A DNA stretch of 64,000 nt, taken from the IMG/VR virus record IMGVR_UViG_3300034063_000636, positions 44,215 through 108,214 of that record, one strand, 5' to 3'. Origin of the DNA: a virus. Positions 1 to 64,000 of this stretch are shown here, one piece after another; the first letter of the stretch is position 1; each line of letters opens with the position of its first letter. A program made the translations under genes and the position numbers. A model generated the notes under the pieces. The model searched no databases, was not told where the DNA came from, and was given only the letters and a program-made list of their open reading frames with translations.

Positions 1-2
1 AG

Positions 3-2354
3 ACAGTGCCAATTTATGGTATTAATGGAATTGACACTGTTATAACACCACAACAAGCAACAGCACTTCTTCGAATTGATATTAACAACTCTATAAATCG
101 CGCTCGAAGTTCAATTAGCGATGGTGTTTGGAACGGATTAAACGTTGCTCAAAAAGCAGGTTTGGCGTTTCATGCGTATCACATCGGTCTTAATGTGGAT
201 TTTGAGAGAATCGGTGTTCGTTCTGCAATCACTTCTGGCGACCTCGTTAGAGCAGCTCAGTTAATCAGTTCCGATAAACTCAAATCTTCAACTGGGAAAT
301 ATCTGATCAGTGAAGATTCGCTGTCACATATTGCTGCTAATCTATTCAAATCAATTCCAAAGTCATCATTGGCTGAGCAAAGAAGAAATACTTTAACAAA
401 AAGAAATCCAATCTCAGCTGCAGGGGCTGGACTTGGTGTTCAAATTCACGAATCAGATTTATCTGCAGATTCAGATGCAAAATCTCTAAAGTATCCGCTT
501 CCAGAAGAGCAAGGCAAGCCTTCATTGAATGATTTTGCAACCTCATTAGAAAAGAGCGTTACACAAAAATTCCGAGAGCGATCTTCAATCATTGCAATTG
601 GAGCAAATGATCAATCATGGTCAGAACCTGCCTCTCCATACATAGCTGAATATCCATATAACAAGGCTATGGAAACAGAATCTGGTCATGTGTTCGAACT
701 TGATGATACTCCTGGAAGTGAGCGTGTTCATCTAGCGCATAGATCTGGAAGTTTTGTTGAATTTTATCCAAGTGGAACTAAAGTAGAAAAAGTCGTCAAG
801 AGTAATTATAGAATTGTTCTCAACGATGATTATCTTTATGTTGCAGGAAAGGTTAATATTGTCTTAGAATCTAACGCTCATATTAAAGTCGTTGGTGATT
901 GTTTCTTGCAAGTCGAGAATAATCTAGAGGCAAATGTGAGTGCAAATATGAATGTATCGGTTGGTGGCGCATTTAATATGCGAGCCAATACTCTGCACTT
1001 CGACATTGCAAATACATCGACAATCACTGCTAATAATCAATACATTTCAGTTGATGATAAACTTATTATAAATTCGAATACTTCTAACATATCAACTGCG
1101 AATGATTTCACTCTTTACTCTAAATCAAATCAATACTTCAACGTTGCGAATACGATTCATTATAGATCTGGAAACGTGGCGATCCAATCCTCTGGAAATA
1201 TCTCAATCAACAGTGTAGGAAATGGATACTTCACTTCAAGTAATGTTCTTCACCTAAAAGGAAGTTCAACTCGAGTCACTGGATCCTCTGTTGAGATTAA
1301 TGGATTGTTAAATGCTGGTGCGACCAATATGGAAGCGACAGGATATGATTCGAACGGGGATTCTCATGTTCTATCTGTAGCAGGCAGCGGAGGAATTGCT
1401 GCATTGATACCAGATCCTTCCTTAACTCGCATGCCTGCGATAGATGCAAATGGTATTGTTTACTTGTATCATGAAGATAAAACGAACAAGGATAGAATGA
1501 GAAGAAATAGCAGTGAAGAGCAATTTGTTCTAATCGAAATCGCTGATCAGTTCCAAATTAATGTAAATCAAGTGCAAGAAGTTGTAAATGCGACATCTTA
1601 TCTTGAGAAACCAATTAAATTAGGAACTCCAACTGATACACAAAAACATCTAGAACCAGATAGAATCTTTAGATTTAAAGACTCGATAACAGAAGAAAAC
1701 AATAAGTTATTAAGAGATTATCTTGCAAATCCTTATGCATATTCTTCACCATATTCAAACGTTAAGAGATTTATTGCACCACCATCAACTTCAGGCTCTG
1801 ATGTGATCTTTAATGATGTTGTGGGAGAGAGTTTGATTGTGATTAATGATGGTGCGGATATATCTGCTTGGCTGAGAAAACAATTAGTTCTCGCAGCAAA
1901 CGGTTATTGGAGAGAAACTGGTGTTGAAATTTCTGGTAGAATCGAACCGTCGAATCCAAATATCACTGATCTCTGGAGAAATCTCGGATTCTCTAGAGAA
2001 TTTTGGAATTTGAGCGATCAATCGAGATGGGCAATCGCATTCGTCAACTTCGGATTGAAACAGAATGGCTATCGATATGTTCAGACTCCAAATCCAAGAG
2101 ATCTTGAAATTCGAATCGATGATTATCGTTTCACTCGTGTTAAGCCATCAGATGCTCAGCCTGGAGATGTTGTTTTGTGGAATAATGACCATACCAACTT
2201 CGTTTATGAAAACATAAATGGATCTCTAACCTTTATCGGAGGATCTCAACCACCGTATAACGGTAATATCGGTGATGGTCGCATTGGTGACGTCTCTCTT
2301 GTCAGCAGCGGAGGTGCGCAAATTGTTGCAATTCTTCGTCCGTCTAAGACATAA
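3..2354 (+). CDS. gp5: gp5-like baseplate hub protein with beta-helix and amidase-like C-terminus (5' partial)
   Basis: In T4, gp5 forms the hub and needle of the baseplate. The frame is open to the window edge. A GTG at position 6 has no visible ribosome site, so the true start probably lies upstream. Around residues 218-240 is the block SGHVFELDDTPG followed by HLAHRSGSFVEF, typical of the gp5/VgrG beta-helix entry, then beta-rich repeats with alternating N, S, V and I to about residue 440. Residues about 615-780 resemble the TIGR02594/CHAP-like amidase fold: RWAIAFVNFGLKQNGY, PGDVVLW, a candidate catalytic His729 and GGSQ. The expected nucleophile Cys after Trp675 is Ala676, so the domain may be inactive. 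gp25 follows after 23 bases. The hub assignment rests on the beta-helix block and gene order. Confidence 0.8.
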   Translation, partial: TVPIYGINGIDTVITPQQATALLRIDINNSINRARSSISDGVWNGLNVAQKAGLAFHAYHIGLNVDFERIGVRSAITSGDLVRAAQLISSDKLKSSTGKYLISEDSLSHIAANLFKSIPKSSLAEQRRNTLTKRNPISAAGAGLGVQIHESDLSADSDAKSLKYPLPEEQGKPSLNDFATSLEKSVTQKFRERSSIIAIGANDQSWSEPASPYIAEYPYNKAMETESGHVFELDDTPGSERVHLAHRSGSFVEFYPSGTKVEKVVKSNYRIVLNDDYLYVAGKVNIVLESNAHIKVVGDCFLQVENNLEANVSANMNVSVGGAFNMRANTLHFDIANTSTITANNQYISVDDKLIINSNTSNISTANDFTLYSKSNQYFNVANTIHYRSGNVAIQSSGNISINSVGNGYFTSSNVLHLKGSSTRVTGSSVEINGLLNAGATNMEATGYDSNGDSHVLSVAGSGGIAALIPDPSLTRMPAIDANGIVYLYHEDKTNKDRMRRNSSEEQFVLIEIADQFQINVNQVQEVVNATSYLEKPIKLGTPTDTQKHLEPDRIFRFKDSITEENNKLLRDYLANPYAYSSPYSNVKRFIAPPSTSGSDVIFNDVVGESLIVINDGADISAWLRKQLVLAANGYWRETGVEISGRIEPSNPNITDLWRNLGFSREFWNLSDQSRWAIAFVNFGLKQNGYRYVQTPNPRDLEIRIDDYRFTRVKPSDAQPGDVVLWNNDHTNFVYENINGSLTFIGGSQPPYNGNIGDGRIGDVSLVSSGGAQIVAILRPSKT

Positions 2355-2357
2355 ATA
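2351..2357 (+). promoter_or_regulatory. ATAAATA late-promoter-like site before gp25
   Basis: ATAAATA overlaps the stop codon of the hub gene, 27 bases before the gp25 start. It matches the core of the T4 late -10 element TATAAATA except for the first base (C here). Similar sites precede seven other structural genes in the window. Promoter function is inferred. Confidence 0.45.
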
Positions 2358-2377
2358 ATCATTTAGAGGACTCATAA

Positions 2378-2770
2378 ATGGCAAGAGCTGTTCGCGTTTA
2401 TTCTGATCTGGATCTAAAGTTCACAAAACATCCTGTGACTGGAGATGTTGCACTCAAATTAAACGAAAACGCCATTATTGCATCGGTTAAAAACATTGTA
2501 TTGACGAATAAAGGAGAACGTCGGTTTACTCCTTTATTTGGTTCCGATGTGTTTTCGCAGTTATTCGAACCTCTCGATGACATGACTGCTATGAACATTA
2601 GAGAAGAAATCCTCACAAGTATTACAAATTTTGAGCCAAGAGTAAAAGTAGATTATGTAAGTGTATCGCCTAATTTTGATGCAGATGGATTCGATGTTAC
2701 GATTCGATTCTACTTACTAAACTCTATAAGACCAGTCACAACGGCTATATTTTTGCAAAGGTTAAGATAA
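2378..2770 (+). CDS. gp25: gp25-like baseplate wedge subunit
   Basis: This 130-residue protein matches the GPW/gp25 family, a sheath-proximal wedge component with a lysozyme-like fold that is structural rather than enzymatic in contractile tails. Family features visible are the N-terminal region VYSDLDLKF, the segment NKGERRFTPLFGSDV and the conserved N-F-E-P-R motif (ITNFEPRVKVD) in the second half. The length is close to T4 gp25 (132 residues). A ribosome site AGAGGA at 2365-2370 fixes the ATG. The gp6 gene starts one base after the stop, which suggests translational coupling. Confidence 0.95.
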   Translation: MARAVRVYSDLDLKFTKHPVTGDVALKLNENAIIASVKNIVLTNKGERRFTPLFGSDVFSQLFEPLDDMTAMNIREEILTSITNFEPRVKVDYVSVSPNFDADGFDVTIRFYLLNSIRPVTTAIFLQRLR

Positions 2771-2771
2771 C

Positions 2772-4847
2772 ATGGCAAATGTCGAAAGTAAACTCGTTAT
2801 TTCAGAACCAGATTTCTTTACAATAAAGGCGAGTCTCAAGAACTTTTTGAAGTCTCAGAGTACGTTTGCAGATTACGACTTTGAGGGATCAACTTTATCT
2901 CAATTGATCGATCTATTGTCATATAATACTCATTACCTATCATTCTATATGAATATGATTGCAAATGAGTCGTTTTTAGATACCGCCGCACTGAGAGACT
3001 CTGTTGTTTCTCATGCGAAGATGTTAGGATACACTCCTTCTTCCATTCGCAGTGCTCAAGCAAAAATCGATTTAAGTTTCACATTGGCAAATAATCCTGG
3101 AGTTGGATCCATCACTTCGCTAACTCTTCCGAAGTTCACACGATTTGCATCATCAGCAATTGATGGCGTCAATTATATCTTCACAAATTTAGATGAAGTC
3201 ACTGTAACTAAATCAAATAATGCATTTACCTTTGCAGATCTAGAGATTTATGAAGGCAATCCTGTTTCTCAGGTTTTTGTATACAATGAGCTGATCAATC
3301 CTCTTCAAGAATTTAAACTTCTAGATCAAAACATTGACACGTCAACTCTTGAAGTGATTGTGCAAAATTCAAGTTTAGATTTAACACAAGAAACATATAC
3401 TCTTGCAACAGATTCAACAATCTTATCTCAAACAAGTAAAGTTTATTTCCTAGACGAAATCACTAATGGAAATTATAAGATTTATTTTGGAGATGATATT
3501 CTTGGAAAGAAACTTTCTGATGGAAATATCGTTATTGTTTCTTATGTCGTAAGTAAAGGCGCAGAAGCAAATAAAGCAAAAGGATTTAGATTGATGGATT
3601 CTGTTGGTGGCTTAACTGAAGGCACCATCGTCGTTGATCAAATTGCTTTGGGCGGTGCCGCTGCAGAGTCAATCGAGAAGATTAAAAATATCGCACCAAA
3701 ATCATATGCCTCAAATGGCAGAGCGATAACTAAGAACGATTATATTGCATTGATTCAACAAAGATACCCTGCATTCGAATCAGTAAACGTTTGGGGTGGT
3801 GAAGAAAATATTCCTCCAGTTTATGGTAAAGTGTTTGTTTCAGCTAAACCTGCAGCTGGATACGAAATTTCTAGAACAGAAAAAGACTATATCATTAATA
3901 CAGTTATTGATCCAATTAGTATTTTGACAGTGACGCCTGAGTTCGTTGATCCAGATTATAACTTCTTAAATTTAAATGTAAAAGTTACATATGATCCGAC
4001 TGCAACGACTTTAACTCCAGGCGAACTCTCAACTCTTGTTCGTGATAAAATTAATGGATATGCAAATACCTACTTGGATCAATTCAATTCATACTTTAAG
4101 ATCTCAAGATTAATGCATGAAATTGACATGGCACATCCATCAATTGTAAGTAATGATGTTGACGTTAAGATCGAAAAACGACTAACACCAATACTTGGTA
4201 CATCTAGAAGTTACGTCATCAAATACTACACTGAATTAAAACGTTCAACAGGTGCTGATAGAATCAGTTCAAGCCCTGCATATACTGCATATGACAACGA
4301 AGGCATCTTGCGCGAATTCTACTTTGAAGAAGTTCCATTGTCTTCTACTGGTGTCTCTTCAGTTCAAGTTGTTCTTGGTGGTTCTGGATTAACAACCACG
4401 CCAAGACTTGACGTTATTGGTGATGGTATCGGTGCTGAACTTGAGGCTATTGTAACAAACGGAAAGATTACAGCAGTCAATGTTAAAAAGCCTGGTGCGG
4501 ATTATACGACTGCAGCAATTAGAGCATATGATCAAGATAATAATTTATTGACAAATATTATCTTAAAACCAATCGTGGAAAACACGACTGGCAGATTAAG
4601 ATCTTACTATTTCGATAATAATAACATCAAAGTGATTTATTCTGATTCTGCAGGTGTGATCGACTATATTACTGGAACAATTACTCTTACGCAATTTAGC
4701 CCAATCGATGTTAGAGATAATTTTAAAATCTTGAAGTTCTATGCAACCCCAAAGAACACTCTGTTTAATTCTGCTCGAAATACAATCATTACACTAGACA
4801 TTGACAATCAATCTCAAGTTTCAATTGATATTGTTAAAGTAACCTAA
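2772..4847 (+). CDS. gp6: gp6-like baseplate wedge subunit
   Basis: This 691-residue protein is a gp6/baseplate J-like wedge protein. In T4, gp6 dimers form the inner ring linking the wedges. The N-terminus (FEGSTLSQLIDLLSYNTHYL, then NESFLDTAALRDSVV and AKMLGYTP) is the strongly conserved gp6 signature. The centre carries the baseplate-J-like segment KNDYIALIQQRYPAFESVNVWGGEE. It is slightly longer than T4 gp6 (660). The extra length includes a beta module near residues 533-590 with GxGA and PGADYT motifs that recurs in gp7, gp8 and the 949-residue protein downstream. It follows gp25 and precedes gp7 with almost no spacer. Confidence 0.93.
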   Translation: MANVESKLVISEPDFFTIKASLKNFLKSQSTFADYDFEGSTLSQLIDLLSYNTHYLSFYMNMIANESFLDTAALRDSVVSHAKMLGYTPSSIRSAQAKIDLSFTLANNPGVGSITSLTLPKFTRFASSAIDGVNYIFTNLDEVTVTKSNNAFTFADLEIYEGNPVSQVFVYNELINPLQEFKLLDQNIDTSTLEVIVQNSSLDLTQETYTLATDSTILSQTSKVYFLDEITNGNYKIYFGDDILGKKLSDGNIVIVSYVVSKGAEANKAKGFRLMDSVGGLTEGTIVVDQIALGGAAAESIEKIKNIAPKSYASNGRAITKNDYIALIQQRYPAFESVNVWGGEENIPPVYGKVFVSAKPAAGYEISRTEKDYIINTVIDPISILTVTPEFVDPDYNFLNLNVKVTYDPTATTLTPGELSTLVRDKINGYANTYLDQFNSYFKISRLMHEIDMAHPSIVSNDVDVKIEKRLTPILGTSRSYVIKYYTELKRSTGADRISSSPAYTAYDNEGILREFYFEEVPLSSTGVSSVQVVLGGSGLTTTPRLDVIGDGIGAELEAIVTNGKITAVNVKKPGADYTTAAIRAYDQDNNLLTNIILKPIVENTTGRLRSYYFDNNNIKVIYSDSAGVIDYITGTITLTQFSPIDVRDNFKILKFYATPKNTLFNSARNTIITLDIDNQSQVSIDIVKVT

Positions 4848-4848
4848 T

Positions 4849-7800
4849 ATGTCGACATTGAATAAAGTATCAACGTTAATTGAGTCTCAACTTCCTGAGT
4901 TTATTCGCTCAGAGTTTCCCACATTTGTTGAGTTTCTACAAAAATATTATGAGTTCTTAGAGCAACCTGGAAATCCTACTTATGAAATTAAGTTATTCCA
5001 ACAAAATCATGATGTTGATTTAACTCGTGAGAGTTTGCTTTCTTATTTCAGAACAAAAGTTCTTCCTTCATTTCCAGAAGAATCTCAATTAAGCACAGAA
5101 AGAATTATTAAAAGTGCAAGAGATTTCTATGCTAAAAAAGGAACTCCTGACTCTTTTAAGTTTCTATTCCATGTTTTATATGATAAAGATCTAGAAATCT
5201 TTTTCCCAAAACTTCAGATTTTTAGAGCATCTGACGGTAAGTGGGTATTACCTCAAGCATTCCGACTAACAATATCTCCTGGCAACCAATCAGTTGATTT
5301 GAATGCATTGAAAAATAGAAAAGGTATTGGCACAATATCTCGCGCAACTTGCATCATTGAAAGAGTTTATAGATCATATGATGCTGGCACAAATACTGAA
5401 ATTTATGAGGCTTATGTTTCTGGCGTTACAAGACCATTCGTAAACGGTGAGACATTAGATATTGAATATGTTGATACTAATGGAACAAAATTAGTTTTCA
5501 CTGAAACGATTATCGGCAGTTTGTCAAATGTTCGTATTAATCCTCGAAAGAGAGGCAGAAGATATGTTACTGGCGATCCTGTCGTAATTTACGGTGGATT
5601 GGATCCTGGTCTCACATCAAGACAAAAAGCAGTTGCATATGTTAATAACGTAACGAGCGCAAGTATTGACTCAACAACCATTGTTCGAAGAGGTTATGGT
5701 TTTAGAATCGCTCCGAATAGTTACGTTGATATTATCACTAAAAATACATCGTCTGGCGTTTATGATGGTACAGGAAACGGTTCTGGTGGTAACATTGTTG
5801 TCAGCGTCATTGACACAACATCGCCAAATGCTAACATACAACTCAGCTGGGGATTAGATGCTATTCTTCTTTCTGCTAACTTGACATTGAACGTTGCATA
5901 CGATTTACCAAACACAAATCCAGATACAACGTTCTTGGTCACGCCAGCTGGAACAACGCAAACAACTGTCAACATTGCGAATGCTCCAACAGTAAGTTCC
6001 ACAAACGACTATTATAATAGTACGATACTTCGAATTCTTTCTGGAACAGCATCAAATGGATTTGGAGCAAATATCAATACTGTTGTAATCTCAGACTACT
6101 ATGGTTCAAACACCATGGCTATTCTGAATGCAAACACTCCAATCGAAGGCACTGTGAATATTTCTGGTGTTGAGGTTGTTGGCAATACAACATATCCAAA
6201 TCTCACCAATTTTATTGGTGGCACACCAGGATTTTATAATTACCTGTACTCTGGAAAGACCATTGAAATTAACGGTGAAGAAAGAGTGATTGATGTTGTC
6301 ACAAATGCGAATCACTTAACAGTGACTTCTGCTTTCTCGGGTAGCGCAACGAATAAGAAATTGAATGCAAATTCAATTCTCACAACCACACCAGATGTAA
6401 CAAGTCTAGTTCAAATCAATTCTCTTGGCGATACGAAACTATACAATTCACTTGCGTTTGAAACATTTAATGTCAATCCAATATTGACTACAGCAATTAT
6501 TTCTGGTGGTGCAGATTTCGATAGCGAACCACCAGCGTCATTAAATGTAGTTGCAACGTATGAAACAGACTATTCATCTGATGGATTTATTACGATTAAT
6601 CCAGGAAGTTTCAGCACGTACAATCCAGTAAATGCTTCAATCAAATTAAGTGGTTCTGGATTCTCAACAACTGATGACTGGTATAACGGAAGAAGATTGC
6701 TTCTTGAAAGTCAATATAGAACCATCATTGATTATGATGGTGCTTCGAAAACTGCTTTCTTAGATAGACAGTTTGAGACGAATATTAATCAGATAAACAT
6801 CTTGACAAAAACCATTAGAATGGATAATCGTCCAATCATTCTCGGGATGGGAATTCTTGCCAACGTTGAGGTCATCAATGGTGGAACTGGTTATGCAGTC
6901 AACGATGTATTAAATTTCACTGGAACTGGAGTTGGTGCTGCTGGTCGCGTTTCTGCAGTGAGTGGTGGATTCATCACGGCTATTGAATTGACAAATCGCG
7001 GTGAGGGATATCCTATTGCTCCTAATGTTACAGTAAATGGATCTGGAACTGGTGCAATTTTAAAAGCATATTTGTTAGGTGATGGTGAAGACATCACTCC
7101 AACTGCGACGACTCTCGGAGAAATTATCGACTTTAAACTTACAAGTCGCGGCGCAGGATATATCTCAACACCAAACGTTTCCCTTAAGATTTACGATCTC
7201 TATCTTGATCCATCAAGCAACACAACGAATGTTGCCGAGATTCTCGAAAATGATGTTGTGTATCAAGGAACGCCAAGCGCCAAGACATTCACGGGAATTG
7301 TTGACGGGCAATGGGGATCAAATAATTTCCTTCGCGTTTATAACTACTCTGGCGCACCAGCAAATGGACAGTTGGTTGTAACAAGAGCAAATATCACTGG
7401 AAACCTTGTGAATGTTCACAATACTGGAATTAATGTTACGGCTACCGTGTTTAATGGAGTAAGTTATCCAAAAACATACGGAAATGCGAAAGCGAAAGCG
7501 AATGCAGAATTCTTGCAAGGACTGATCCGATACAACGGATATTATCTAAACAGTGACGGATTTATCAGTTCTGATAAGAGACTTCAGGATAAAGAAAGGT
7601 ATCACAACTTCTCATATGAACTTGTTTCTGAAGAAAGTTTTGACACATACAAGAAAACCATTCTAGATGTGGCTCACCCTGCAGGAACTAGACTGCTTCC
7701 AACGCACGTCATCCCAGAAGATTATAATCTAGAATTTGAATCAGATATTAGTGCTCATGAAGTTGTACTAACAACGAACAATTTAATCGATAATTGCTCT

Positions 7801-8292
7801 GTTGCATTTGAATCGAATAACGTGATCAGTGGAGACGGAACGTTTGACACTGTTGCAAATGTGAATGATATCATTGTCATTAATTCTGCAAACACCTTCC
7901 GCGCATTCTCCAAGATTATTACTGGAATCTCTAATAATTACTCACTAAATATTGAAAGTCCTTGCATTCTTGTGGGAGAAGGTAAGGCGAAAATCAACAG
8001 CGGAAATGCAGTTGTTCAAATTGCTGGAAATACGAATCCGATCGCTCGATTTATATCGACTGGCGATCGAATTATGATCAGTGTTGATGGAAACTTACTC
8101 ACGAAAACAATTAATAGCATTTCTGGTAATGCGATCACATTGAATAGCAATACTGGAATCACTAATACAACAAACCTTACGATCGACACATCAAATCCAA
8201 GAAACTATGGAAATCCAAATGTGCCAGCCATTGTATACTATGTTGTTCCGTCATTCAGTAATGTCGCATATGAGATCGTAAGGACGACATGA
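4849..8292 (+). CDS. gp7: gp7-like baseplate wedge protein
   Basis: This 1147-residue protein lies between gp6 and gp8, where T4 has gp7 (1032 residues). The N-terminus (QLPEFIRSEFPTFVEFLQKYYEFLE, with FYAKKGTPDSFKFLFHVLYD about residues 112-131) is the conserved start of these wedge proteins in T4-like phages. The middle and C-terminal parts are long beta-rich regions. Residues about 670-770 hold two or three copies of a module with GxGYAVND, NRGEGYPIAPNV and SRGAGYISTPNV. The function is inferred from gene order and the N-terminal block. In T4, gp7 binds gp10, gp8 and gp6 to start wedge assembly. The ATG lies one base after the gp6 stop. Confidence 0.8.
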   Translation: MSTLNKVSTLIESQLPEFIRSEFPTFVEFLQKYYEFLEQPGNPTYEIKLFQQNHDVDLTRESLLSYFRTKVLPSFPEESQLSTERIIKSARDFYAKKGTPDSFKFLFHVLYDKDLEIFFPKLQIFRASDGKWVLPQAFRLTISPGNQSVDLNALKNRKGIGTISRATCIIERVYRSYDAGTNTEIYEAYVSGVTRPFVNGETLDIEYVDTNGTKLVFTETIIGSLSNVRINPRKRGRRYVTGDPVVIYGGLDPGLTSRQKAVAYVNNVTSASIDSTTIVRRGYGFRIAPNSYVDIITKNTSSGVYDGTGNGSGGNIVVSVIDTTSPNANIQLSWGLDAILLSANLTLNVAYDLPNTNPDTTFLVTPAGTTQTTVNIANAPTVSSTNDYYNSTILRILSGTASNGFGANINTVVISDYYGSNTMAILNANTPIEGTVNISGVEVVGNTTYPNLTNFIGGTPGFYNYLYSGKTIEINGEERVIDVVTNANHLTVTSAFSGSATNKKLNANSILTTTPDVTSLVQINSLGDTKLYNSLAFETFNVNPILTTAIISGGADFDSEPPASLNVVATYETDYSSDGFITINPGSFSTYNPVNASIKLSGSGFSTTDDWYNGRRLLLESQYRTIIDYDGASKTAFLDRQFETNINQINILTKTIRMDNRPIILGMGILANVEVINGGTGYAVNDVLNFTGTGVGAAGRVSAVSGGFITAIELTNRGEGYPIAPNVTVNGSGTGAILKAYLLGDGEDITPTATTLGEIIDFKLTSRGAGYISTPNVSLKIYDLYLDPSSNTTNVAEILENDVVYQGTPSAKTFTGIVDGQWGSNNFLRVYNYSGAPANGQLVVTRANITGNLVNVHNTGINVTATVFNGVSYPKTYGNAKAKANAEFLQGLIRYNGYYLNSDGFISSDKRLQDKERYHNFSYELVSEESFDTYKKTILDVAHPAGTRLLPTHVIPEDYNLEFESDISAHEVVLTTNNLIDNCSVAFESNNVISGDGTFDTVANVNDIIVINSANTFRAFSKIITGISNNYSLNIESPCILVGEGKAKINSGNAVVQIAGNTNPIARFISTGDRIMISVDGNLLTKTINSISGNAITLNSNTGITNTTNLTIDTSNPRNYGNPNVPAIVYYVVPSFSNVAYEIVRTT

Positions 8293-8301
8293 GGACCTAA
8301 T

Positions 8302-9714
8302 ATGTCATCACTATTCACTCGAAACTTTGGAACGTTTGCAGCAACTTGCTTTGAGAATTTTATTGCAAGTAACTATGCTTATTTGTACATAACAATTGGT
8401 CGTCCACAAGAATGGGCGAACACTTCAAACTCATCTATTCTAGATGACATCACTGTTCCAAGTCCAGTTGAATCGTCAAATGCGTTCTACAATCTCTGGA
8501 ACGATATGATCGGTATGAAGAGAATCACTTCAGCCGATATGAATCTAGTTGTTCCTCGTGTTGACTGGTCTAACGGAACAACATACGTTGAGTACACACA
8601 AGATCTAAATCTATTCGCAAAAGCCAACACAGCAAACATCGCATATGATAATAAGTTCTATGCAAGAAATACGAAAGATCAGGTGTTCAAGTGTTTGTTT
8701 AATAACGGAAACATTGCCTCCACGATTATGCCAGACATTGATCTTGGTGGCCAGCTCCCTGAGAACCCATATATTGAAACTTCCGATGGATATAAGTGGA
8801 AATATATGTACACGATTCCATATGGATTGAAGAAGAAGTTTTTTACGAACGATTATATGCCAATCTATGTTGAGAGTAACGTGGCTGGAAGTGCTGATAA
8901 CGGTCGACTTGATATTCTTAAGATTATTACAAGTGGCGCTGGATTTAACGCAAATAATAACAACAACTTCCTAAACATCGTAACTGTAAATGGCGACGGA
9001 ACAGACGCCAATATTCGTGTAAATGTCTTTTCAACCGCTGCAAACGGTGGAAATATCACAGGATATACCGTCATCTCTGGTGGTAACAACTACACCAGAG
9101 CATCTATTTCTCTTATCGACCCAAACAAGACTCCTGGAACTGCAAACGCGAATCTAATCGCAATTATCGGTCCTCCAGGTGGACATGGATCTAACGTCGC
9201 AAGCGAACTCGGAGCTTCTGCTCTCATGATCAGCGCAACAATTGAGGGAAATGAGAACGAAACTCTTCCTGCAGTTTCAGGTGGTCAGAATAGATATAGA
9301 CAAATCTCTGTTCTGAAGAATCCTCAACTCACCTCAAATACTGTAGCGACAGGAACGGTTTATAGAACGACAACTAAATATTTCTTAGCAAGTCAGGTCG
9401 GAAGTTTCCAAAATAGAGAGATTGTTTACTCTGGGTCTACTTTGGCAAATGCGAATCTAACTGCTGTCGTTGATCATTTTGACGGTGCTAACTCTGCAAT
9501 ATTTGTGAATAATATCGTAAACACTGCAAATATCAATGTGAGCAACTCGTTCTCAATTACTGGAGCAAATTCTGGAGCAACAGCAACTGTGACTGCACTA
9601 GAAGGAACTACGGTTAAATTGTATTCTGGACAATTGCTCTACGTTCAGAATAGTGCATATATTACTCGAGATCCAACAGAACACCAGCAATTTAAAATTG
9701 TATTAAGGTTTTAG
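8302..9714 (+). CDS. gp8: gp8-like baseplate wedge subunit
   Basis: This 470-residue protein matches gp8, the wedge protein that bridges gp6, gp7 and gp10. Conserved blocks are IGRPQEWAN near residue 32, VVPRVDWSNGTTYVEYTQDL about residues 87-106, the stretch NTKDQVFKCLFNN and TSDGYKWKYMYTIP about residues 157-170. T4 gp8 has 334 residues. The excess here lies mainly in the second half and includes a GAGF/GGNNYTRA module (about residues 212-275) related to those in gp6 and gp7. A GAGGA ribosome site at 8291-8295 supports the ATG. Confidence 0.92.
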   Translation: MSSLFTRNFGTFAATCFENFIASNYAYLYITIGRPQEWANTSNSSILDDITVPSPVESSNAFYNLWNDMIGMKRITSADMNLVVPRVDWSNGTTYVEYTQDLNLFAKANTANIAYDNKFYARNTKDQVFKCLFNNGNIASTIMPDIDLGGQLPENPYIETSDGYKWKYMYTIPYGLKKKFFTNDYMPIYVESNVAGSADNGRLDILKIITSGAGFNANNNNNFLNIVTVNGDGTDANIRVNVFSTAANGGNITGYTVISGGNNYTRASISLIDPNKTPGTANANLIAIIGPPGGHGSNVASELGASALMISATIEGNENETLPAVSGGQNRYRQISVLKNPQLTSNTVATGTVYRTTTKYFLASQVGSFQNREIVYSGSTLANANLTAVVDHFDGANSAIFVNNIVNTANINVSNSFSITGANSGATATVTALEGTTVKLYSGQLLYVQNSAYITRDPTEHQQFKIVLRF

Positions 9715-9725
9715 GAATATAACTC

Positions 9726-12700
9726 ATGGCAATAGATTTTAATGTAGAACCATTTTATGACGATTTTAATGCTTCGAACGGAGCCAAGGAACAGAACTAT
9801 GTTCGTATCTTGTTTCGTCCTGGGTATGCTGTACAGGCTCGCGAATTAACTCAAATTCAGAGCATTATTCAGAATCAGATTAAACAATTCGGTGACCACA
9901 TTTTTAAGAATGGATCTCCAGTTTTTGGCGGTCACATCACTTATGATCTAAATGTTCCTTACATTAAATTGCAAACTGCTTATAACGGTGCTGACGTCGA
10001 CGTGGAAGATTATGAGAACGCTGTTATTCGCAACATTGCTGGTACATCAAAGGCTAGAGCAAGAGTAATTGCCACAGACGATACTCAAACTTATCCAACA
10101 CTAATGGTTAAGTATTTGAGAGGCACTCGATTTATCGACAACGAAGTTATTTCGAACGCAGAATCAGGCGGTAACGAAGCAAAACTATTGGCTTCAAGCG
10201 CAACAGGAATTGGATCAGTTGCAACGATTCAACCTGGTGTGTTCTATGTTGACGGATACTTTGTTCAGGTTCCACAGCAATCAATCGTTTTAGATCCATA
10301 TGCAAGCACTCCGTCATATAAAGTCGGACTTGAAATCGTCGAAACAATTATTGACGAAAGTGCTGATGCAAATCTCCTCGATCCTGCTCAACAATCATTC
10401 AACTACCAAGCTCCTGGTGCGCATCGATACCAATTCTCTTTGGATCTTGCAAAAAGAGCATTAGATTCAGTTGATGACACGAAGTTCTTCGAACTATTGC
10501 GCATCGAAAATGGTGTCATTACAAAACAAGTCAAGTATCCAATTTACTCTGAACTTGAAAAGACACTTGCTCGTCGCACTTACGATGAGTCTGGCGATTA
10601 TACAGTAAGCCCATTTAAAGTCGCGTTTGAAGCAAATACATCAACTGCAGCTGGCAACACCGATAGTTTCATTGCTGTTGTCGCTCCAGGAAAAGCATAT
10701 GTAAAAGGATTTGAGTATGAGGCAATCGGTCCACAAAGACTTACGATTCCGAAAGCACGCACAACTCAAATCTCAACAGACTATGATCTGTCTTTAGAAT
10801 ATGGCAACTATTTGTATGCAAATTCAATCTTAGCATCAAATACTAGCGGATTCTTAAATTCAGCAAATCTACCAACACTCGAGTTGCACTGCGTTCCAAA
10901 GAACAGTGTCAATTTGACAAATGCTATTACTTACAACGCAACCTTTATGGGTAGCGCAAAATTAAAGCATATCACTCGAAATTCTGGAGAAGAATTTATT
11001 GTTTACTTGAGCGATATGCAATTAACATCGAACACCGTTACTGCTGGAACGACTGGTGCAAATACTCTTGCAATCAATTTCCCAGTCAACTATGCAAACA
11101 TCGCTAATGCATACCAAAATGTCTCAGTAAGAATTACTTCTGGTGCATCTTCTGGCGATGTTCGTCGTATTGTTGATTACAACTCAACAACAAGAGTTGG
11201 TGTTGTTGATGTTCCATTTACTGGATTGATTGGATCTGGTCAAACATTCTCGCTTCTATACAGCACTCGAGATATTGATTCTCTTATTCAAGCAAATGCA
11301 GCCAAAACAGCATTCAATGTTTCAATGAATGTTTCGAATAATAGTAAAGACGTCACTGGTCGAACTATTGTTTACGACTCAAATAGAAAAACTTTATTAT
11401 TCAAATTCCCAGATGTTCAAATTGAGCGTGGTTCAATTGACAATGCTGATTATGTGACAAATCGATTCTTCGAAGCGCAATCATTTAATTCAAGTGGTGT
11501 TTCAACGCTCACTTTGACTGGTAATGAAGTGCTCGATTTTGGATCTGACGGCAGCACGATTTCTTCCACACTACTTGGTCAAAATTTCATCTTTGTAATT
11601 AAAACTCTTGGGACTGCAACGGCATATAGCGGAAACTCTACTCCAGTTGCAAATGGACAAATCTTTACACCATCAAGTGTTACAAGAACGTCATCAACAG
11701 GGTTAAGTATCACCTCTGGAATCAATGGATCTTTCACTGCTGACATCTATGTCAGAGTCAAGATGGAAAATTCTGAGAACAGCGGAAACAATGTTCGTAG
11801 TAAGACAAGAGTTGGCAACGTTGCAAATACAACACTGTTGGCAACAGATAGTTACACGCCACACACTACAGTTACTGGATGCACTTCAGTTTATATTGAC
11901 TCTTCAAATGGTCGTATTTGGTTCACAGATCCAGCGAGTACAATTAATAAAACTTCTGGTGGCAACACATCACTCTATATTCCAGACGTTTATAAACTTA
12001 TTAAGGTTTATACTTCTGGAAATCCTGCATACATGCCGAACACGACAAATGCAATTGATGTGACAAATAACTTTATGCTTGATACTGGACAAACAGCAGA
12101 ATACTATGATCATTCTAAGTTAGTCCTCAAGCCAGGAAGAACAGCCCCAAGTGGTCAGACAGTGGTCTTTGTTGAATACTATCAACACGCCACAACAACT
12201 GGATACTTCAGCGTTGATTCTTATCCAGAGACACAGTATTCGAACGGTCAAATCGGTATCTTTAAATCTGGTGATGGTGTTGAATACGTTCTTAGAGATT
12301 GTATTGATTTCCGTCCAACGAGAACACTCGGAACAACAGCCAACACATTCTTCGGCGCAAGAATTCCATTACCATATGAGCCAATGGAATTGACTTATGA
12401 ATACTATCTCCCAAGAAGAGATAAGATTGTATTGACGTCGTCAAAAGAATTGAAGGTTGTCAGCGGTATTCCGAATAAAGATCCAAAGTATCCGCCAGAT
12501 CAAAGTGATGCTATGACTTTGTTTACGATGGATATTCCAGCCTACACAAGTTCACATACTCATGTCACAGCAAGAGCTCTTGATCATAAGAGATATACAA
12601 TGCGTGACATTGGTAAACTTGAACAGCGAATCAGAAACGTTGAATACTATTCTGCACTTACTTTAGCTGAAACAAAGGCTAAAGACTCTGCAATTCTATA

Positions 12701-13634
12701 TGAAGACAACGCAACGCAGAAAGAGAAGTATGGCATTATTGTAGACAACTTTACAGGGTTTAAAGTTGGTGATAGCACCAGTGGAGACTTTGTGTGCTCT
12801 ATTGATGGTGGTAAATTAAAACCATATGCTAAAACAACTAATATTAATTTAGTTCCACAATCTAAGACATACACAACGCCAGATTATCCAACCATGCCTA
12901 AGAAAGTCATGTGGACAATTCCTGGAACAGAAAAGATTATTAATGCTCAAACAGCGGCAACAAAAAACACTGCAATCATTCCACCAGTTCTTGCTGGTAA
13001 GTTTGAGGGTGATGTGCATTTGTTCCCATCAACGGATCATTACTATTCTGTGATGCTTCCACCTGTGCTCAATTCAGATACAGAAATTGTTCCACCACCA
13101 TCAATACATTATGTTCCAGAACTTATTAAATGTGATCCTCCAGTGAAATTTGTGGAACCACCACCTGTTATTGATGTTTACTCTCCAGTTCTTGATACTC
13201 GAGTTGAACCAGTATTGCCGCCAGCAGTACCAGTTCCAGCTATCGTCTTTGAGCCTGTAGCACCTCCAGCATACTTGATTCCAACTCAAACAGTGGATCC
13301 ACCAACAGCATATCCACAAATTGTGATGGATCCAGTTCCATATCCAGATCCAGCAACGATTGGTCAGGTTTTGGTACTTCCACAACCACCAGCTCCAGTG
13401 TCTCCACCAACTCCGCCACCAATCTACATTGACGGAGTGGGAACGATTTCATTAATCGATTTTGTGCCACCTCCACTAGATCCTATTCCAGCGGATATTA
13501 CGGGCTTGGCTCCAATCGTATCAACTGTTGATACCTGGTATGCTGCACCAGTTAGTACCGATCCAGAAATCTCCATCGGCGGTGGCGGAATGTTGAGAGA
13601 TCTTGTTTATGAAGATAGAATAGCATTACATTAA
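9726..13634 (+). CDS. DUF4815-type virion structural protein with proline-rich tail
   Basis: This 1302-residue protein begins with the block YDDFNASNGAKEQNYVRILF, followed by FRPGYAVQARELTQIQSI, characteristic of the DUF4815-type structural proteins found after gp8 in marine T4-like phages. The body is beta-rich. Residues about 1110-1240 form an extreme proline-rich, low-complexity segment (PPPVIDVY, PQPPAPVSPPTPPP), which should be extended. By position it could replace T4 gp9 or gp10 in connecting long or short fibres to the baseplate, but sequence alone does not show this. An AGGA at 9713-9716 precedes the ATG. Confidence 0.75.
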   Translation: MAIDFNVEPFYDDFNASNGAKEQNYVRILFRPGYAVQARELTQIQSIIQNQIKQFGDHIFKNGSPVFGGHITYDLNVPYIKLQTAYNGADVDVEDYENAVIRNIAGTSKARARVIATDDTQTYPTLMVKYLRGTRFIDNEVISNAESGGNEAKLLASSATGIGSVATIQPGVFYVDGYFVQVPQQSIVLDPYASTPSYKVGLEIVETIIDESADANLLDPAQQSFNYQAPGAHRYQFSLDLAKRALDSVDDTKFFELLRIENGVITKQVKYPIYSELEKTLARRTYDESGDYTVSPFKVAFEANTSTAAGNTDSFIAVVAPGKAYVKGFEYEAIGPQRLTIPKARTTQISTDYDLSLEYGNYLYANSILASNTSGFLNSANLPTLELHCVPKNSVNLTNAITYNATFMGSAKLKHITRNSGEEFIVYLSDMQLTSNTVTAGTTGANTLAINFPVNYANIANAYQNVSVRITSGASSGDVRRIVDYNSTTRVGVVDVPFTGLIGSGQTFSLLYSTRDIDSLIQANAAKTAFNVSMNVSNNSKDVTGRTIVYDSNRKTLLFKFPDVQIERGSIDNADYVTNRFFEAQSFNSSGVSTLTLTGNEVLDFGSDGSTISSTLLGQNFIFVIKTLGTATAYSGNSTPVANGQIFTPSSVTRTSSTGLSITSGINGSFTADIYVRVKMENSENSGNNVRSKTRVGNVANTTLLATDSYTPHTTVTGCTSVYIDSSNGRIWFTDPASTINKTSGGNTSLYIPDVYKLIKVYTSGNPAYMPNTTNAIDVTNNFMLDTGQTAEYYDHSKLVLKPGRTAPSGQTVVFVEYYQHATTTGYFSVDSYPETQYSNGQIGIFKSGDGVEYVLRDCIDFRPTRTLGTTANTFFGARIPLPYEPMELTYEYYLPRRDKIVLTSSKELKVVSGIPNKDPKYPPDQSDAMTLFTMDIPAYTSSHTHVTARALDHKRYTMRDIGKLEQRIRNVEYYSALTLAETKAKDSAILYEDNATQKEKYGIIVDNFTGFKVGDSTSGDFVCSIDGGKLKPYAKTTNINLVPQSKTYTTPDYPTMPKKVMWTIPGTEKIINAQTAATKNTAIIPPVLAGKFEGDVHLFPSTDHYYSVMLPPVLNSDTEIVPPPSIHYVPELIKCDPPVKFVEPPPVIDVYSPVLDTRVEPVLPPAVPVPAIVFEPVAPPAYLIPTQTVDPPTAYPQIVMDPVPYPDPATIGQVLVLPQPPAPVSPPTPPPIYIDGVGTISLIDFVPPPLDPIPADITGLAPIVSTVDTWYAAPVSTDPEISIGGGGMLRDLVYEDRIALH

Positions 13635-13649
13635 TTAGGGATACCAATT

Positions 13650-16499
13650 ATGGGATATATACCAAGAACAATTTTTGAGCCTTCTATTCGACGCCAGTAC
13701 GAGGACGTTGGGCTACAAAGAACACTCGGGTTCGTTAACGATGACATGCAAACGTCATTTCAAGACAATGAGTCGCAAAGAGCCCAGTATACTCGCTTCA
13801 TGCGAAATCAAGAAATCACATTTGTTTCAAATGGTTTATGTCCAGACGCTAATGCAAATATTTTCTTCGATAAGGTCAACGTAAATCGCTTTACGCAAAA
13901 GGCGAACAAACTGACTGTGACGAATATGTCAGTGCCGTTCTTTCAAGATGAAGAAATTATCAATTCAACAACTAATGCGTACGCAAAAGTTCTAACATCT
14001 TCGAATAACTTCGTTTATGTTAATGAAAACTTTATTAATGTGAATATTGCTCCATATGGATCTAACTCATTGAGTACAACCACAGGAGTTAATTTAACTG
14101 TGGTTTATGAAGATGACGTCATCTATCAAACATCATCTAACAATTATTCTGGTCCAATTACTTTTGCTGGAACTGTTGAGCGTTACGAAAGAACAACCAA
14201 TCAACATGCCTATCTTGTAATCAAGCCTATTGCTGGATCATTTAGAAAATTCTCAGCCAATTCAGTAATTTTCTTTAGAGACGATAACTCAAAGAGAGTG
14301 AATGTTGCTGCAGTTCAAACAGCAGGCAACAATTTCCCAGCAGGATCAACAATCTATAGTAAGCGAGATATTACAAAAACAGCAAACGTTGCTTCGCATA
14401 ATCATTACTCTGGTGTAGTGTCGTATGCAAGCAGCAATAGCACAACTGAGATTCATCTATCTGGAAATGTTGCTCCTGCTGTTGGTGAGACACTTAGAAT
14501 TGCCTCAGGAGCTGGTATTGCTTCTGAAAGAACAATCAATAGCGTTTCTTCAAATGGATTTATGGTCACATTGAATGCTGCAGTGTCAGTAACATCCAAC
14601 TCCAAATATTCTTATGGAAAGCATGAAGTTGATGATTTTGGTGTTCTTGCTGGTTTGTTCCATATTCCAGAAGTTTCTGATGCGTATTTCTCAGCTGGCA
14701 AGAGACTTCTTACGATCACTGACGCTGCATCTAGCGACAGTACAGATTATAAGATGAGAGCATTTAACTATTACTCTGTAGTGGGTAATATGGGTCTCAT
14801 GTCTGATTATGCAAGAGTCGCATATGACACAATTGCGCCTTCGAAAGAAGTTGCACTTAATGCTAATGACATTTTAAAGAATAATAGAAAGTTCTTCCCA
14901 CTTTCTCAAACATTCTTTACTCCATCATCATCAAATACTCACTCAGATGGCATCACATCAGAATTTAACGTACTGCAAATTAGTGGTATTGATTTGTTCT
15001 TTGCTGAGAAACCAACCAGTGGTGATTTACAGCTTCCTGTAAAAGTTACGATCAATGAAGTGGAAAACGATCTTCCATCTACGAAGGTTCTTGGTCAAAG
15101 CATCGTCGAAGCAAAAGATATTAATACCTCATTGATTCCAGACTCATCTCAGATTACAACAGTGACAACATTTAGATTCTCTCCACCAGTCATCGTGAAG
15201 CCATCTAAAGAGTATGCGATCACAGTGTCAACTTCTTCACCAGACTACGCATTGTTTGTTGCAGAAGTTGGTGGAGAAATTCTAGGAACAACTCCTGCAA
15301 GAAGAGTCTCAGAGCAACCATATATTGGAGATCTCTTCAAGGCGCAAAATGCATCAAATTGGTCACCAATCCCGAACGAGGATTTGATGTTCCGTGTTCG
15401 TTATGCAAATTGGAGTGGTGCAACATCAAATACGATCACCTTTGTTCCAGAGAATATTCTATCTAATGTTAATGTTGACTCTATTTTGATTCACAGCACA
15501 GATTATAATTTCAAGCCAACAAGCATCAATTATGCGTTTAAGACAACGAACATCGATGGATCGTTTGATGATGGTTGGAAAAATGTTAGACCAGGAAAGA
15601 TCTTTGACTTCAGCGAAGATTTTGAGACATCTACAAAATCATCTAATCGCAGAAGAAGAATCATTGCAGGTAATAATGAATCGCTACTTGTGAAGGCAGA
15701 TTTGTCAACTACTGATGAAAACATTGCACCATTGGTTGACATGGAAAGAATCAGTGCGGTTGCCTTTGAATATATTATCAATGATGCTGGTATTTCTGCA
15801 TCTGATATTACCTTTACAAATCTTGGTAGACATTCAAATGTGTCCAATATCACCATCACTTTCTCTGCACCTGATCGTTCAGACGGCGTGACTGCAAATG
15901 CTTATGTTGCTGCTCTTGTAAATGCAACTTCGTATGTGTCAAATACATTCCCTTCATATTCTGCCAATATTGCGATGATTGTAGTTGACGAACCAGGCTC
16001 TGGGTATTATACTGCTCCTACGATCACAATTTCTGAGGTCGGAAGTACAGATAATGCGACAGCTGTCGTTGCTGGTGAAAATGGAGCATCAGGTGGTAAC
16101 TGTAAGGCGAAGTATGTAACAAAAACAATTACTCTTGCTGACGGATTCGATGCTGGCGATATTCGAGTTTACTTGGATTGCAATCGCCCTGTTGGCACAG
16201 ATGTGAATGTTTATTATAAGGTCAAGTCTGGAGACGATACAGATCCATTCGAAAATAAAAAATGGCAACGTATGTCAAAAGTCAATGATAATTTCTCGAA
16301 GGATCAAAATCAGGTCATCGAGTTAGAATATCGTGCAAGTCTTGATGTAAATAGAGTTTCTTATGTTGAGAATGGCGTGACTTATCCGCTTGGTGGGAAG
16401 TTTAAATACTATGCAATCAAGATCGTGATGACTGCTGCCAGTTCATCTGTCATCCCTTATATCGCAAACTTTAGAGCAATTGCAACTCCTGCAGGTTGA
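13650..16499 (+). CDS. Large virion structural protein, baseplate or fibre-connector type
   Basis: This 949-residue protein starts with IPRTIFEPSIRRQYEDVGLQ, a beginning I associate with structural proteins after the DUF4815 gene in marine T4-like phages. The N-terminal 110 residues include NQEITFVSNGLCPDANANIF. The rest is beta-rich with no obvious catalytic motif. Near residues 775-810 is a GSGYYTAPTITI module of the type also seen in gp6-gp8. The C-terminus (GGKFKYYAIKIVMTAASSS) is compact and hydrophobic. Position between the baseplate genes and fibre genes suggests a baseplate-periphery or fibre-attachment role, possibly in place of T4 gp10 or gp11. Function is not established. Confidence 0.65.
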   Translation: MGYIPRTIFEPSIRRQYEDVGLQRTLGFVNDDMQTSFQDNESQRAQYTRFMRNQEITFVSNGLCPDANANIFFDKVNVNRFTQKANKLTVTNMSVPFFQDEEIINSTTNAYAKVLTSSNNFVYVNENFINVNIAPYGSNSLSTTTGVNLTVVYEDDVIYQTSSNNYSGPITFAGTVERYERTTNQHAYLVIKPIAGSFRKFSANSVIFFRDDNSKRVNVAAVQTAGNNFPAGSTIYSKRDITKTANVASHNHYSGVVSYASSNSTTEIHLSGNVAPAVGETLRIASGAGIASERTINSVSSNGFMVTLNAAVSVTSNSKYSYGKHEVDDFGVLAGLFHIPEVSDAYFSAGKRLLTITDAASSDSTDYKMRAFNYYSVVGNMGLMSDYARVAYDTIAPSKEVALNANDILKNNRKFFPLSQTFFTPSSSNTHSDGITSEFNVLQISGIDLFFAEKPTSGDLQLPVKVTINEVENDLPSTKVLGQSIVEAKDINTSLIPDSSQITTVTTFRFSPPVIVKPSKEYAITVSTSSPDYALFVAEVGGEILGTTPARRVSEQPYIGDLFKAQNASNWSPIPNEDLMFRVRYANWSGATSNTITFVPENILSNVNVDSILIHSTDYNFKPTSINYAFKTTNIDGSFDDGWKNVRPGKIFDFSEDFETSTKSSNRRRRIIAGNNESLLVKADLSTTDENIAPLVDMERISAVAFEYIINDAGISASDITFTNLGRHSNVSNITITFSAPDRSDGVTANAYVAALVNATSYVSNTFPSYSANIAMIVVDEPGSGYYTAPTITISEVGSTDNATAVVAGENGASGGNCKAKYVTKTITLADGFDAGDIRVYLDCNRPVGTDVNVYYKVKSGDDTDPFENKKWQRMSKVNDNFSKDQNQVIELEYRASLDVNRVSYVENGVTYPLGGKFKYYAIKIVMTAASSSVIPYIANFRAIATPAG

Positions 16500-16501
16500 T
16501 C

Positions 16502-16726
16502 ATGTTAGTTAAGATAAAAGACAATGATGATCTTGCAAGAGATGTGAAGTCAAGAGCAATCTTGAATGTTAATAAAAACGTTTTGCTTAAAGATCAGATG
16601 TATCAAGAGAAACTAAAGAAACAACAAGAGGTAGAGTCCTCAATAAATACTCTCAGAGAAGAAGTATCTTCGATTAAAGGCGACATTTCTAAGATTCTAG
16701 AAATGTTGAGTTCCAGAGGTAAATAA
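16502..16726 (+). CDS. Small coiled-coil protein
   Basis: This encodes a 74-residue acidic and basic protein with no signal peptide or membrane segment. Residues about 34-70 (KLKKQQEVESSINTLREEV, then SSIKGDISKILEML) show a heptad pattern expected of a coiled coil. An in-frame TTG at 16496 overlaps the previous stop, but the ATG at 16502 directly after that stop is the simpler start. The stop overlaps the next ATG by one base (TAATG), so it is translationally coupled to the fibre-like gene. A role as a small virion or chaperone component is a guess. Confidence 0.7.
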   Translation: MLVKIKDNDDLARDVKSRAILNVNKNVLLKDQMYQEKLKKQQEVESSINTLREEVSSIKGDISKILEMLSSRGK

Positions 16727-17769
16727 TGGCGAACACAAATATTTCACATGTCCAATTAGTGAACACCTTTAATGAGTGGCGTGCAGCAACTAATGACTTA
16801 ATTGAAGATAGAAATATTCTTCGAAATGCTCATTATGTCAAAGATAATTCTTCTTTTGACATTGCAAACGGAACCATGACGATCAGCCGTTCAAGCAACG
16901 GCACAGTTCTAACAGTCGCAAACTCTGGTAACGTTGCTGTCGGTGGTTGGGTCAATGCAAATACTCTTGCAACAAACTCAGAACTCTGGTTTGGATTAAG
17001 AACTAGCGACATTGCTTCTGTCATTAAGATGACACAAGAGCCAGCAAATACTGTAGAGGCTGGAAACGCAACTTGGTATACTGCAAATCAGAAATCAAAT
17101 AATCCATATTACGGATTCACCTTCCACTCCAATGGCACAATGGTCATTGCGAATGAAGAGGAGAATGCAACTCAAGTGGTTGTCATCGGTGACTCTGCTT
17201 ACAATGTTTCTCCGACCAAAAATGGTACGATTTTTGGTGTCAGTACAATCGTTGGAACATCAGCACCAACAACAGGATATGAATCTGGTTGGCAACCCGT
17301 TCTAGACCTTCGAAGCAATTCTCTATTCATCATGCCAGTTGCTTCTGCAAATGCAGGCAATTGTTTGTATTACAACGTAACAACTGGCGAAATCACATAC
17401 TCAACTGCGCCAAGCGGTAATGTTCTTGCTGGTGATCCAATTCTAATCAACACTGCAGTTGATTCTGCAAACACTGTAAGACTAAATGTGTCAAACTGGT
17501 TCAAGTATACATTGACAGGATCATCTGGCAATCGTAATTTGACATTCACAAATCCTCCTGCTTCTGGCAATGCATATACGTTCACAATGATTGTGATTCA
17601 AGATGGAACAGGCGGTAAAACTCCAAATTGGACAAATACAGTGTATTGGGCTGGTGGACAAATTCCTCCGCCAACAACTGACGCAAGCGCACAGGATATC
17701 TGGACATTTACCACATATGATGGTGGAACAACATATATTGGCACACTTGCTGTTAAAGACGCGAGATAA
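16726..17769 (+). CDS. Tail-fibre-like structural protein
   Basis: This 347-residue protein has an N-terminal segment (SHVQLVNTFNEWRAATNDLI) typical of short T4-like fibre or structural proteins in marine phages, then a beta-rich body (GTMTISRSSNGTVLTVANSG). The C-terminal 100 residues (NLTFTNPPASGNAYTF, GGKTPNWTNTVYWAGG) match a terminal beta domain common on marine phage fibres. No enzymatic motif is visible. It is coupled to the coiled-coil gene upstream by a one-base overlap and followed two bases later by the tandem-repeat protein, so the three are probably made together as one fibre unit. Exact role unknown. Confidence 0.65.
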   Translation: MANTNISHVQLVNTFNEWRAATNDLIEDRNILRNAHYVKDNSSFDIANGTMTISRSSNGTVLTVANSGNVAVGGWVNANTLATNSELWFGLRTSDIASVIKMTQEPANTVEAGNATWYTANQKSNNPYYGFTFHSNGTMVIANEEENATQVVVIGDSAYNVSPTKNGTIFGVSTIVGTSAPTTGYESGWQPVLDLRSNSLFIMPVASANAGNCLYYNVTTGEITYSTAPSGNVLAGDPILINTAVDSANTVRLNVSNWFKYTLTGSSGNRNLTFTNPPASGNAYTFTMIVIQDGTGGKTPNWTNTVYWAGGQIPPPTTDASAQDIWTFTTYDGGTTYIGTLAVKDAR

Positions 17770-17771
17770 TC

Positions 17772-19721
17772 ATGCCGAATAGTTTTGGCTTAAACAAAAC
17801 TTGGATTCCTGGTCCTTCCAGAGGAACAACGACATTCAATACTACTGGCAATATTAATATTGCTTATGGTAGAAATAAAACCACAGTTTCAGGTCGTGGT
17901 GGTTCTGGTTCAGGTGCTTCATACAACACTGTTCCAGGAACAACTAATCCCACTACATTTCCATACACACCAGCATCGTATAATACGGTTCCTGGAAATT
18001 TAAATCCAACAACTTATCCGTTTACTCCAGCATCATATAATACAGTGCCTGGAACGACAAATCCTACAACGTTTCCCTTTGTTCCTGCTAGTTATAATAC
18101 TGTGCCTGGAAATACAAATCCACCAAACTATCCTTACACACCAGATAGTTACAACACTGTTCCTGGAACAACCAATCCAACAGTGTATCCATATACTCCA
18201 GAAAGTTATAACACTGTTCCAGGAAATAGTAATCCGCCAAATTATCCATTTACTCCTGAATCATACAATACAGTGCCAGGAAACTTAAATCCAACCAATT
18301 ATCCATACACACCAGCTTCGTACAATACAGTTCCTGGAAACACTAATCCAACTAACTACCCATTCGTTCCTGCATCATATAATACTGTTCCTGGTAATTT
18401 GAATCCAACAGTGTATCCATATACACCAGAGAGTTACAACACTGTTCCTGGAAATACAAATCCAACAAACTATCCATATACACCAGCTTCCTATAATACT
18501 GTTCCTGGAAATACTAATCCAACTAACTATCCATATACCCCAGAAAGTTATAACACAGTTCCTGGAAATACAAATCCAACGAATTATCCGTACACTCCAG
18601 AGAGTTATAACACTGTAACAAACTATCCATATACTCCAGGCTCATATAACGCACCAACAGGTGTTAGTTGGAATTTGACTGCAATCGGACCAAGTTACGG
18701 TGGTGTTGCAACAATAATTGGTGACGGATTTGATACAAATTGCCCATCACCATATAGCACACCAACTCCGTTTGGTCCAGACGAATTCACATATGAATGT
18801 TTCCCAGCTGGAAATACTGAAAATCCTGCGAGTTATAACACAGTTACCAATTATCCATATACACCTGCGTCGTATAATACAGTTCCAGGAAATGTAAATC
18901 CAACCAATTATCCGTTTACCCCTGCATCGTACAATACAGTCCCAGGAAATTTAAATCCAACGAACTATCCTTATGTTCCTGCAAGTTATAACACTGTTCC
19001 TGGCAATTTAAATCCAACCAATTATCCATACACACCAGCATCGTATAATACAGTTCCTGGAAACTTAAATCCAACGAACTATCCTTATGTTCCTGCAAGT
19101 TATAACACTGTTCCAGGAAATGTAAATCCGACAGTGTATCCATATACTCCAGAAAGTTATAATACAGTTCCTGGTAACTTGAATCCGACTAATTATCCGT
19201 TTACTCCTGCATCGTATAATACGGTTCCTGGTAACAGCAATCCACCAACTTATCCATACACACCAGCGTCTTACAATACTGTTCCTGGGACAACAAATCC
19301 AACCAATTATCCGTATACACCAGCATCGTATAACACAGTATCAGGAAACTTAAATCCAACCAATTATCCATTCGTTCCTGCAAGTTATAACACGGTTCCA
19401 GGAACGACAAATCCACCGTCGTATCCATTCGTGCCTGCAAGTTATAATACTGTGCCAGGAACAACAAATCCAACAGTGTATCCATTCGTCCCTGCAAGTT
19501 ATAATACTGTGCCAGGAACAACAAATCCAACAGTGTATCCATTTACTCCAGGAGTTCCTGGAACACCAACAACTGTTCTTGGTGTATACTTCCCAGGCGG
19601 TGTTGCTGGCGTTGCTCCATATGTTCCAGAAACTGTAGTGAATTATTGGGACTATCCAGATAATGCGACCTATCCAGTCACTGTTCCAACAGGTGCATAC
19701 ATAGTAGTGAAGATTGAATAA
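17772..19721 (+). CDS. Tandem-repeat fibre protein with mirrored 12 + 12 nineteen-residue repeats
   Basis: This 649-residue protein is mostly the repeat (A/E)SYNTVPGxxNPTxYPYTP, 19 residues (57 bases) long. After about 48 residues come exactly 12 full repeats, one 13-residue repeat lacking the six residues PGNxNP, a unique 63-residue module, another 13-residue short repeat, 12 more full repeats, then a C-terminal domain ending in YPVTVPTGAYIVVKIE. The unique module holds two cysteines (DTNCPSP and YECFPAG). The unit is rich in Pro, Tyr, Asn and Thr with no Lys or Arg, suiting an extended virion fibre or a substrate for hydroxylation or glycosylation. A 2OG dioxygenase follows directly. I know no named family for it, and function is unknown. 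Confidence 0.75.
   Translation: MPNSFGLNKTWIPGPSRGTTTFNTTGNINIAYGRNKTTVSGRGGSGSGASYNTVPGTTNPTTFPYTPASYNTVPGNLNPTTYPFTPASYNTVPGTTNPTTFPFVPASYNTVPGNTNPPNYPYTPDSYNTVPGTTNPTVYPYTPESYNTVPGNSNPPNYPFTPESYNTVPGNLNPTNYPYTPASYNTVPGNTNPTNYPFVPASYNTVPGNLNPTVYPYTPESYNTVPGNTNPTNYPYTPASYNTVPGNTNPTNYPYTPESYNTVPGNTNPTNYPYTPESYNTVTNYPYTPGSYNAPTGVSWNLTAIGPSYGGVATIIGDGFDTNCPSPYSTPTPFGPDEFTYECFPAGNTENPASYNTVTNYPYTPASYNTVPGNVNPTNYPFTPASYNTVPGNLNPTNYPYVPASYNTVPGNLNPTNYPYTPASYNTVPGNLNPTNYPYVPASYNTVPGNVNPTVYPYTPESYNTVPGNLNPTNYPFTPASYNTVPGNSNPPTYPYTPASYNTVPGTTNPTNYPYTPASYNTVSGNLNPTNYPFVPASYNTVPGTTNPPSYPFVPASYNTVPGTTNPTVYPFVPASYNTVPGTTNPTVYPFTPGVPGTPTTVLGVYFPGGVAGVAPYVPETVVNYWDYPDNATYPVTVPTGAYIVVKIE
17916..18638 (+). 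repeat. Repeat block 1: 12 x 57 bp plus one 39-bp truncated unit
   Basis: Twelve in-frame 57-base units run 17916-18599 with no indel, followed by a 39-base unit (18600-18638) missing 18 bases. Units differ mostly at synonymous positions, so the protein pattern is kept while the DNA has diverged. Confidence 0.95.
18828..19550 (+). repeat. Repeat block 2: one 39-bp truncated unit plus 12 x 57 bp
   Basis: The 39-base short unit comes first (18828-18866), then exactly twelve 57-base units (18867-19550). This mirrors block 1, with the short units facing the central module. The last two units are almost identical in DNA, pointing to a recent duplication, while others differ at many silent sites. 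Confidence 0.95.
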
Positions 19722-19723
19722 AC

Positions 19724-19752
19724 TTGAAATTTTTTATAGATTGTAGTATAAT
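19724..19752 (+). promoter_or_regulatory. Sigma70-like promoter before the dioxygenase/glycosyltransferase operon
   Basis: TTGAAA (19724-19729), a 17-base spacer and a perfect TATAAT (19747-19752) lie between the repeat-protein stop and the dioxygenase start. GGAG at 19765-19768 serves as ribosome site seven bases before the ATG. It resembles a host-type or phage early promoter rather than the ATAAATA late type seen before structural genes. Confidence 0.65.
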
Positions 19753-19775
19753 GATTTAAATCTTGGAGTTATATT

Positions 19776-20366
19776 ATGCCATCATTCACAAAGTACATAA
19801 AACCACTTCCTCAGTTTTGTATTGTTGATAATTATTTCACTGAAGAAGAAGTCGATAAAATTATTGATCTTGAAGAATTGCAAGAATTCAGTGAGGGTAA
19901 GATGGGAACTGGTCCATCAACAACCACTAATAAACAATATCGCGACAGTGACATTTCTTGGTTGAAATGGAGCCCAGATTCTAGATGGATATTTGATAAA
20001 TTTGGTTCATTGATGGGTCAAGTAAACCACTCTCACTTCATGTATGATATTGATGGTTTTGATGCGTTTCAATACACCAAGTATAAACCAAAGCAACATT
20101 ATAATTGGCACTTTGATGCCTTCACAGAATTTCATGGCTTCGAACGAAAGATTAGTGCAGTGGTAATTTTATCAGACCCCAAAAAATATTCTGGTGGAGA
20201 ATTTCAAATTGTTGCGGATGGAAATATAGAAAAACCGCACTCAATAAAACCACCAAAAGGTTCTGTAATATTCTTTGCTTCTTGGATGCCGCATAGAGTT
20301 GCGCCAGTTAAATCTGGAGTTCGTAAATCTTTGGTTGCTTGGATTATGGGTAAAAGAGTATGCTAA
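19776..20366 (+). CDS. 2-oxoglutarate/Fe(II) dioxygenase, PKHD (prolyl hydroxylase-like) type
   Basis: This 196-residue cytoplasmic enzyme should hydroxylate a substrate with O2, Fe(II) and 2-oxoglutarate. The iron triad is visible as His112-x-Asp114 (YNWHFDAF) and His173 (MPHRVAPV), with the 2OG-binding Arg183 exactly ten residues after the distal His, as in prolyl 4-hydroxylase-like proteins. Supporting motifs are KISAVVILSD, YSGGEFQI and PKGSVIFFASW. Its promoter separates it from the fibre genes, and it overlaps the next gene by seven bases. The adjacent repeat protein rich in Pro and Asn is an attractive substrate, but that is inference. Small-molecule, nucleotide or sugar substrates are alternatives. 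Confidence 0.85.
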   Translation: MPSFTKYIKPLPQFCIVDNYFTEEEVDKIIDLEELQEFSEGKMGTGPSTTTNKQYRDSDISWLKWSPDSRWIFDKFGSLMGQVNHSHFMYDIDGFDAFQYTKYKPKQHYNWHFDAFTEFHGFERKISAVVILSDPKKYSGGEFQIVADGNIEKPHSIKPPKGSVIFFASWMPHRVAPVKSGVRKSLVAWIMGKRVC

Positions 20367-21088
20367 ACAAATTGATTCGTGTTTTTAAAAATGATGTGAT
20401 TGAATTTTACTGTCACCCAAAGTTTGAGAATGTCATTCCTGAACCAAAGCCAGCAATCAAATATTTGCCTGAGTGGTTTAGAATTATTCCTCCAGTTTCA
20501 AAGACTCGGAGAGATGAATACAATGACTTTGCGATGAATGCTAAAAAGTGTTTCCCAATGATTGATGCAATGTCTTTGGGATATACAATACCATTGTGTG
20601 GTGATATTCATGTCATGGTCAATAACGATATGACAGAAATGAAGTATACAAGCCCACCAGAAATGAAATTGGCAGATAGCCATAACGTTGAACAAATTGG
20701 TGGAGAGTCAGCCCCAGGATTTCCAATCAATCCGATCAAGTTTATCAATTATTGGATTATTAAGACTGCTCCAGGCTGGTCGACATTGTTTATTCCTCCA
20801 ATTAATCATGTTGGAACTCCATTTACTTGTTTGGGTGGATTAGTTGACACTGATAGATATCCAAAGGAAGTTAATTTTCCAGCAATTTGGAATCAGCCTG
20901 GTTTTGATGGATTAATTCGTGCAGGAACTCCTCTGGTGACTGCAATCCCAATTAAGAGAAATTCATTTCCGAAAAAACCAAAAGTCAGAAAAATTAAAGA
21001 TAAAGAATTTAATGAGATTGAATTGATTCGAAAGAAACAAGTGACCAGAAAAAATGTATACACAAATGAATTGAGAGATGAACGATGA
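20360..21088 (+). CDS. Conserved phage protein of unknown function, paralogue A
   Basis: This 242-residue protein has motifs I remember from hypothetical proteins of marine T4-like phages: EPKPAIKYLPEWFRIIPP near residue 28, MIDAMSLGYTIPLCGDIHV near 67, WIIKTAPGWSTLFIPPINH, GGLVDTDRYP and IRAGTPLVTAIPIKR. It is cytoplasmic by eye, with no signal or membrane segment and a basic tail. The order GLVD ... I-x-AG-x-PL ... IP recalls the dUTPase/DCD beta fold, but no catalytic motif can be claimed. It overlaps the dioxygenase and the next gene, so all are co-translated. The next gene is a diverged copy. Function unknown. Confidence 0.7.
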   Translation: MLNKLIRVFKNDVIEFYCHPKFENVIPEPKPAIKYLPEWFRIIPPVSKTRRDEYNDFAMNAKKCFPMIDAMSLGYTIPLCGDIHVMVNNDMTEMKYTSPPEMKLADSHNVEQIGGESAPGFPINPIKFINYWIIKTAPGWSTLFIPPINHVGTPFTCLGGLVDTDRYPKEVNFPAIWNQPGFDGLIRAGTPLVTAIPIKRNSFPKKPKVRKIKDKEFNEIELIRKKQVTRKNVYTNELRDER

Positions 21089-21903
21089 AATTTTTTGATT
21101 TTTTTAAACCTAAAGAAACATTTAATGATTCGATTGACGATGAGATTAAGGAAATCTCAAACACTTCTGTTGTTCAATCGACTATTGGTAGAAACAAGTT
21201 AGAATTTATCGATTCATCAGAACTCGTATTTGCTAGTTTACCAATTCAATTAGCAAAAGATGTTCCTGTAAACTCGCAAGCACATGTAGAAAAGCTCGGA
21301 AATAAGTTCACATTTCCAGTCTGCCCTGGCATGTTTGACTATTCGCGACTTGGCTACATTGTTCCAGCCTGGTCAGACTATCATTTTAAGATAAATAAAG
21401 CTGGATGTGCTGCATTAGTTGGTGGGGGACAAAAAGCATCTCCATTTAAGCCTCCAGTTCCGATGGCAACTGATGTTGTCGATGGTCTTTTTAAATTAAG
21501 CGACGGAATTCCACTTAAAACATATAATATCAATTCTCCTTGGAAAATATTTTCTTACGACAAAGATATATCAGCATTACTTCTTCCTGCTTGGTATCAT
21601 GCAGACGTAGAGTTTTTAGATAATTTTTATGTTTATCCTGGAGTTGTTGATTATAATACATTTCATACTATGAATGTCATTCTTTCTCCAAAAAGAAAGT
21701 GTGAGTATACGATTAAAGCGGGAGATCCTTTATTACACGTCATTCCGTTTTATAATAAACAAATTGAATGTGGTTATGGACCACCAAACATAGAACAAAA
21801 AAGCATATTATCATACGATCCTAAAATCCACGAAACGCAATTTTATCGAAAGAATCATATGATTAAAAAGAGTTTCGCACTAGAAGAAAGCAATAAAGAA
21901 TGA
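21085..21903 (+). CDS. Conserved phage protein of unknown function, paralogue B
   Basis: This 272-residue protein is a diverged relative of the gene before it. The same order of blocks is present: FPVCPGMFDYSRLGYIVPAW (versus FPMIDAMSLGYTIPLC), INSPWKIFSYDKDISALLLP (versus IIKTAPGWSTLFIP), YPGVVDYNTFHTMNVI and IKAGDPLLHVIPFYNK. It adds about 60 residues at the N-terminus. A four-base ATGA overlap couples it to paralogue A, and another couples it to the glycosyltransferase. The pair may form a heteromer. Function is unknown. Co-expression with a hydroxylase and a glycosyltransferase suggests modification or donor-metabolite chemistry, but nothing in the sequence proves this. Confidence 0.65.
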   Translation: MKFFDFFKPKETFNDSIDDEIKEISNTSVVQSTIGRNKLEFIDSSELVFASLPIQLAKDVPVNSQAHVEKLGNKFTFPVCPGMFDYSRLGYIVPAWSDYHFKINKAGCAALVGGGQKASPFKPPVPMATDVVDGLFKLSDGIPLKTYNINSPWKIFSYDKDISALLLPAWYHADVEFLDNFYVYPGVVDYNTFHTMNVILSPKRKCEYTIKAGDPLLHVIPFYNKQIECGYGPPNIEQKSILSYDPKIHETQFYRKNHMIKKSFALEESNKE

Positions 21904-22847
21904 AGATATTTGTAAGCATATGCTCATACAGAGACCCTCTGTTAGTATACACTCTAAAAGCATTAATGCAGACCAAGTCTGCAATTACAGAAGTTGTGTA
22001 CGGCATATTTGAACAAAATGAAAAAGAAAATAGTTTAGAAACTCTATTTCCAGATCTAGTCGCCAGAAGCGATGTAAAATATAAACGAATCGATCCACAA
22101 TACTCGGAAGGTGTTGGTTGGGCTCGAAATATTAATGCTCTCCAGTTAACTGACGAGGATTTTTATTATCAGATCGACTCTCACATGGTTTTCGATAAGA
22201 ATTGGGATCGCGATTTAATTAACGATTATAAAGAAGGCTGTAGAGCGATCGAGTCAAACAGAGTCATTATCAGTTCGAACTGTAAAAATTTCGAGATGGT
22301 CGATGGTAATGTCGTTTTAGAGCATGGCATGGACTATACATGCAGAGCAAGATTCTATCAGTTTAATCCAAATCTTTGGCTTTTTGCTCACGGCGAACAT
22401 ATTCCTCCAACTGAAACCGTGATGCCAGCGATACACATCTTTGCTGGAAATATGTTTACACACTCTGATTGGGTTCGAAATGTCGGAATCAATCCTAGAA
22501 TATTCTTTCATGGAGAGGAGCAAGCGATAACTCTCTCATCGTTTGCTGCAGGATATCGATTTTTCCACGGAAAGAGGATGTCGTGCTATCACTATAAAGG
22601 ATCTAATGAACATACATCAAAGCAGGACTTTAAACCTGTTGTTCCTTTAGAGATCATTGAAGAGAGAAAACGTAGATCAGAAATTGAATTTAGAGCATTT
22701 TTAGACTCTCTCGAGGACGATTTACTCGAGGAATACCGAGTCTACTCTGGCGTGAATTATATAAATAAGAAAATAGAAGAACGTGCCATAACCCGAGTGA
22801 TTAAACCAAGCATCGATATTGACTGGGAAGTAGGCGATTCTGAATAA
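21900..22847 (+). CDS. GlcNAc-transferase-like glycosyltransferase (PF11397 type)
   Basis: This 315-residue enzyme resembles the 'GlcNAc' family, whose Dictyostelium members attach GlcNAc to hydroxyproline of Skp1. Signatures are the N-terminal IFVSICSYRDPLL (residues 3-15), GIFEQN, GWARN, the metal and nucleotide-sugar motif YYQIDSHMVF with Asp93-Ser-His95 in place of DxD, NWDRDLI, and the late FFHGEEQ motif (His204-Glu207). It ends the four-gene operon that begins with a prolyl-hydroxylase-like enzyme. In the eukaryotic Skp1 pathway the same two activities act in sequence, which makes the pairing notable. Sugar and acceptor cannot be read from the sequence. Confidence 0.82.
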   Translation: MKIFVSICSYRDPLLVYTLKALMQTKSAITEVVYGIFEQNEKENSLETLFPDLVARSDVKYKRIDPQYSEGVGWARNINALQLTDEDFYYQIDSHMVFDKNWDRDLINDYKEGCRAIESNRVIISSNCKNFEMVDGNVVLEHGMDYTCRARFYQFNPNLWLFAHGEHIPPTETVMPAIHIFAGNMFTHSDWVRNVGINPRIFFHGEEQAITLSSFAAGYRFFHGKRMSCYHYKGSNEHTSKQDFKPVVPLEIIEERKRRSEIEFRAFLDSLEDDLLEEYRVYSGVNYINKKIEERAITRVIKPSIDIDWEVGDSE

Positions 22848-22872
22848 AAAACATAGTTCATAGAGAATTTTC

Positions 22873-23205
22873 ATGCCATACGCAGAGTTAACGGTTGATC
22901 AGGGCACAACTTTCGAAACTTCTATAGATTTAGTTGGCGATGATGGCGCTGCGATCAATATCGCAGGGTGCGTTTTCTTGGGTCAAGTTCGCAAATCTTA
23001 TTATTCTTCCAATGTAACTGCAAATCTGACAATTACCACTTTAAGTAATACAGGTGGAAATCTAATCATGTCTTTAAATTCAGCAGTCACTGCAAACATT
23101 AGAGCAGGTCGTTATCTTTATGACGTAAAGATGACTGATACAGATAACATAACAACTCGAGTCGTAGAAGGTATTCTAACTGTGACACCACAGGTGTCCA
23201 GATAA
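22873..23205 (+). CDS. Small beta-rich fibre-associated protein
   Basis: This 110-residue protein starts with YAELTVDQGTTFETSIDL and contains FLGQVRKSYYS and GRYLYDVKMTD. The pattern fits a single beta-sandwich domain like those at the base of fibre or baseplate upper proteins (BppU N-terminal-like), a fold guess from sequence feel. Its stop overlaps the start of the 2470-residue fibre by one base, so it is probably an adaptor made in step with that fibre. There is no signal peptide, membrane segment or catalytic motif. Confidence 0.6.
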   Translation: MPYAELTVDQGTTFETSIDLVGDDGAAINIAGCVFLGQVRKSYYSSNVTANLTITTLSNTGGNLIMSLNSAVTANIRAGRYLYDVKMTDTDNITTRVVEGILTVTPQVSR

Positions 23206-26200
23206 TGAAGATAACGATTACGAATAATAATCAGATCGGTAAGGTTACTTTCGGCAAAGTGACGAGAGTCGGCGATCTATATGCAAACGATATTCTAGAT
23301 CTTATAAACACAGTCGTTTATAGATCAGGCTCAACGATGACAGGCAACTTAAATGTTGCTGCGACAATTATTACGCAAAACGTAATTCCGTCTGTCAATA
23401 ATACATACAATCTTGGTAGTCCAACTTATCGATACAAAGATGCATACTTTGGTGGTAACACTGTATACATCGGCGACTCTATACTATCAGCACAAGCAAA
23501 CAGTCTTTTAACAAATACATTTATTGCTACAACATCATTTGTTAGTGGTGGCTTAAACGTTCTAGACCAAGCAAATGCTGCATATGCTGAAGCCAACTTA
23601 AAACTCGGTCTTGGTGGCGGTACAATTACAGGAAGTCTTACTGTAACTGGAAACCTCGAAGTTCTCGGTAATACAACAACACTTAATGTTGAAACATTGT
23701 CACTCGAAGACAATGAAATTATTCTCAATTCAAATGTAACTGGTCCACCATTACTTGACTCGTTCATAACGATCAATCGTGGATCAATGACAAATGCTGT
23801 TCTTAAGTGGGATGAAAGCACTGATCAATGGAAGTGGTCGGATGGCAATGGCGTATATTATGCACTAGATTCTTCTTTGGGCGCATATGCTCAAGCCAAC
23901 GGAGCGTATGCACAAGCCAATGGTGCCTATGCTCAAGCAAACGGAGCCTATTCTCAAGCCAATGGTGCATTTGCGCAAGCAAACGGAGCATATGCTCAGG
24001 CTAACGGTGCTTACGCCCAAGCAAACGGAGCGTATGCGCAAGCAAATGCAGCAAGCGATAATGCAAACACGAGAGTTCTAAAAGCTGGCGATACAATGAC
24101 TGGTCAGCTGAACATCAGTTCAGGCGGTCTTGTTGTCACTGGCAATATTGTTACAACTGGTGCAAGTGGCGACATAACTGGCGTCAATACCATTTATGCT
24201 GGAACATTCTCAACAACAGCTGGATTAAATGTTACTGCTCAAGCAGCAAATGCTTACGAGCAAGCCAATAATGCTAGAACAACAGCAAATGGTGCATACT
24301 TACAAGCCAACGGCGCTTATGCACAGGCTAATGGGGCTTACGCTCAGGCAAATGGCGCATACGCTCAGGCAAATGGTGCTTATGCGCAAGCCAATGGTGC
24401 CTATGCACAAGCGAATGGTGTTTATGCTCACGCTAATGGAATTTATGATGTTGCAAACGCTGCATATGCTCAAGCCAATGCAGACTATCAACCTGCTGTA
24501 ACAAGATTTGATGTGACCTCTAGCGGAACATCAGCATACAGATTCGATCAATATGGCTCAATCGTTGACGATCCAACACTTTATGTTCGTGCTGGTGAAA
24601 CTCTTGCATTCAATTTGAATGTAGTTGGGCATCCATTCATGATCCGCCAATCAAATGGTGGAGCAAATTATAATACTGGATTGACTCACGTTGAAACTAC
24701 AGGTGTAATTTCTACAGGGGCGAGTGCACAAGGTAAAACAACAGGTGTTCTTTATTGGAAAGTTCCATTTGAACTTCAAGGCAACACTTACGTTTATCAA
24801 TGTCAAGTGCATTCTGCGATGGTTGGCAATATTGTTATTGAGCCACCATCAACGATCATTTATGCTCAAGCGAATGTTGCATTTGATACTGCCAATGGTG
24901 CGTACTCACAAGCAAATGGTGCATATAGCCAAGCCAATGGCGCTTATGCACAAGCCAACGGTGCGTATGCGCAGGCAAATGGTGCCTATGCTCAAGCCAA
25001 CTCAGCATATGCTCATGCAAACATAGTTTACGCTCAAGCCAACGCAAGTTTTGATCAAGCGAATACTGCTAGAACAACAGCAAATGATGCATATGAGCAA
25101 GCAAACACTGCAAGAAGCACAGCCAACGATTCATATGCTCAAGCGAATACGGCACGTGATACTGGCAACAACGCATATGCTCAAGCAAACACCGCTCGCG
25201 ATACAGCAAATGATTCTTACGCTCAAGCAAACACCGCTAGAGACACTGGTAACAATGCTTATCTGCAAGCCAATACTGCTAGAGACACTGGCAACAACGC
25301 ATATGCTCAGGCGAATACCGCTAGAGATACTGGTAACGATGCATATAGTCAAGCGAACACTGCTCGCAATACTGCTAATGATGCATACTTACAAGCCAAT
25401 AATGCATACGCTGAAGCCAATATAAAACTTAACATCTCTGGTGGATCGATCACTGGTGATTTGATCGTTTCTGGAAATCTAGAAGTTCTAGGAAACAGCA
25501 CAACATTAAATGTTGAAACTCTTGCAATTGAAGACAATGAGATTATTCTCAACTCAAATGTAACTGGATCACCAACACTTGATGGCTTTATTACAATCAA
25601 TCGTGGCAGCAACACAAATGCTTCGATTAAGTGGGATGAAAATACGAATCAGTGGAAGTGGACGGATGGTGATACATTCTTCTATGCATTTGACTCTGCT
25701 TTAGATGCTTATGCTCAAGCAAATACTGCACGTGATCAAGCCAATACCGCTAGAGAAACTGGCAATGATGCCTATGGTCAAGCCAACACTGCAAGAACAA
25801 CAGCAAACGACGCTTACCTTCAAGCCAATACTGCTCGCGACCAGGCAAATACGGCACGTGATACTGGCAACAATGCTTACGCTCAAGCGAATACAGCTCT
25901 TGATACCGCTAATGGTGCATACGCTCAAGCAAATGGCGCCTATGCTCAAGCCAACGGAGCGTATGCACAAGCAAATCTAGCATTTGGTCAAGCCAATGGT
26001 GCATACGCTCAAGCAAATGGTGCTTATGCGCATGCTAATATTGTTTACGCTCAAGCAAATGCTGCATTCAATCAGGCAAATACTGGAAATGACTCTGCAA
26101 ATGCAGCCTATGCACAAGCAAATACTGCACGCGATACTGGCAACAATGCATATGGACAAGCGAACACAGCTCGCACAACTGCCAATGACGCATATGCTCA

Positions 26201-29200
26201 AGCAAATACTGCTCTAGATACGGCAAACGGCGCATATGCCCAAGCAAATGGGGCTTATGCTCACGCAAATATTGTATATGCTCAAGCAAATACGGCTCGT
26301 GATACTGCAAATGCCGCTTATGGTCAAGCAAATGGTGCATTCGATCAAGCGAACGCTGCTTATAATCAAGCAAACACTGCCAGAACAACTGCGAATGACG
26401 CTTATGGTCAGGCAAATAGCGCATTTAATCAAGCGAATGCAGCATATGACAAAGCCAATACTGCTCTAGACACAGCGAATGGAGCATATGCCCAAGCAAA
26501 TGGAGCCTACGCTCACGCTAACATTGTCTACGCTCAAGCCAATAATGCATACGATACAGCCAATCTAAAACTTAATATTGCTGGCGGTACAATTAATGGT
26601 TCATTGAACGTTTCTGGTAATTTAAGCATAACTGGTAATACAACATATTACAATGTGGCAACTTATGCTGTTGATGACCCATTAATTTATCTTGGCGCAA
26701 ATAATATTCTGAATGATATTGTTGATATAGGATTTATTGCCACGAAAAATACCAGCGGCAACTTGAGTCATACTGGGTTTGCTCGCGATGCTGGAGATGC
26801 TACTTGGTATTTGTTTGATAATCTATTAGATTCTGGTCACCAAAATAACATAGTCGACTTCGCAAATACCACACTCGCAACACTTCGCGCAAACATTGCT
26901 GCAAATAGCATACTCTTGATGGGTAATGTTGTTGCGACTCAAGCAAATCTAACACTCGCTCATAATCAAGCCAATACTGCAAATAATACTGCGAATGGTG
27001 CATATTCTCAAGCCAATGGAGCCTATGCTCACGCTAATATAGTTTATGCACAAGCCAATGCTGCATTTAATCAAGCCAACGCTGCTTATGATAAGGCAAA
27101 TGGCGCATTTGATACTGCTAATGGTGCATATTCTCAAGCGAACGGTGCTTATGCCCACGCGAATATTGTTTATGCTCAGGCTAACGCTGCATATGATAAT
27201 GCAAATACCAGAGTTCTAAAATCTGGCGATACAATGACAGGCAATCTCAATGTGAGTGCCTTCATCATTACTAATAATGTTCAGCCAAATTTAAATGTTA
27301 CATACGACCTTGGTTCACCAACCAAGAGATATAAGAATCTTTATCTTTCAAATAATGCACTACATTTGGGTGATGCGGTAATCACATCAAATGGATCAAC
27401 ACTAGTTGTTTCTGGTGTTGAAATTGATGGCAGTGGAAATCTAATCGCTGCGTTTGATTCTTATGACCAAGCAAATACTGCTAGAGATACTGCCAATGCT
27501 GCATACAATCAAGCAAACGGTGCGTTCAATCAGGCGAACGGTGCATATGCGCATGCTAACATAGTATATGCTCAGGCAAATGCTGCTTATGACCAAGCCA
27601 ATACTGCTCGTGGAACTGCTAACGATGCGTATGCTCAAGCAAATACTGCACGTGATACTGGTAACAATGCATATGCTCAAGCCAATACTGCTCGAGACAC
27701 AGCAAACGATGCTTATGGTCAAGCAAATACCGCCAGAACAACCGCGAATGATTCTTATAATCAAGCAAACACAGCGCGCACTACAGCCAATGATGCTTAT
27801 GGTCAGGCAAACACAGCGCGTGGAACTGCGAATGATGCATATGGTCAAGCAAATGCTGCTTATCTCCAAGCCAATAATGCATATGATGAGGCAAATCTAA
27901 AAGTTAATATTTCTGGTGGAACCATTTCTGGTGATTTGGTTGTTTCTGGTAATCTTTCTGTACTCGGAAATAGCACCACACTTAATGTTGAAACTTTAAA
28001 AATTGAAGATAACGAAATTATCCTCAATTCGAATGTTACTGGATCGCCAACTCTTGATAGTTTCATCACAATCAATCGCGGCAGTTCAACAAACGCTGTC
28101 ATTAAGTGGGATGAGAATACTGATCAATGGAAGTGGTCAGACGGCGACACATTCTTCTATGCGTTTGATTCTGCGTTGGATGCTTATGCTCAAGCAAATA
28201 CGGCACGCGCGACCGCCAATGATGCATATGGACAAGCCAACGTTGCTCGTGCGACTGCCAATGACTCGTATTTGCAAGCGAACACTGCTCGCGATACTGC
28301 AAATGCATCTTACGATCAAGCGAATACTGCAAGAACTACTGCCAATGACGCATACGGTCAAGCGAATACAGCTCGTACGACCGCTAACGATTCTTATGCT
28401 CAAGCCAATACTGCAAGAAATACGGCTAACGACTCTTACGCTCAGGCGAATACTGCTCGAACAACAGCTAATGATGCTTATGCTCAGGCGAACACAGCAC
28501 GCACTACTGCGAATGATTCCTATGCGCAGGCAAACACTGCTCGTAATACAGCCAATGATTCTTACGCTCAAGCAAATACCGCTCGCGCTACGGCAAATGA
28601 TGCATACGGACAAGCGAACGCTGCGTATAACACAGCAAATACTGCAAACGCAACGGCAAATCTAGCATATGCTCAAGCCAATTCAAATTACCAACCTGCA
28701 GTCACACGACTCAACGTAACAAACTCTGGCTTCTCTGCATATTTACTTGATCAATATCCTGGCAATAATCCAACTGTATACGTTAGAGGCGGTGAAACAT
28801 TAGCGTTCGATCTAAACGTTTCTGGTCACCCATTCATGATTCGTCAGTCAAGCGGCGGAGCAAATTATAACACTGGATTGACTCACGTTTCTTCAACTGG
28901 TGTTGTTTCTACTGACGGTAGCGCTCAGGGGCAAGTTTCAGGAACATTGTATTGGAAGGTTCCGTATAATATTGTTGGCAACACTTATGTTTATCAGTGT
29001 TCAATTCATGGTGGTATGGTTGGCAACATTGTTATTGAACCATCAGTGATTGTTGCTTATGCTCAAGCGAATGCAGCATTTGATACCGCCAACGGTGCAT
29101 ATGCCCATGCAAATATTGTCTATGCACAAGCAAATGCTGCATACAATGATGCAAACGGCGCATATGCGCAAGCCAACGGTGCTTATGCTCAAGCAAATGG

Positions 29201-30617
29201 AGCTTATTCTCAAGCCAATGGTGCCTATGCACAGGCTAACGGTGCATACGCTCAAGCGAATATCGTTTATGCTCAAGCAAATGCAGCGTATGAAAAGGCA
29301 AATGCGCCAATCACCGTTAAGGAAATTTATGCTGGCAATTCAACAGTAGTCAATACTTACACCAATATCAATACAATTCAATTTGATTCTGACTCTGGAA
29401 TGGCAGTTGTAAATGCTGCTTCGAACACAGTCACGATTCAGTTGAATAGTACATTCAAGAATTGGAACGTAGATGGAAATGCTGGACTTGTTGCAGTTGG
29501 TCTTGATACTGTAAACTTTATTGCTGGCAGTGGAATTTCGATTGCTGCAAACAATAATGCATCACCAAAATCTATTACATTCACCAGTACTGGTGGTGGC
29601 GGTGGCGCAGCTAACGTTATCGTTAAAGACGAAGGAACAACTCTTACATCAGCTGTAACTTCGATTGACTTTACTGGTGGTGGTGTAACTGCAACAGCAA
29701 GTGGAAGTAATGTAACAATTTCTGTTCCAGTTGGATTGTCAAATACAATCATCAAAACTGTTTCTTATACTTCCACAAATGCTGCAGCAAATTTAACGTA
29801 TGCTCTACCATTAACACCATCAGATCCTTCATATATCTTTGTGATTAAGAACGGTATTGTTCTTACACCAAATACGGATTATAGCCTCAGTGGAAATACA
29901 CTTACTGTAATCGAATCTGGTGCGGCAAACGATGCGATCGAAGTTCGTTATTTTGATCAAGTTAATATTGTAGAGTATCCAAATACAAAAATTGAAGTTG
30001 ATTCAAACACTGTCGCTTCGCAAACGAATACATTCTATGTCACGAGTAATGTTGCTGCAATAAGCCGACTCTCTATCTCTAAGAATGGTTTGTTGCTCAC
30101 ACCAAATCTACACTTCACAGTGACTGGAAATACTGTAACGTTAAATACAGCTGCTGAGATTAACGATGTATTGACCTTTACACATATTCGTGATTTGGGA
30201 CCATTAGAAGGTTCTGGTTTAACAGAATACAACTATAACACAAGCACATCTTCTGTTGAAACAGTCGATTCTTGGTCTAAGAATACCTATCGCAGCGGTA
30301 AGTATCAAGTTCAAGTTGAAAGTGGCGCTGGATATTATGCCACTGAAATCATGATTATTCATGATGACTCTACTACAAATTTAATACAGTATGGAACATC
30401 TTCTTTTGGTTCGAATGTTGGCGTGTTTTCTTCTGACATAAGCGGAAGCAACGTTCGACTATTGTTTACTGCAACTGATTCCACTTCGTTTGTAACTTAT
30501 AATAGAGTTCTTTTGACAAAGAGATCTTCTGAATCGTTACCGACAGATTTGATGACTGGAAGCGATGCGTATGATCTCATGTTGACTCTACCATTTAACC
30601 CAACAGACCTCAATTAA
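23205..30617 (+). CDS. Giant QAN-heptad tail fibre with two cupredoxin-like domains
   Basis: At 2470 residues this is the largest protein in the window and almost certainly a long fibre. About 150 degenerate heptads (xAYAQAN) occur in at least eight blocks between residues 225 and 2035, as expected for a trimeric coiled-coil-like shaft. Between blocks lie three copies of a fibre module (GSLTVTGNLEVLGNTTTLNV to NRGS; residues about 138, 746 and 1570), a variant copy near 1127, two YxLGSPTxRYK modules (65 and 1362), and two cupredoxin-like domains (433-546 and 1834-1945) with His, Cys, His and Met in type 1 copper order. The C-terminus has two beta modules with NGxxLTPNxxxxxxGNT, then a terminal domain (YRSGKYQVQVESGAG) typical of marine phage fibres. 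The start overlaps the previous stop. Confidence 0.88.
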   Translation: MKITITNNNQIGKVTFGKVTRVGDLYANDILDLINTVVYRSGSTMTGNLNVAATIITQNVIPSVNNTYNLGSPTYRYKDAYFGGNTVYIGDSILSAQANSLLTNTFIATTSFVSGGLNVLDQANAAYAEANLKLGLGGGTITGSLTVTGNLEVLGNTTTLNVETLSLEDNEIILNSNVTGPPLLDSFITINRGSMTNAVLKWDESTDQWKWSDGNGVYYALDSSLGAYAQANGAYAQANGAYAQANGAYSQANGAFAQANGAYAQANGAYAQANGAYAQANAASDNANTRVLKAGDTMTGQLNISSGGLVVTGNIVTTGASGDITGVNTIYAGTFSTTAGLNVTAQAANAYEQANNARTTANGAYLQANGAYAQANGAYAQANGAYAQANGAYAQANGAYAQANGVYAHANGIYDVANAAYAQANADYQPAVTRFDVTSSGTSAYRFDQYGSIVDDPTLYVRAGETLAFNLNVVGHPFMIRQSNGGANYNTGLTHVETTGVISTGASAQGKTTGVLYWKVPFELQGNTYVYQCQVHSAMVGNIVIEPPSTIIYAQANVAFDTANGAYSQANGAYSQANGAYAQANGAYAQANGAYAQANSAYAHANIVYAQANASFDQANTARTTANDAYEQANTARSTANDSYAQANTARDTGNNAYAQANTARDTANDSYAQANTARDTGNNAYLQANTARDTGNNAYAQANTARDTGNDAYSQANTARNTANDAYLQANNAYAEANIKLNISGGSITGDLIVSGNLEVLGNSTTLNVETLAIEDNEIILNSNVTGSPTLDGFITINRGSNTNASIKWDENTNQWKWTDGDTFFYAFDSALDAYAQANTARDQANTARETGNDAYGQANTARTTANDAYLQANTARDQANTARDTGNNAYAQANTALDTANGAYAQANGAYAQANGAYAQANLAFGQANGAYAQANGAYAHANIVYAQANAAFNQANTGNDSANAAYAQANTARDTGNNAYGQANTARTTANDAYAQANTALDTANGAYAQANGAYAHANIVYAQANTARDTANAAYGQANGAFDQANAAYNQANTARTTANDAYGQANSAFNQANAAYDKANTALDTANGAYAQANGAYAHANIVYAQANNAYDTANLKLNIAGGTINGSLNVSGNLSITGNTTYYNVATYAVDDPLIYLGANNILNDIVDIGFIATKNTSGNLSHTGFARDAGDATWYLFDNLLDSGHQNNIVDFANTTLATLRANIAANSILLMGNVVATQANLTLAHNQANTANNTANGAYSQANGAYAHANIVYAQANAAFNQANAAYDKANGAFDTANGAYSQANGAYAHANIVYAQANAAYDNANTRVLKSGDTMTGNLNVSAFIITNNVQPNLNVTYDLGSPTKRYKNLYLSNNALHLGDAVITSNGSTLVVSGVEIDGSGNLIAAFDSYDQANTARDTANAAYNQANGAFNQANGAYAHANIVYAQANAAYDQANTARGTANDAYAQANTARDTGNNAYAQANTARDTANDAYGQANTARTTANDSYNQANTARTTANDAYGQANTARGTANDAYGQANAAYLQANNAYDEANLKVNISGGTISGDLVVSGNLSVLGNSTTLNVETLKIEDNEIILNSNVTGSPTLDSFITINRGSSTNAVIKWDENTDQWKWSDGDTFFYAFDSALDAYAQANTARATANDAYGQANVARATANDSYLQANTARDTANASYDQANTARTTANDAYGQANTARTTANDSYAQANTARNTANDSYAQANTARTTANDAYAQANTARTTANDSYAQANTARNTANDSYAQANTARATANDAYGQANAAYNTANTANATANLAYAQANSNYQPAVTRLNVTNSGFSAYLLDQYPGNNPTVYVRGGETLAFDLNVSGHPFMIRQSSGGANYNTGLTHVSSTGVVSTDGSAQGQVSGTLYWKVPYNIVGNTYVYQCSIHGGMVGNIVIEPSVIVAYAQANAAFDTANGAYAHANIVYAQANAAYNDANGAYAQANGAYAQANGAYSQANGAYAQANGAYAQANIVYAQANAAYEKANAPITVKEIYAGNSTVVNTYTNINTIQFDSDSGMAVVNAASNTVTIQLNSTFKNWNVDGNAGLVAVGLDTVNFIAGSGISIAANNNASPKSITFTSTGGGGGAANVIVKDEGTTLTSAVTSIDFTGGGVTATASGSNVTISVPVGLSNTIIKTVSYTSTNAAANLTYALPLTPSDPSYIFVIKNGIVLTPNTDYSLSGNTLTVIESGAANDAIEVRYFDQVNIVEYPNTKIEVDSNTVASQTNTFYVTSNVAAISRLSISKNGLLLTPNLHFTVTGNTVTLNTAAEINDVLTFTHIRDLGPLEGSGLTEYNYNTSTSSVETVDSWSKNTYRSGKYQVQVESGAGYYATEIMIIHDDSTTNLIQYGTSSFGSNVGVFSSDISGSNVRLLFTATDSTSFVTYNRVLLTKRSSESLPTDLMTGSDAYDLMLTLPFNPTDLN
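24501..24842 (+). other. Cupredoxin-like domain 1 within the giant fibre
   Basis: Residues 433-546 read as a plastocyanin/amicyanin-like beta sandwich: LYVRAGETLAFNLNV, GHPFMIRQ, LYWKVPF, then NTYVYQCQVHSAMVGNIVI. Candidate copper ligands are His476, Cys533, His536 and Met539. The C-x2-H-x2-M spacing is that of amicyanin. Copper binding is inferred. Confidence 0.7.
28704..29039 (+). other. Cupredoxin-like domain 2 within the giant fibre
   Basis: Residues 1834-1945 repeat the domain with the same ligand spacing: His1875, Cys1932, His1935 and Met1938 (GHPFMIRQ, YVYQCSIHGGMVGNIVIEP). Both copies have 57 residues between the first His and the Cys. Surface positions differ while all four ligands are kept. 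Confidence 0.7.
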
Positions 30618-30629
30618 GGACTTCTTACG

Positions 30630-30636
30630 ATAAATA
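30630..30636 (+). promoter_or_regulatory. ATAAATA late-promoter-like site
   Basis: The site lies in the 45-base gap after the giant fibre, 33 bases before the Mtd-N-like gene start, in context ACGATAAATAATT. Promoter function is inferred from likeness to the T4 late element. Confidence 0.45.
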
Positions 30637-30662
30637 ATTGTACGATTTAAGAGAGAACTAAA

Positions 30663-31157
30663 ATGCCAACAACATTACAATTTAGACGTTATGGAACTGC
30701 AGCCACTGCATCAGTTACTGGTGCAAATGGTGAATTGACGATTGATACTGATAAAGAAACAGTCGTCGTTCATGACGGATCCACGGCTGGTGGGTATGCG
30801 CTCGTAAGAGATGGCGCTGCAACGATCAGCGACACGTTCGGAAATCTTCGTGGAATTCCGATTTCTGGTTCAGAAAAATCTACCAGTTATACGCTCGCTG
30901 CAAATGATGTTGGTCGTTTGGTGATCGTAACAACTAGCGGAAGCATTACAGTTCCGAACACCACATTTGGTGGTGGTAATGTTGTTTCAGTTTACAATAA
31001 CACAAGCAGCAACGTTGTGCTTACATTGAGCACTGCGGCAGCATATGTTTCTGGCAATAATACAAATAGAACATCTCTTAATCTAGCAACTCGCGGCATT
31101 GCAACAGTTCTTTATATTAGTTCAAATTCTTGCGTAATTACAGGAAGCGTATCATAA
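30663..31157 (+). CDS. Mtd-N-like small tail protein
   Basis: This 164-residue protein begins LQFRRYGTAATASVTGANGE, then LTIDTDKETVVVHDGSTAGG, the pattern of the small N-terminal virion-attachment domain of Mtd-type and many marine phage fibre proteins. The C-terminal half (LAANDVGRLVIVTTSGSITV, TRGIATVLYISSN) resembles a beta domain often found at fibre ends. It probably attaches to the virion and presents or anchors the glycine-rich protein encoded one base downstream. No reverse transcriptase or template repeat is present, so there is no sign of a diversity-generating retroelement. Confidence 0.7.
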   Translation: MPTTLQFRRYGTAATASVTGANGELTIDTDKETVVVHDGSTAGGYALVRDGAATISDTFGNLRGIPISGSEKSTSYTLAANDVGRLVIVTTSGSITVPNTTFGGGNVVSVYNNTSSNVVLTLSTAAAYVSGNNTNRTSLNLATRGIATVLYISSNSCVITGSVS

Positions 31158-31158
31158 G

Positions 31159-32829
31159 ATGGGTGGTATTCATTTAGCATTGATGGCTTCGTTTTCTACC
31201 ACTGGTGTCAGTTTCGGCACAGGAACTGTCATTCAATCATTCACATCAACTGGTTCTTGGACATGCCCAACAGGCGTTACTTCTGTTGAATGTCTTTTAG
31301 TTGCTGGTGGTGGCGGTGGAACAAATGACCTTGCTGGCGGAGCAGGTGCAGGTGGAGTTGTATACAATAATTCAGTTTCAGTAACACCAGGAACAACATA
31401 TACAATTACAGTTGGTGCTGGTGGAGCTGCTGCCAGCAATGGTGTGAATTCAAGTGCATTCAGTATGACAACAGCTGTTGGTGGTGGGACAAGCGGTGCT
31501 TATAATGGTGGATCAGGATCTGCTGGTAAAAATGGCGGATCAGGTGGAGGTGGCGGCGCAACACCATCATACAGTGGTCCAGGCGGTAGCGCTGTATATC
31601 CAGGATCCCCATTTATTAGTGCAACAAGACAAGGATATGATGGCGGTCAGGGAACTGCAGGTGGTGGTTCTGGTGGTTATGGCAGATCTGGCGGTGGCGG
31701 TGGAGCTGGAGAAGCAGGTAAAGCAGGATCAGCTGGAAGCGGTGGTGGAGCAGGAACCAATGTACACAGCACGTTACTTCAATCTGCTGGTTTTGGTGTA
31801 TTGTCTGGTGGATTATATTACATAGCAGGTGGTGGTGGCGGCGCTGAAGATGGCGGACCAGGAGGAGTTGGTGGTGGTGGAAATGGCGGATATCGAAACG
31901 GCGCACTCGCAACTGCAGGTCAAACAAACACTGGTGGTGGAGGAGGTGGGAATTGGTATGCTGCAGCTGGCGGTGCTGGTGGTTCTGGATTAGCAATTAT
32001 TAAGTACACCCAACCAACTGTTGTTGGAACTGTTTATACATTTACCACATCTGGAACTTGGACTGCTCCAACTGGCGTCACTTCCGTTGATTATCTCGTT
32101 GTTGCTGGTGGTGGAGGAGGTGGAACTATTGGCGGAGGCGGTGGTGCTGGTGGATACCGAACAGGGACTGGATTTGCAGTTACACCTGGAAACACTTATA
32201 CCATTACTGTCGGATCTGGTGGTGCAGGATCACCAAATAGTGTTAGTTCAACTAATCCACAAGCATCCAATGGATCTAGTTCAGTTTTTGATACAATAAC
32301 GTCTGCAGGTGGCGGCGGTGGCGGATCGTATAATGCTCCTGCAGGTGCTGGCAATAATGGACGTGCTGGTGGATCAGGCGGTGGTGGCGGTTTAAATGGT
32401 GGACCATCGTCAGGTGGTGCTGGCAATACTCCATCAACATCACCATCTCAAGGAAATAATGGTGGAGCAGCAACACCTTCTGCTGCAGCGGGTCAGGGCG
32501 CAGGTGGCGGAGGTGGAGCTGGAGCGGCAGGTGATAGTGGTGGAACAGCACCTTCTGCTGGTGGTAATGGCGGTAATGGTGCAGCATCTACGATCACAGG
32601 CACATCTGTAACTTACGCTGGTGGCGGTGGTGGAGCTGGCAACGTTGCCCCAGCTCCTGCAGGCACTGGCGGATCAGGTGGTGGTGGTGCTGGATCAAAT
32701 ACTCTTAACGGGACAAATGGAGCCGCTGGTCTTGGTGGTGGCGGCGGTGGCGGTGGCAATGGTCCTTCTGGTTATATGGGTGGCGGCACTGGTGGATCAG
32801 GTATAGTAATCATTAAGGTTGCAGCATAA
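31159..32829 (+). CDS. Glycine-rich adhesin, two domains
   Basis: This 556-residue protein has two glycine-rich tip domains. Each opens with the motif W(T)xPxGVTSVxxLLVAGGGGG, passes through TPGTTYTITVGAGG, glycine runs and (second domain only) the signature NTPSTSPSQGNNGG, and closes with GGSGxxIIKY. Runs of glycine with small residues suggest polyglycine II helices, known in the gp38 receptor-binding adhesin of phage S16. The second domain ends the protein (GGSGIVIIKVAA). The start is uncertain: ATG 31159 has AGGAAG about 11 bases upstream, and an internal ATG at 31183 (MASFSTTG) resembles the starts of related genes. It is coupled to a 58-residue gene by a one-base overlap. Receptor binding is inferred. 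Confidence 0.75.
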   Translation: MGGIHLALMASFSTTGVSFGTGTVIQSFTSTGSWTCPTGVTSVECLLVAGGGGGTNDLAGGAGAGGVVYNNSVSVTPGTTYTITVGAGGAAASNGVNSSAFSMTTAVGGGTSGAYNGGSGSAGKNGGSGGGGGATPSYSGPGGSAVYPGSPFISATRQGYDGGQGTAGGGSGGYGRSGGGGGAGEAGKAGSAGSGGGAGTNVHSTLLQSAGFGVLSGGLYYIAGGGGGAEDGGPGGVGGGGNGGYRNGALATAGQTNTGGGGGGNWYAAAGGAGGSGLAIIKYTQPTVVGTVYTFTTSGTWTAPTGVTSVDYLVVAGGGGGGTIGGGGGAGGYRTGTGFAVTPGNTYTITVGSGGAGSPNSVSSTNPQASNGSSSVFDTITSAGGGGGGSYNAPAGAGNNGRAGGSGGGGGLNGGPSSGGAGNTPSTSPSQGNNGGAATPSAAAGQGAGGGGGAGAAGDSGGTAPSAGGNGGNGAASTITGTSVTYAGGGGGAGNVAPAPAGTGGSGGGGAGSNTLNGTNGAAGLGGGGGGGGNGPSGYMGGGTGGSGIVIIKVAA

Positions 32830-33005
32830 TGGCAAAACCAAAACAATATCAAGTTCAAGAATTACAAACAGATCTTGGAACAATACACACTCAAGCAAAC
32901 ACTGCTTATGGTCAAGCCAACGCTGCATATGCTGCAGCGAATAATGCATATGCTGCAGCAAATAGTGCTAGTGGTGGATTCGCAAAAGTCTTTTTCAGTT
33001 TATAA
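32829..33005 (+). CDS. 58-residue QAN micro-protein
   Basis: This short gene starts at an ATG overlapping the previous stop (TAATG) and encodes MAKPKQYQVQELQTD, then three to four QAN-type heptads (TAYGQANAAYAAANNAYAAA) and a hydrophobic end KVFFSL. It is a single-turn version of the giant fibre's shaft with its own N-terminus. It lies directly before a 108-residue gene that precedes the 790-residue glycine-rich protein. Two analogous small genes sit at the same place in the other two cassettes. It could be a connector peptide or an N-terminal fibre adaptor. Function unknown. Confidence 0.6.
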   Translation: MAKPKQYQVQELQTDLGTIHTQANTAYGQANAAYAAANNAYAAANSASGGFAKVFFSL

Positions 33006-33017
33006 CAGGACATTACA

Positions 33018-33344
33018 ATGGCAGAAAGATATAAAATTCTAGGACAAGTGGCTGGAACAACTGCGTTTGCAAATGTCTACACAGTTCCAGCAGCAACATC
33101 AACAGTAGTCTCATCAATTATTGTCACGAATCGATCTTCTTCAAATACGAATTATAGAATCGCAGTGCTTCCTGCAGGTGCTGCTGTTGCAAATCAATAT
33201 TATATTGCCTATGATTCTGTAATTGCAGGAAGCGATGCGATTGGTTTATCACTTGGATTAACTCTTGGCAACACTGATGTGATCACTGTAAATGCATCTT
33301 CAAATGTAATCACGTTCAGCGTGTTCGGAACAGAAATTACCTAA
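33018..33344 (+). CDS. Small beta-domain protein of the glycine-rich cassette, copy A
   Basis: This 108-residue protein (YKILGQVAGTTAFANVYTVP, TVVSSIIVTNRSSSNTNYRI, YYIAYDSVIAG, GLTLGNTDVITVNASSN) is one of three paralogues. The others are at 38905 (very similar) and 41994 (distant). The pattern suggests one jelly-roll or Ig-like domain of virion attachment type. It has no signal peptide or enzymatic motif. It precedes the glycine-rich gene by one base in each cassette or overlaps it, so a 1:1 adaptor or chaperone for that adhesin is a reasonable inference. Confidence 0.65.
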   Translation: MAERYKILGQVAGTTAFANVYTVPAATSTVVSSIIVTNRSSSNTNYRIAVLPAGAAVANQYYIAYDSVIAGSDAIGLSLGLTLGNTDVITVNASSNVITFSVFGTEIT

Positions 33345-33345
33345 T

Positions 33346-35718
33346 ATGGCTTCGAAGTTATTTGCCTTTCAAAGTTTTGCATCAAGCACGAGAATTTTCA
33401 ATTCTCGCGCGACACCTGCCGCAGTTGGAGCGCAAGAAATTGTTGTAGAAACTTTCGCCAATACAACTACATGGACTGCACCAGAAGGCGTCACATCAGT
33501 TGAATATCTTGTTATTGGCGGTGGAGGCGGAGGGGGTGGAAGATTCGTCGGTGGTGGCGGGGGTGCTGGCGGATTTCGAGCAGGCACTGGTTATGCTGTA
33601 ACACCAAATACTTCTTATACAATCACTGTGGGCGCTGGCGGTAATGGTGCAACCTCACCAAGCATATATGGATCAAATGGATCATCTTCTGTATTTGATA
33701 CGATTACATCTGCTGGCGGTGGTGCAGGAGCTGGATTAGACAATTCTGCACCAGGAACTGCTCAAAATGGACGCGCAGGTGGCTCTGGCGGCGGCGGAAG
33801 TGGTTTTGCAGGAGGGGCTGGCGGCACTGGAAACACCCCTTCAACTTCTCCATCGCAAGGTAATAACGGTGGAAATGGTAGTTCTTCTGCTCCTTTCTAT
33901 GCTGGAGGCGGTGGTGGCGGTGCGGGTGCTGTTGGAACTAATGGCAGCGGATCAAGCGCAGGTACTGGTGGAAATGGAACAGCATCTTCAATTACTGGAA
34001 CTTCTGTAACTTATGCAGGTGGAGGTGGGGGTGGTTCAGATGTTTCTGGTGGTTCTGGTGGAACTGGAGGTGGAGCCAATGGTGGAGCAGGCGGTTCAAA
34101 TGCTCCGAGCGCAGCACCAGCAAGCACTGGCAGCGGTGGTGGTGGATCTGGTGGTGGACCTTCTCCAAGTGGATATAACGGCAGCAGTGGCGGTTCAGGC
34201 GTAGTAATTTTAAAATACACAAAACCAAACGTAAGTGCAAATGCCAATGTCTGGGTATTCAGAACATCAACATCATGGACTGCGCCAACAGGAGTCTCGC
34301 TGATCGATTATTTGATCGTCGGTGGTGGCGGTGGTGGAGCTGGTTATGGTGCAGGCGGTGCAGGTGGGTTTAGAACAGGCACTGGATACTCAGTATCACC
34401 AGCAACATCTTATACTATTACAGTCGGATCAGGTGGTGCTGCAGGTGATATTTCAAATAGAGGCGCAAATGGTGCTGCCTCTATTTTTGCATTAACATCA
34501 AATACATCAGCAAATGTTTCTTCTGCTGGTGGCGGTGGTGGTGGATGCAATTCAGGAACACAAACTGGATTAAGTGGCGGAAGCGGTGGTGGCGGTGGTG
34601 GCGGAACATCTCCTGCTGGTGCTGGTGGAACAGGTAATACACCTGCAGTTGCACCAGCACAAGGTAACAATGGTGGCACTGGTGGAGTTTCTCCTGGAAA
34701 TTCAGGTGGAGGTGGTGGTGGTGCTGCAGCTGCAGGATCTAATGGAGCAACAAATACTGGTGGTAATGGCGGAAACGGTACTGCTTCTACATTGTCTGGT
34801 TCTTCGGTAACTTATGCTGGCGGTGGTGGTGGTGGAACTAATAATGGAAGCCCTGCTACAGCTGGTAATGGTGGAACTGGTGGTGGTGGAAATGGAAGTA
34901 ATGGCAATCCAAGTTCTATTGCCCAAGCTGGCACCGCAAATCTTGGCGGAGGTGGTGGAGGAGGAGGATTCCCTAGCAATCAAACAGGAAATACTGGCGG
35001 CTCTGGTATCGTTATTATCAAAGCATATGCAACCGCAAACGCAAACCTTGCAACATTCACTTCATCTGGAACATGGACAGCACCCACTGGAGCAACACAA
35101 GTTGAATACCTTGTGATTGCTGGCGGAGCTGGCGGTAATGGCGGTGGTGGTGGTGCTGGTGGATTGAGAACAGGTTCTGGATTATCAGTTTCGCCTGGAT
35201 CATCATATACAGTTACAATTGGTGGCGGTGGTGCTGCAGGAAGTAATGGAACTAACTCAGTGTTTAGCACTATTACATCACTCGGTGGTGGTGTTGATAG
35301 TGCTGGTGGAAGACAAGTAACAGGTGGTTCTGGTGGTGGTGCTGAAAGACAATATCCATCAACAGTTGGTCTCGGTACTCCAGGTCAAGGATTTAATGGT
35401 GGCACTGGAAATGCTCCTGCTAATGCATCTGGTGGAGGCGGCGGAGCTGGTGGTGTTGGCGGAAATGCATCTTCAACTGGCGGCGTAGGTGGACCAGGAG
35501 CATTCTCGACGATCAGCGGATCATCAGCAATTTATGCTGGTGGTGGTGGCGGTGGTGGTCAAAGTGGCGGAGGATCAGGAGGAGCTGGTGGTGGTGCATC
35601 GGGTGGTGTTGGTCCAGCAAGTTCTGCATCACCTAATACTGGTGGTGGTGGCGGAGGAATTTACACCAGTGGTGCTGGTGCAGGTGGTTCTGGTATTGTT
35701 ATTATTCGTTGGTCGTAA
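33346..35718 (+). CDS. Glycine-rich adhesin, three domains (cassette A)
   Basis: This 790-residue protein has three glycine-rich domains starting near residues 36, 301 and 563, each opening with (T/S)W-TAP-x-G and V-x-YL-(V/I)-(I/V)-GG and ending in GGSG(V/I)V(I/L)(I/L)(K/R). The first two contain NTPSTSPSQGNNGG or NTPAVAPAQGNNGG. The short N-terminus (FAFQSFASSTRIFNSR) is unlike the domains and probably docks to the fibre. Similar proteins at 39231 and 42326 have the same three-domain plan. Polyglycine II folding and receptor binding are inferences from the gp38-like composition. Many GGT/GGC/GGA repeats could allow recombination between copies. Confidence 0.78.
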   Translation: MASKLFAFQSFASSTRIFNSRATPAAVGAQEIVVETFANTTTWTAPEGVTSVEYLVIGGGGGGGGRFVGGGGGAGGFRAGTGYAVTPNTSYTITVGAGGNGATSPSIYGSNGSSSVFDTITSAGGGAGAGLDNSAPGTAQNGRAGGSGGGGSGFAGGAGGTGNTPSTSPSQGNNGGNGSSSAPFYAGGGGGGAGAVGTNGSGSSAGTGGNGTASSITGTSVTYAGGGGGGSDVSGGSGGTGGGANGGAGGSNAPSAAPASTGSGGGGSGGGPSPSGYNGSSGGSGVVILKYTKPNVSANANVWVFRTSTSWTAPTGVSLIDYLIVGGGGGGAGYGAGGAGGFRTGTGYSVSPATSYTITVGSGGAAGDISNRGANGAASIFALTSNTSANVSSAGGGGGGCNSGTQTGLSGGSGGGGGGGTSPAGAGGTGNTPAVAPAQGNNGGTGGVSPGNSGGGGGGAAAAGSNGATNTGGNGGNGTASTLSGSSVTYAGGGGGGTNNGSPATAGNGGTGGGGNGSNGNPSSIAQAGTANLGGGGGGGGFPSNQTGNTGGSGIVIIKAYATANANLATFTSSGTWTAPTGATQVEYLVIAGGAGGNGGGGGAGGLRTGSGLSVSPGSSYTVTIGGGGAAGSNGTNSVFSTITSLGGGVDSAGGRQVTGGSGGGAERQYPSTVGLGTPGQGFNGGTGNAPANASGGGGGAGGVGGNASSTGGVGGPGAFSTISGSSAIYAGGGGGGGQSGGGSGGAGGGASGGVGPASSASPNTGGGGGGIYTSGAGAGGSGIVIIRWS

Positions 35719-35726
35719 TTGCGCAG

Positions 35727-35733
35727 ATAAATA
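35727..35733 (+). promoter_or_regulatory. ATAAATA late-promoter-like site
   Basis: CAGATAAATATTC lies nine bases after the adhesin stop and 30 bases before the 670-residue fibre gene. Its spacing is like that of the other sites in this series. Confidence 0.45.
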
Positions 35734-35756
35734 TTCAATAAATCTAAGAGTGTTAA

Positions 35757-37769
35757 ATGTCTGAACCAATTATAAGAATAGCCCAAGTTGCGAATCTAGA
35801 GAATCGTCTAGCATCCGCAGTTGCGAACATTTCTGTTTCTTCAAATGGTGTGTTCTCGACCAATGCAAATGGGTTCAACTTTGTTAACACTGCAACAGTT
35901 CAAATAACTGTTGCTCCTGGTGCAAACGGTAATGCAAATATTTCTTTTGCATCAAGTGGTGGAACAGTAGTTGTTCGCGATAACTTTACTGGCGATGGAA
36001 ATACAGTAAACTTCACACTTTCGACAGAACCAGAAGATCAAACTCATACTCTTGTGTTTGTTGATCTTGTATTCCAGAGTGAAACAGCATATTCTATTAG
36101 TGGAAGTACGCTTACATTCGGAACTGCTCCTGATAATGGCGCGAATGTCGATGTTTACATCTACGGTGGTGGTGTTGGTTCAACAGTCGTAACATCTGAT
36201 GTGTTTACTGGAACTGGCGCATGCACTAGTTATCAATTAACACAAACAGCAACAACATCAAGAACGTTTATATATCTCGATGGCGTTGCTCAGCGTCCAG
36301 AATATGATTATCAAGTTAGCGGAACAACGTTGTCATTTAATGTTGCTCCAGCAAACGCAACAGTAATCGAAGCTCGAACACTCAGCGCATTTGATACTGT
36401 TGACATCAACGTTGCACCAGTTTCGTTGTATTCAGACAAATTCACGGGAACTGGTTCTTGCACTCAGTTTACTTTATCTCAAACAGGCACAACTGATTCG
36501 ACGTTTGTATTCTTAAACGGTGTTTCACAAAAACCTGGAACTGACTTTACAGTTGGTGGTGTGAGTAATACAACACTTACATTAACAAGTCCACCTGCCA
36601 ATGGGTCTGTTCTTGAAGTTAGAACAGTCGGTGCGTTTAGATTATCTGAAAATCAATCAAGAATTGAATCAGATATCTTTACTGGCGATGGTAATACTGT
36701 ATCGTTCACGATGTCAACAGTCAGTACGACTAAAAAGACATTCGCATTTATTGATGGTGTCGCACAAAAGCCTGTAACAGATTATTCTGTCGGTGGCAAT
36801 ATTATTACATTTACTGAAGCACCACCATCAGGAACATTTATTGAAGTTCGATCAGTTGCTCCGTTTATATTTGCAACCTCTACTGGTGATCTTGCATACG
36901 GTCAAGCCAATCTTGCATACAATACAGCAATTGCGGCGTATAGCCAAGCAAATAATGCAGCTGCTGTTGCTGCGAATGCTGTATTAAAAGCTGGTGATAC
37001 GATGACAGGGAACTTAACGTTCTCTGGATCAGGATTAAGAATTTTTGGTGACTTCAGCAATACAACAGTTGCTAATCGATTGATGTTCCAGACAACATCA
37101 GCATCGTCTGCAACACGTGTTGATGCTATACCAACGAGCGGAACAACAACAGCAGAATTTGGTGCATTTAATAATAGTGATCCAACTAATGCGAGTCGTG
37201 TCACACTTACCGTCACATCAACTGATGCTAGACTCCAATCAACTAATACTGGAACTGGCGATTATCTACCTTTGAACATTTATACTGGTGGAGTTGCAAG
37301 ATTACATGTTGATAATATTGGCAACATTGGTATTGGCACAACATCGCCCAACACCAGACTTCATGTAAACGGCACGATAACTCTTGAAGAAGTTTTAGAA
37401 AAGTCTAATATTACTGCAACTGCAATGGGCGCGAATGTCAACTTTGATGTTCTTGATTGCGCAGTGGTTTACTACACAGCAAATACAACTGCGAATAGCA
37501 CATTGAACATTCGTGGAAATACAACAGTCAATCTAAACAGCGTGATGTCAACGAATCAGGCTATGACAATCGCCTTTGCTGTTACAACTGGCGCTACTGC
37601 ACATAGAGTTGCGAATGTTCAAATTGATGGAACATCAATCACACCTAAATGGTCAGGTGGTTCTGCTCCAACAGCATCAGCGAATTCAATTGATGTGTAT
37701 TCGTTTACAATTTTTAAAACTGCCTCGGCAACTTATACTGTTCTTGGTTCCAAAACTCAGTTTGCATAA
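35757..37769 (+). CDS. Tail fibre with four tandem beta modules and a QAN neck
   Basis: This 670-residue protein starts EPIIRIAQVANLENRLAS, then has four tandem modules of about 70 residues, each following FTGxGxxxxFxLS ... F-(V/I)-x-(L/I)-(D/N)-GV-x-Q-x-P-x-x-DY-x-V-x-G ... APPxGxxxEVR (residues about 75-370). A short QAN heptad stretch (residues 382-400) and the fibre motif LKAGDTMTGNLTFSGSGLRI follow. The C-terminal part has NIGNIGIGTTSPNTRLHVNG, then a terminal domain (TPKWSGGSAPTASANSIDVY) frequent in marine phage fibres. It is a long or intermediate fibre subunit. The next gene is a one-domain glycine-rich protein that may be its tip. Confidence 0.78.
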   Translation: MSEPIIRIAQVANLENRLASAVANISVSSNGVFSTNANGFNFVNTATVQITVAPGANGNANISFASSGGTVVVRDNFTGDGNTVNFTLSTEPEDQTHTLVFVDLVFQSETAYSISGSTLTFGTAPDNGANVDVYIYGGGVGSTVVTSDVFTGTGACTSYQLTQTATTSRTFIYLDGVAQRPEYDYQVSGTTLSFNVAPANATVIEARTLSAFDTVDINVAPVSLYSDKFTGTGSCTQFTLSQTGTTDSTFVFLNGVSQKPGTDFTVGGVSNTTLTLTSPPANGSVLEVRTVGAFRLSENQSRIESDIFTGDGNTVSFTMSTVSTTKKTFAFIDGVAQKPVTDYSVGGNIITFTEAPPSGTFIEVRSVAPFIFATSTGDLAYGQANLAYNTAIAAYSQANNAAAVAANAVLKAGDTMTGNLTFSGSGLRIFGDFSNTTVANRLMFQTTSASSATRVDAIPTSGTTTAEFGAFNNSDPTNASRVTLTVTSTDARLQSTNTGTGDYLPLNIYTGGVARLHVDNIGNIGIGTTSPNTRLHVNGTITLEEVLEKSNITATAMGANVNFDVLDCAVVYYTANTTANSTLNIRGNTTVNLNSVMSTNQAMTIAFAVTTGATAHRVANVQIDGTSITPKWSGGSAPTASANSIDVYSFTIFKTASATYTVLGSKTQFA

Positions 37770-37781
37770 GGTGAATAAACT

Positions 37782-38675
37782 ATGCCAATGATTGGAACAT
37801 TTGGTGCTGGATCAATAGGAAGTTATGGAAGGCGTGGTGGACGTGCTGGTCCAGCTCCTGGAACTTTGATTTTAGGTGTTACCAGTGGGTCATCGTCATT
37901 TACAATACCAGTCGGCGTGGCACAAATTAAAGTTTATGGTGCTGCAGGAGGCGGTGGTGGATCAGACTCGAGCCCATCAACTTCTAACGGCGGTGCTGGT
38001 GGCGGTGGTGGTGAATCGCAAATTGTCGGATATACAATAAACGTCACTCCTGGAGAAACATTAACATATTCTGTTGGTTCAGGTGGTTCGGGTGGCGTTG
38101 ATGCTGATGGAAGTGCTGGCGGATCTACGATTATTCAAAGATCTGGCTCAACCATATTCTCGTTGGCTGGTGGTGGCGGCGGTTCTGTCAGTCAAACTGG
38201 TGGCACTGGCGGCACACTAGGATCATTTGGAAGTCATGGTGGTGGTCCAGGTGGATCGGGTGGACCAAGATTTAATCCTGGTGGTTCAGGCACTTCTGGC
38301 GTAGGAGCAAGAGGTGGCGGTGGTGGCGGTGGATTCGGTGACAACTCGCCACCTATTAATGGTGCGGCAGGTGGTTCTGGTGGAAGTTCTACAGATACGA
38401 GCACTTTCCCAGGAAGTCTTGCATTAGGTACTAGCGGTGGTGGTGGCGGACCAGCGCAAAATGATGGAACTAGTGTTCCTGCTGCGACTGCTGGTCGTGG
38501 TGGAATTTATTTTTACTCAGGTGGCGGTGGTGGTGCTGGCGCAGGGGTTAGATTCCCTGTTGTTTCGTCGCTATACTTTGGAGGCGGCGGTGGTGGAACT
38601 GGCGGTATTGATGGAGGTCTTAACCCATCAGGTGGTGCTGGAGCGCCAGGAATTTTATATGTGGTAGTGGCATAA
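37782..38675 (+). CDS. Glycine-rich adhesin, single domain
   Basis: This 297-residue protein has one glycine-rich domain. It opens after 30 basic or polar residues (SYGRRGGRAG) with SSFTIPVGVAQIKVYGAAGG, includes VTPGETLTYSVGSGGSGG and many GGGG runs, and ends in APGILYVVVA. It is shorter and more diverged than the multi-domain adhesins: the opening Trp is Phe and the NTPSTSPSQGNNGG block is absent. It follows the 670-residue fibre and probably caps or binds it. Polyglycine II structure is inferred from composition. Confidence 0.72.
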   Translation: MPMIGTFGAGSIGSYGRRGGRAGPAPGTLILGVTSGSSSFTIPVGVAQIKVYGAAGGGGGSDSSPSTSNGGAGGGGGESQIVGYTINVTPGETLTYSVGSGGSGGVDADGSAGGSTIIQRSGSTIFSLAGGGGGSVSQTGGTGGTLGSFGSHGGGPGGSGGPRFNPGGSGTSGVGARGGGGGGGFGDNSPPINGAAGGSGGSSTDTSTFPGSLALGTSGGGGGPAQNDGTSVPAATAGRGGIYFYSGGGGGAGAGVRFPVVSSLYFGGGGGGTGGIDGGLNPSGGAGAPGILYVVVA

Positions 38676-38676
38676 A

Positions 38677-38683
38677 ATAAATA
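38677..38683 (+). promoter_or_regulatory. ATAAATA late-promoter-like site
   Basis: AAAATAAATAGGA lies just after the single-domain adhesin, 17 bases before the next ATG. This is the shortest spacing in the series. The overlapping AGGAA also forms the ribosome site. Confidence 0.35.
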
Positions 38684-38693
38684 GGAATAGAAA

Positions 38694-38903
38694 ATGTCAA
38701 CAACAGTCGCAACAATAGATGTCGGTGGAACAGGAGCGAATACAGCTGCTGCAGCTCGCGTCAATCTTGGTGTTACAAATTATAATTTCGTGAACACTGG
38801 AACTGTTCAAGTGACTGTAACGAATACAACAACAGGAAACGCGAATGTTTCCTTTACCGCTGCAGATGCAGGGTTCAATCCATTTTTATTAGCAGGTATG
38901 TAA
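38694..38903 (+). CDS. 69-residue GGTGANT small fibre protein (cassette B)
   Basis: This short protein (TTVATIDVGGTGANTAAAAR, then VNLGVTNYNFVNTGTVQVTV) carries the GGTGANTxxAAxxxLG motif common near the start of phage fibre proteins and a beta strand-rich second half. It occupies the same cassette position as the small genes at 32829 and 41814, one base before the 108-residue copy B. Its second half resembles a stretch near residues 40-65 of the 670-residue fibre (FNFVNTATVQITV), so it may be a fragment-like adaptor from a fibre N-terminus. Function unknown. Confidence 0.6.
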   Translation: MSTTVATIDVGGTGANTAAAARVNLGVTNYNFVNTGTVQVTVTNTTTGNANVSFTAADAGFNPFLLAGM

Positions 38904-38904
38904 G

Positions 38905-39231
38905 ATGCCAACAAATTATAAAGTATTAGGGCAAGCAGCAGTAACAACAGCGGTAGCAAATGTCTATACTGTCCCTGCTGCAACTCAAGCAGTTGTTTCA
39001 ACGGTTGTGATTACAAATAGAACAAGTTCAAATGTAAACTACAGACTCGCAGTTCAACCTGCTGGAGCAGCATTAGCCAATCAGCACTACATTGCTTATG
39101 ATGCAATTGCTGCAGCAAGCGATTCAATTGCTTTGACTTTGGGGCTCACTCTTGGCAACACTGATGTGATTTCAGCAAACGCATCAGCAAACAGTTTATC
39201 AATTAGCATCTTCGGTTCAGAAATCACCTAA
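38905..39231 (+). CDS. Small beta-domain protein of the glycine-rich cassette, copy B
   Basis: This 108-residue paralogue of the protein at 33018 has the same length and blocks in the same order: YKVLGQAAVTTAVANVYTVP, AVVSTVVITNRTSSNVNYRL, HYIAYDAIAAASDSIAL, LGLTLGNTDVISANAS. Differences are mostly conservative. Its stop overlaps the ATG of the 852-residue adhesin by one base. Like copy A it probably acts as attachment or assembly partner of the glycine-rich protein, an inference from constant pairing. Confidence 0.65.
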   Translation: MPTNYKVLGQAAVTTAVANVYTVPAATQAVVSTVVITNRTSSNVNYRLAVQPAGAALANQHYIAYDAIAAASDSIALTLGLTLGNTDVISANASANSLSISIFGSEIT

Positions 39232-41789
39232 TGGCAACAAAGTCGTTTCTCCTCAACACACTTCGAAGTTCTTCGCGAATACTAAATCCGCGAGGGGCAA
39301 CGCCAGCACCAACTGTTTTTGAAATTGTTGTAGAAACATTTGCCAATACTACTACATGGACTGCACCAGAAGGTGTGACAAGTGTTGAATATTTGGTTGT
39401 TGGTGGCGGTGGAGCTGGTGGTTCTGGACCAGGAGTTGTTGGTCATGGTGGCGGCGGTGCTGGTGGATTCAGAACAGGCACTGGATTTGCAGTGACTCCA
39501 GGTAACACATATACAGTAACTGTTGGTGCTGGTGGAAGTGGTGGATATAACAGTTCAACTAACGGATCGAGTTCTATATTTTCCACCATCACATCTGCTG
39601 GCGGCGGTTATGGTGGAAGTTATAATGGAACTCCATCAAATATAAAGGGGGCGGACGGCGGTTCTGGTGGTGGTGCAAATTGGGACGGTTCTACAGGAAC
39701 ACCAAATATATTTGGTTTAGGCAATGTCCCTTCTGTAAGTCCGTCGCAAGGAAATAATGGGGGCACATCAAATAATAATTTTCCAGCATCTCGTGGCGGT
39801 GGTGGTGGCGGTGGAGCTGGTGGTGTTGGTGGCAACGCAAGTCCAAGCACAAATATTGCAGGCGCAGGTGGTGACGGTACTACATCTACAATTTTAGGTT
39901 CTAGTGTAACTTATGCTGGTGGTGGAGGAGGCGGTGCTGCTCCTGGAACTGCAGGTCCTGGTGGTTCTGGTGGAGGTGGAACTGGAAGTACAAATGGCGG
40001 TGCAGTAACTGCTGGAACAACAAACACTGGCGGCGGTGGCGGTGGGGGAAGTTCTCCTGGTCCATCAACATCTGGTGCCGTAGTTGGTGGTGCTGGCGGT
40101 TCTGGTATAGTTATTCTTAAATACACAAAATCAAACGCAAACGCTAATGCCAATGTTTGGGTCTTCAGAACATCAACAACTTGGACTGCTCCAGCTGGAA
40201 CAACATTGATTGATTATTTGGTGGTTGGTGGTGGCGGCGGTGGCGGCGGCAATTGGGGAGGCGGCGGTGGCGCAGGTGGATTCCGTACTGGAACTGGATA
40301 TACAGTTACATCAAATACATCTTACACAGTTACAGTGGGCGCTGGTGGATCTGGTGGTAACGGTGGAACATATCCTTCGGCTGGTGACGCCAATGCAAGA
40401 GGAGCAAACGGCTCTGTATCTATTTTTGCGCTTACATCAAACTCCTCAGCAAATGTCTCATCTTCTGGCGGAGGGGGAGGAGCAAATGGCAATAATCCTG
40501 GATCACCAGGAGCTCCTGGAAATATTGGTTTAGCAGGTGGTTCTGGTGGTGGATCAGGTTGGAGTAACTCAGGTGCTTCTGGAAATGTGCCAGGAACTGC
40601 ACCATCGCAAGGTAATAATGGGGGAAACGGTGGTCCAGGCGCGCCAAATTATGGTGGCGGCGGTGGCGGTGGTGCTGGTGCAGTTGGCAGTAATGGAATC
40701 TCTACGGCTGGTGGAGCAGGTGGAACAGGAACTGCATCATCATTATCTGGCACCTCAGTAACATACGCTGGCGGCGGTGGTGGAGGTTCTCAAAACGGCA
40801 CAAATGGTGCTGGTGGAGCTGGTGGCGGAGGAGCAGGTGCGCCTTCTCCTTCTAGCACAACTACTGCCGCTTCAGGAACAGCAGGAACAGGCGGTGGCGG
40901 CGGCGGCGGTGGATTTACTCCTGGTCCAAATGTTGGCGGAATAGGTGGTGCTGGTGGTTCAGGTATTGTTATTATTAAAGCAGTTTCTGGTGCTAACGCA
41001 AACGTAGCAACATTTACATCCTCTGGTTCTTGGACTGCACCTACTGGAGCAACGCAAGTCGAATATCTCGTTGTTGCTGGTGGTGGCGGTGGTGGAGCAT
41101 GGGTTGGTGGTGGCGGTGGTGCTGGTGGTTTAAGAACAGGAACTAATCTTGCTGTTACTCCTGGACAAACATACACAGTAACTGTTGGTGGCGGCGGAAC
41201 TGGTTGGAGTTTAGGTCCAAGTGGCAGTTTAACAACAACAGGTACAGTAGGAAGCAACAGTACATTTAATGCAGTTACTTCTATTGGCGGAGGATTTGGT
41301 GGTGGATACGGACCAAATAATCCTGCTGCGTCATCAGGAGGTTCTGGTGGCGGCGCTGGTGGTGGTGATGGTTATTCTACCACAGGATCAGCAGGAACTC
41401 CAGGACAAGGAAATAGTGGTGGTAATGGAACAGGTCAGCCGCTGTATTGTGGAGGCGGCGGTGGAGGCGCAGGTGCCGCAGGAAGTAATGGTGCATCAAA
41501 CCAAGGTGGCAATGGTGGCGCAGGATTAAGTTCAACCATCACTGGTGCAGCAGTTACATATGCTGGTGGTGGAGGCGGTGGCAACAATCCAAATCCAGGA
41601 GGCAATGCAGGAGCAGGTGGAACTGGCGGTGGTGGCGCAGGTGCTGCTTCAACACCATCTGGTGCAATTGCAACAGCAGGAACAGCAGGACTCGGTGGTG
41701 GCGGTGGTGGATCAGGTCAAAGCAGTTCACAACCACAATCTATAGGCGGCAATGGTGGCTCTGGAATCGTCATCCTTCGTTGGTCATAA
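39231..41789 (+). CDS. Glycine-rich adhesin, three domains (cassette B)
   Basis: This 852-residue protein has the same plan as the 790-residue protein: a short docking segment (FLLNTLRSSSRILNPRGA) and three glycine-rich domains opening at about residues 32, 303 and 590 (TTWTAPEGVTSVEYLVVGG, TTWTAPAGTTLIDYLVVGG, GSWTAPTGATQVEYLVVAGG). Blocks SVSPSQGNNGG and TAPSQGNNGG recur, and it ends IVILRWS like cassettes A and C. The order of opening variants (VTSVEYL, TLIDYL, TQVEYL) is the same as in A and C, so whole genes duplicated rather than single domains. Receptor-binding tip is the likely role. Confidence 0.78.
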   Translation: MATKSFLLNTLRSSSRILNPRGATPAPTVFEIVVETFANTTTWTAPEGVTSVEYLVVGGGGAGGSGPGVVGHGGGGAGGFRTGTGFAVTPGNTYTVTVGAGGSGGYNSSTNGSSSIFSTITSAGGGYGGSYNGTPSNIKGADGGSGGGANWDGSTGTPNIFGLGNVPSVSPSQGNNGGTSNNNFPASRGGGGGGGAGGVGGNASPSTNIAGAGGDGTTSTILGSSVTYAGGGGGGAAPGTAGPGGSGGGGTGSTNGGAVTAGTTNTGGGGGGGSSPGPSTSGAVVGGAGGSGIVILKYTKSNANANANVWVFRTSTTWTAPAGTTLIDYLVVGGGGGGGGNWGGGGGAGGFRTGTGYTVTSNTSYTVTVGAGGSGGNGGTYPSAGDANARGANGSVSIFALTSNSSANVSSSGGGGGANGNNPGSPGAPGNIGLAGGSGGGSGWSNSGASGNVPGTAPSQGNNGGNGGPGAPNYGGGGGGGAGAVGSNGISTAGGAGGTGTASSLSGTSVTYAGGGGGGSQNGTNGAGGAGGGGAGAPSPSSTTTAASGTAGTGGGGGGGGFTPGPNVGGIGGAGGSGIVIIKAVSGANANVATFTSSGSWTAPTGATQVEYLVVAGGGGGGAWVGGGGGAGGLRTGTNLAVTPGQTYTVTVGGGGTGWSLGPSGSLTTTGTVGSNSTFNAVTSIGGGFGGGYGPNNPAASSGGSGGGAGGGDGYSTTGSAGTPGQGNSGGNGTGQPLYCGGGGGGAGAAGSNGASNQGGNGGAGLSSTITGAAVTYAGGGGGGNNPNPGGNAGAGGTGGGGAGAASTPSGAIATAGTAGLGGGGGGSGQSSSQPQSIGGNGGSGIVILRWS

Positions 41790-41790
41790 A

Positions 41791-41797
41791 ATAAATA
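41791..41797 (+). promoter_or_regulatory. ATAAATA late-promoter-like site
   Basis: AAAATAAATACAA lies right after the adhesin stop and 23 bases before the 55-residue gene, with AGAGG (41801-41805) as ribosome site. Promoter role inferred. Confidence 0.45.
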
Positions 41798-41813
41798 CAA
41801 AGAGGTTACATTC

Positions 41814-41981
41814 ATGCCAGTAGTCGTATCAGTAGCACAAGGTGGAACAGGAGCAAATACATCAGCAGCAGCATTGACTGCTCTTGGTGCTGCGCCAACG
41901 GCTGCTTATGTACAGGCAAATAATGCATATGCGCAAGCAAACACAAAAGCATCAATCGGACTCGTCATCGCGTTGTCCTAA
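41814..41981 (+). CDS. 55-residue GGTGANT/QAN micro-protein (cassette C)
   Basis: This short gene encodes PVVVSVAQGGTGANTSAAAL, then TALGAAPTAAYVQANNAYAQ and a hydrophobic end IGLVIALS. It joins the GGTGANT motif of the 69-residue gene (cassette B) to the QAN heptads of the 58-residue gene (cassette A), so it links all three as one family by position and content. The ribosome site AGAGG precedes the ATG by eight bases. An adaptor or fibre-stub role is possible. Function unknown. Confidence 0.62.
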   Translation: MPVVVSVAQGGTGANTSAAALTALGAAPTAAYVQANNAYAQANTKASIGLVIALS

Positions 41982-41993
41982 TCGGAGTCAATA

Positions 41994-42329
41994 ATGGCAG
42001 AAACATTTAAATTTGTAAACGCAACGCTAACGACAGCAGCGATTACTTCACAAAACCTTTATACTTCCCCAGCACTTACAACTTCGATTGTGTTCATGGG
42101 GCAGATTGCAAATAGTGATGGCGCGAATGCTGCAATGTTCTCTGTCACTGCAACTGATGCCAGTGGAGCAAGCACAAAGTATTTGGCAAGAGACATTCCT
42201 GTTCCTGCTGATTCTGCAACGACATTCTTGACTGGCAAACTCGTTCTCGAAGCTGGCGATTATATCTCCGCAAATGCAAATTCTAACGCACACATCGATG
42301 TTTCACTCAGCATTCTTCAATTGACATGA
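41994..42329 (+). CDS. Small beta-domain protein of the glycine-rich cassette, copy C (diverged)
   Basis: This 111-residue protein sits where copies A and B sit in the other cassettes and keeps the outline of a single beta domain: TTAAITSQNLYTSPALTTSI, FMGQIANSDGANAAMFSVTA, KLVLEAGDYISANANSNAHI. Identity to A and B is low by eye, but order and length fit. The TGA overlaps the ATG of the 875-residue adhesin by four bases, so translation is coupled. The same partner role is inferred. Confidence 0.62.
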   Translation: MAETFKFVNATLTTAAITSQNLYTSPALTTSIVFMGQIANSDGANAAMFSVTATDASGASTKYLARDIPVPADSATTFLTGKLVLEAGDYISANANSNAHIDVSLSILQLT

Positions 42330-44953
42330 GTTATCTTTTCCTTGGTAAACGCAATTTGCTAGGCAGTAATGCTGCAAATACAGCAGGCATTTGGCGTGCT
42401 GAAGATATTACGCAGATGCGATATTATGATTTTATTAGAGGACCAGTCGCCGCACAAGAAATTATTGTTGAAGTATTCGCTAATACAACTACGTGGACAG
42501 CACCAACAGGTGTAAGCGAAGTCGAATATCTTGTTGTCGGTGGTGGAGGTGGTGGTGGGGCTGGACCTTCATCTGGCTATGGTGGAGGTGGCGGCGGTGC
42601 TGGTGGATTTAGAACAGGCACTGGATATTCTGTAACTCCTGGCGTATCTTATACAGTAACTGTTGGAGCAGGTGGAAATGGCGTTTCTCCTGCTACTAAT
42701 GCACTTGGTTCAAATGGATCTTCTTCTGTATTTGGTAATTCTCCAAATGCGATAACATCGGCGGGTGGTGGAGGTGGCGGTGCTGCTGCATCACCACTAC
42801 ACATAGGATTAAGTGGTGGCTCAGGCGGTGGCGGCGGCGGATCAACCACAAGCAACGGTGGTGTCGGAAATACGCCAAGCACATCTCCATCGCAAGGAAA
42901 CAATGGTGGCACAGGAGCTGCTGGTCCATTAGGTGGAGCTGGTGGTGGAGGTGGCGCAGGAGCAGTTGGCAATAATGGATCATCACCAGGAGTTGGTGGT
43001 AATGGCGGTGCTGGATCCTCCTCTACAATTGCTGGTGCTTCTGTAACTTACGCTGGTGGTGGTGCTGGCGGCGCAACATTTGCTGCAGGAGCTAGCACTG
43101 GTGGTGCTGGTGGTGGTGGAAATTCTGTTCCTAACGGCACAGCCAATAACGGCACTGCAAGTACAGGTGGTGGTGGAGGTGGTGGTAGCACAAATCCAGG
43201 AACAACTTATGCTTCTGGTTCAGGTGGCTCTGGCGTCGTAGTCATCAAATACACAAGACCAAACGCAAATGCTGCTGCCAATGTCTGGGTCTTCAGAACA
43301 TCAACAACTTGGACTGCTCCAGCCAATACAACTTTAATCGATTATCTTGTAGTTGGTGGCGGAGCTGGTGGAGGATTTTTAGGTGGTGGTGGAGGAGCAG
43401 GTGGGTTCAGAACTGGATCTGGATACTCAGTTACACCAGCAACATCATATACAATTACAGTGGGTGCTGGTGGTAATGGTGGATTATATCCATCATCAAC
43501 TGCTGCATCAAATGGTAGCGTATCTATTATTGCTCTTACAAGCAATGCATCATCAAACGTGTTTTCTTCTGGTGGCGGCGGTGGAGGCAGTCACAATTCT
43601 CCAGCTGCAGGTTCGCCGAATCTAGGATTTAATGGTGCATCGGGTGGTGGTGGTGGATCATCTGGTGGTTCTGGTCCAGGCGGAACAGGAAATATACCTG
43701 CTGTAAGTCCATCACAAGGAAATAATGGCGGCAATGCAGCTGGAAATGCACCACCTGGATATGGTGGAGGCGGAGGAGGTGGCGGAGGAGCATCAGGTAA
43801 TACTGGAACTAGTTCTGCAGGTGGAAATGGTGGAATTGGCATAGCATCTACGATGTCTGGTGTTTCTACTTTTTATTCTGGTGGCGGTGGTGGTGGTTCA
43901 CAGCAAAATACAACACGTGGGGTTGGTGGTGCTGGCGGTGGCGGCGATGGGAATTCTGGAAACCCAGCAACAGTTCCATATGCAGGAAATAATGCAATAA
44001 CAAACACTGGCGGTGGTGGCGGTGGCGGTGGATGGAATCCTAACACCTATGGCGCGGGTGGTGCTGGCGGATCTGGAATAGTTATCATCAAAGCAATCTC
44101 TGGTGCGAATGCAAATCTAGCCACGTTTACTTCTTCAGGTTCATGGACTGCACCAACAGGCGCGACACAGGTTGAATATCTCGTTGTTGCTGGCGGAGGC
44201 GGTGGTGGTTGGTTAAGTGCAGGTGGTGGTGGTGCAGGAGGTCTTCGCGTTGGAAGTGGGTTATCTGTAACTGCAGGTCAAACTTATACTGTTACTGTGG
44301 GTGCTGGCGGTACTGCAGCAACTGGTTCAACTGGTAGTCCTTATGCAACATCAAGCGGCGGTTCTGGAGGCAACTCAACATTTAGCACAATTACATCTAA
44401 TGGTGGTGGTGGTGGTGGAGCATATAATTCTGCTGGTCCTGCTTATCAAAATGGAGTTGCTGGTGGTTCTGGTGGCGGTGGCGCCATAGGTGAACCATCT
44501 CTCGGTGGGGTTGGAGGCGCAGGAAATACGCCAGCAACTTCTCCGTCGCAAGGAAATGGTGGCGGAACTGCAAATTATAATTCACCAGGTGGAACTTATT
44601 CTGGTGGTGGTGGAGGAGGTGCAGGTGCAAATGGAACATCTGCAGCAGCTGCAACTGGCGCTGGTTCTGGTGGTTCAGGAGTATCCTCTACAATCACAGG
44701 TATTGCAGTAAATTATGCTGGTGGCGGTGGTGGTGGCTGTCATAATAGTAGCACCAATAACACACTAGGTGGCGTTGGTGGCACTGGAGGCGGTGGTAAT
44801 GGCGCAGTTGGTCCAGGATTTGTAAGCACTTCAGCCACAACCAATACAGGTGGCGGTGGTGGAGGTGGTGGCTGGAATCCAGGTGGACCTAATTCCAATG
44901 GCGCTCAAGGTGGAACTGGTGGCTCAGGTATTGTCATTCTCCGCTGGTCATAA
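42326..44953 (+). CDS. Glycine-rich adhesin, three domains (cassette C)
   Basis: This 875-residue protein has an N-terminal docking part of about 45 residues, longer than in A and B (FLGKRNLLGSNAANTAGIWR), then three glycine-rich domains opening near residues 52, 324 and 603 with the same variants as A and B (VSEVEYLVVGG, TLIDYLVVGG, TQVEYLVVAGG). Each contains a version of SPSQGN(N/G)GG and the protein ends IVILRWS. The different N-terminus next to the diverged copy C suggests the docking segment and the small partner changed together. Probably a receptor-binding adhesin. Confidence 0.78.
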   Translation: MSYLFLGKRNLLGSNAANTAGIWRAEDITQMRYYDFIRGPVAAQEIIVEVFANTTTWTAPTGVSEVEYLVVGGGGGGGAGPSSGYGGGGGGAGGFRTGTGYSVTPGVSYTVTVGAGGNGVSPATNALGSNGSSSVFGNSPNAITSAGGGGGGAAASPLHIGLSGGSGGGGGGSTTSNGGVGNTPSTSPSQGNNGGTGAAGPLGGAGGGGGAGAVGNNGSSPGVGGNGGAGSSSTIAGASVTYAGGGAGGATFAAGASTGGAGGGGNSVPNGTANNGTASTGGGGGGGSTNPGTTYASGSGGSGVVVIKYTRPNANAAANVWVFRTSTTWTAPANTTLIDYLVVGGGAGGGFLGGGGGAGGFRTGSGYSVTPATSYTITVGAGGNGGLYPSSTAASNGSVSIIALTSNASSNVFSSGGGGGGSHNSPAAGSPNLGFNGASGGGGGSSGGSGPGGTGNIPAVSPSQGNNGGNAAGNAPPGYGGGGGGGGGASGNTGTSSAGGNGGIGIASTMSGVSTFYSGGGGGGSQQNTTRGVGGAGGGGDGNSGNPATVPYAGNNAITNTGGGGGGGGWNPNTYGAGGAGGSGIVIIKAISGANANLATFTSSGSWTAPTGATQVEYLVVAGGGGGGWLSAGGGGAGGLRVGSGLSVTAGQTYTVTVGAGGTAATGSTGSPYATSSGGSGGNSTFSTITSNGGGGGGAYNSAGPAYQNGVAGGSGGGGAIGEPSLGGVGGAGNTPATSPSQGNGGGTANYNSPGGTYSGGGGGGAGANGTSAAAATGAGSGGSGVSSTITGIAVNYAGGGGGGCHNSSTNNTLGGVGGTGGGGNGAVGPGFVSTSATTNTGGGGGGGGWNPGGPNSNGAQGGTGGSGIVILRWS

Positions 44954-44956
44954 ATA
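44950..44956 (+). promoter_or_regulatory. ATAAATA late-promoter-like site
   Basis: GTCATAAATAGTT overlaps the adhesin stop, 40 bases before the 85-residue gene, the longest spacing of the series. A ribosome site GGGAG follows at 44976-44980. Confidence 0.4.
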
Positions 44957-44989
44957 GTTTCTTTAATATGTAATTGGGAGTATAATTGT

Positions 44990-45247
44990 ATGACTGACAA
45001 AATTTATCGTATGTATGGAATTAATACTGCAGTTGAACTCTTGCGTCCAGGCGCAAAGTGGGAATGGACTGGTGGCGTAGGTTTCTCTCGTTGGGAAGAT
45101 CCAAGACCAGTTCCTACAAAAGAAGAAGTCGAAGAGACAATGGAAAAGATCAAAGCATTTGAAGATTCCATTAATACAGTATGGACCGAGGAACAAATCA
45201 AAGAGATCCGCGGATATGAACAACAAATACAGGATGCTACAACTTGA
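44990..45247 (+). CDS. Small conserved phage protein of unknown function (85 aa)
   Basis: This 85-residue protein has a first half with RPGAKWEWTGG and FSRWEDPRPVPT, a pattern I recall from small proteins next to structural genes of marine T4-like phages, and a helical acidic second half (KEEVEETMEKIKAFEDSINT). It has no membrane or signal segment. A ribosome site GGGAG lies nine bases upstream. Its stop overlaps the TTG start of the following dioxygenase by three bases. A fibre-assembly or chaperone role is speculation. Confidence 0.6.
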   Translation: MTDKIYRMYGINTAVELLRPGAKWEWTGGVGFSRWEDPRPVPTKEEVEETMEKIKAFEDSINTVWTEEQIKEIRGYEQQIQDATT

Positions 45248-45852
45248 ATATTTTTACATTATTTCCAACAGCAGTCGGTAAGTTTCAATTAGATAGAGAA
45301 TTAACAAAGCAAGAATTAAAGTTTATTGCTGATGCAGAACGTCGTCCAAATATGGGCAATCAAACAAGCGTAAACAATTACGTCTTGAAAGAAAAGCCTT
45401 TAAAGAAACTTGGCGATTTTCTACTTGAGTCAGCAAATAAATACTTGACTGAGATATACAAACCAAGAGATGATGTGAAACTATATATCACTCAATCTTG
45501 GTTGAATTATACTGAGAAAGGCGGCTATCATCACAAGCATGCACATCCGAATAGTTTTGTTTCTGGTGTGTTTTATGTAAATGCTGATGTCACCAAAGAT
45601 AAGATCTTTTTTTATGGTAATGAGCAGTACAAACAAATTAAGTTAGATCCAATCGAATTTAATTTGTATAATTCTGAATCATGGTGGTTAGAGGTAGGTG
45701 TGGGAGTATTATATCTTTTCCCATCTTCTTTGACTCACATGGTTGAGACTGTTCAGCATGAGGAAACGAGGATTAGTTTATCCTTCAATACTTTTTTGAA
45801 GGGAACTATTGGTAGTAATCACAATTTAACAGAGTTATTGATAGAGGAATAA
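45244..45852 (+). CDS. TIGR02466-like 2OG-Fe(II) oxygenase, TTG start
   Basis: This 202-residue protein starts IFTLFPTAVGKFQL, the usual opening of the TIGR02466/PF13759 family. Iron-site candidates are in GGYHHKHAHPNSFVSGVFYV (His99 and His101), with the distal His165 (SSLTHMVETV) and 2OG-binding Arg176 (TRISLSFN). The start is TTG overlapping the previous TGA. No ATG lies near the expected N-terminus, so TTG is accepted. The substrate is unknown. A relative occurs at 56809. Members of this family are frequent in marine phage genomes without known targets. Confidence 0.78.
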   Translation: MNIFTLFPTAVGKFQLDRELTKQELKFIADAERRPNMGNQTSVNNYVLKEKPLKKLGDFLLESANKYLTEIYKPRDDVKLYITQSWLNYTEKGGYHHKHAHPNSFVSGVFYVNADVTKDKIFFYGNEQYKQIKLDPIEFNLYNSESWWLEVGVGVLYLFPSSLTHMVETVQHEETRISLSFNTFLKGTIGSNHNLTELLIEE

Positions 45853-45854
45853 AA

Positions 45855-46226
45855 ATGGCACACTTTGCAGAATTAGACGCAAATAATGTTGTTTTACGAG
45901 TCATCGTTGTAGGAAATGCAGACACATCAGATGCCAGCGGTGTTGAAAAGGAACACATTGGCGCTGCTTTCTGCGAAAAACTATTTGGTGGCACTTGGAA
46001 GAAAACATCTTACAACGGTAACATTCGCAAGCGTTATGCTGGCGTTGGCTACACATACAATGCTGATCTAGACGCTTTCGTCCCACCAAAGCCATATGCT
46101 TCATGGACTTTGAACAACACCACTGCTGATTGGGAAGCACCAGTCGCAATGCCTGTTGAAGAAGGCAAAATGTTCTCATGGAACGAAGAAACAGGCGCAT
46201 GGGTTGAAACTCCAGGCATGGTCTAA
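45855..46226 (+). CDS. Small conserved phage structural-region protein (123 aa)
   Basis: This 123-residue protein begins AHFAELDANNVVLRVIVVGN and has CEKLFGGTWKKTSYNGNIRK, RYAGVGYTYNADLDAFVPP and FSWNEETGAWVETPG. I recall this family as very common in marine T4-like phages near fibre genes, always of unknown function. The aromatic-rich repeats (W-x-L-N-N-T-T-A-D-W-E-A-P) suggest a compact beta fold, possibly carbohydrate or fibre binding. It sits between two dioxygenase genes. Confidence 0.7.
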   Translation: MAHFAELDANNVVLRVIVVGNADTSDASGVEKEHIGAAFCEKLFGGTWKKTSYNGNIRKRYAGVGYTYNADLDAFVPPKPYASWTLNNTTADWEAPVAMPVEEGKMFSWNEETGAWVETPGMV

Positions 46227-46243
46227 AATAGGAAGTATTCGTT

Positions 46244-46819
46244 ATGATGTCAATGAACGTGAAAGATTATGTGAAAATCTATGATGATTTTCTTGATAAG
46301 AAACTATGTAAAGCAGTTGCCAAGAAGTTAAAGAAAGCTGATTGGCAACTGCATACATTTTATCAAGCAACCACTGGCGAATTTATTAGTTACGATAAAG
46401 AACTCTCGATTTCTTATGGTAAAGATCTAGAAGAAACTCAAGAGATTCAGAAGAAAATTTGGTTTGCGATTGAGCAATATGTGATGAAAGATCATGCGCA
46501 TATGGCTGATTGGTTTAGTGGTTGGAATGGTTATACTCAGGTTCGATATAATCGTTATAACACTGACACGCAAATGAAATTGCACTGTGATCATATTCAT
46601 AGTATGTTTGACGGAACACGAAAAGGTATTCCGACTCTTTCTATTCTAGGATCGTTAAACGATGATTATGAAGGCGGTGAGTTAGTATTTTGGGAAAGCG
46701 AAGCGATTCATCTCAAAGCAGGATCGATTATGATTTTCCCAAGTAACTTTATGTATCCGCATAAGGTTATGCCTGTGACAAAGGGAACAAGATATTCATA
46801 TGTCTCATGGGCATGGTAA
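46244..46819 (+). CDS. 2OG-Fe(II) dioxygenase, prolyl 4-hydroxylase-like
   Basis: This 191-residue enzyme has a clear iron and 2OG site: His114-x-Asp116 (MKLHCDHIHSMF), distal His173 (YPHKVMPVTKG) and Arg183 ten residues later. LSILGSLNDDYEGGELVFW and LKAGSIMIFPSNFMYPH are typical core strands. It differs from the enzyme at 19776 in sequence but shares the same distance between distal His and Arg. Ribosome site AGGAAG is near 46230. It directly precedes the IPT/LamG adhesin genes, so protein hydroxylation of adhesins is possible, as are small substrates. Confidence 0.83.
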   Translation: MMSMNVKDYVKIYDDFLDKKLCKAVAKKLKKADWQLHTFYQATTGEFISYDKELSISYGKDLEETQEIQKKIWFAIEQYVMKDHAHMADWFSGWNGYTQVRYNRYNTDTQMKLHCDHIHSMFDGTRKGIPTLSILGSLNDDYEGGELVFWESEAIHLKAGSIMIFPSNFMYPHKVMPVTKGTRYSYVSWAW

Positions 46820-46830
46820 AATACAAGTAG

Positions 46831-47223
46831 ATGGCAGACAAACTTCACGGTCGAGCAATTCAAACTAATTCGATTCCTGTCGATAGAATAGTGCCAGGGA
46901 CAATTACTCTTGATCAATGCGACGCCACGATTGATAACTATGTCAACGATGGTGGTCGACCTTTTATAAGATCTATTAGTTACTTCGGTTCAAATACAAC
47001 AGCTGCAACTAGCGGTGGTCAAACTGTTCGATTGACAGGCAGCAATTTCGCAGCGAACATCCAGATTTATGTAAACACTTCTGCTGCCCCTGCAGTCTCC
47101 AGAACTAATGCCAATTCCGTTTCCTTTACAACTCCAGGAAACGAAGCAGGAACTTATTTGGTTTATGCTATTAATCCTGATGGAGGATTTGCGATTCTAG
47201 TGCCTGGAATTGTTTATGCATAA
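46831..47223 (+). CDS. Stand-alone IPT/TIG-domain adaptor protein
   Basis: This 130-residue protein begins ADKLHGRAIQTNSIPVDRIV and ends GTYLVYAINPDGGFAILVPG, IVYA. The second half is an IPT/TIG-like Ig fold (TVRLTGSNFAANIQIYVNTS). It is a copy of the first ~130 residues of the 1522-residue protein that follows (ADKLDGGAIVANTIPG, IVINGSGFGTNVQVYINGTA, GTYLVYLINTDDGGTAILVPG). It may compete with or cap the long version during virion assembly. Function is inferred from the domain only. Confidence 0.7.
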   Translation: MADKLHGRAIQTNSIPVDRIVPGTITLDQCDATIDNYVNDGGRPFIRSISYFGSNTTAATSGGQTVRLTGSNFAANIQIYVNTSAAPAVSRTNANSVSFTTPGNEAGTYLVYAINPDGGFAILVPGIVYA

Positions 47224-47226
47224 ATA
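47220..47226 (+). promoter_or_regulatory. ATAAATA late-promoter-like site
   Basis: TGCATAAATAAAG overlaps the IPT gene stop, 30 bases before the LamG protein start. Same series as the other ATAAATA sites. Confidence 0.45.
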
Positions 47227-47249
47227 AAGAAAAATCATAGGATTTTCGA

Positions 47250-50200
47250 ATGGCAGACAAATTAGACGGCGGTGCAATTGTAGCCAATACAATTCCTGGC
47301 ACAAAAATCCAATCTGGCACAATCACAACGACGCAGTTAGATCCTGCAATTGCTGCTGCTGTTACCGTACCATTACATCCTAAAATTTCTTCGATCACTT
47401 ATCCTGGGAATGATACTGCTGCAAACACAGGCGGCGGTGATTCGATTGTCATCAATGGTTCTGGATTCGGAACTAACGTTCAGGTCTATATCAACGGAAC
47501 TGCTGCTCCGTCAGTAACTCGCAACAATGCGAATGCAGTCACAATTACAACTGCTGCTCAATCTGCTGGAACTTATCTAGTCTATTTGATCAACACCGAT
47601 GACGGCGGTACTGCTATTCTTGTTCCTGGTATTCAGTATTCTGGAATGCCAACATGGGTTACAACATCACCACTTACTGGTCAAGAAGCAGCTGTTGCTT
47701 GGAGCATTTCACTCTCAGCAACAGGTGATTCACCAATTACTTATGCACTACAAGCAGGAAGCTCGTTACCTGCTGGAATTACATTGGCTGCAAATGGATT
47801 AATCAGCGGTACAATGACCTCTCCGCCAGAAAGCGACACAACATATAATTTTACAGTACTTGCAACCGACCCACAATCCCAAGACACACCTAAAGCATTT
47901 AGTGTTTCTGTAACTGTTGTTGTTGATCCGCAGTTTCAATACACGACTTTGTTATTACAAGCTGACGGAACAAACAACGGCAACAATCATGCGTTTTTAG
48001 ATTCTAGCAATAATAATTTCACGATTACTCGAAATGGAAACGCAACTCAAGGTTCGTTCACGCCATTCAGTCCGACTGGGTGGAGTAATTATTTTGATGG
48101 AACGGGAGATTATTTGACATGGAGTGGATCCACACTTTCTGGAGATTTTACAGTTGAATGTTGGGTTTTCAAAACTGCTGTAGATGCGAGTGGATACACA
48201 AATGTGTTTTCAGGTTCTAATGGCAATCATCAGTTATTCATAGACGCTACAACAGCGGGATCAATAGGGCTCGTAATCGGAGCATCTACAATAATTGCTG
48301 GAAGCGGTGTTGCTGTTACTCCTAATATGTGGCATCATTTGGCATGGGTTAGAGAAGGATCTACTTGTCGCGTTTATGTAGACGGAATTCAACAGGGAAC
48401 TGGATCAAGTTCAACCTCATTTGCATTAGGTGTGATTGGTCGATATTATGAAGGCGGATATGAAATGAATGGATACATTTCTAACGCCCGTATTGTTGCT
48501 GGAACTTGTTTATATCCAAGTGGAACTACATTCACACCACCAACATCACCATTGACTGCTGTTTCTAACACCGCATTGTTAACATGCCAGAGCAATCGTT
48601 TTCGCGACGCAAGCACCAATAATTTTGCAATCACACGCAATGGCGATGTTTCTGTTCAAACCTTCTCTCCATTCGCAACAACTACTGCATATTCACCAGC
48701 AACACATGGCGGGTCAGCATTCTTTGATGGGAGTGGGGATTATCTTGAAACCACTAGTTCTCAAATCATTCCTAGCGGAAACTTTACGATTGAGGCGTGG
48801 GCTTACATAACAAACAGTAGTTCCACGCAAACCATCGTTGCACAAGGGACTGGCGTAGGCGATGGCGCACGAACATGGATGGGAATTGAAAACAGCAGCG
48901 GTGCAAAGTGGGCTGTTCAAGTAGGTGGGACACAGGCTATCAGCAGCGTTACGCCAGTTTTAAACGCATGGCATTACCTTGCTATGGTTTACAGCGGATC
49001 AACCATAAAGATGTACCTAAACGGTACAGAAATAGCCTCAGCCTCTTCAACAACAAACGCATCAAATACGACGCTAAAGATTGGAACTAACTGGGGCGGT
49101 TACATTACGACTGGATTTTTATCCAATATCCGTATTTCTAACACCGCAAGAACAATTAGCGCAGTCCCGTCATCGTTGTTGGCGGCAGATGCAAATACAG
49201 TTTTTCTTGCCAATTTCACCAACGCACAAATTTATGATGCAGCAGCAGGAGCTGTTCTTGAATGTATTGGCGATGCGAAAGTCAACACAGCGATCAAGAA
49301 GTATGGCGCAGGATCAATTACGTTTGATGGAAATGGAGATTATTTGATAACGAATGCGCCTTCTACAGAAACAACCAATCTTGGATCTGGTGACTTTACT
49401 GTAGAATTGTGGGTTTACTTTAATGGTGTATCTTCAGTTCAAACATTTGTTGATTGGCGTGATGCATCTACAGTTGCTGCATATCCTCTATTAGTGTTGA
49501 ACTCAGATGCAACCATACTTTGGTCTCATTCTAACAACACTAGAATTACCAGCTCTCCAATATCAGCAAATACATGGTATCATGTTGCGGTTTGTCGTGC
49601 TGGTGGACAAACTAAACTGTTTATTAATGGAACTCAAAGCGGGTCAACATATTCTGATTCTACAACATATCTTACCACTTCTGGTGCACCGAGAATTGGA
49701 ATCGATAGAAGAGCTGCACCATCTTATTACTTTAATGGTTACATCGATGATCTTCGTATCTCCAAAGGTCTTGCTCGTTATCGATACCCATTCACTCCAC
49801 CAACACGTGCATTTCCAACAAAGGGTGGAACAGCACCAGCAGCTACTGCTGATGAGTATTTTGACTATACAACACTGTTATTGCCAGGAAACGGAACGAA
49901 CAATCAAAACAACCATACATTCTTAGATTCTTCGAATAATAATTTTACTATCACAAGAAATGGCAATGCAACTCAAGGAACATTTAGTCCGTTCAGTCAA
50001 ACTGGATGGAGTAATTACTTTGATGGAAGCGGAGATCGCTTAACTGGAGCATCGCCAATACCAGGGCTTTCGTTTGGAACAGGCGATTTTACTACAGAAT
50101 ATTGGGTATATAAAACAAATTCTGGAGTCAATGCAGTCGTATTTGACGCCAGATCAAGCGCATCAGCTTCTCCTTGGGTATTGGCTATAGACACAAATAA

Positions 50201-51818
50201 TTGCCCTTATTTTTATGATGGAAGCACATATACTTCTAGTTTACCAATACAAATAAATTTTTGGAATCATGTTGCAACAGTAAGAACTTCAAGTACCTTA
50301 AAAATATTCGTTAATGGTGTTCAAGGATATTCAGCTTCATATAGTACAAATTTAGACAGAACTGCTGGATTTGTAATTGGCGATACCGTGCACGCAGCTG
50401 CTCCTCTATCAGGATATTTGTCGAATTTGCGCATCATTAAGGGCACAGCAATTTATACATCAGAATTTACTCCATCAACGTCACCTTTAACTGCTATATC
50501 AAATACTTCCTTATTAACATGCCAATCAAGTCGTTTTATAGATAATAGCGCCAATAATCTAACAATTACTCGAGCTGGTGATGTTTCTGTCCAAGCCTTC
50601 TCTCCATTCGCACCAACAGCATCATATGCTGCAGCGAATGTTGGTGGTAGTGGATACTTTGATGGAAGTGGAGACAGACTTTCACTCAGCGGAAATTCTG
50701 CATTCGACATTTCCAGCGGTGATTTTACGATAGAGGGATGGATTTATCCTCAAAGTAACGCCGCAACACAAGGTCTTTTTGTGCTGTTTACCGCAACAAA
50801 CAGCAATTATGCTGGGATGACTTGCTATGTCTCACGCAACACTAATTCAACAATAACAGTCGAGGGGGCTTCGCCGTCTATTGGGGGTGGCTCTCCAGCC
50901 ATTTCAATTACAACTACCGCAACTGCCTTGCCAAATACTTGGACACACATAGCGGTTACGAGAAGTGGCAGCACCTTCACATGCTGGCTAAATGGTGTTT
51001 CTGCTGGAACTGCAACCTTCGCGGGGACTTTGTATTGGTCTCCTCCAAATCTATATGTGGGTTCTGGGAACGATAGCGCAACGAATTACTTTACGGGATA
51101 CATCAGCAATGTTCGTATTGCAAAAGGCACGGCTGTTTACACGACAACCTTTACTCCCCCTACTGCTCCACTTACTGCCATAAGCAACACTTCGTTCTTA
51201 CTAAACTTCACCAACGCAGGCATCACTGACGCGACAGCCAAAACTATTTTTGAAACTGTTGGTGATGCAAAGATTAGCACAGCGCAGAGCAAATTTGGTG
51301 GATCGTCGATGTATTTCGATGGCACTGGCGATCTTTTGCTTGCGAAAAATAATAATAATTTTGATTTTGGAACAGGAGATTTCACAGTTGAGTTTTGGAT
51401 AAATGCATCAGCTTCTGGAACATATAATCAAGTTGTTGGAACACAAAATTCTAATGCGGATAATGGTGCATGGAGAGTTGGTAATCGTTTCAATAGCGCA
51501 AATGTGCTTTATTTCGCGAGAGGAAATGGATCGAGTTTTGATGAGTTTACTGCAGCAGTAAACGTCAATGACGGCAGCTGGCATCATGTTGCAGTTGCAA
51601 GGGCTTCTGGTTCAGTAAGAATATTTGTTGATGGTGTTTTTGCAAACAGCTCAACAATAAGTGGAACTTGCACATCAGGAAATGATTTGCGAATTGGATT
51701 TAATCCAAGAGATAGTTCATATGTCACTGGTTATGTTGATGATCTTCGCATCACCAAAGGCATCGCTCGTTACACTCAAAACTTCGCCCTACCAACAACA
51801 GCACATTTAACTAGATAA
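47250..51818 (+). CDS. IPT, putative-Ig and six LamG/concanavalin-like domains adhesin
   Basis: This 1522-residue protein has an N-terminal docking and IPT region (residues 1-130), a putative Ig module (TSPLTGQEAAVAWSISLSAT, LPAGITLAANGLISGTM; 135-225) and six laminin-G/concanavalin-like domains of about 210 residues. Domain openings are near residues 231, 441, 649, 870, 1086 and 1316. They fall into three types in the order A-B-C-A-B-C: A with TTLLLxxxGTNN and FLDSSNNNFTITRNGNATQG, B with LLTCQSxRF, C with NFTNAxIxDA and GDAKxxTA. Each has YFDGxGDxL, W-x-H-x-A-(V/W) and G-Y-I-(S/D)-(N/D)-(L/V)-R motifs. Such domains usually bind glycans. A receptor-binding fibre is likely. Confidence 0.82.
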   Translation: MADKLDGGAIVANTIPGTKIQSGTITTTQLDPAIAAAVTVPLHPKISSITYPGNDTAANTGGGDSIVINGSGFGTNVQVYINGTAAPSVTRNNANAVTITTAAQSAGTYLVYLINTDDGGTAILVPGIQYSGMPTWVTTSPLTGQEAAVAWSISLSATGDSPITYALQAGSSLPAGITLAANGLISGTMTSPPESDTTYNFTVLATDPQSQDTPKAFSVSVTVVVDPQFQYTTLLLQADGTNNGNNHAFLDSSNNNFTITRNGNATQGSFTPFSPTGWSNYFDGTGDYLTWSGSTLSGDFTVECWVFKTAVDASGYTNVFSGSNGNHQLFIDATTAGSIGLVIGASTIIAGSGVAVTPNMWHHLAWVREGSTCRVYVDGIQQGTGSSSTSFALGVIGRYYEGGYEMNGYISNARIVAGTCLYPSGTTFTPPTSPLTAVSNTALLTCQSNRFRDASTNNFAITRNGDVSVQTFSPFATTTAYSPATHGGSAFFDGSGDYLETTSSQIIPSGNFTIEAWAYITNSSSTQTIVAQGTGVGDGARTWMGIENSSGAKWAVQVGGTQAISSVTPVLNAWHYLAMVYSGSTIKMYLNGTEIASASSTTNASNTTLKIGTNWGGYITTGFLSNIRISNTARTISAVPSSLLAADANTVFLANFTNAQIYDAAAGAVLECIGDAKVNTAIKKYGAGSITFDGNGDYLITNAPSTETTNLGSGDFTVELWVYFNGVSSVQTFVDWRDASTVAAYPLLVLNSDATILWSHSNNTRITSSPISANTWYHVAVCRAGGQTKLFINGTQSGSTYSDSTTYLTTSGAPRIGIDRRAAPSYYFNGYIDDLRISKGLARYRYPFTPPTRAFPTKGGTAPAATADEYFDYTTLLLPGNGTNNQNNHTFLDSSNNNFTITRNGNATQGTFSPFSQTGWSNYFDGSGDRLTGASPIPGLSFGTGDFTTEYWVYKTNSGVNAVVFDARSSASASPWVLAIDTNNCPYFYDGSTYTSSLPIQINFWNHVATVRTSSTLKIFVNGVQGYSASYSTNLDRTAGFVIGDTVHAAAPLSGYLSNLRIIKGTAIYTSEFTPSTSPLTAISNTSLLTCQSSRFIDNSANNLTITRAGDVSVQAFSPFAPTASYAAANVGGSGYFDGSGDRLSLSGNSAFDISSGDFTIEGWIYPQSNAATQGLFVLFTATNSNYAGMTCYVSRNTNSTITVEGASPSIGGGSPAISITTTATALPNTWTHIAVTRSGSTFTCWLNGVSAGTATFAGTLYWSPPNLYVGSGNDSATNYFTGYISNVRIAKGTAVYTTTFTPPTAPLTAISNTSFLLNFTNAGITDATAKTIFETVGDAKISTAQSKFGGSSMYFDGTGDLLLAKNNNNFDFGTGDFTVEFWINASASGTYNQVVGTQNSNADNGAWRVGNRFNSANVLYFARGNGSSFDEFTAAVNVNDGSWHHVAVARASGSVRIFVDGVFANSSTISGTCTSGNDLRIGFNPRDSSYVTGYVDDLRITKGIARYTQNFALPTTAHLTR

Positions 51819-51821
51819 ATA
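51815..51821 (+). promoter_or_regulatory. ATAAATA late-promoter-like site
   Basis: TAGATAAATATCT overlaps the LamG gene stop, 27 bases before the S74 gene. It also forms a short palindrome AGATA-AA-TATCT, too small to call a terminator. Confidence 0.4.
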
Positions 51822-51841
51822 TCTAAAAACGGATCACTTCA

Positions 51842-52426
51842 ATGACAACAGTTGTATCTACTAAAATCGGCGGAACAAATCTCCAAACTATTGGAACTGC
51901 TGGTCAGGCTCTCAAAGTCAATTCAACTGGAACTGGGCTCGAATGGGGTTCGGTTGGTGGAGCAATCAACGTTGCTAACGAAATTACCACTAATAGTTCG
52001 GGTTACTATATTCTATTCACGAATGCAGCCTCTGGCAATATCACATCAACCAACGTTGCCACTTCGAAGTTATACTTTAATCCTAGTACTGGTACTGTAA
52101 GTGCAACGAATTTCAATTCTCTTTCTGATCTACAAGAAAAAGAAAACGTTGAGACGCTAAAAAATGCAGTAGAAATGCTTGCTAATATTCGTGGCGTTCG
52201 TTTCACATGGAAAGAAACAGGCGCACCATCTCTTGGTGTTATTGCTCAAGAATTATTACTAGTTGCACCAGAATTAGTTACACGCAACGAACAAGGTGTT
52301 CATACTGTAAACTATGCAGGTCTCAATGCTATTCTTATTGAAGCAATGAAAGATCTTCACTCACAAGTACAATTACTTCGCACTGAAATTGAGAATCTAA
52401 AGAATGGCAATTCTACAGGCGGGTAA
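51842..52426 (+). CDS. Fibre protein with S74 intramolecular chaperone domain
   Basis: This 194-residue protein has an N-terminal stub (TTVVSTKIGGTNLQTIGTAG, GTGLEWGSVG) of fibre type and a C-terminal peptidase S74 chaperone from about residue 93. In known S74 proteins this domain helps trimers fold, then cleaves itself off. The catalytic dyad is visible: Ser95-Asp96 and Lys100 (SLSDLQEKENVE), with GVRFTWKETGAPSLGVIAQE, VNYAGLNAILIEAM and a terminal coiled coil. Cleavage before Ser95 would leave a fibre piece of only 94 residues. The gene overlaps the next by 23 bases. Confidence 0.85.
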   Translation: MTTVVSTKIGGTNLQTIGTAGQALKVNSTGTGLEWGSVGGAINVANEITTNSSGYYILFTNAASGNITSTNVATSKLYFNPSTGTVSATNFNSLSDLQEKENVETLKNAVEMLANIRGVRFTWKETGAPSLGVIAQELLLVAPELVTRNEQGVHTVNYAGLNAILIEAMKDLHSQVQLLRTEIENLKNGNSTGG

Positions 52427-54860
52427 CACAGTAGTTGGCGACGCAGGTAACGGCAATTTCAATGTAGTGTCTGTTACGAGTAATGGGTACATCGAAATCC
52501 CAGATACCACGCCATCCGTCAATGCAAATTCGAATTCTTTTATAACTCTCGGTGCTACTGGCGTCACAATTAATAACGCCATGTGGTCTTGGTGGATCAA
52601 GCCACTAGTCCTTCGCGACAAAAACGCATCCAATCATTGGACGTATGCTTGCTTCACACAATCTAATGGAGCGGTTGGCGTCTCTATTACCAATCATAAT
52701 ACTGCAAACACAACGCAGTATACAATTACACCAGCAAATACTTTCTCAAAAGACGATCACAATGCCAGCGCAGTTGTAACTGGCAATAACAAAGCCTATA
52801 TTTTTATTCAGGGTCGTACGGCAAATTCTGCAGTATTAAATACAAAAAATATGTTTTATATTGAATTTAATGAAGGCGAAAGTCCAGCAAATAAAAATCT
52901 TGTCAACGTAACTTTCTCGACTGCCCCAACAGCAACGGCATCGTTCTATCCAAACGCATTTAATGCCAACGGAAAGTTTATTTTATTGGGTCGTCAACAA
53001 GTTTTAAACACTGCGAATCAATGGCTGGCTGTAACTGGTGATTATCCTGTTGCGAATTTGTCGACGCCAAAAGGATTGTTTAAGTCAATTTACACTTGGC
53101 CATATTTTGCAATTAGAAGAAGTTACGAAGATAAAGATATTTTAAATTTTGCTCAGGGCTGGCATCCATACGATTCGACTTCCAATAATAACATTTACTT
53201 TGGTAAAATTCTTCGTAACGGAAACACTGCCCCATGGGATGTGTATGCGAATAATGCAGTCATCGGTAATCTAACTGATGGAACTGGATTGCCATTTGAC
53301 GAAGCAGACTTTGAATTAGTGTTCACCAATTCAGGGGCAAATAATTCTGTTCGTTTGTTTGACGTTCATGACGATGCTGTAGCATTCGGAACATTCAATA
53401 AACTTGTTAATATAATTCAATATAAAGTCGCATATAAAACAGGAAATACTTGGTATACAAAAACTGTTTGCACTGGTGGATATCCATTCCACGGTGTTCA
53501 AGTTCGTGACTATTATGGCGGCATGGCAATCTCTGAGAGAGACAAATACACTATCACAGTTGCCGCTGAAGTAAACAATCAATGGGATATTCGTGAATAC
53601 AAGAGCACCGACAGCGGCAATACTTGGATTTTAAACAATAGCACAAGAGCAGACATCTATCAAGTTGCTGGTCGTCCAATGGACGAAGTCTTATCTGAAG
53701 ATGCACATATCTATAACAGCACAGATCAACTTGGATCATTTAGTTGGTTCGGATCTTATGACGGTTCAGACTTCACCACATTTAGCACGAACGTTGCATC
53801 AACAAGATTAGTCGGAACAGGAAGACAAAATCCTACTATCGATGCAAATCAAAAAGGATTTTTCAGCACTGTAAACACACCTTCAAGTGGATATATTGAA
53901 GTCAGTTCAGTATCATTATCGCATGGCTATGCAAGCGGTGGACTCACACTCTTACCATTCCCAGCTCAGTCTGATCGTATCGATAAGTTTCCGTTTGCAT
54001 CAGATACAAATGCAACAACGATAGGTTATTTGTCGCAACAAATTAGAGGTGCAGCTGGCATATCATCAACAACAAATGGATATACTGCTGCTGGTCAGTT
54101 TGCTTCACCTGCGATTTTACCTGCAAATCAAACTTCTATTGGTAGAATTGAACGATTCCCATTTGCTGTAGACATTGGCTCAACCTATGTTGGCGAGCTT
54201 GTAACAAAAAGAGCTTTCCCTGCTGGTTCAGAATCTTCTACACATGGATATGCAAGCGGTGGTCAGACCAATTTGCCTGCATATCCACCAGTAACTTGGA
54301 CAGCTGCAATAGAAAAATTTCCATTTGCTGCTGAGTTTGCTGCTGCCACAACTGTGGGTAATTTGACAGTAGTGCGATTTGGTGCTATGGGTCAAAGTTC
54401 AAGCACTCACGGTTATGCTTCTGGTGGTGGAACGCCTCCACCTCCTGCTCTCGTCAATGTCGCAACAATTGATAAATTTCCATTTGCGACGGATACAAAT
54501 GCAACATTTGTTGGAGATTTGACTGAAGCGAGACGTGTTGGTGCTGGCACACAATCAACCACTCATGGGTATGCTTCTGGTGGTGGACACCCCGCAACTC
54601 CTACATTATACTCAAATGTCATTGACAGATTTCCATTCTCTAGCGACACAAATGCATCAGATGTGGGTGATCTAACTCAGGCTAGAAGAACAACTGGTAC
54701 AGGTTCTTCTTCAACAACTCATGGGTATACAGCTGGTGGCTCAGATTCACCAACTTATGGAAATGTTATAGATAAGTTTTTATTTGCTGCAAGCGCGAAT
54801 GCCACAGATGTTGGTGATTTAACTCAAGCAAGAATTGACCCTGCAGGTTCACAAGGCTAA
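52404..54860 (+). CDS. BNR-like plus six-repeat Kelch-like propeller protein
   Basis: This 818-residue protein has two repeat parts. Residues about 200-490 look like a BNR/sialidase-type propeller: RRSYEDKDILNFAQGWHPYD, DYYGGMAISERDKYTITVAA and an exact Asp-box STDSGNTW (401-408). From about residue 508 come six repeats of about 50 residues (HGYASGG ... IDKFPFAxDTNATxVGDLTxAR), like those in four other proteins here. The N-terminus (AILQAGNTVVGDAGNGNFNV) is probably a docking strand region. The start lies inside the S74 gene. Binding or cleavage of surface glycans is plausible. No catalytic residues are claimed. Confidence 0.75.
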   Translation: MAILQAGNTVVGDAGNGNFNVVSVTSNGYIEIPDTTPSVNANSNSFITLGATGVTINNAMWSWWIKPLVLRDKNASNHWTYACFTQSNGAVGVSITNHNTANTTQYTITPANTFSKDDHNASAVVTGNNKAYIFIQGRTANSAVLNTKNMFYIEFNEGESPANKNLVNVTFSTAPTATASFYPNAFNANGKFILLGRQQVLNTANQWLAVTGDYPVANLSTPKGLFKSIYTWPYFAIRRSYEDKDILNFAQGWHPYDSTSNNNIYFGKILRNGNTAPWDVYANNAVIGNLTDGTGLPFDEADFELVFTNSGANNSVRLFDVHDDAVAFGTFNKLVNIIQYKVAYKTGNTWYTKTVCTGGYPFHGVQVRDYYGGMAISERDKYTITVAAEVNNQWDIREYKSTDSGNTWILNNSTRADIYQVAGRPMDEVLSEDAHIYNSTDQLGSFSWFGSYDGSDFTTFSTNVASTRLVGTGRQNPTIDANQKGFFSTVNTPSSGYIEVSSVSLSHGYASGGLTLLPFPAQSDRIDKFPFASDTNATTIGYLSQQIRGAAGISSTTNGYTAAGQFASPAILPANQTSIGRIERFPFAVDIGSTYVGELVTKRAFPAGSESSTHGYASGGQTNLPAYPPVTWTAAIEKFPFAAEFAAATTVGNLTVVRFGAMGQSSSTHGYASGGGTPPPPALVNVATIDKFPFATDTNATFVGDLTEARRVGAGTQSTTHGYASGGGHPATPTLYSNVIDRFPFSSDTNASDVGDLTQARRTTGTGSSSTTHGYTAGGSDSPTYGNVIDKFLFAASANATDVGDLTQARIDPAGSQG

Positions 54861-55948
54861 TGGCAATTACAATCAATAATATAACCGTTATCGATGATAG
54901 TTCAAATGCAAATTTGACGCAAGTGTCAATATCATCTTTAGGATATATGATCGCTGGTGCTGCGAATACAACACCACCGCATGCAGGAACATTATATGGA
55001 TATGCTTCTGCTGGAATTTATCCACTCAGATCTCCGCCGCCAGTATACAATCAAACAATTGAAAGATTTCCGTTTGCTACAGATACAAATGCAACATCAA
55101 TTGCAAGCGCGCAATTAAAAAGAAGAAGAGGTGGGTCTTGTTCTTCAGAATTAGCAGGTTATGCAGTTAGTGGGGACTCTACAACAGAATCTAGCCCACT
55201 CCCACCTCAAATGGGTTTAGCATATTACTTTAATATTGAAAAATTTAATTTTGCCACTGAAGCGCCATCAGCTGGCGTTGGTAATCTACAATTTGTTCGA
55301 GTCAATGGCGGTGTAGGTGTTGCATCGCCAACTCATGGATATGTTGGTGGGATGAAAATATATAATGAAGTCCCTGTCGACATTGAAAGATTTTCTTTTG
55401 CAAATGAAGCAGAAACAGCAATTATTGGTGGTATGACATATTATCGTCAGGGTCCATGTGAAGCAGCATCTTTAACTGATGGATACATTATGAATGGAAC
55501 ATTGTTAGGTTCTGGTCCACCAGCAACTATCTTGACAAATATAATTGAAAAGTATCGTTTTTCATCCGAAACAGATTCAGCTTTGGTTGGAGAAACAACA
55601 CGCGCAAGATGGCTTGTGATTGGAGCGTCTTCACCAACACATGGTTATGCAATGGGCGGGGTTGCAAATACTCCTGTTGTACGATATAGAACAATTGACA
55701 AAATGTCATTTGCAGCTGAGGGAACGTCAACTTATGTTGGTGATCTTTCATCAAATAACGCAAGTGCATGTTCATCATCTAGCGCAACGCATGGATATAT
55801 GCTTGGCGGCGCAACGAGCAATAATCCTCCAGCACCAGTGACAGCGACAAATGCAATTGATAAATTTCCTTTTGCTACTGATTCCAATGCTACTGATATT
55901 GGGGATTTGACAGAACCTAAATTCCAATCTAATGGGTTTATAAATTGA
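54860..55948 (+). CDS. Six-repeat Kelch-like propeller protein 1
   Basis: This 362-residue protein has an N-terminal segment of about 45 residues (AITINNITVIDDSSNANLTQ), then six degenerate Kelch-like repeats opening at YGYASAG, AGYAVSG, HGYVGG, DGYIMNG, HGYAMGG and HGYMLGG. Each is followed by xIxxFxFAxExxxAxxG. It is the most diverged member of the five-protein family in this window. The ATG overlaps the stop of the 818-residue gene by one base (TAATG). A six-bladed beta-propeller on the virion surface is inferred. Confidence 0.7.
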   Translation: MAITINNITVIDDSSNANLTQVSISSLGYMIAGAANTTPPHAGTLYGYASAGIYPLRSPPPVYNQTIERFPFATDTNATSIASAQLKRRRGGSCSSELAGYAVSGDSTTESSPLPPQMGLAYYFNIEKFNFATEAPSAGVGNLQFVRVNGGVGVASPTHGYVGGMKIYNEVPVDIERFSFANEAETAIIGGMTYYRQGPCEAASLTDGYIMNGTLLGSGPPATILTNIIEKYRFSSETDSALVGETTRARWLVIGASSPTHGYAMGGVANTPVVRYRTIDKMSFAAEGTSTYVGDLSSNNASACSSSSATHGYMLGGATSNNPPAPVTATNAIDKFPFATDSNATDIGDLTEPKFQSNGFIN

Positions 55949-55973
55949 TTTTTAGTTGACTTTTTGTTATAAT
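55945..55973 (+). promoter_or_regulatory. Sigma70-like promoter before the sulfotransferase operon
   Basis: TTGATT (55945-55950), a 17-base spacer and TATAAT (55968-55973) fill the gap before the sulfotransferase. A second TTGACT (55956-55961) sits too close to pair with that TATAAT. The leader would be only about 11 bases. As at 19724, this host-type promoter precedes an enzyme operon, not a structural gene. Confidence 0.55.
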
Positions 55974-55991
55974 ATAGTTTTTGGGTAAATA

Positions 55992-56819
55992 ATGAACAAA
56001 TTATTCTTCTGTGGCGGATTGCCTCGCACTGGTTCTACAGTGCTTATGAATATCCTGCAGCAAAATCCAAGAATATTTACAACAGGCACTTGTGCTTTGC
56101 CCGATCTCTTGCATCAGCAAGTTTTAATCAAGTCTCGTTATCGCGAGCAATTTCAAGCAATGAGTTTGGAGCAAGCCGATAAAGCCATGTACGGATTAAT
56201 TCATGGAGCAACGAAGGGATGGTTTGAAGCACTTACCAACAAACCTGTCGTAATATCCAAGAATCGTTCTTGGTCAAATCTATTTCATTTATATCCAGAT
56301 AGCAAGTATATTTGCATGGTTCGTGATCTTAGAGATATTATTGAGAGTTTCGAGAAAATAAATCAACGAACTCTTGCTCTTCATTCTTTTGCCGACGATA
56401 ATGCTCTTGTTCCTGCCATGTCTGAGTCTGAGAAGTTTGGGTATTATTTTAAATCATTAAATGTTTTGTCTGATGCATTAGCGAACGATGTTACTAGAAT
56501 GATGGATGTATTCAAGAAAAATCCATCTAAAGTTTTGTTTATTCGATTTGAAGATTTTACAAAAGATCCAATCTATATTCTTAAGAAAGTCTACAATCAT
56601 ATAGGCGAAGAATATTATTCACATGATTTAGAAAATATCAGTCAATCAGTTTTGTTCGAACATGATCATGCATATTTTAAAGAACGTGCTGATCATCAAA
56701 CTGCTCCATCTTTTCAATATTATAAAGAACCACAGAGAACATTTTCTACTCGCTTTCAACAGGAAGTTTTAAACAATTATAAATGGTTTTACGAAGGGTT
56801 TTATCCAGATGCATCCTAA
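55992..56819 (+). CDS. Sulfotransferase (PAPS-dependent)
   Basis: This 275-residue cytoplasmic enzyme should move sulfate from PAPS to a sugar, protein or small molecule. The 5'-phosphosulfate loop is near the N-terminus (FFCGGLPRTGSTVLMNIL; PRTGST residues 11-16). The 3'-phosphate site is about residues 106-120 (YICMVRDLRDIIESF). A ribosome site is weak (GGG at 55983-55985). The gene leads a coupled operon and overlaps the next dioxygenase by 11 bases. Sulfotransferases are known in several marine phage genomes. Here the neighbours suggest action on virion or host glycans, but the acceptor is not visible. Confidence 0.82.
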   Translation: MNKLFFCGGLPRTGSTVLMNILQQNPRIFTTGTCALPDLLHQQVLIKSRYREQFQAMSLEQADKAMYGLIHGATKGWFEALTNKPVVISKNRSWSNLFHLYPDSKYICMVRDLRDIIESFEKINQRTLALHSFADDNALVPAMSESEKFGYYFKSLNVLSDALANDVTRMMDVFKKNPSKVLFIRFEDFTKDPIYILKKVYNHIGEEYYSHDLENISQSVLFEHDHAYFKERADHQTAPSFQYYKEPQRTFSTRFQQEVLNNYKWFYEGFYPDAS

Positions 56820-57372
56820 TCAACACAATATTTTTTCTGTTCCTATTTGGGGATATATAATTAATAGCGAGAAATATCACTCGAGCGATTATCTAGATTT
56901 AATTTCACATCTAGAAGAAACAGAGCCATCTAAAAAGAAAAGTAATTTTGGTGGGTGGCAATCTAGAAGTGATCTTCATAAAGAAGGATTGTTCCAAGAG
57001 TTTAAAAAGGTTATATTAATTCTTGCAAATGATATTGCTAAATCGCAAGACCTACCAGAATTACATTTAATCAGTATGTGGGCGAACATAAATTACAAAC
57101 ATTCATTTAACGCAGCGCATACACACGAAGGAATATTATCTGGTGTGTTTTATTTGAAGACTCCACCCAACTGCGGCAAATTAATACTCGAGAGCCCAGC
57201 AGTAAGAGCCGATACTAGTCCATATAAAATTAGAAATTATCCAGTTGAACCAAGCCCATTAAGTTGTATTATATTTCCAAGTTGGCTTTCGCATTATGTT
57301 GAACCAAATATGAGTGATGAGAAGAGAATTAGTTTGAGTTTTAATTTTGATATTAAGAGAGAAATATCATGA
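56809..57372 (+). CDS. TIGR02466-like 2OG-Fe(II) oxygenase
   Basis: This 187-residue protein opens NIFSVPIWGYII, the family's start pattern. It carries AAHTHEGILSGVFYLKTPPN (His104 and His106), distal His162 (WLSHYVEPN) and Arg173 (KRISLSFNF). Compared with the relative at 45244 it has the same spacing from distal His to Arg (11 residues). It starts inside the sulfotransferase gene and its stop overlaps the next ATG by four bases, so three enzymes are translated in series. Substrate unknown. Hydroxylation of a residue or sugar before or after sulfation is one idea. Confidence 0.78.
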   Translation: MHPNQHNIFSVPIWGYIINSEKYHSSDYLDLISHLEETEPSKKKSNFGGWQSRSDLHKEGLFQEFKKVILILANDIAKSQDLPELHLISMWANINYKHSFNAAHTHEGILSGVFYLKTPPNCGKLILESPAVRADTSPYKIRNYPVEPSPLSCIIFPSWLSHYVEPNMSDEKRISLSFNFDIKREIS

Positions 57373-58610
57373 GTGTAAAAGAGCATTTCGATAATAACGG
57401 ATTTGTAATCCTATCTAATGTCTTGCCAAAAGAAAATTGTGAACAATTAGTCACTTACATGTTTGATCTTCTCAAGCAGGGTAAACTTGTGAAAGACGAG
57501 CAATGCCCACTGAGTGACTCTGTTTATGGAGATCCCACATTCGATGAACTATTGCAAAGATTTGCCAAGCCGATTGGTGATCATCTAGGCAAAACTCTTC
57601 TCCCAACATATACCTATGCTCGAATCTATCGAACTGGCGAGGTACTGAAAAAACATAAAGATCGTCCAGCCTGTGAGATTAGCGCGACCATGACGCTTGG
57701 ATTCGACGCTAAACATCTTTGGAAGATCTTCTTTGATGAAGAAAAAGAGATTCCAGTCGATCTTGATATTGGAGAGATGGCAGTTTATGCTGGATGCGAT
57801 ATCTTACATTGGCGTCCAGCGTTTAAAGGTAACTGGCACATTCAAGTATTCTTTCATTATGTTGATGCGAATGGTCCATATGCATCTCATGCAAAAGATG
57901 GTCGTGAGAAGTTTGGTGTAGATAAAGTCAAAAATGTTCTTCCCAAAACAGAGAAGCAAGACTTTAAGTTTCCAAAACCGATATTCAATACCATTATTAT
58001 TCCGAGCACTTTAGATAATACTTTTCCTGGATATTATCCGATCAACAGTCAAAACATTCCAGAGTTAAAGTTTACTGATAAAGAATGCGATACGATACTT
58101 AAAATGCTCAACGATGCATATCCATCGACAGCAGGTGTTGGTGGATCGAAAGAAAATAGTCGTATTTCTAGAGGTATTCGCTCAGCCAATATCTATATCC
58201 TAGAAAACGACGAAGAAAACCATTGGATCTTTCAGAAAGTCGCAAACATTGTATCGTTTGCGAATGAACATCATTTTCAATACGATTTAACTGGAATCAC
58301 TCATGGAATTCAGTTAATTGAATATTCCTCTGACTTCGACGTTAAGGGTCATTACGATTGGCACGTTGATGCTGGAAATGGTGAGCCAGTGACTCGAAAG
58401 ATCTCTTTCACGGCTCAATTAAGCGATCCCAGTGAATATGAGGGGTGCGAGTTAGTTATAAATAATCATGGAACAGAAGTCGTTGCAACCAAAGAGAGAG
58501 GTTCGGTTCATTTGTTCCCAAGTTATATGACGCATAAAGTGACTCCGATTACGAAAGGAAATCGTTATGCATTAGTCATTTGGATTCATGGATCTAGGAG
58601 ATTTAGATGA
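57369..58610 (+). CDS. Two-domain 2OG-Fe(II) dioxygenase fusion
   Basis: This 413-residue protein has two oxygenase domains. Residues 1-170 hold His96-x-Asp98 (LKKHKDRPACEISATMTLGF) and LHWRPAFKGNWHIQVFFHYV, with His147 or His157 as distal iron ligand candidates. Residues 235-405 are a PKHD-type domain with His332-x-Asp334 (HYDWHVDAG), His389 (YMTHKVTPI) and Arg399, again ten residues after the distal His, close to the enzymes at 19776 and 46244. The first half's signature is less typical, so it may be a distinct subfamily. Two sites in one chain could act successively on repeated residues. The next gene overlaps by four bases. Confidence 0.8.
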   Translation: MSVKEHFDNNGFVILSNVLPKENCEQLVTYMFDLLKQGKLVKDEQCPLSDSVYGDPTFDELLQRFAKPIGDHLGKTLLPTYTYARIYRTGEVLKKHKDRPACEISATMTLGFDAKHLWKIFFDEEKEIPVDLDIGEMAVYAGCDILHWRPAFKGNWHIQVFFHYVDANGPYASHAKDGREKFGVDKVKNVLPKTEKQDFKFPKPIFNTIIIPSTLDNTFPGYYPINSQNIPELKFTDKECDTILKMLNDAYPSTAGVGGSKENSRISRGIRSANIYILENDEENHWIFQKVANIVSFANEHHFQYDLTGITHGIQLIEYSSDFDVKGHYDWHVDAGNGEPVTRKISFTAQLSDPSEYEGCELVINNHGTEVVATKERGSVHLFPSYMTHKVTPITKGNRYALVIWIHGSRRFR

Positions 58611-59527
58611 GTGAGAATGAAGCGAAAGATAAAGAATTAGCCATTTTTGAGGAAATTCGCAAGGATTTGGCGCTATCCTCAGAACTCAAAGTCCCAATGA
58701 GTTATGTTTTTGGGCGAGGTACTGTAAAGGCAATACAAAGTTTCGGTAACACTTCGTTGCTTGTCAACTCTACGAAAGTCGATAAGGCGATTCAAAACGT
58801 CGAAGAGTTGCAAAGCATTTGGAATCATAGTCACTCTCAGTGGTCTTGGAAGCATCTAAATCTCAGTTATCATGCACCATATAAGAATATGCGTCAGATT
58901 GCTGCTGAGATGGCTAAAAAGAAAGCCGCATTGAACGAAGCCAAATGGCGCCATGTTGAGGTTGAGATTAAGATTCGTAAAATTGAAGAAGAACTTCAAA
59001 AAGAGGGTCTCGATTATTGGCGCGAAGTAGAATTAAAAGTTAAACTCACGAAACTTAAAGAGGGTTTGGCTGAAGGTATGAGTTACGTTGAAGGAGCAAT
59101 GAAAGACGTTCTTACGTTGAATGCTCTTTACGAAGAATTAAAAGAGAAGGTTTCTGGTTTCACTGAACATGATATTGAGAAAGAAGAAACAAAGAGTCAC
59201 CTAAAACGTTCAATTGTACAATGCATTCGTGATGTTCGTCAGTTTGGTAGTATTTCGAAAGGTGAACAAGAATACGTCGAACAGATTGGTGTGAATCCAA
59301 TGAAGTTGCAGGCAGTTCTTCGAGCCTATGTTGAAAATGAAGCCAAACAACAAACATGGGACGTAAGCGGATTGTACGAATTTGTTGATAAGTTGGTTGA
59401 CGAATTGGCTGATGTTTATAAAGTTGACGTTGCTAGAATGAAACTACAAGGATTCAGCAGCGAACCAATTGAGGAATTTTCTTATTCAAATAAGGTAGCA
59501 TTGCTCGAAAAGAAAGAGGAAGAATAA
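58607..59527 (+). CDS. Helical coiled-coil protein of unknown function (306 aa)
   Basis: This 306-residue, strongly charged protein is nearly all alpha-helical by eye. A long coiled-coil is likely at residues about 98-195 (AEMAKKKAALNEAKWRHVEV, KIRKIEEELQKE, LKVKLTKLKEGLAEG, LNALYEELKEKV). Flanking blocks are FGRGTVKAIQSFGNTSLLVN and WNHSHSQWSWKHLNLSYHAP. There is no signal, membrane segment or catalytic motif. It is coupled (ATGA) to the double dioxygenase and one base from the next gene, so it is part of the sulfotransferase operon. A scaffold for the enzymes or a fibre chaperone is a guess. I do not recognise the family. Confidence 0.6.
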   Translation: MSENEAKDKELAIFEEIRKDLALSSELKVPMSYVFGRGTVKAIQSFGNTSLLVNSTKVDKAIQNVEELQSIWNHSHSQWSWKHLNLSYHAPYKNMRQIAAEMAKKKAALNEAKWRHVEVEIKIRKIEEELQKEGLDYWREVELKVKLTKLKEGLAEGMSYVEGAMKDVLTLNALYEELKEKVSGFTEHDIEKEETKSHLKRSIVQCIRDVRQFGSISKGEQEYVEQIGVNPMKLQAVLRAYVENEAKQQTWDVSGLYEFVDKLVDELADVYKVDVARMKLQGFSSEPIEEFSYSNKVALLEKKEEE

Positions 59528-59857
59528 ATGCCTGTTGCAGAATACAAGTTACATAAACAAGGTCATCGTCGCCTAGTGCCAGAGTTTATCGACGATCGCG
59601 GTCACTGGTTTAACCCAAGTGATCACACCTATATTGGCTGGATTGAAGAAAATCCAGATCACTATGTGCCAGATACAATTAACTATCTTACAAAAGAGCA
59701 ATTTGTTACTCGAGCACTTGCAATACATGCTGCCAGCCCAATGCATGGCGATGATGGTGAGTCTCCAGTCGGTGGTGCTCAACTTACAAGTGAACAGGTG
59801 CAAACAGCTGCAGAATCATGGTATGATGGATTTGTAGCAAAAAATACAGCTGGTTAA
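59528..59857 (+). CDS. Small conserved phage protein (109 aa)
   Basis: This 109-residue protein begins YKLHKQGHRRLVPEFIDDRG and has HWFNPSDHTYIGWIEENPDHY, then a helical end with TSEQVQTAAESWYDGFVAKN. The pattern recalls small unknown proteins in structural regions of marine T4-like phages. It is one base after the helical protein and one base before a 42-residue gene. No motif suggests an enzyme. Confidence 0.62.
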   Translation: MPVAEYKLHKQGHRRLVPEFIDDRGHWFNPSDHTYIGWIEENPDHYVPDTINYLTKEQFVTRALAIHAASPMHGDDGESPVGGAQLTSEQVQTAAESWYDGFVAKNTAG

Positions 59858-59858
59858 A

Positions 59859-59987
59859 ATGGAAATTATTCTTGCTCAAAAAATATCTGAATTGGATAAG
59901 AGTGAATTGATCAATCTGCTTATGAAGTTGCAAATGAACGAGCCAGAAGCATTTAAAGCACTTCAAGAAGCAGTAGACGATCTATGA
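59859..59987 (+). CDS. 42-residue helical micro-protein
   Basis: This short gene encodes MEIILAQKISELDKSELINL, then LMKLQMNEPEAFKALQEAVDDL, likely two amphipathic helices. The start is one base after the previous stop, and its TGA overlaps the ATG of the Kelch-like gene at 59984 by four bases. This tight packing is the main support for it being real. Similar short leucine-rich proteins often precede adhesin genes as assembly helpers. Function unknown. Confidence 0.5.
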   Translation: MEIILAQKISELDKSELINLLMKLQMNEPEAFKALQEAVDDL

Positions 59988-60991
59988 TCCGTGTTCAAAA
60001 AGATAGAATACAATTTGACGATTATACTCTTTATGCTACTCCCACTGGATTTTCCTTTGACGGGAGAATAGTTGCATCAAACTTTATAAATCTTTTTCAA
60101 GGGACAATATCTGGTTATGCGAGCAGTGGATACAATGGTGGCGCATTAGCAACTATTGATAAATTTCCATTCGCAACTGATGCGAACGCAACTCCAGTTG
60201 GCAATTTAAGCCAAGCAAGATTTTTTGGTGCATCGCAATCTTCAAAAACACATGGCTATCATTCTGCAGGTTATAATGGGAGTAACGTTAACACCATTGA
60301 TAGATTTCCGTTTGCTGTAGATGCAAATGCAACAGATATTTCTGATACTACAACTTCAGTTAGATCTCATTCAGGTCAATCCTCTACAACACACGGTTAT
60401 AGTAGCGGTGGATTAACTTCGGTTGATTCTAATGTTATTGACAAATTTCCATTTAGCGTAAATCAAAACGCAACTGATGTTGGCGATTTAACTCAAGCAA
60501 GATTTGGCGTCGCTGGACATAATTCTAGCGTCAGTGGATATGTTTCTGGTGGATTAACATATCCTCCATATACTAGTAGAGACACTATCGATAAATTTCC
60601 CTTTGCCACTGACACAAATGCAGTAGATGTAGGAAACTTATCTCAAGCAAGATACTATCCAGGAGGCGTTTCTTCTGCAACAAATGGATATACTGTTGGC
60701 GGAAATTTATTTAATGGCACCCCACCAAGCGCGAGTGTTAATATCATAGATAAATGGCCATTTGCTGCCGATACAAATGCAACTTCTATTGGAACTTTGT
60801 CTCTTCAAAGATCTGGGCTTGCTGGTTCTTCATCAACAACTAATGGATATTCCACAGGCGGTCATTACGTTCCTTCGTGGCCAGGTGGCTACAGTAATGT
60901 TATCGATAAATTTCCGTTTTTTACAGATGCAAATGCAACTGATATTGGTGATTTGACTCAAGCGAGACAAAGCGTGGGGCATCAAGTATGA
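59984..60991 (+). CDS. Six-repeat Kelch-like propeller protein 2
   Basis: This 335-residue protein starts with a docking segment shared with the next two genes (IRVQKDRIQFDDYTLYATPT, FDGRIVASNF). Six repeats of about 50 residues follow, opening at SGYASSG, HGYHSAG, HGYSSGG, SGYVSGG, NGYTVGG and NGYSTGG. Each carries (N/T)xIDKFPFAxDxNATxxGxLxQAR. The GG followed by an I-(D/E)-(K/R)-(F/Y) strand and an L-x-x-x-R ending match a degenerate Kelch blade. Six blades in one chain suggest a closed propeller. A glycan-binding virion protein is likely. Coupled to the genes on both sides. Confidence 0.72.
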   Translation: MIRVQKDRIQFDDYTLYATPTGFSFDGRIVASNFINLFQGTISGYASSGYNGGALATIDKFPFATDANATPVGNLSQARFFGASQSSKTHGYHSAGYNGSNVNTIDRFPFAVDANATDISDTTTSVRSHSGQSSTTHGYSSGGLTSVDSNVIDKFPFSVNQNATDVGDLTQARFGVAGHNSSVSGYVSGGLTYPPYTSRDTIDKFPFATDTNAVDVGNLSQARYYPGGVSSATNGYTVGGNLFNGTPPSASVNIIDKWPFAADTNATSIGTLSLQRSGLAGSSSTTNGYSTGGHYVPSWPGGYSNVIDKFPFFTDANATDIGDLTQARQSVGHQV

Positions 60992-62010
60992 CCATTCGCA
61001 TTTACGACAATAGAATTGATTTCGGCAACTATAGTTTATCAGTTGACAACATTGGAATTTCTGTCAAATCATCTTATTCAAATTCCATGGGAACGTTGAC
61101 CGCCACTTCAATCGAAGCATTAAACTATCCATTCCAAGGAACTGTGGCAGGATATACGAGTGGAGGATGGCTTCCTCCTGGATCTAACGTTATTGACAAA
61201 TTTTCTTTTGTGTTTGCATTGTCTAATGCAACTGACGTTGGAGATTTAACTCAAGCCAGATGTTTGTTGGCGTCTCAATCATCAGCAACCTATGGTTATT
61301 CAACAGGTGGATATCTGGGACCACCATTTAGTAATGTAATTGACAAATTCCCATTTGCAATACACAGTAATGCAACAGATGTTGGTGATTTGACACAAGG
61401 TCGATATGGTCCAGTTGGTCAATCTTCAAATACTGCAGGATATAGCAGCGGTGGCATCACACCGCCAACTAGAGCAACGATCGACAAATTTCCATTTGCT
61501 GTTGATTTAAACGCCACCTCTGTTGGAAGTTTATCTCAAGCAAGATATTATTCAACTGGACATTCATCAACTACTCATGGATATACTGCTGGCGGAACCA
61601 GTTCAAATGTCATTGACAAATTTCCATTCGCATCGGACGCAAATGCAACAGATATTGGAGATATCTTATCTGCTTCTGCATATCAAATCGCCTCAGGCAT
61701 TTCTTCTCAACATCATGGTTATGTGACTGGTGGTGGTTGGCCAGGAACTGTTAGCAATGTGATTCAAAGGTTTTCATTTATCACAAATCAAAATTCTTCT
61801 GATATTGCTGATTTGACTCAAGGTAGGTACGGTGCAGCTGGAACTTCTAGTACAACTCATGGTTTCACTGCAGGTGGTGCTGTTGCGCCATATACGGTTC
61901 AGAACACTATTGATAAGTTTCCATTTTCTGCCAGCGACGGTGCATATCTTTGCGTTGATCTTGGCGATCTTACTCAATCTCGTGGATATATGAGTGGACA
62001 ACAAGACTAA
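60988..62010 (+). CDS. Six-repeat Kelch-like propeller protein 3
   Basis: This 340-residue paralogue of the previous gene has N-terminus IRIYDNRIDFGNYSLSVDNI, then six repeats opening at AGYTSGG, YGYSTGG, AGYSSGG, HGYTAGG, HGYVTGG and HGFTAGG. The core IDKFPFAxxxNATDVGDLTQ(A/G)R is well kept, with the last repeat changed to FPFSASDGAYLCVDLGDLTQ. Overlaps with both neighbours (ATGA before, TAATG after) show co-translation of the three propeller genes. Sequence differences between repeats gather in the loops after GG, where a propeller would place its binding face (inference). Confidence 0.72.
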   Translation: MTIRIYDNRIDFGNYSLSVDNIGISVKSSYSNSMGTLTATSIEALNYPFQGTVAGYTSGGWLPPGSNVIDKFSFVFALSNATDVGDLTQARCLLASQSSATYGYSTGGYLGPPFSNVIDKFPFAIHSNATDVGDLTQGRYGPVGQSSNTAGYSSGGITPPTRATIDKFPFAVDLNATSVGSLSQARYYSTGHSSTTHGYTAGGTSSNVIDKFPFASDANATDIGDILSASAYQIASGISSQHHGYVTGGGWPGTVSNVIQRFSFITNQNSSDIADLTQGRYGAAGTSSTTHGFTAGGAVAPYTVQNTIDKFPFSASDGAYLCVDLGDLTQSRGYMSGQQD

Positions 62011-63041
62011 TGGCTATTAAAGTTTACAATAATAAAATTATGATCGGATCATACACGATTCAAGAAGGTTCAGGCGGGCTCGTGTTTGATGGATCGATCA
62101 AAGCAGAATCATTACTGCGTGAAGGATCATTTCAAGGATCGGTGGCAGGATTTGCTTCTGGTGGATACATAATGCCAGGTGGATCATCAAATGTTATTGA
62201 CAAATATCCTTTTGCTACTTCTACTTCAAATGCAACAGATCATGGAGACTTAACTCAAGGTAGATATGGCGCAACGTCTCAATCTTCTGATTTGCATGGA
62301 TATACTTCTGGTGGTGCAACTGGTGGACCTTCAACAAATACAATAGATAAATTTGCATTTGCATATGCAGGTAATGCTTCAGATGTTGGTGATTTGAGCG
62401 AGGTTGTGTACACTAGTGGTGGCAGTTCATCTAAACAATTCGGATTAGGATTTGGTGCTGGCAGCGTTTACCCAACATCAAGCAATATTATACAAAAAAT
62501 TCCCTTTTCTGTGGATAGTTTTTCATTTGATATTGGGGATTTAAGCGTAGCTCGTGGATTTGCTGCTGGTCAATCATCAACAACTCATGCATATAACTCA
62601 GGTGGGGAACCTACTAGTGGCGCAACAGCATTGAATGTTATCGATAAATTTCCAATGGCTGCTACAAGTTATGCATTAGCGTCTGATGTTGGTGATCTAG
62701 CCAGCGCATCTACTCGACACACTGGACAATCTTCCACCACTCATGGTTATTCTAGTGGTGGTGGAACTTGGCCACCTGGAACCTCAGGGGCAACAATTCA
62801 AAAATTTTTATTTGCGTCTGATTCGAATGCTACTAGCGTAGGGAGTTTAACTGCAGCTAGATGGACTGGATCTGGATCATCTTCAACTGTTGAGGGATAC
62901 ACTAATGGAGGAAATGCGCCACCCTCCTACACAAACGTCTCCACTATTGATAAATTTCCATTCTCAACTGATTTTAATGCAGTTAGCGTGGGGTCGCTTA
63001 CAGTTGCAAGAGGATTAGGCTCTGGTGGATTCCAAATTTAA
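62010..63041 (+). CDS. Six-repeat Kelch-like propeller protein 4
   Basis: This 343-residue member starts IKVYNNKIMIGSYTIQEGSG and GLVFDGSIKAESLL, matching the docking segment of the two genes before it. Repeats open at AGFASGG, HGYTSGG, FGLGFGAG, HAYNSGG, HGYSSGG and EGYTNGG. The third is the most degenerate. Some repeats have longer strands (FPMAATSYALASDVGDLASA). It is the last gene before the neck genes. The three propeller genes are similar enough to have arisen by tandem duplication, and may give the virion several receptor specificities. Confidence 0.72.
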   Translation: MAIKVYNNKIMIGSYTIQEGSGGLVFDGSIKAESLLREGSFQGSVAGFASGGYIMPGGSSNVIDKYPFATSTSNATDHGDLTQGRYGATSQSSDLHGYTSGGATGGPSTNTIDKFAFAYAGNASDVGDLSEVVYTSGGSSSKQFGLGFGAGSVYPTSSNIIQKIPFSVDSFSFDIGDLSVARGFAAGQSSTTHAYNSGGEPTSGATALNVIDKFPMAATSYALASDVGDLASASTRHTGQSSTTHGYSSGGGTWPPGTSGATIQKFLFASDSNATSVGSLTAARWTGSGSSSTVEGYTNGGNAPPSYTNVSTIDKFPFSTDFNAVSVGSLTVARGLGSGGFQI

Positions 63042-63083
63042 ATAGGGCATAACCTAAATATAGAATAAAAACTGAGGTCTCAA

Positions 63084-63845
63084 ATGGCATCTCCATCAAC
63101 TCGCGAACAACTTAAAGATTACGCTCTTCGTAAACTTGGATTTCCAGTTATCGACATTAATGTCGACGACGATCAATTGGAAGATCGCATTGACGATGCT
63201 TTACAAAAGTATCGTGACTATCACTACGATGGAACAGAAGAAATATATCTTGCGACTCAGTTAACTGCAAATAATCTTGCTAACGGCTACGTCGACGTCT
63301 CCGATAATATCGTCGGAATTACTCGAATTATGCCTATCACTGGCGATAGCGTCAGTTCTCAAAATGGTCAAGGATTTAACATCTTTGATATCAATTATCA
63401 GCTTCGCCTCAATGACTTCTACAGTTTAACTGCATCAAGTTACACTTACTATTACATCGCTCGCACGCATCTTGCGATGCTTGATATGATCGTGACTGGA
63501 GAAGTTCCATTTAGATATAACAAAACTGTGAATCGCGTGACAATCTACATGGACTGGAATGCAAGATTATCTGAGAATGATTATATTGTGATGCAAGCAC
63601 AAAGAATTATCGATCCGACAGTTTATACAAAAATTTATAATGATTCTTGGGTAAAAGAATATACAGCTGCACTCTTCAAGAAACAATGGGGTGCAAATTT
63701 AAGTAAGTATGCAAACTATGCACTTCCTGGTGGTTTGGTCGTCAATGGAGAAGCAATTCTCAGAGATGCAACACAAGAAGTTGAATTGCTCGAGCAGAAA
63801 CTTCGAGACATTTATGAATATCCACCAATGATGATTGTGGGATAA
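63084..63845 (+). CDS. gp13: gp13-like neck protein
   Basis: This 253-residue protein is the T4 gp13-type neck protein that, with gp14, closes the filled head and joins it to the tail. It opens with TREQLKDYALRKLGFPVIDI, then NVDDDQLEDRIDDALQKYRD and YHYDGTEEIYL, a strongly conserved start in this family. Later blocks are FRYNKTVNRVTIYMDWNARL, KEYTAALFKKQWGANLSKY and NYALPGGLVVNGEAILRDA. T4 gp13 is longer (309). A ribosome site (GAGGT) lies near 63073, and a weak CTAAATA element (63055-63061) may serve as promoter. Adjacent gp14 confirms the order. Confidence 0.93.
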   Translation: MASPSTREQLKDYALRKLGFPVIDINVDDDQLEDRIDDALQKYRDYHYDGTEEIYLATQLTANNLANGYVDVSDNIVGITRIMPITGDSVSSQNGQGFNIFDINYQLRLNDFYSLTASSYTYYYIARTHLAMLDMIVTGEVPFRYNKTVNRVTIYMDWNARLSENDYIVMQAQRIIDPTVYTKIYNDSWVKEYTAALFKKQWGANLSKYANYALPGGLVVNGEAILRDATQEVELLEQKLRDIYEYPPMMIVG

Positions 63846-63847
63846 AA

Positions 63848-64000
63848 ATGGGCACATCAGTATACTTTAACAATCAAGATGCAACTCGTGAGCAGTTCCT
63901 CATTGAGGACATGATCATTGAGTCAATCAAGAATCATGGAATTGATGTTTATTATATCCCAAGAGAATCTCAATCTGAACTTGATGATTTATTTGGCGAT
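63848..64000 (+). CDS. gp14: gp14-like neck protein (3' cut by window end)
   Basis: The first 51 codons are present. They read GTSVYFNNQDATREQFLIED, then MIIESIKNHGIDVYYIPRES and DDLFGD, the conserved N-terminus of T4 gp14-type neck proteins in marine T4-like phages. The gene starts two bases after the gp13 stop and runs out of the window. T4 gp14 has 256 residues, so most of the protein is missing here. Confidence 0.9.
   Translation, partial: MGTSVYFNNQDATREQFLIEDMIIESIKNHGIDVYYIPRESQSELDDLFGD

Follow-up and report, generated by a model that had tools for sequence, protein, structure and literature searches.

Equal arms and complementary facing segments in a family of repeat-rich phage proteins point to a probable long antiparallel hairpin fibre

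The stretch of DNA analysed here (the window, 64,000 nucleotides of an IMG/VR virus record) contains an open reading frame in which two blocks of nineteen-residue repeats flank a unique module. A preliminary description, made from the letters alone, counted twelve units on each side with one shortened unit facing the module from either block, and suggested a fibre with two equal arms or a hairpin, or else a length-measuring device. Re-reading the 649-residue frame (17772-19721) confirmed the repeat layout: the counts of 12 + 12 are exact, neither 12-unit block contains an indel, and units lacking PGNxNP do lie on both sides of the central module. The parts of the gene are as follows.

17772..17915, + strand: N-terminal half of the predicted base domain, 48 aa (LNKTWIPG..RGTTTFN..I.YGR..TVSGRGGSG), kept across relatives whose repeats differ
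17916..18599, + strand: left arm, residues 49-276, 12 units of 19 aa, each ASYNTV + PGNxNP + TNYPYTP (from the unit count and TRF)
18600..18638, + strand: left 13-aa short unit without PGNxNP, residues 277-289 (ESYNTVTNYPYTP), exactly opposite its right-hand counterpart about residue 321
18639..18827, + strand: unique 63-aa module, the putative tip, residues 290-352, with 2 Cys, at the symmetry centre; related tips occur on other arms (L027, L039, L045)
18828..18866, + strand: right 13-aa short unit without PGNxNP, residues 353-365 (ASYNTVTNYPYTP)
18867..19550, + strand: right arm, residues 366-593, 12 units of 19 aa
19551..19721, + strand: 56-aa C-terminal part, predicted second half of the base domain (PGTPTTVLGVYFPGG..NYWDYPDNATYPV.VPTG.IVVKIE; AF2 and weak structural alignments), and the stop codon

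Both 13-aa units read SYNTV-TNYPYTP, the arms measure 241 and 241 aa, and the midpoint of the two repeat blocks is residue 321, the centre of the 63-aa module. The units had also been said to vary mostly at silent sites, which the values over all pairs of the 24 units bear out (pS 0.605, pN 0.158, dN/dS 0.145); their nucleotide identity is 0.74 and 0.73 within the arms and 0.73 between them. The word 'mirrored', used in the preliminary description, holds for the placement of the short units and for the pairing register set out below, but not for the DNA, in which all units are head-to-tail direct repeats rather than inverted ones. A one-off assembly error is unlikely, since two IMG/VR contigs from other data sets and other metagenomes (L002 and L003) encode the identical protein.

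Relatives were collected by scanning IMG/VR, first with the complete protein and afterwards with its two end domains. The end domains are conserved across this family and the repeats between them are of several unlike kinds: ASYNTVPGNxNPTNYPYTP in the window and L004, irregular SYN/NYP units in L005, PGNxNPTxYGYNVT in L006, NYNTNYNVAYPIANQPEASRP in many relatives (the NYN type), GNPASYNPGSANYN in the L033 group and PGNxNYNPxV in the L084 group. Searches of 50,697 phage records with tblastn gave no convincing cultured relative, most queries matching nothing and the others reaching only E >= 0.9 and E >= 3; the queries were the whole protein, the N-domain, a C-domain (of L006) and the L022, L016 and L058 proteins, with the low-complexity filter on and the repeats partly masked. 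A scan of genome contigs added one truncated locus, and no RNA family reached its gathering score in 16500-23300.

Equal arms recur among these relatives. The closest one that differs, L004, has 11 units, a 13-aa unit, the module, a 13-aa unit and 11 units; its flanking proteins are 98.8-100% identical to those of the window, and it is shorter by one unit on both arms (19/19 residues). With the non-repetitive tip masked automatically, 27 of the 28 C-domain proteins could be measured (L058 gave no tip), and over arms of 78-368 aa the relative difference |L-R|/(L+R) had a median of 0.014 and a maximum of 0.073, with r = 0.977 between the two sides. It was at most 0.036 in 44 of 46 two-arm proteins with arms of 47-354 aa, many of which are mutually related and so do not make 46 independent cases (identical proteins were counted once, near-identical ones kept). 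Tips in this set were partly placed by hand (L005, L015, L041, L042, L058 and L084-L088), and end motifs were used for seven held-out proteins; outside it stand three truncated rows (L007, L035 and L025, first arm gene), two partial ones (L059 and L081) and the Hint-type L055/L056.

Anchoring the comparison on related tips gave 49 protein pairs, 43 of which could be compared, the other 6 involving the Hint type and having no right-hand value. The members of 32 of these 43 pairs differ equally on both arms, within 5 residues, for example by 23/23 (L041/L042), 23/23 (L034/L036), 45/45 (L022/L026) and, in further pairs, 31/31, 28/28 and 184/182; the arm differences of the remaining 11 disagree by 8-25 residues, and L046 belongs to five of these pairs. 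The original proposal was to have been contradicted by relatives whose counts were unequal or varied freely; what was found is an 11 + 11 relative and related-tip pairs that mostly change equally. Equal arms are therefore a trait of the family and not a quirk of one phage. The suggested length-measuring device gained no support of its own, arm length varying about sevenfold in the family.

The exceptions are few and differ in kind. In L055/L056 the arms beside the tip measure 198 and 281 aa and are interrupted by a Hint domain; these proteins have no C-domain and terminate in one of Hint/intein-like type (the domain match was examined for L055), and a second frame, starting at the stop codon, encodes additional arms, another two tip-like modules and a C-domain. 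L088 has arms of 116 and 100 aa and lacks one 13-aa unit of L087 on one arm only, a one-sided loss that could be a real exception or an assembly collapse of near-identical repeats. The arms of L057 measure 91 and 78 aa. In L046 (317 and 295 aa) six Pro segments (left arm four, right arm two) are 21 aa long, and all face long 13-aa Tyr segments; they look like 7-aa bulges and would explain about 14 of the 22 residues' difference.

A far stronger test than length is offered by segment order in the irregular arms, and we looked at what faces what along them. A composition mirror test was not general (P <= 0.05 in 7 of 38 proteins; mean mirror value -0.143 against -0.137 for shifted arms), in part because unlike segments face each other in many arms. 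An interval-order test gave P <= 0.05 in 15 of 27 proteins (P = 0.63 in L015). A cross-correlation scan of the arms was periodic and hard to read. These three tests led to one in which the arms are cut into segments and read outward from the tip.

Under token rules defined after the first sequences had been seen, each arm of L005 was divided into 31 tokens, either S (ASYNTV-like) or P (TNYPYTP- or VSYPYTP-like), and all 31 facing pairs proved opposite in type. Other offsets gave 10-15 of 25-30, none of 20,000 shuffles was as good, and the best value with both arms read in the same direction was 0.77. On NYN-type arms, where Pro segments are 9 or 14 aa long and Tyr segments 9 or 13 aa, the two kinds lie opposite each other, short against short and long against long. 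Of 362 facing positions in 18 proteins, 344 were parsable and 334 fitted this Pro-Tyr rule of equal length class. An initial run on 20 proteins had given 319/337, including 9/17 for L039 and 15/20 for L045 under a narrower range of offsets; widening the range to -6..6 brought these two to 18/19 and 22/22. Two proteins, L026 (9/9, without variation) and L082 (4/4), figured in that first run and not among the 18. In 290 of its 337 parsable facing pairs the Tyr segment has as many aromatics as the Pro segment has prolines, plus exactly one. Taken individually, L016, L022, L029 and L057 did not exceed shuffles at the 5% level; in L029 the same-direction control reached 10/11 and the best offset was not the central one.

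The NYN-type rule was then applied to seven held-out proteins, further tandem gene copies that had not been used in finding it and that are homologous to the first set, hence not fully independent. There, 131 of 132 facing pairs fitted, all at offset 0; 1, 0, 10, 0, 1, 0 and 0 of 3000 shuffles were as good, and same-direction readings ranged from 7/13 to 13/17. A third repeat family (L033, L034, L036, L037, L040, L041 and L042) was divided into 7- or 8-aa tokens of types N, G and P, other kinds being omitted. Its 253 typed facing pairs include no N-N, no G-G and 18 P-P pairs, and six of the seven proteins beat their shuffles; L040 did not, 677 of its 2,000 shuffles being equally low, and it scored lower, and so better, in the same direction than in mirror order. 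Token length, counted without a shuffle control, is equal in 239 of the 253 pairs. The tokens of this family follow an exclusion code of their own. Read from the tip, the PGN segments of L014 are 4, 4, 9, 9, 9, 4, 9 and 9 aa long on both arms (8/8, again without a shuffle control), and in L006 SGG never faces SGG (0/14, at P = 0.23).

In the window protein, the register about residue 321 sets S (ASYNTV) against P (TNYPYTP), X (PGNxNP) against X, and the two units without X against each other. Both short units would thus lack PGNxNP because the pairing rule requires facing places to match. The variant GNSNPP, noticed post hoc, occurs once per arm and faces itself in the window (left unit 6, right unit 7) and in L004 (left 6, right 6), where it is the middle unit and mirror and same-direction order are indistinguishable. 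Variant-level mirror similarity gave P of about 0.014 in the window; in L004 it gave P = 0.36, against P = 0.025 for the same direction. Because the variant similarity of L004 is not mirror-like, the regular array of the window is weak evidence by itself, and the code carries little information there beyond the short units. It is in the irregular relatives that complementarity is observed position by position.

These results bear on whether the array could be kept equal by processes acting on the DNA, such as whole-array duplication or gene conversion, with no structural pairing at all. The units are indeed homologous within and between arms, as such processes would have it. They would, however, place like opposite like in the same direction, whereas the data show opposite types in mirror order, as in L005, and facing segments that differ in sequence, as the Pro and Tyr segments of the NYN type do. 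The window and L004, moreover, have near-identical flanks and yet differ by one unit on both arms. We regard this origin of the equality as very improbable.

The reading that we prefer, and hold to be probable, is that the protein serves the phage as an adhesion fibre and forms a single, very long hairpin with its arms zipped antiparallel. The N- and C-terminal ends of the chain are predicted to fold together into a single beta-sandwich base, from which each arm would run outward to the central module at the far tip, where it probably contacts the host. The arms would zip in register, ASYNTV-type (Tyr/Asn) segments against TNYPYTP-type (Pro) segments and PGNxNP against PGNxNP, with the extended Tyr/Asn-rich stretch of one arm lying against the Pro-rich stretch of the other, perhaps through Tyr-Pro stacking between the arms. 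If the rise per pair is fixed, segment lengths must match and matched changes are forced; under such in-register zipping any gain, loss or shortening of a unit would have to be matched by the unit facing it. Of the readings originally offered, that of a hairpin capped by the Cys module is strongly supported by the 11 + 11 relative, by the equal paired differences and by the complementary facing segments. From these we infer direct contact between the arms. Extended arms of 47-354 aa would make rods very roughly 15-115 nm long, built from one hairpin or from three.

Structure prediction, made for single chains, bears mainly on the base. The AF2 model of the window protein has a mean pLDDT of 44.6 and is confident only in its N- and C-terminal parts, both mostly beta (means of 88-96 in blocks of residues 11-50 and of 84-95 in blocks from residue 591); that of L082 has a mean of 57.2 and is confident only in the base domain, also mostly beta. 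In both models the arms are mostly below 50 and are not shown paired. Weak VIA-align alignments span both ends of the chain (residues 13-649 in the window protein, 14-279 in L082) with Z of at most 4.3; such low Z-scores prove no relationship, and a structure's absence from these rankings says nothing against one. The alignments fit a single base domain to which both ends of the chain contribute and into which the arms are inserted. A Foldseek search of the PDB returned nothing at E <= 0.001, its best value being 8.8. One BFVD entry, A0A516KZD8 (503 aa), matched the window model at E = 1.1e-4, with TM-scores of 0.12 and 0.15 and an rmsd of 62.9, and the same entry came second for the L082 model (E = 0.049).

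The low confidence in the arms, together with their low-complexity Pro/Asn/Tyr composition, is what one would expect of flexible, largely disordered spacers, equal in length only so that the tip hangs symmetrically and free of specific pairing. Spacers of this sort, however, need no position-wise complementarity of segment type and length, and we think this account improbable. Pairing between chains is harder to set aside. Arm 1 of one chain could lie against arm 2 of another in a dimer or trimer, and sequence alone cannot tell this from pairing within a chain. There is a precedent in the needle of T4 gp37, which has six antiparallel strands contributed by three chains, with a receptor-binding head at the tip (PMC9659904). 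Against it, the confidently modelled N- and C-terminal ends align together to single domains, which would bring the roots of both arms of one chain together, an argument that still leaves room for swapping above the base. Inter-chain pairing seems to us unlikely, if well short of negligible, and pairing within the chain remains the preferred arrangement.

Arms and tips occur in different combinations. The tip type of the window is found on the NYN-type arms of the three relatives named above, L032 and L066 have similar arms and different tips, and L038 and L039 have the same arm lengths and different tips; to judge from these sequences, the tip acts like a module that can be swapped. The genes upstream of the arm gene match gp6-like and gp8-like baseplate wedge proteins, DUF4815 and tail fibres, so the arm gene sits among tail and baseplate genes. 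Tip exchange and the position after the baseplate genes together suggest a putative receptor-binding fibre. The genes on either side are these.

16726..17769, + strand: tail-fibre-like gene (phrog_9017 and others, tail fiber), whose final ~110 aa are found again ahead of the arm gene at many loci
19776..20366, + strand: 2OG-Fe(II) oxygenase, prolyl-hydroxylase-like, directly downstream (PF13640, E = 1.4e-18)
20360..21903, + strand: two phrog_7084 genes, conserved neighbours, the first found in 37 of 43 locus rows
21900..22847, + strand: PF11397 glycosyltransferase of the GlcNAc family (E = 8e-32, 111.5 bits against a curated cut-off of 21), found in 31 of 43 locus rows

Some of the locus rows without a phrog_7084 or glycosyltransferase match have little downstream DNA. 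As a clue to function, phrog_7084 was traced to the haloviruses HF1 and HRTV-5, in which no annotated fibre gene adjoins it, and proved uninformative.

The most constant neighbour is the oxygenase. Its match starts 12-99 bp behind the last arm frame in all 43 locus rows (37 contigs), and on one contig with two arm loci each is followed by its own 2OG gene. H112, D114 and R183 are present in all 27 distinct sequences and H173 in 26; we take H112, D114 and H173 to be the HxD...H iron triad and R183 the 2OG-binding Arg. Six PDB entries were matched, including PKHD hydroxylases and the prolyl 4-hydroxylase 5c5t. In the L033 group the glycosyltransferase gene precedes the arm gene; at the other loci that have it, it lies downstream. 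Its family, PF11397, is presumably that of the protist Skp1 GlcNAc-transferase. In the cytosolic pathway of protists, a proline of Skp1 is hydroxylated and GlcNAc is then added (PMC8724618). The likeness is that enzymes of the prolyl-hydroxylase and PF11397 glycosyltransferase types are encoded next to a protein rich in Pro; the difference lies in the substrate and the organism, and the modification is hypothetical here. It would add to the hairpin rather than replace it: arm prolines may be hydroxylated and then glycosylated by the neighbouring enzymes, as the constant position of the oxygenase, its conserved iron and Arg residues and the Skp1 precedent would allow. On the other side, 2OG oxygenases are common in phages, the arms are only a candidate substrate, and no glycosyltransferase was found in L058, L084, L085, L087 and L088 within the at least 3.5 kb searched downstream. 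We would put such modification somewhat below an even chance.

Among known systems, the needle of T4 gp37 is close in form. Iron-binding His motifs are its hallmark, and the 649-aa window protein, unlike it, has no His. The two would share a long thin fibre end with antiparallel strands and a head at the tip, an arrangement that the sequence register favours here while AF2 leaves the arms at low confidence; they differ in that each arm in the family described here is a run of tandem repeats, as long as 354 aa, that carries a code of facing segments. A 27-row profile (A6) run with hmmsearch against PDB chains for a relation to gp37 or any other solved fibre gave no match at E <= 0.1.

Proteins of the Gly_rich_2 family (PF21722) may likewise carry a long insert in a beta sandwich, but the arms described here are Pro/Tyr/Asn-rich repeats and not polyglycine. 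Neither the window protein (E <= 0.1) nor eight relatives (E <= 5) matched PF21722, which in the search with the relatives matched window:39231-41786 at E = 1.5e-72. In BFVD the models hit glycine-rich phage proteins weakly and without significance (E of 0.31 and above), and the L082 model aligned weakly, over 83 residues, with a chain of the Bxb1 tail tip (Z 4.3, rmsd 4.2).

Coiled coils and leucine zippers likewise pair two strands through a sequence code that sets partner and register, but do so with helical heptads, whereas here segment types and lengths face each other along an antiparallel hairpin. No protein known to us has a comparable code of complementarity between facing segments, and a literature search by title and the start of the abstract, with most subscription papers and bioRxiv preprints outside its reach, returned none on equal or complementary fibre arms. 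The code may be general: two or three kinds of segment, rich in Pro, in Tyr/Asn or in Gly/Asn, would recognise each other by type and length, two strands of unstructured appearance would thereby zip into a rod whose length and register are encoded, several unrelated repeat families would have converged on it, and matched double changes would arise as they do in nucleic-acid stems. We lean slightly towards this wider proposal.

If the hairpin reading is true, these phages encode the protein counterpart of a nucleic-acid hairpin, in which arms of up to ~350 residues complement each other one segment at a time, with partner, register and length written in the sequence and readable by eye. The structure of low-complexity fibres, whose arms the predictions made here leave unresolved, would become testable from sequence alone, with the pairing code predicting compensatory changes of units. 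The same code, if true, could possibly serve in designing protein rods of chosen length and partner. For the family itself, the conserved prolyl-hydroxylase-like neighbour would gain a concrete candidate substrate in the arms of the fibre.

The 2OG gene, the prolyl-hydroxylase-like 2OG-Fe(II) oxygenase gene directly downstream of the arm gene, is followed by two adjacent genes:

window 20360-21903, two phrog_7084 genes, side by side

Relatives of phrog_7084 adjoin ribonucleotide reductase genes in two haloviruses examined. At 45244-45852, a long way from the arm gene, a second 2OG-Fe(II) oxygenase gene (PF13759) precedes one encoding a 1,522-aa protein with six Laminin_G_3 stretches. The genome that carries the arm gene also encodes a protein with a Gly_rich_2 domain (39231-41789; PF21722, E 1.5e-72) and, at 23205-30617, a 2,470-aa ORF with several repeat arrays (21/42-aa, AYAQANG and QANTAR).

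Tandem pairs of arm genes precede the 2OG gene in contigs L022, L025, L026, L027, L029, L030, L038, L039, L044, L045, L046 and L048, and the second copies were included in the tests of equal arms and of pairing, the complementarity of facing arm segments read outward from the tip.

Two further contigs carry near-identical arm protein genes:

L087 4107-5195, arm protein gene
L088 4146-5195, arm protein gene

Their proteins differ by one 13-aa unit, confined to one arm, which could reflect either a genuine one-sided change or a collapse in assembly.

The arm gene is itself interrupted in another pair of contigs:

L055 4980-8700, arm gene with C-terminal Hint/intein-like interruption (PF01079 and PF14890 matches)
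L056 4980-8731, arm gene with C-terminal Hint/intein-like interruption

In both, a second ORF starts at an overlapping TAATG at the stop codon of the interrupted gene, encoding further arms, two additional tip-like modules and a divergent C-domain (the conserved C-terminal half of the base domain), an arrangement that is possibly a degenerate or split intein.
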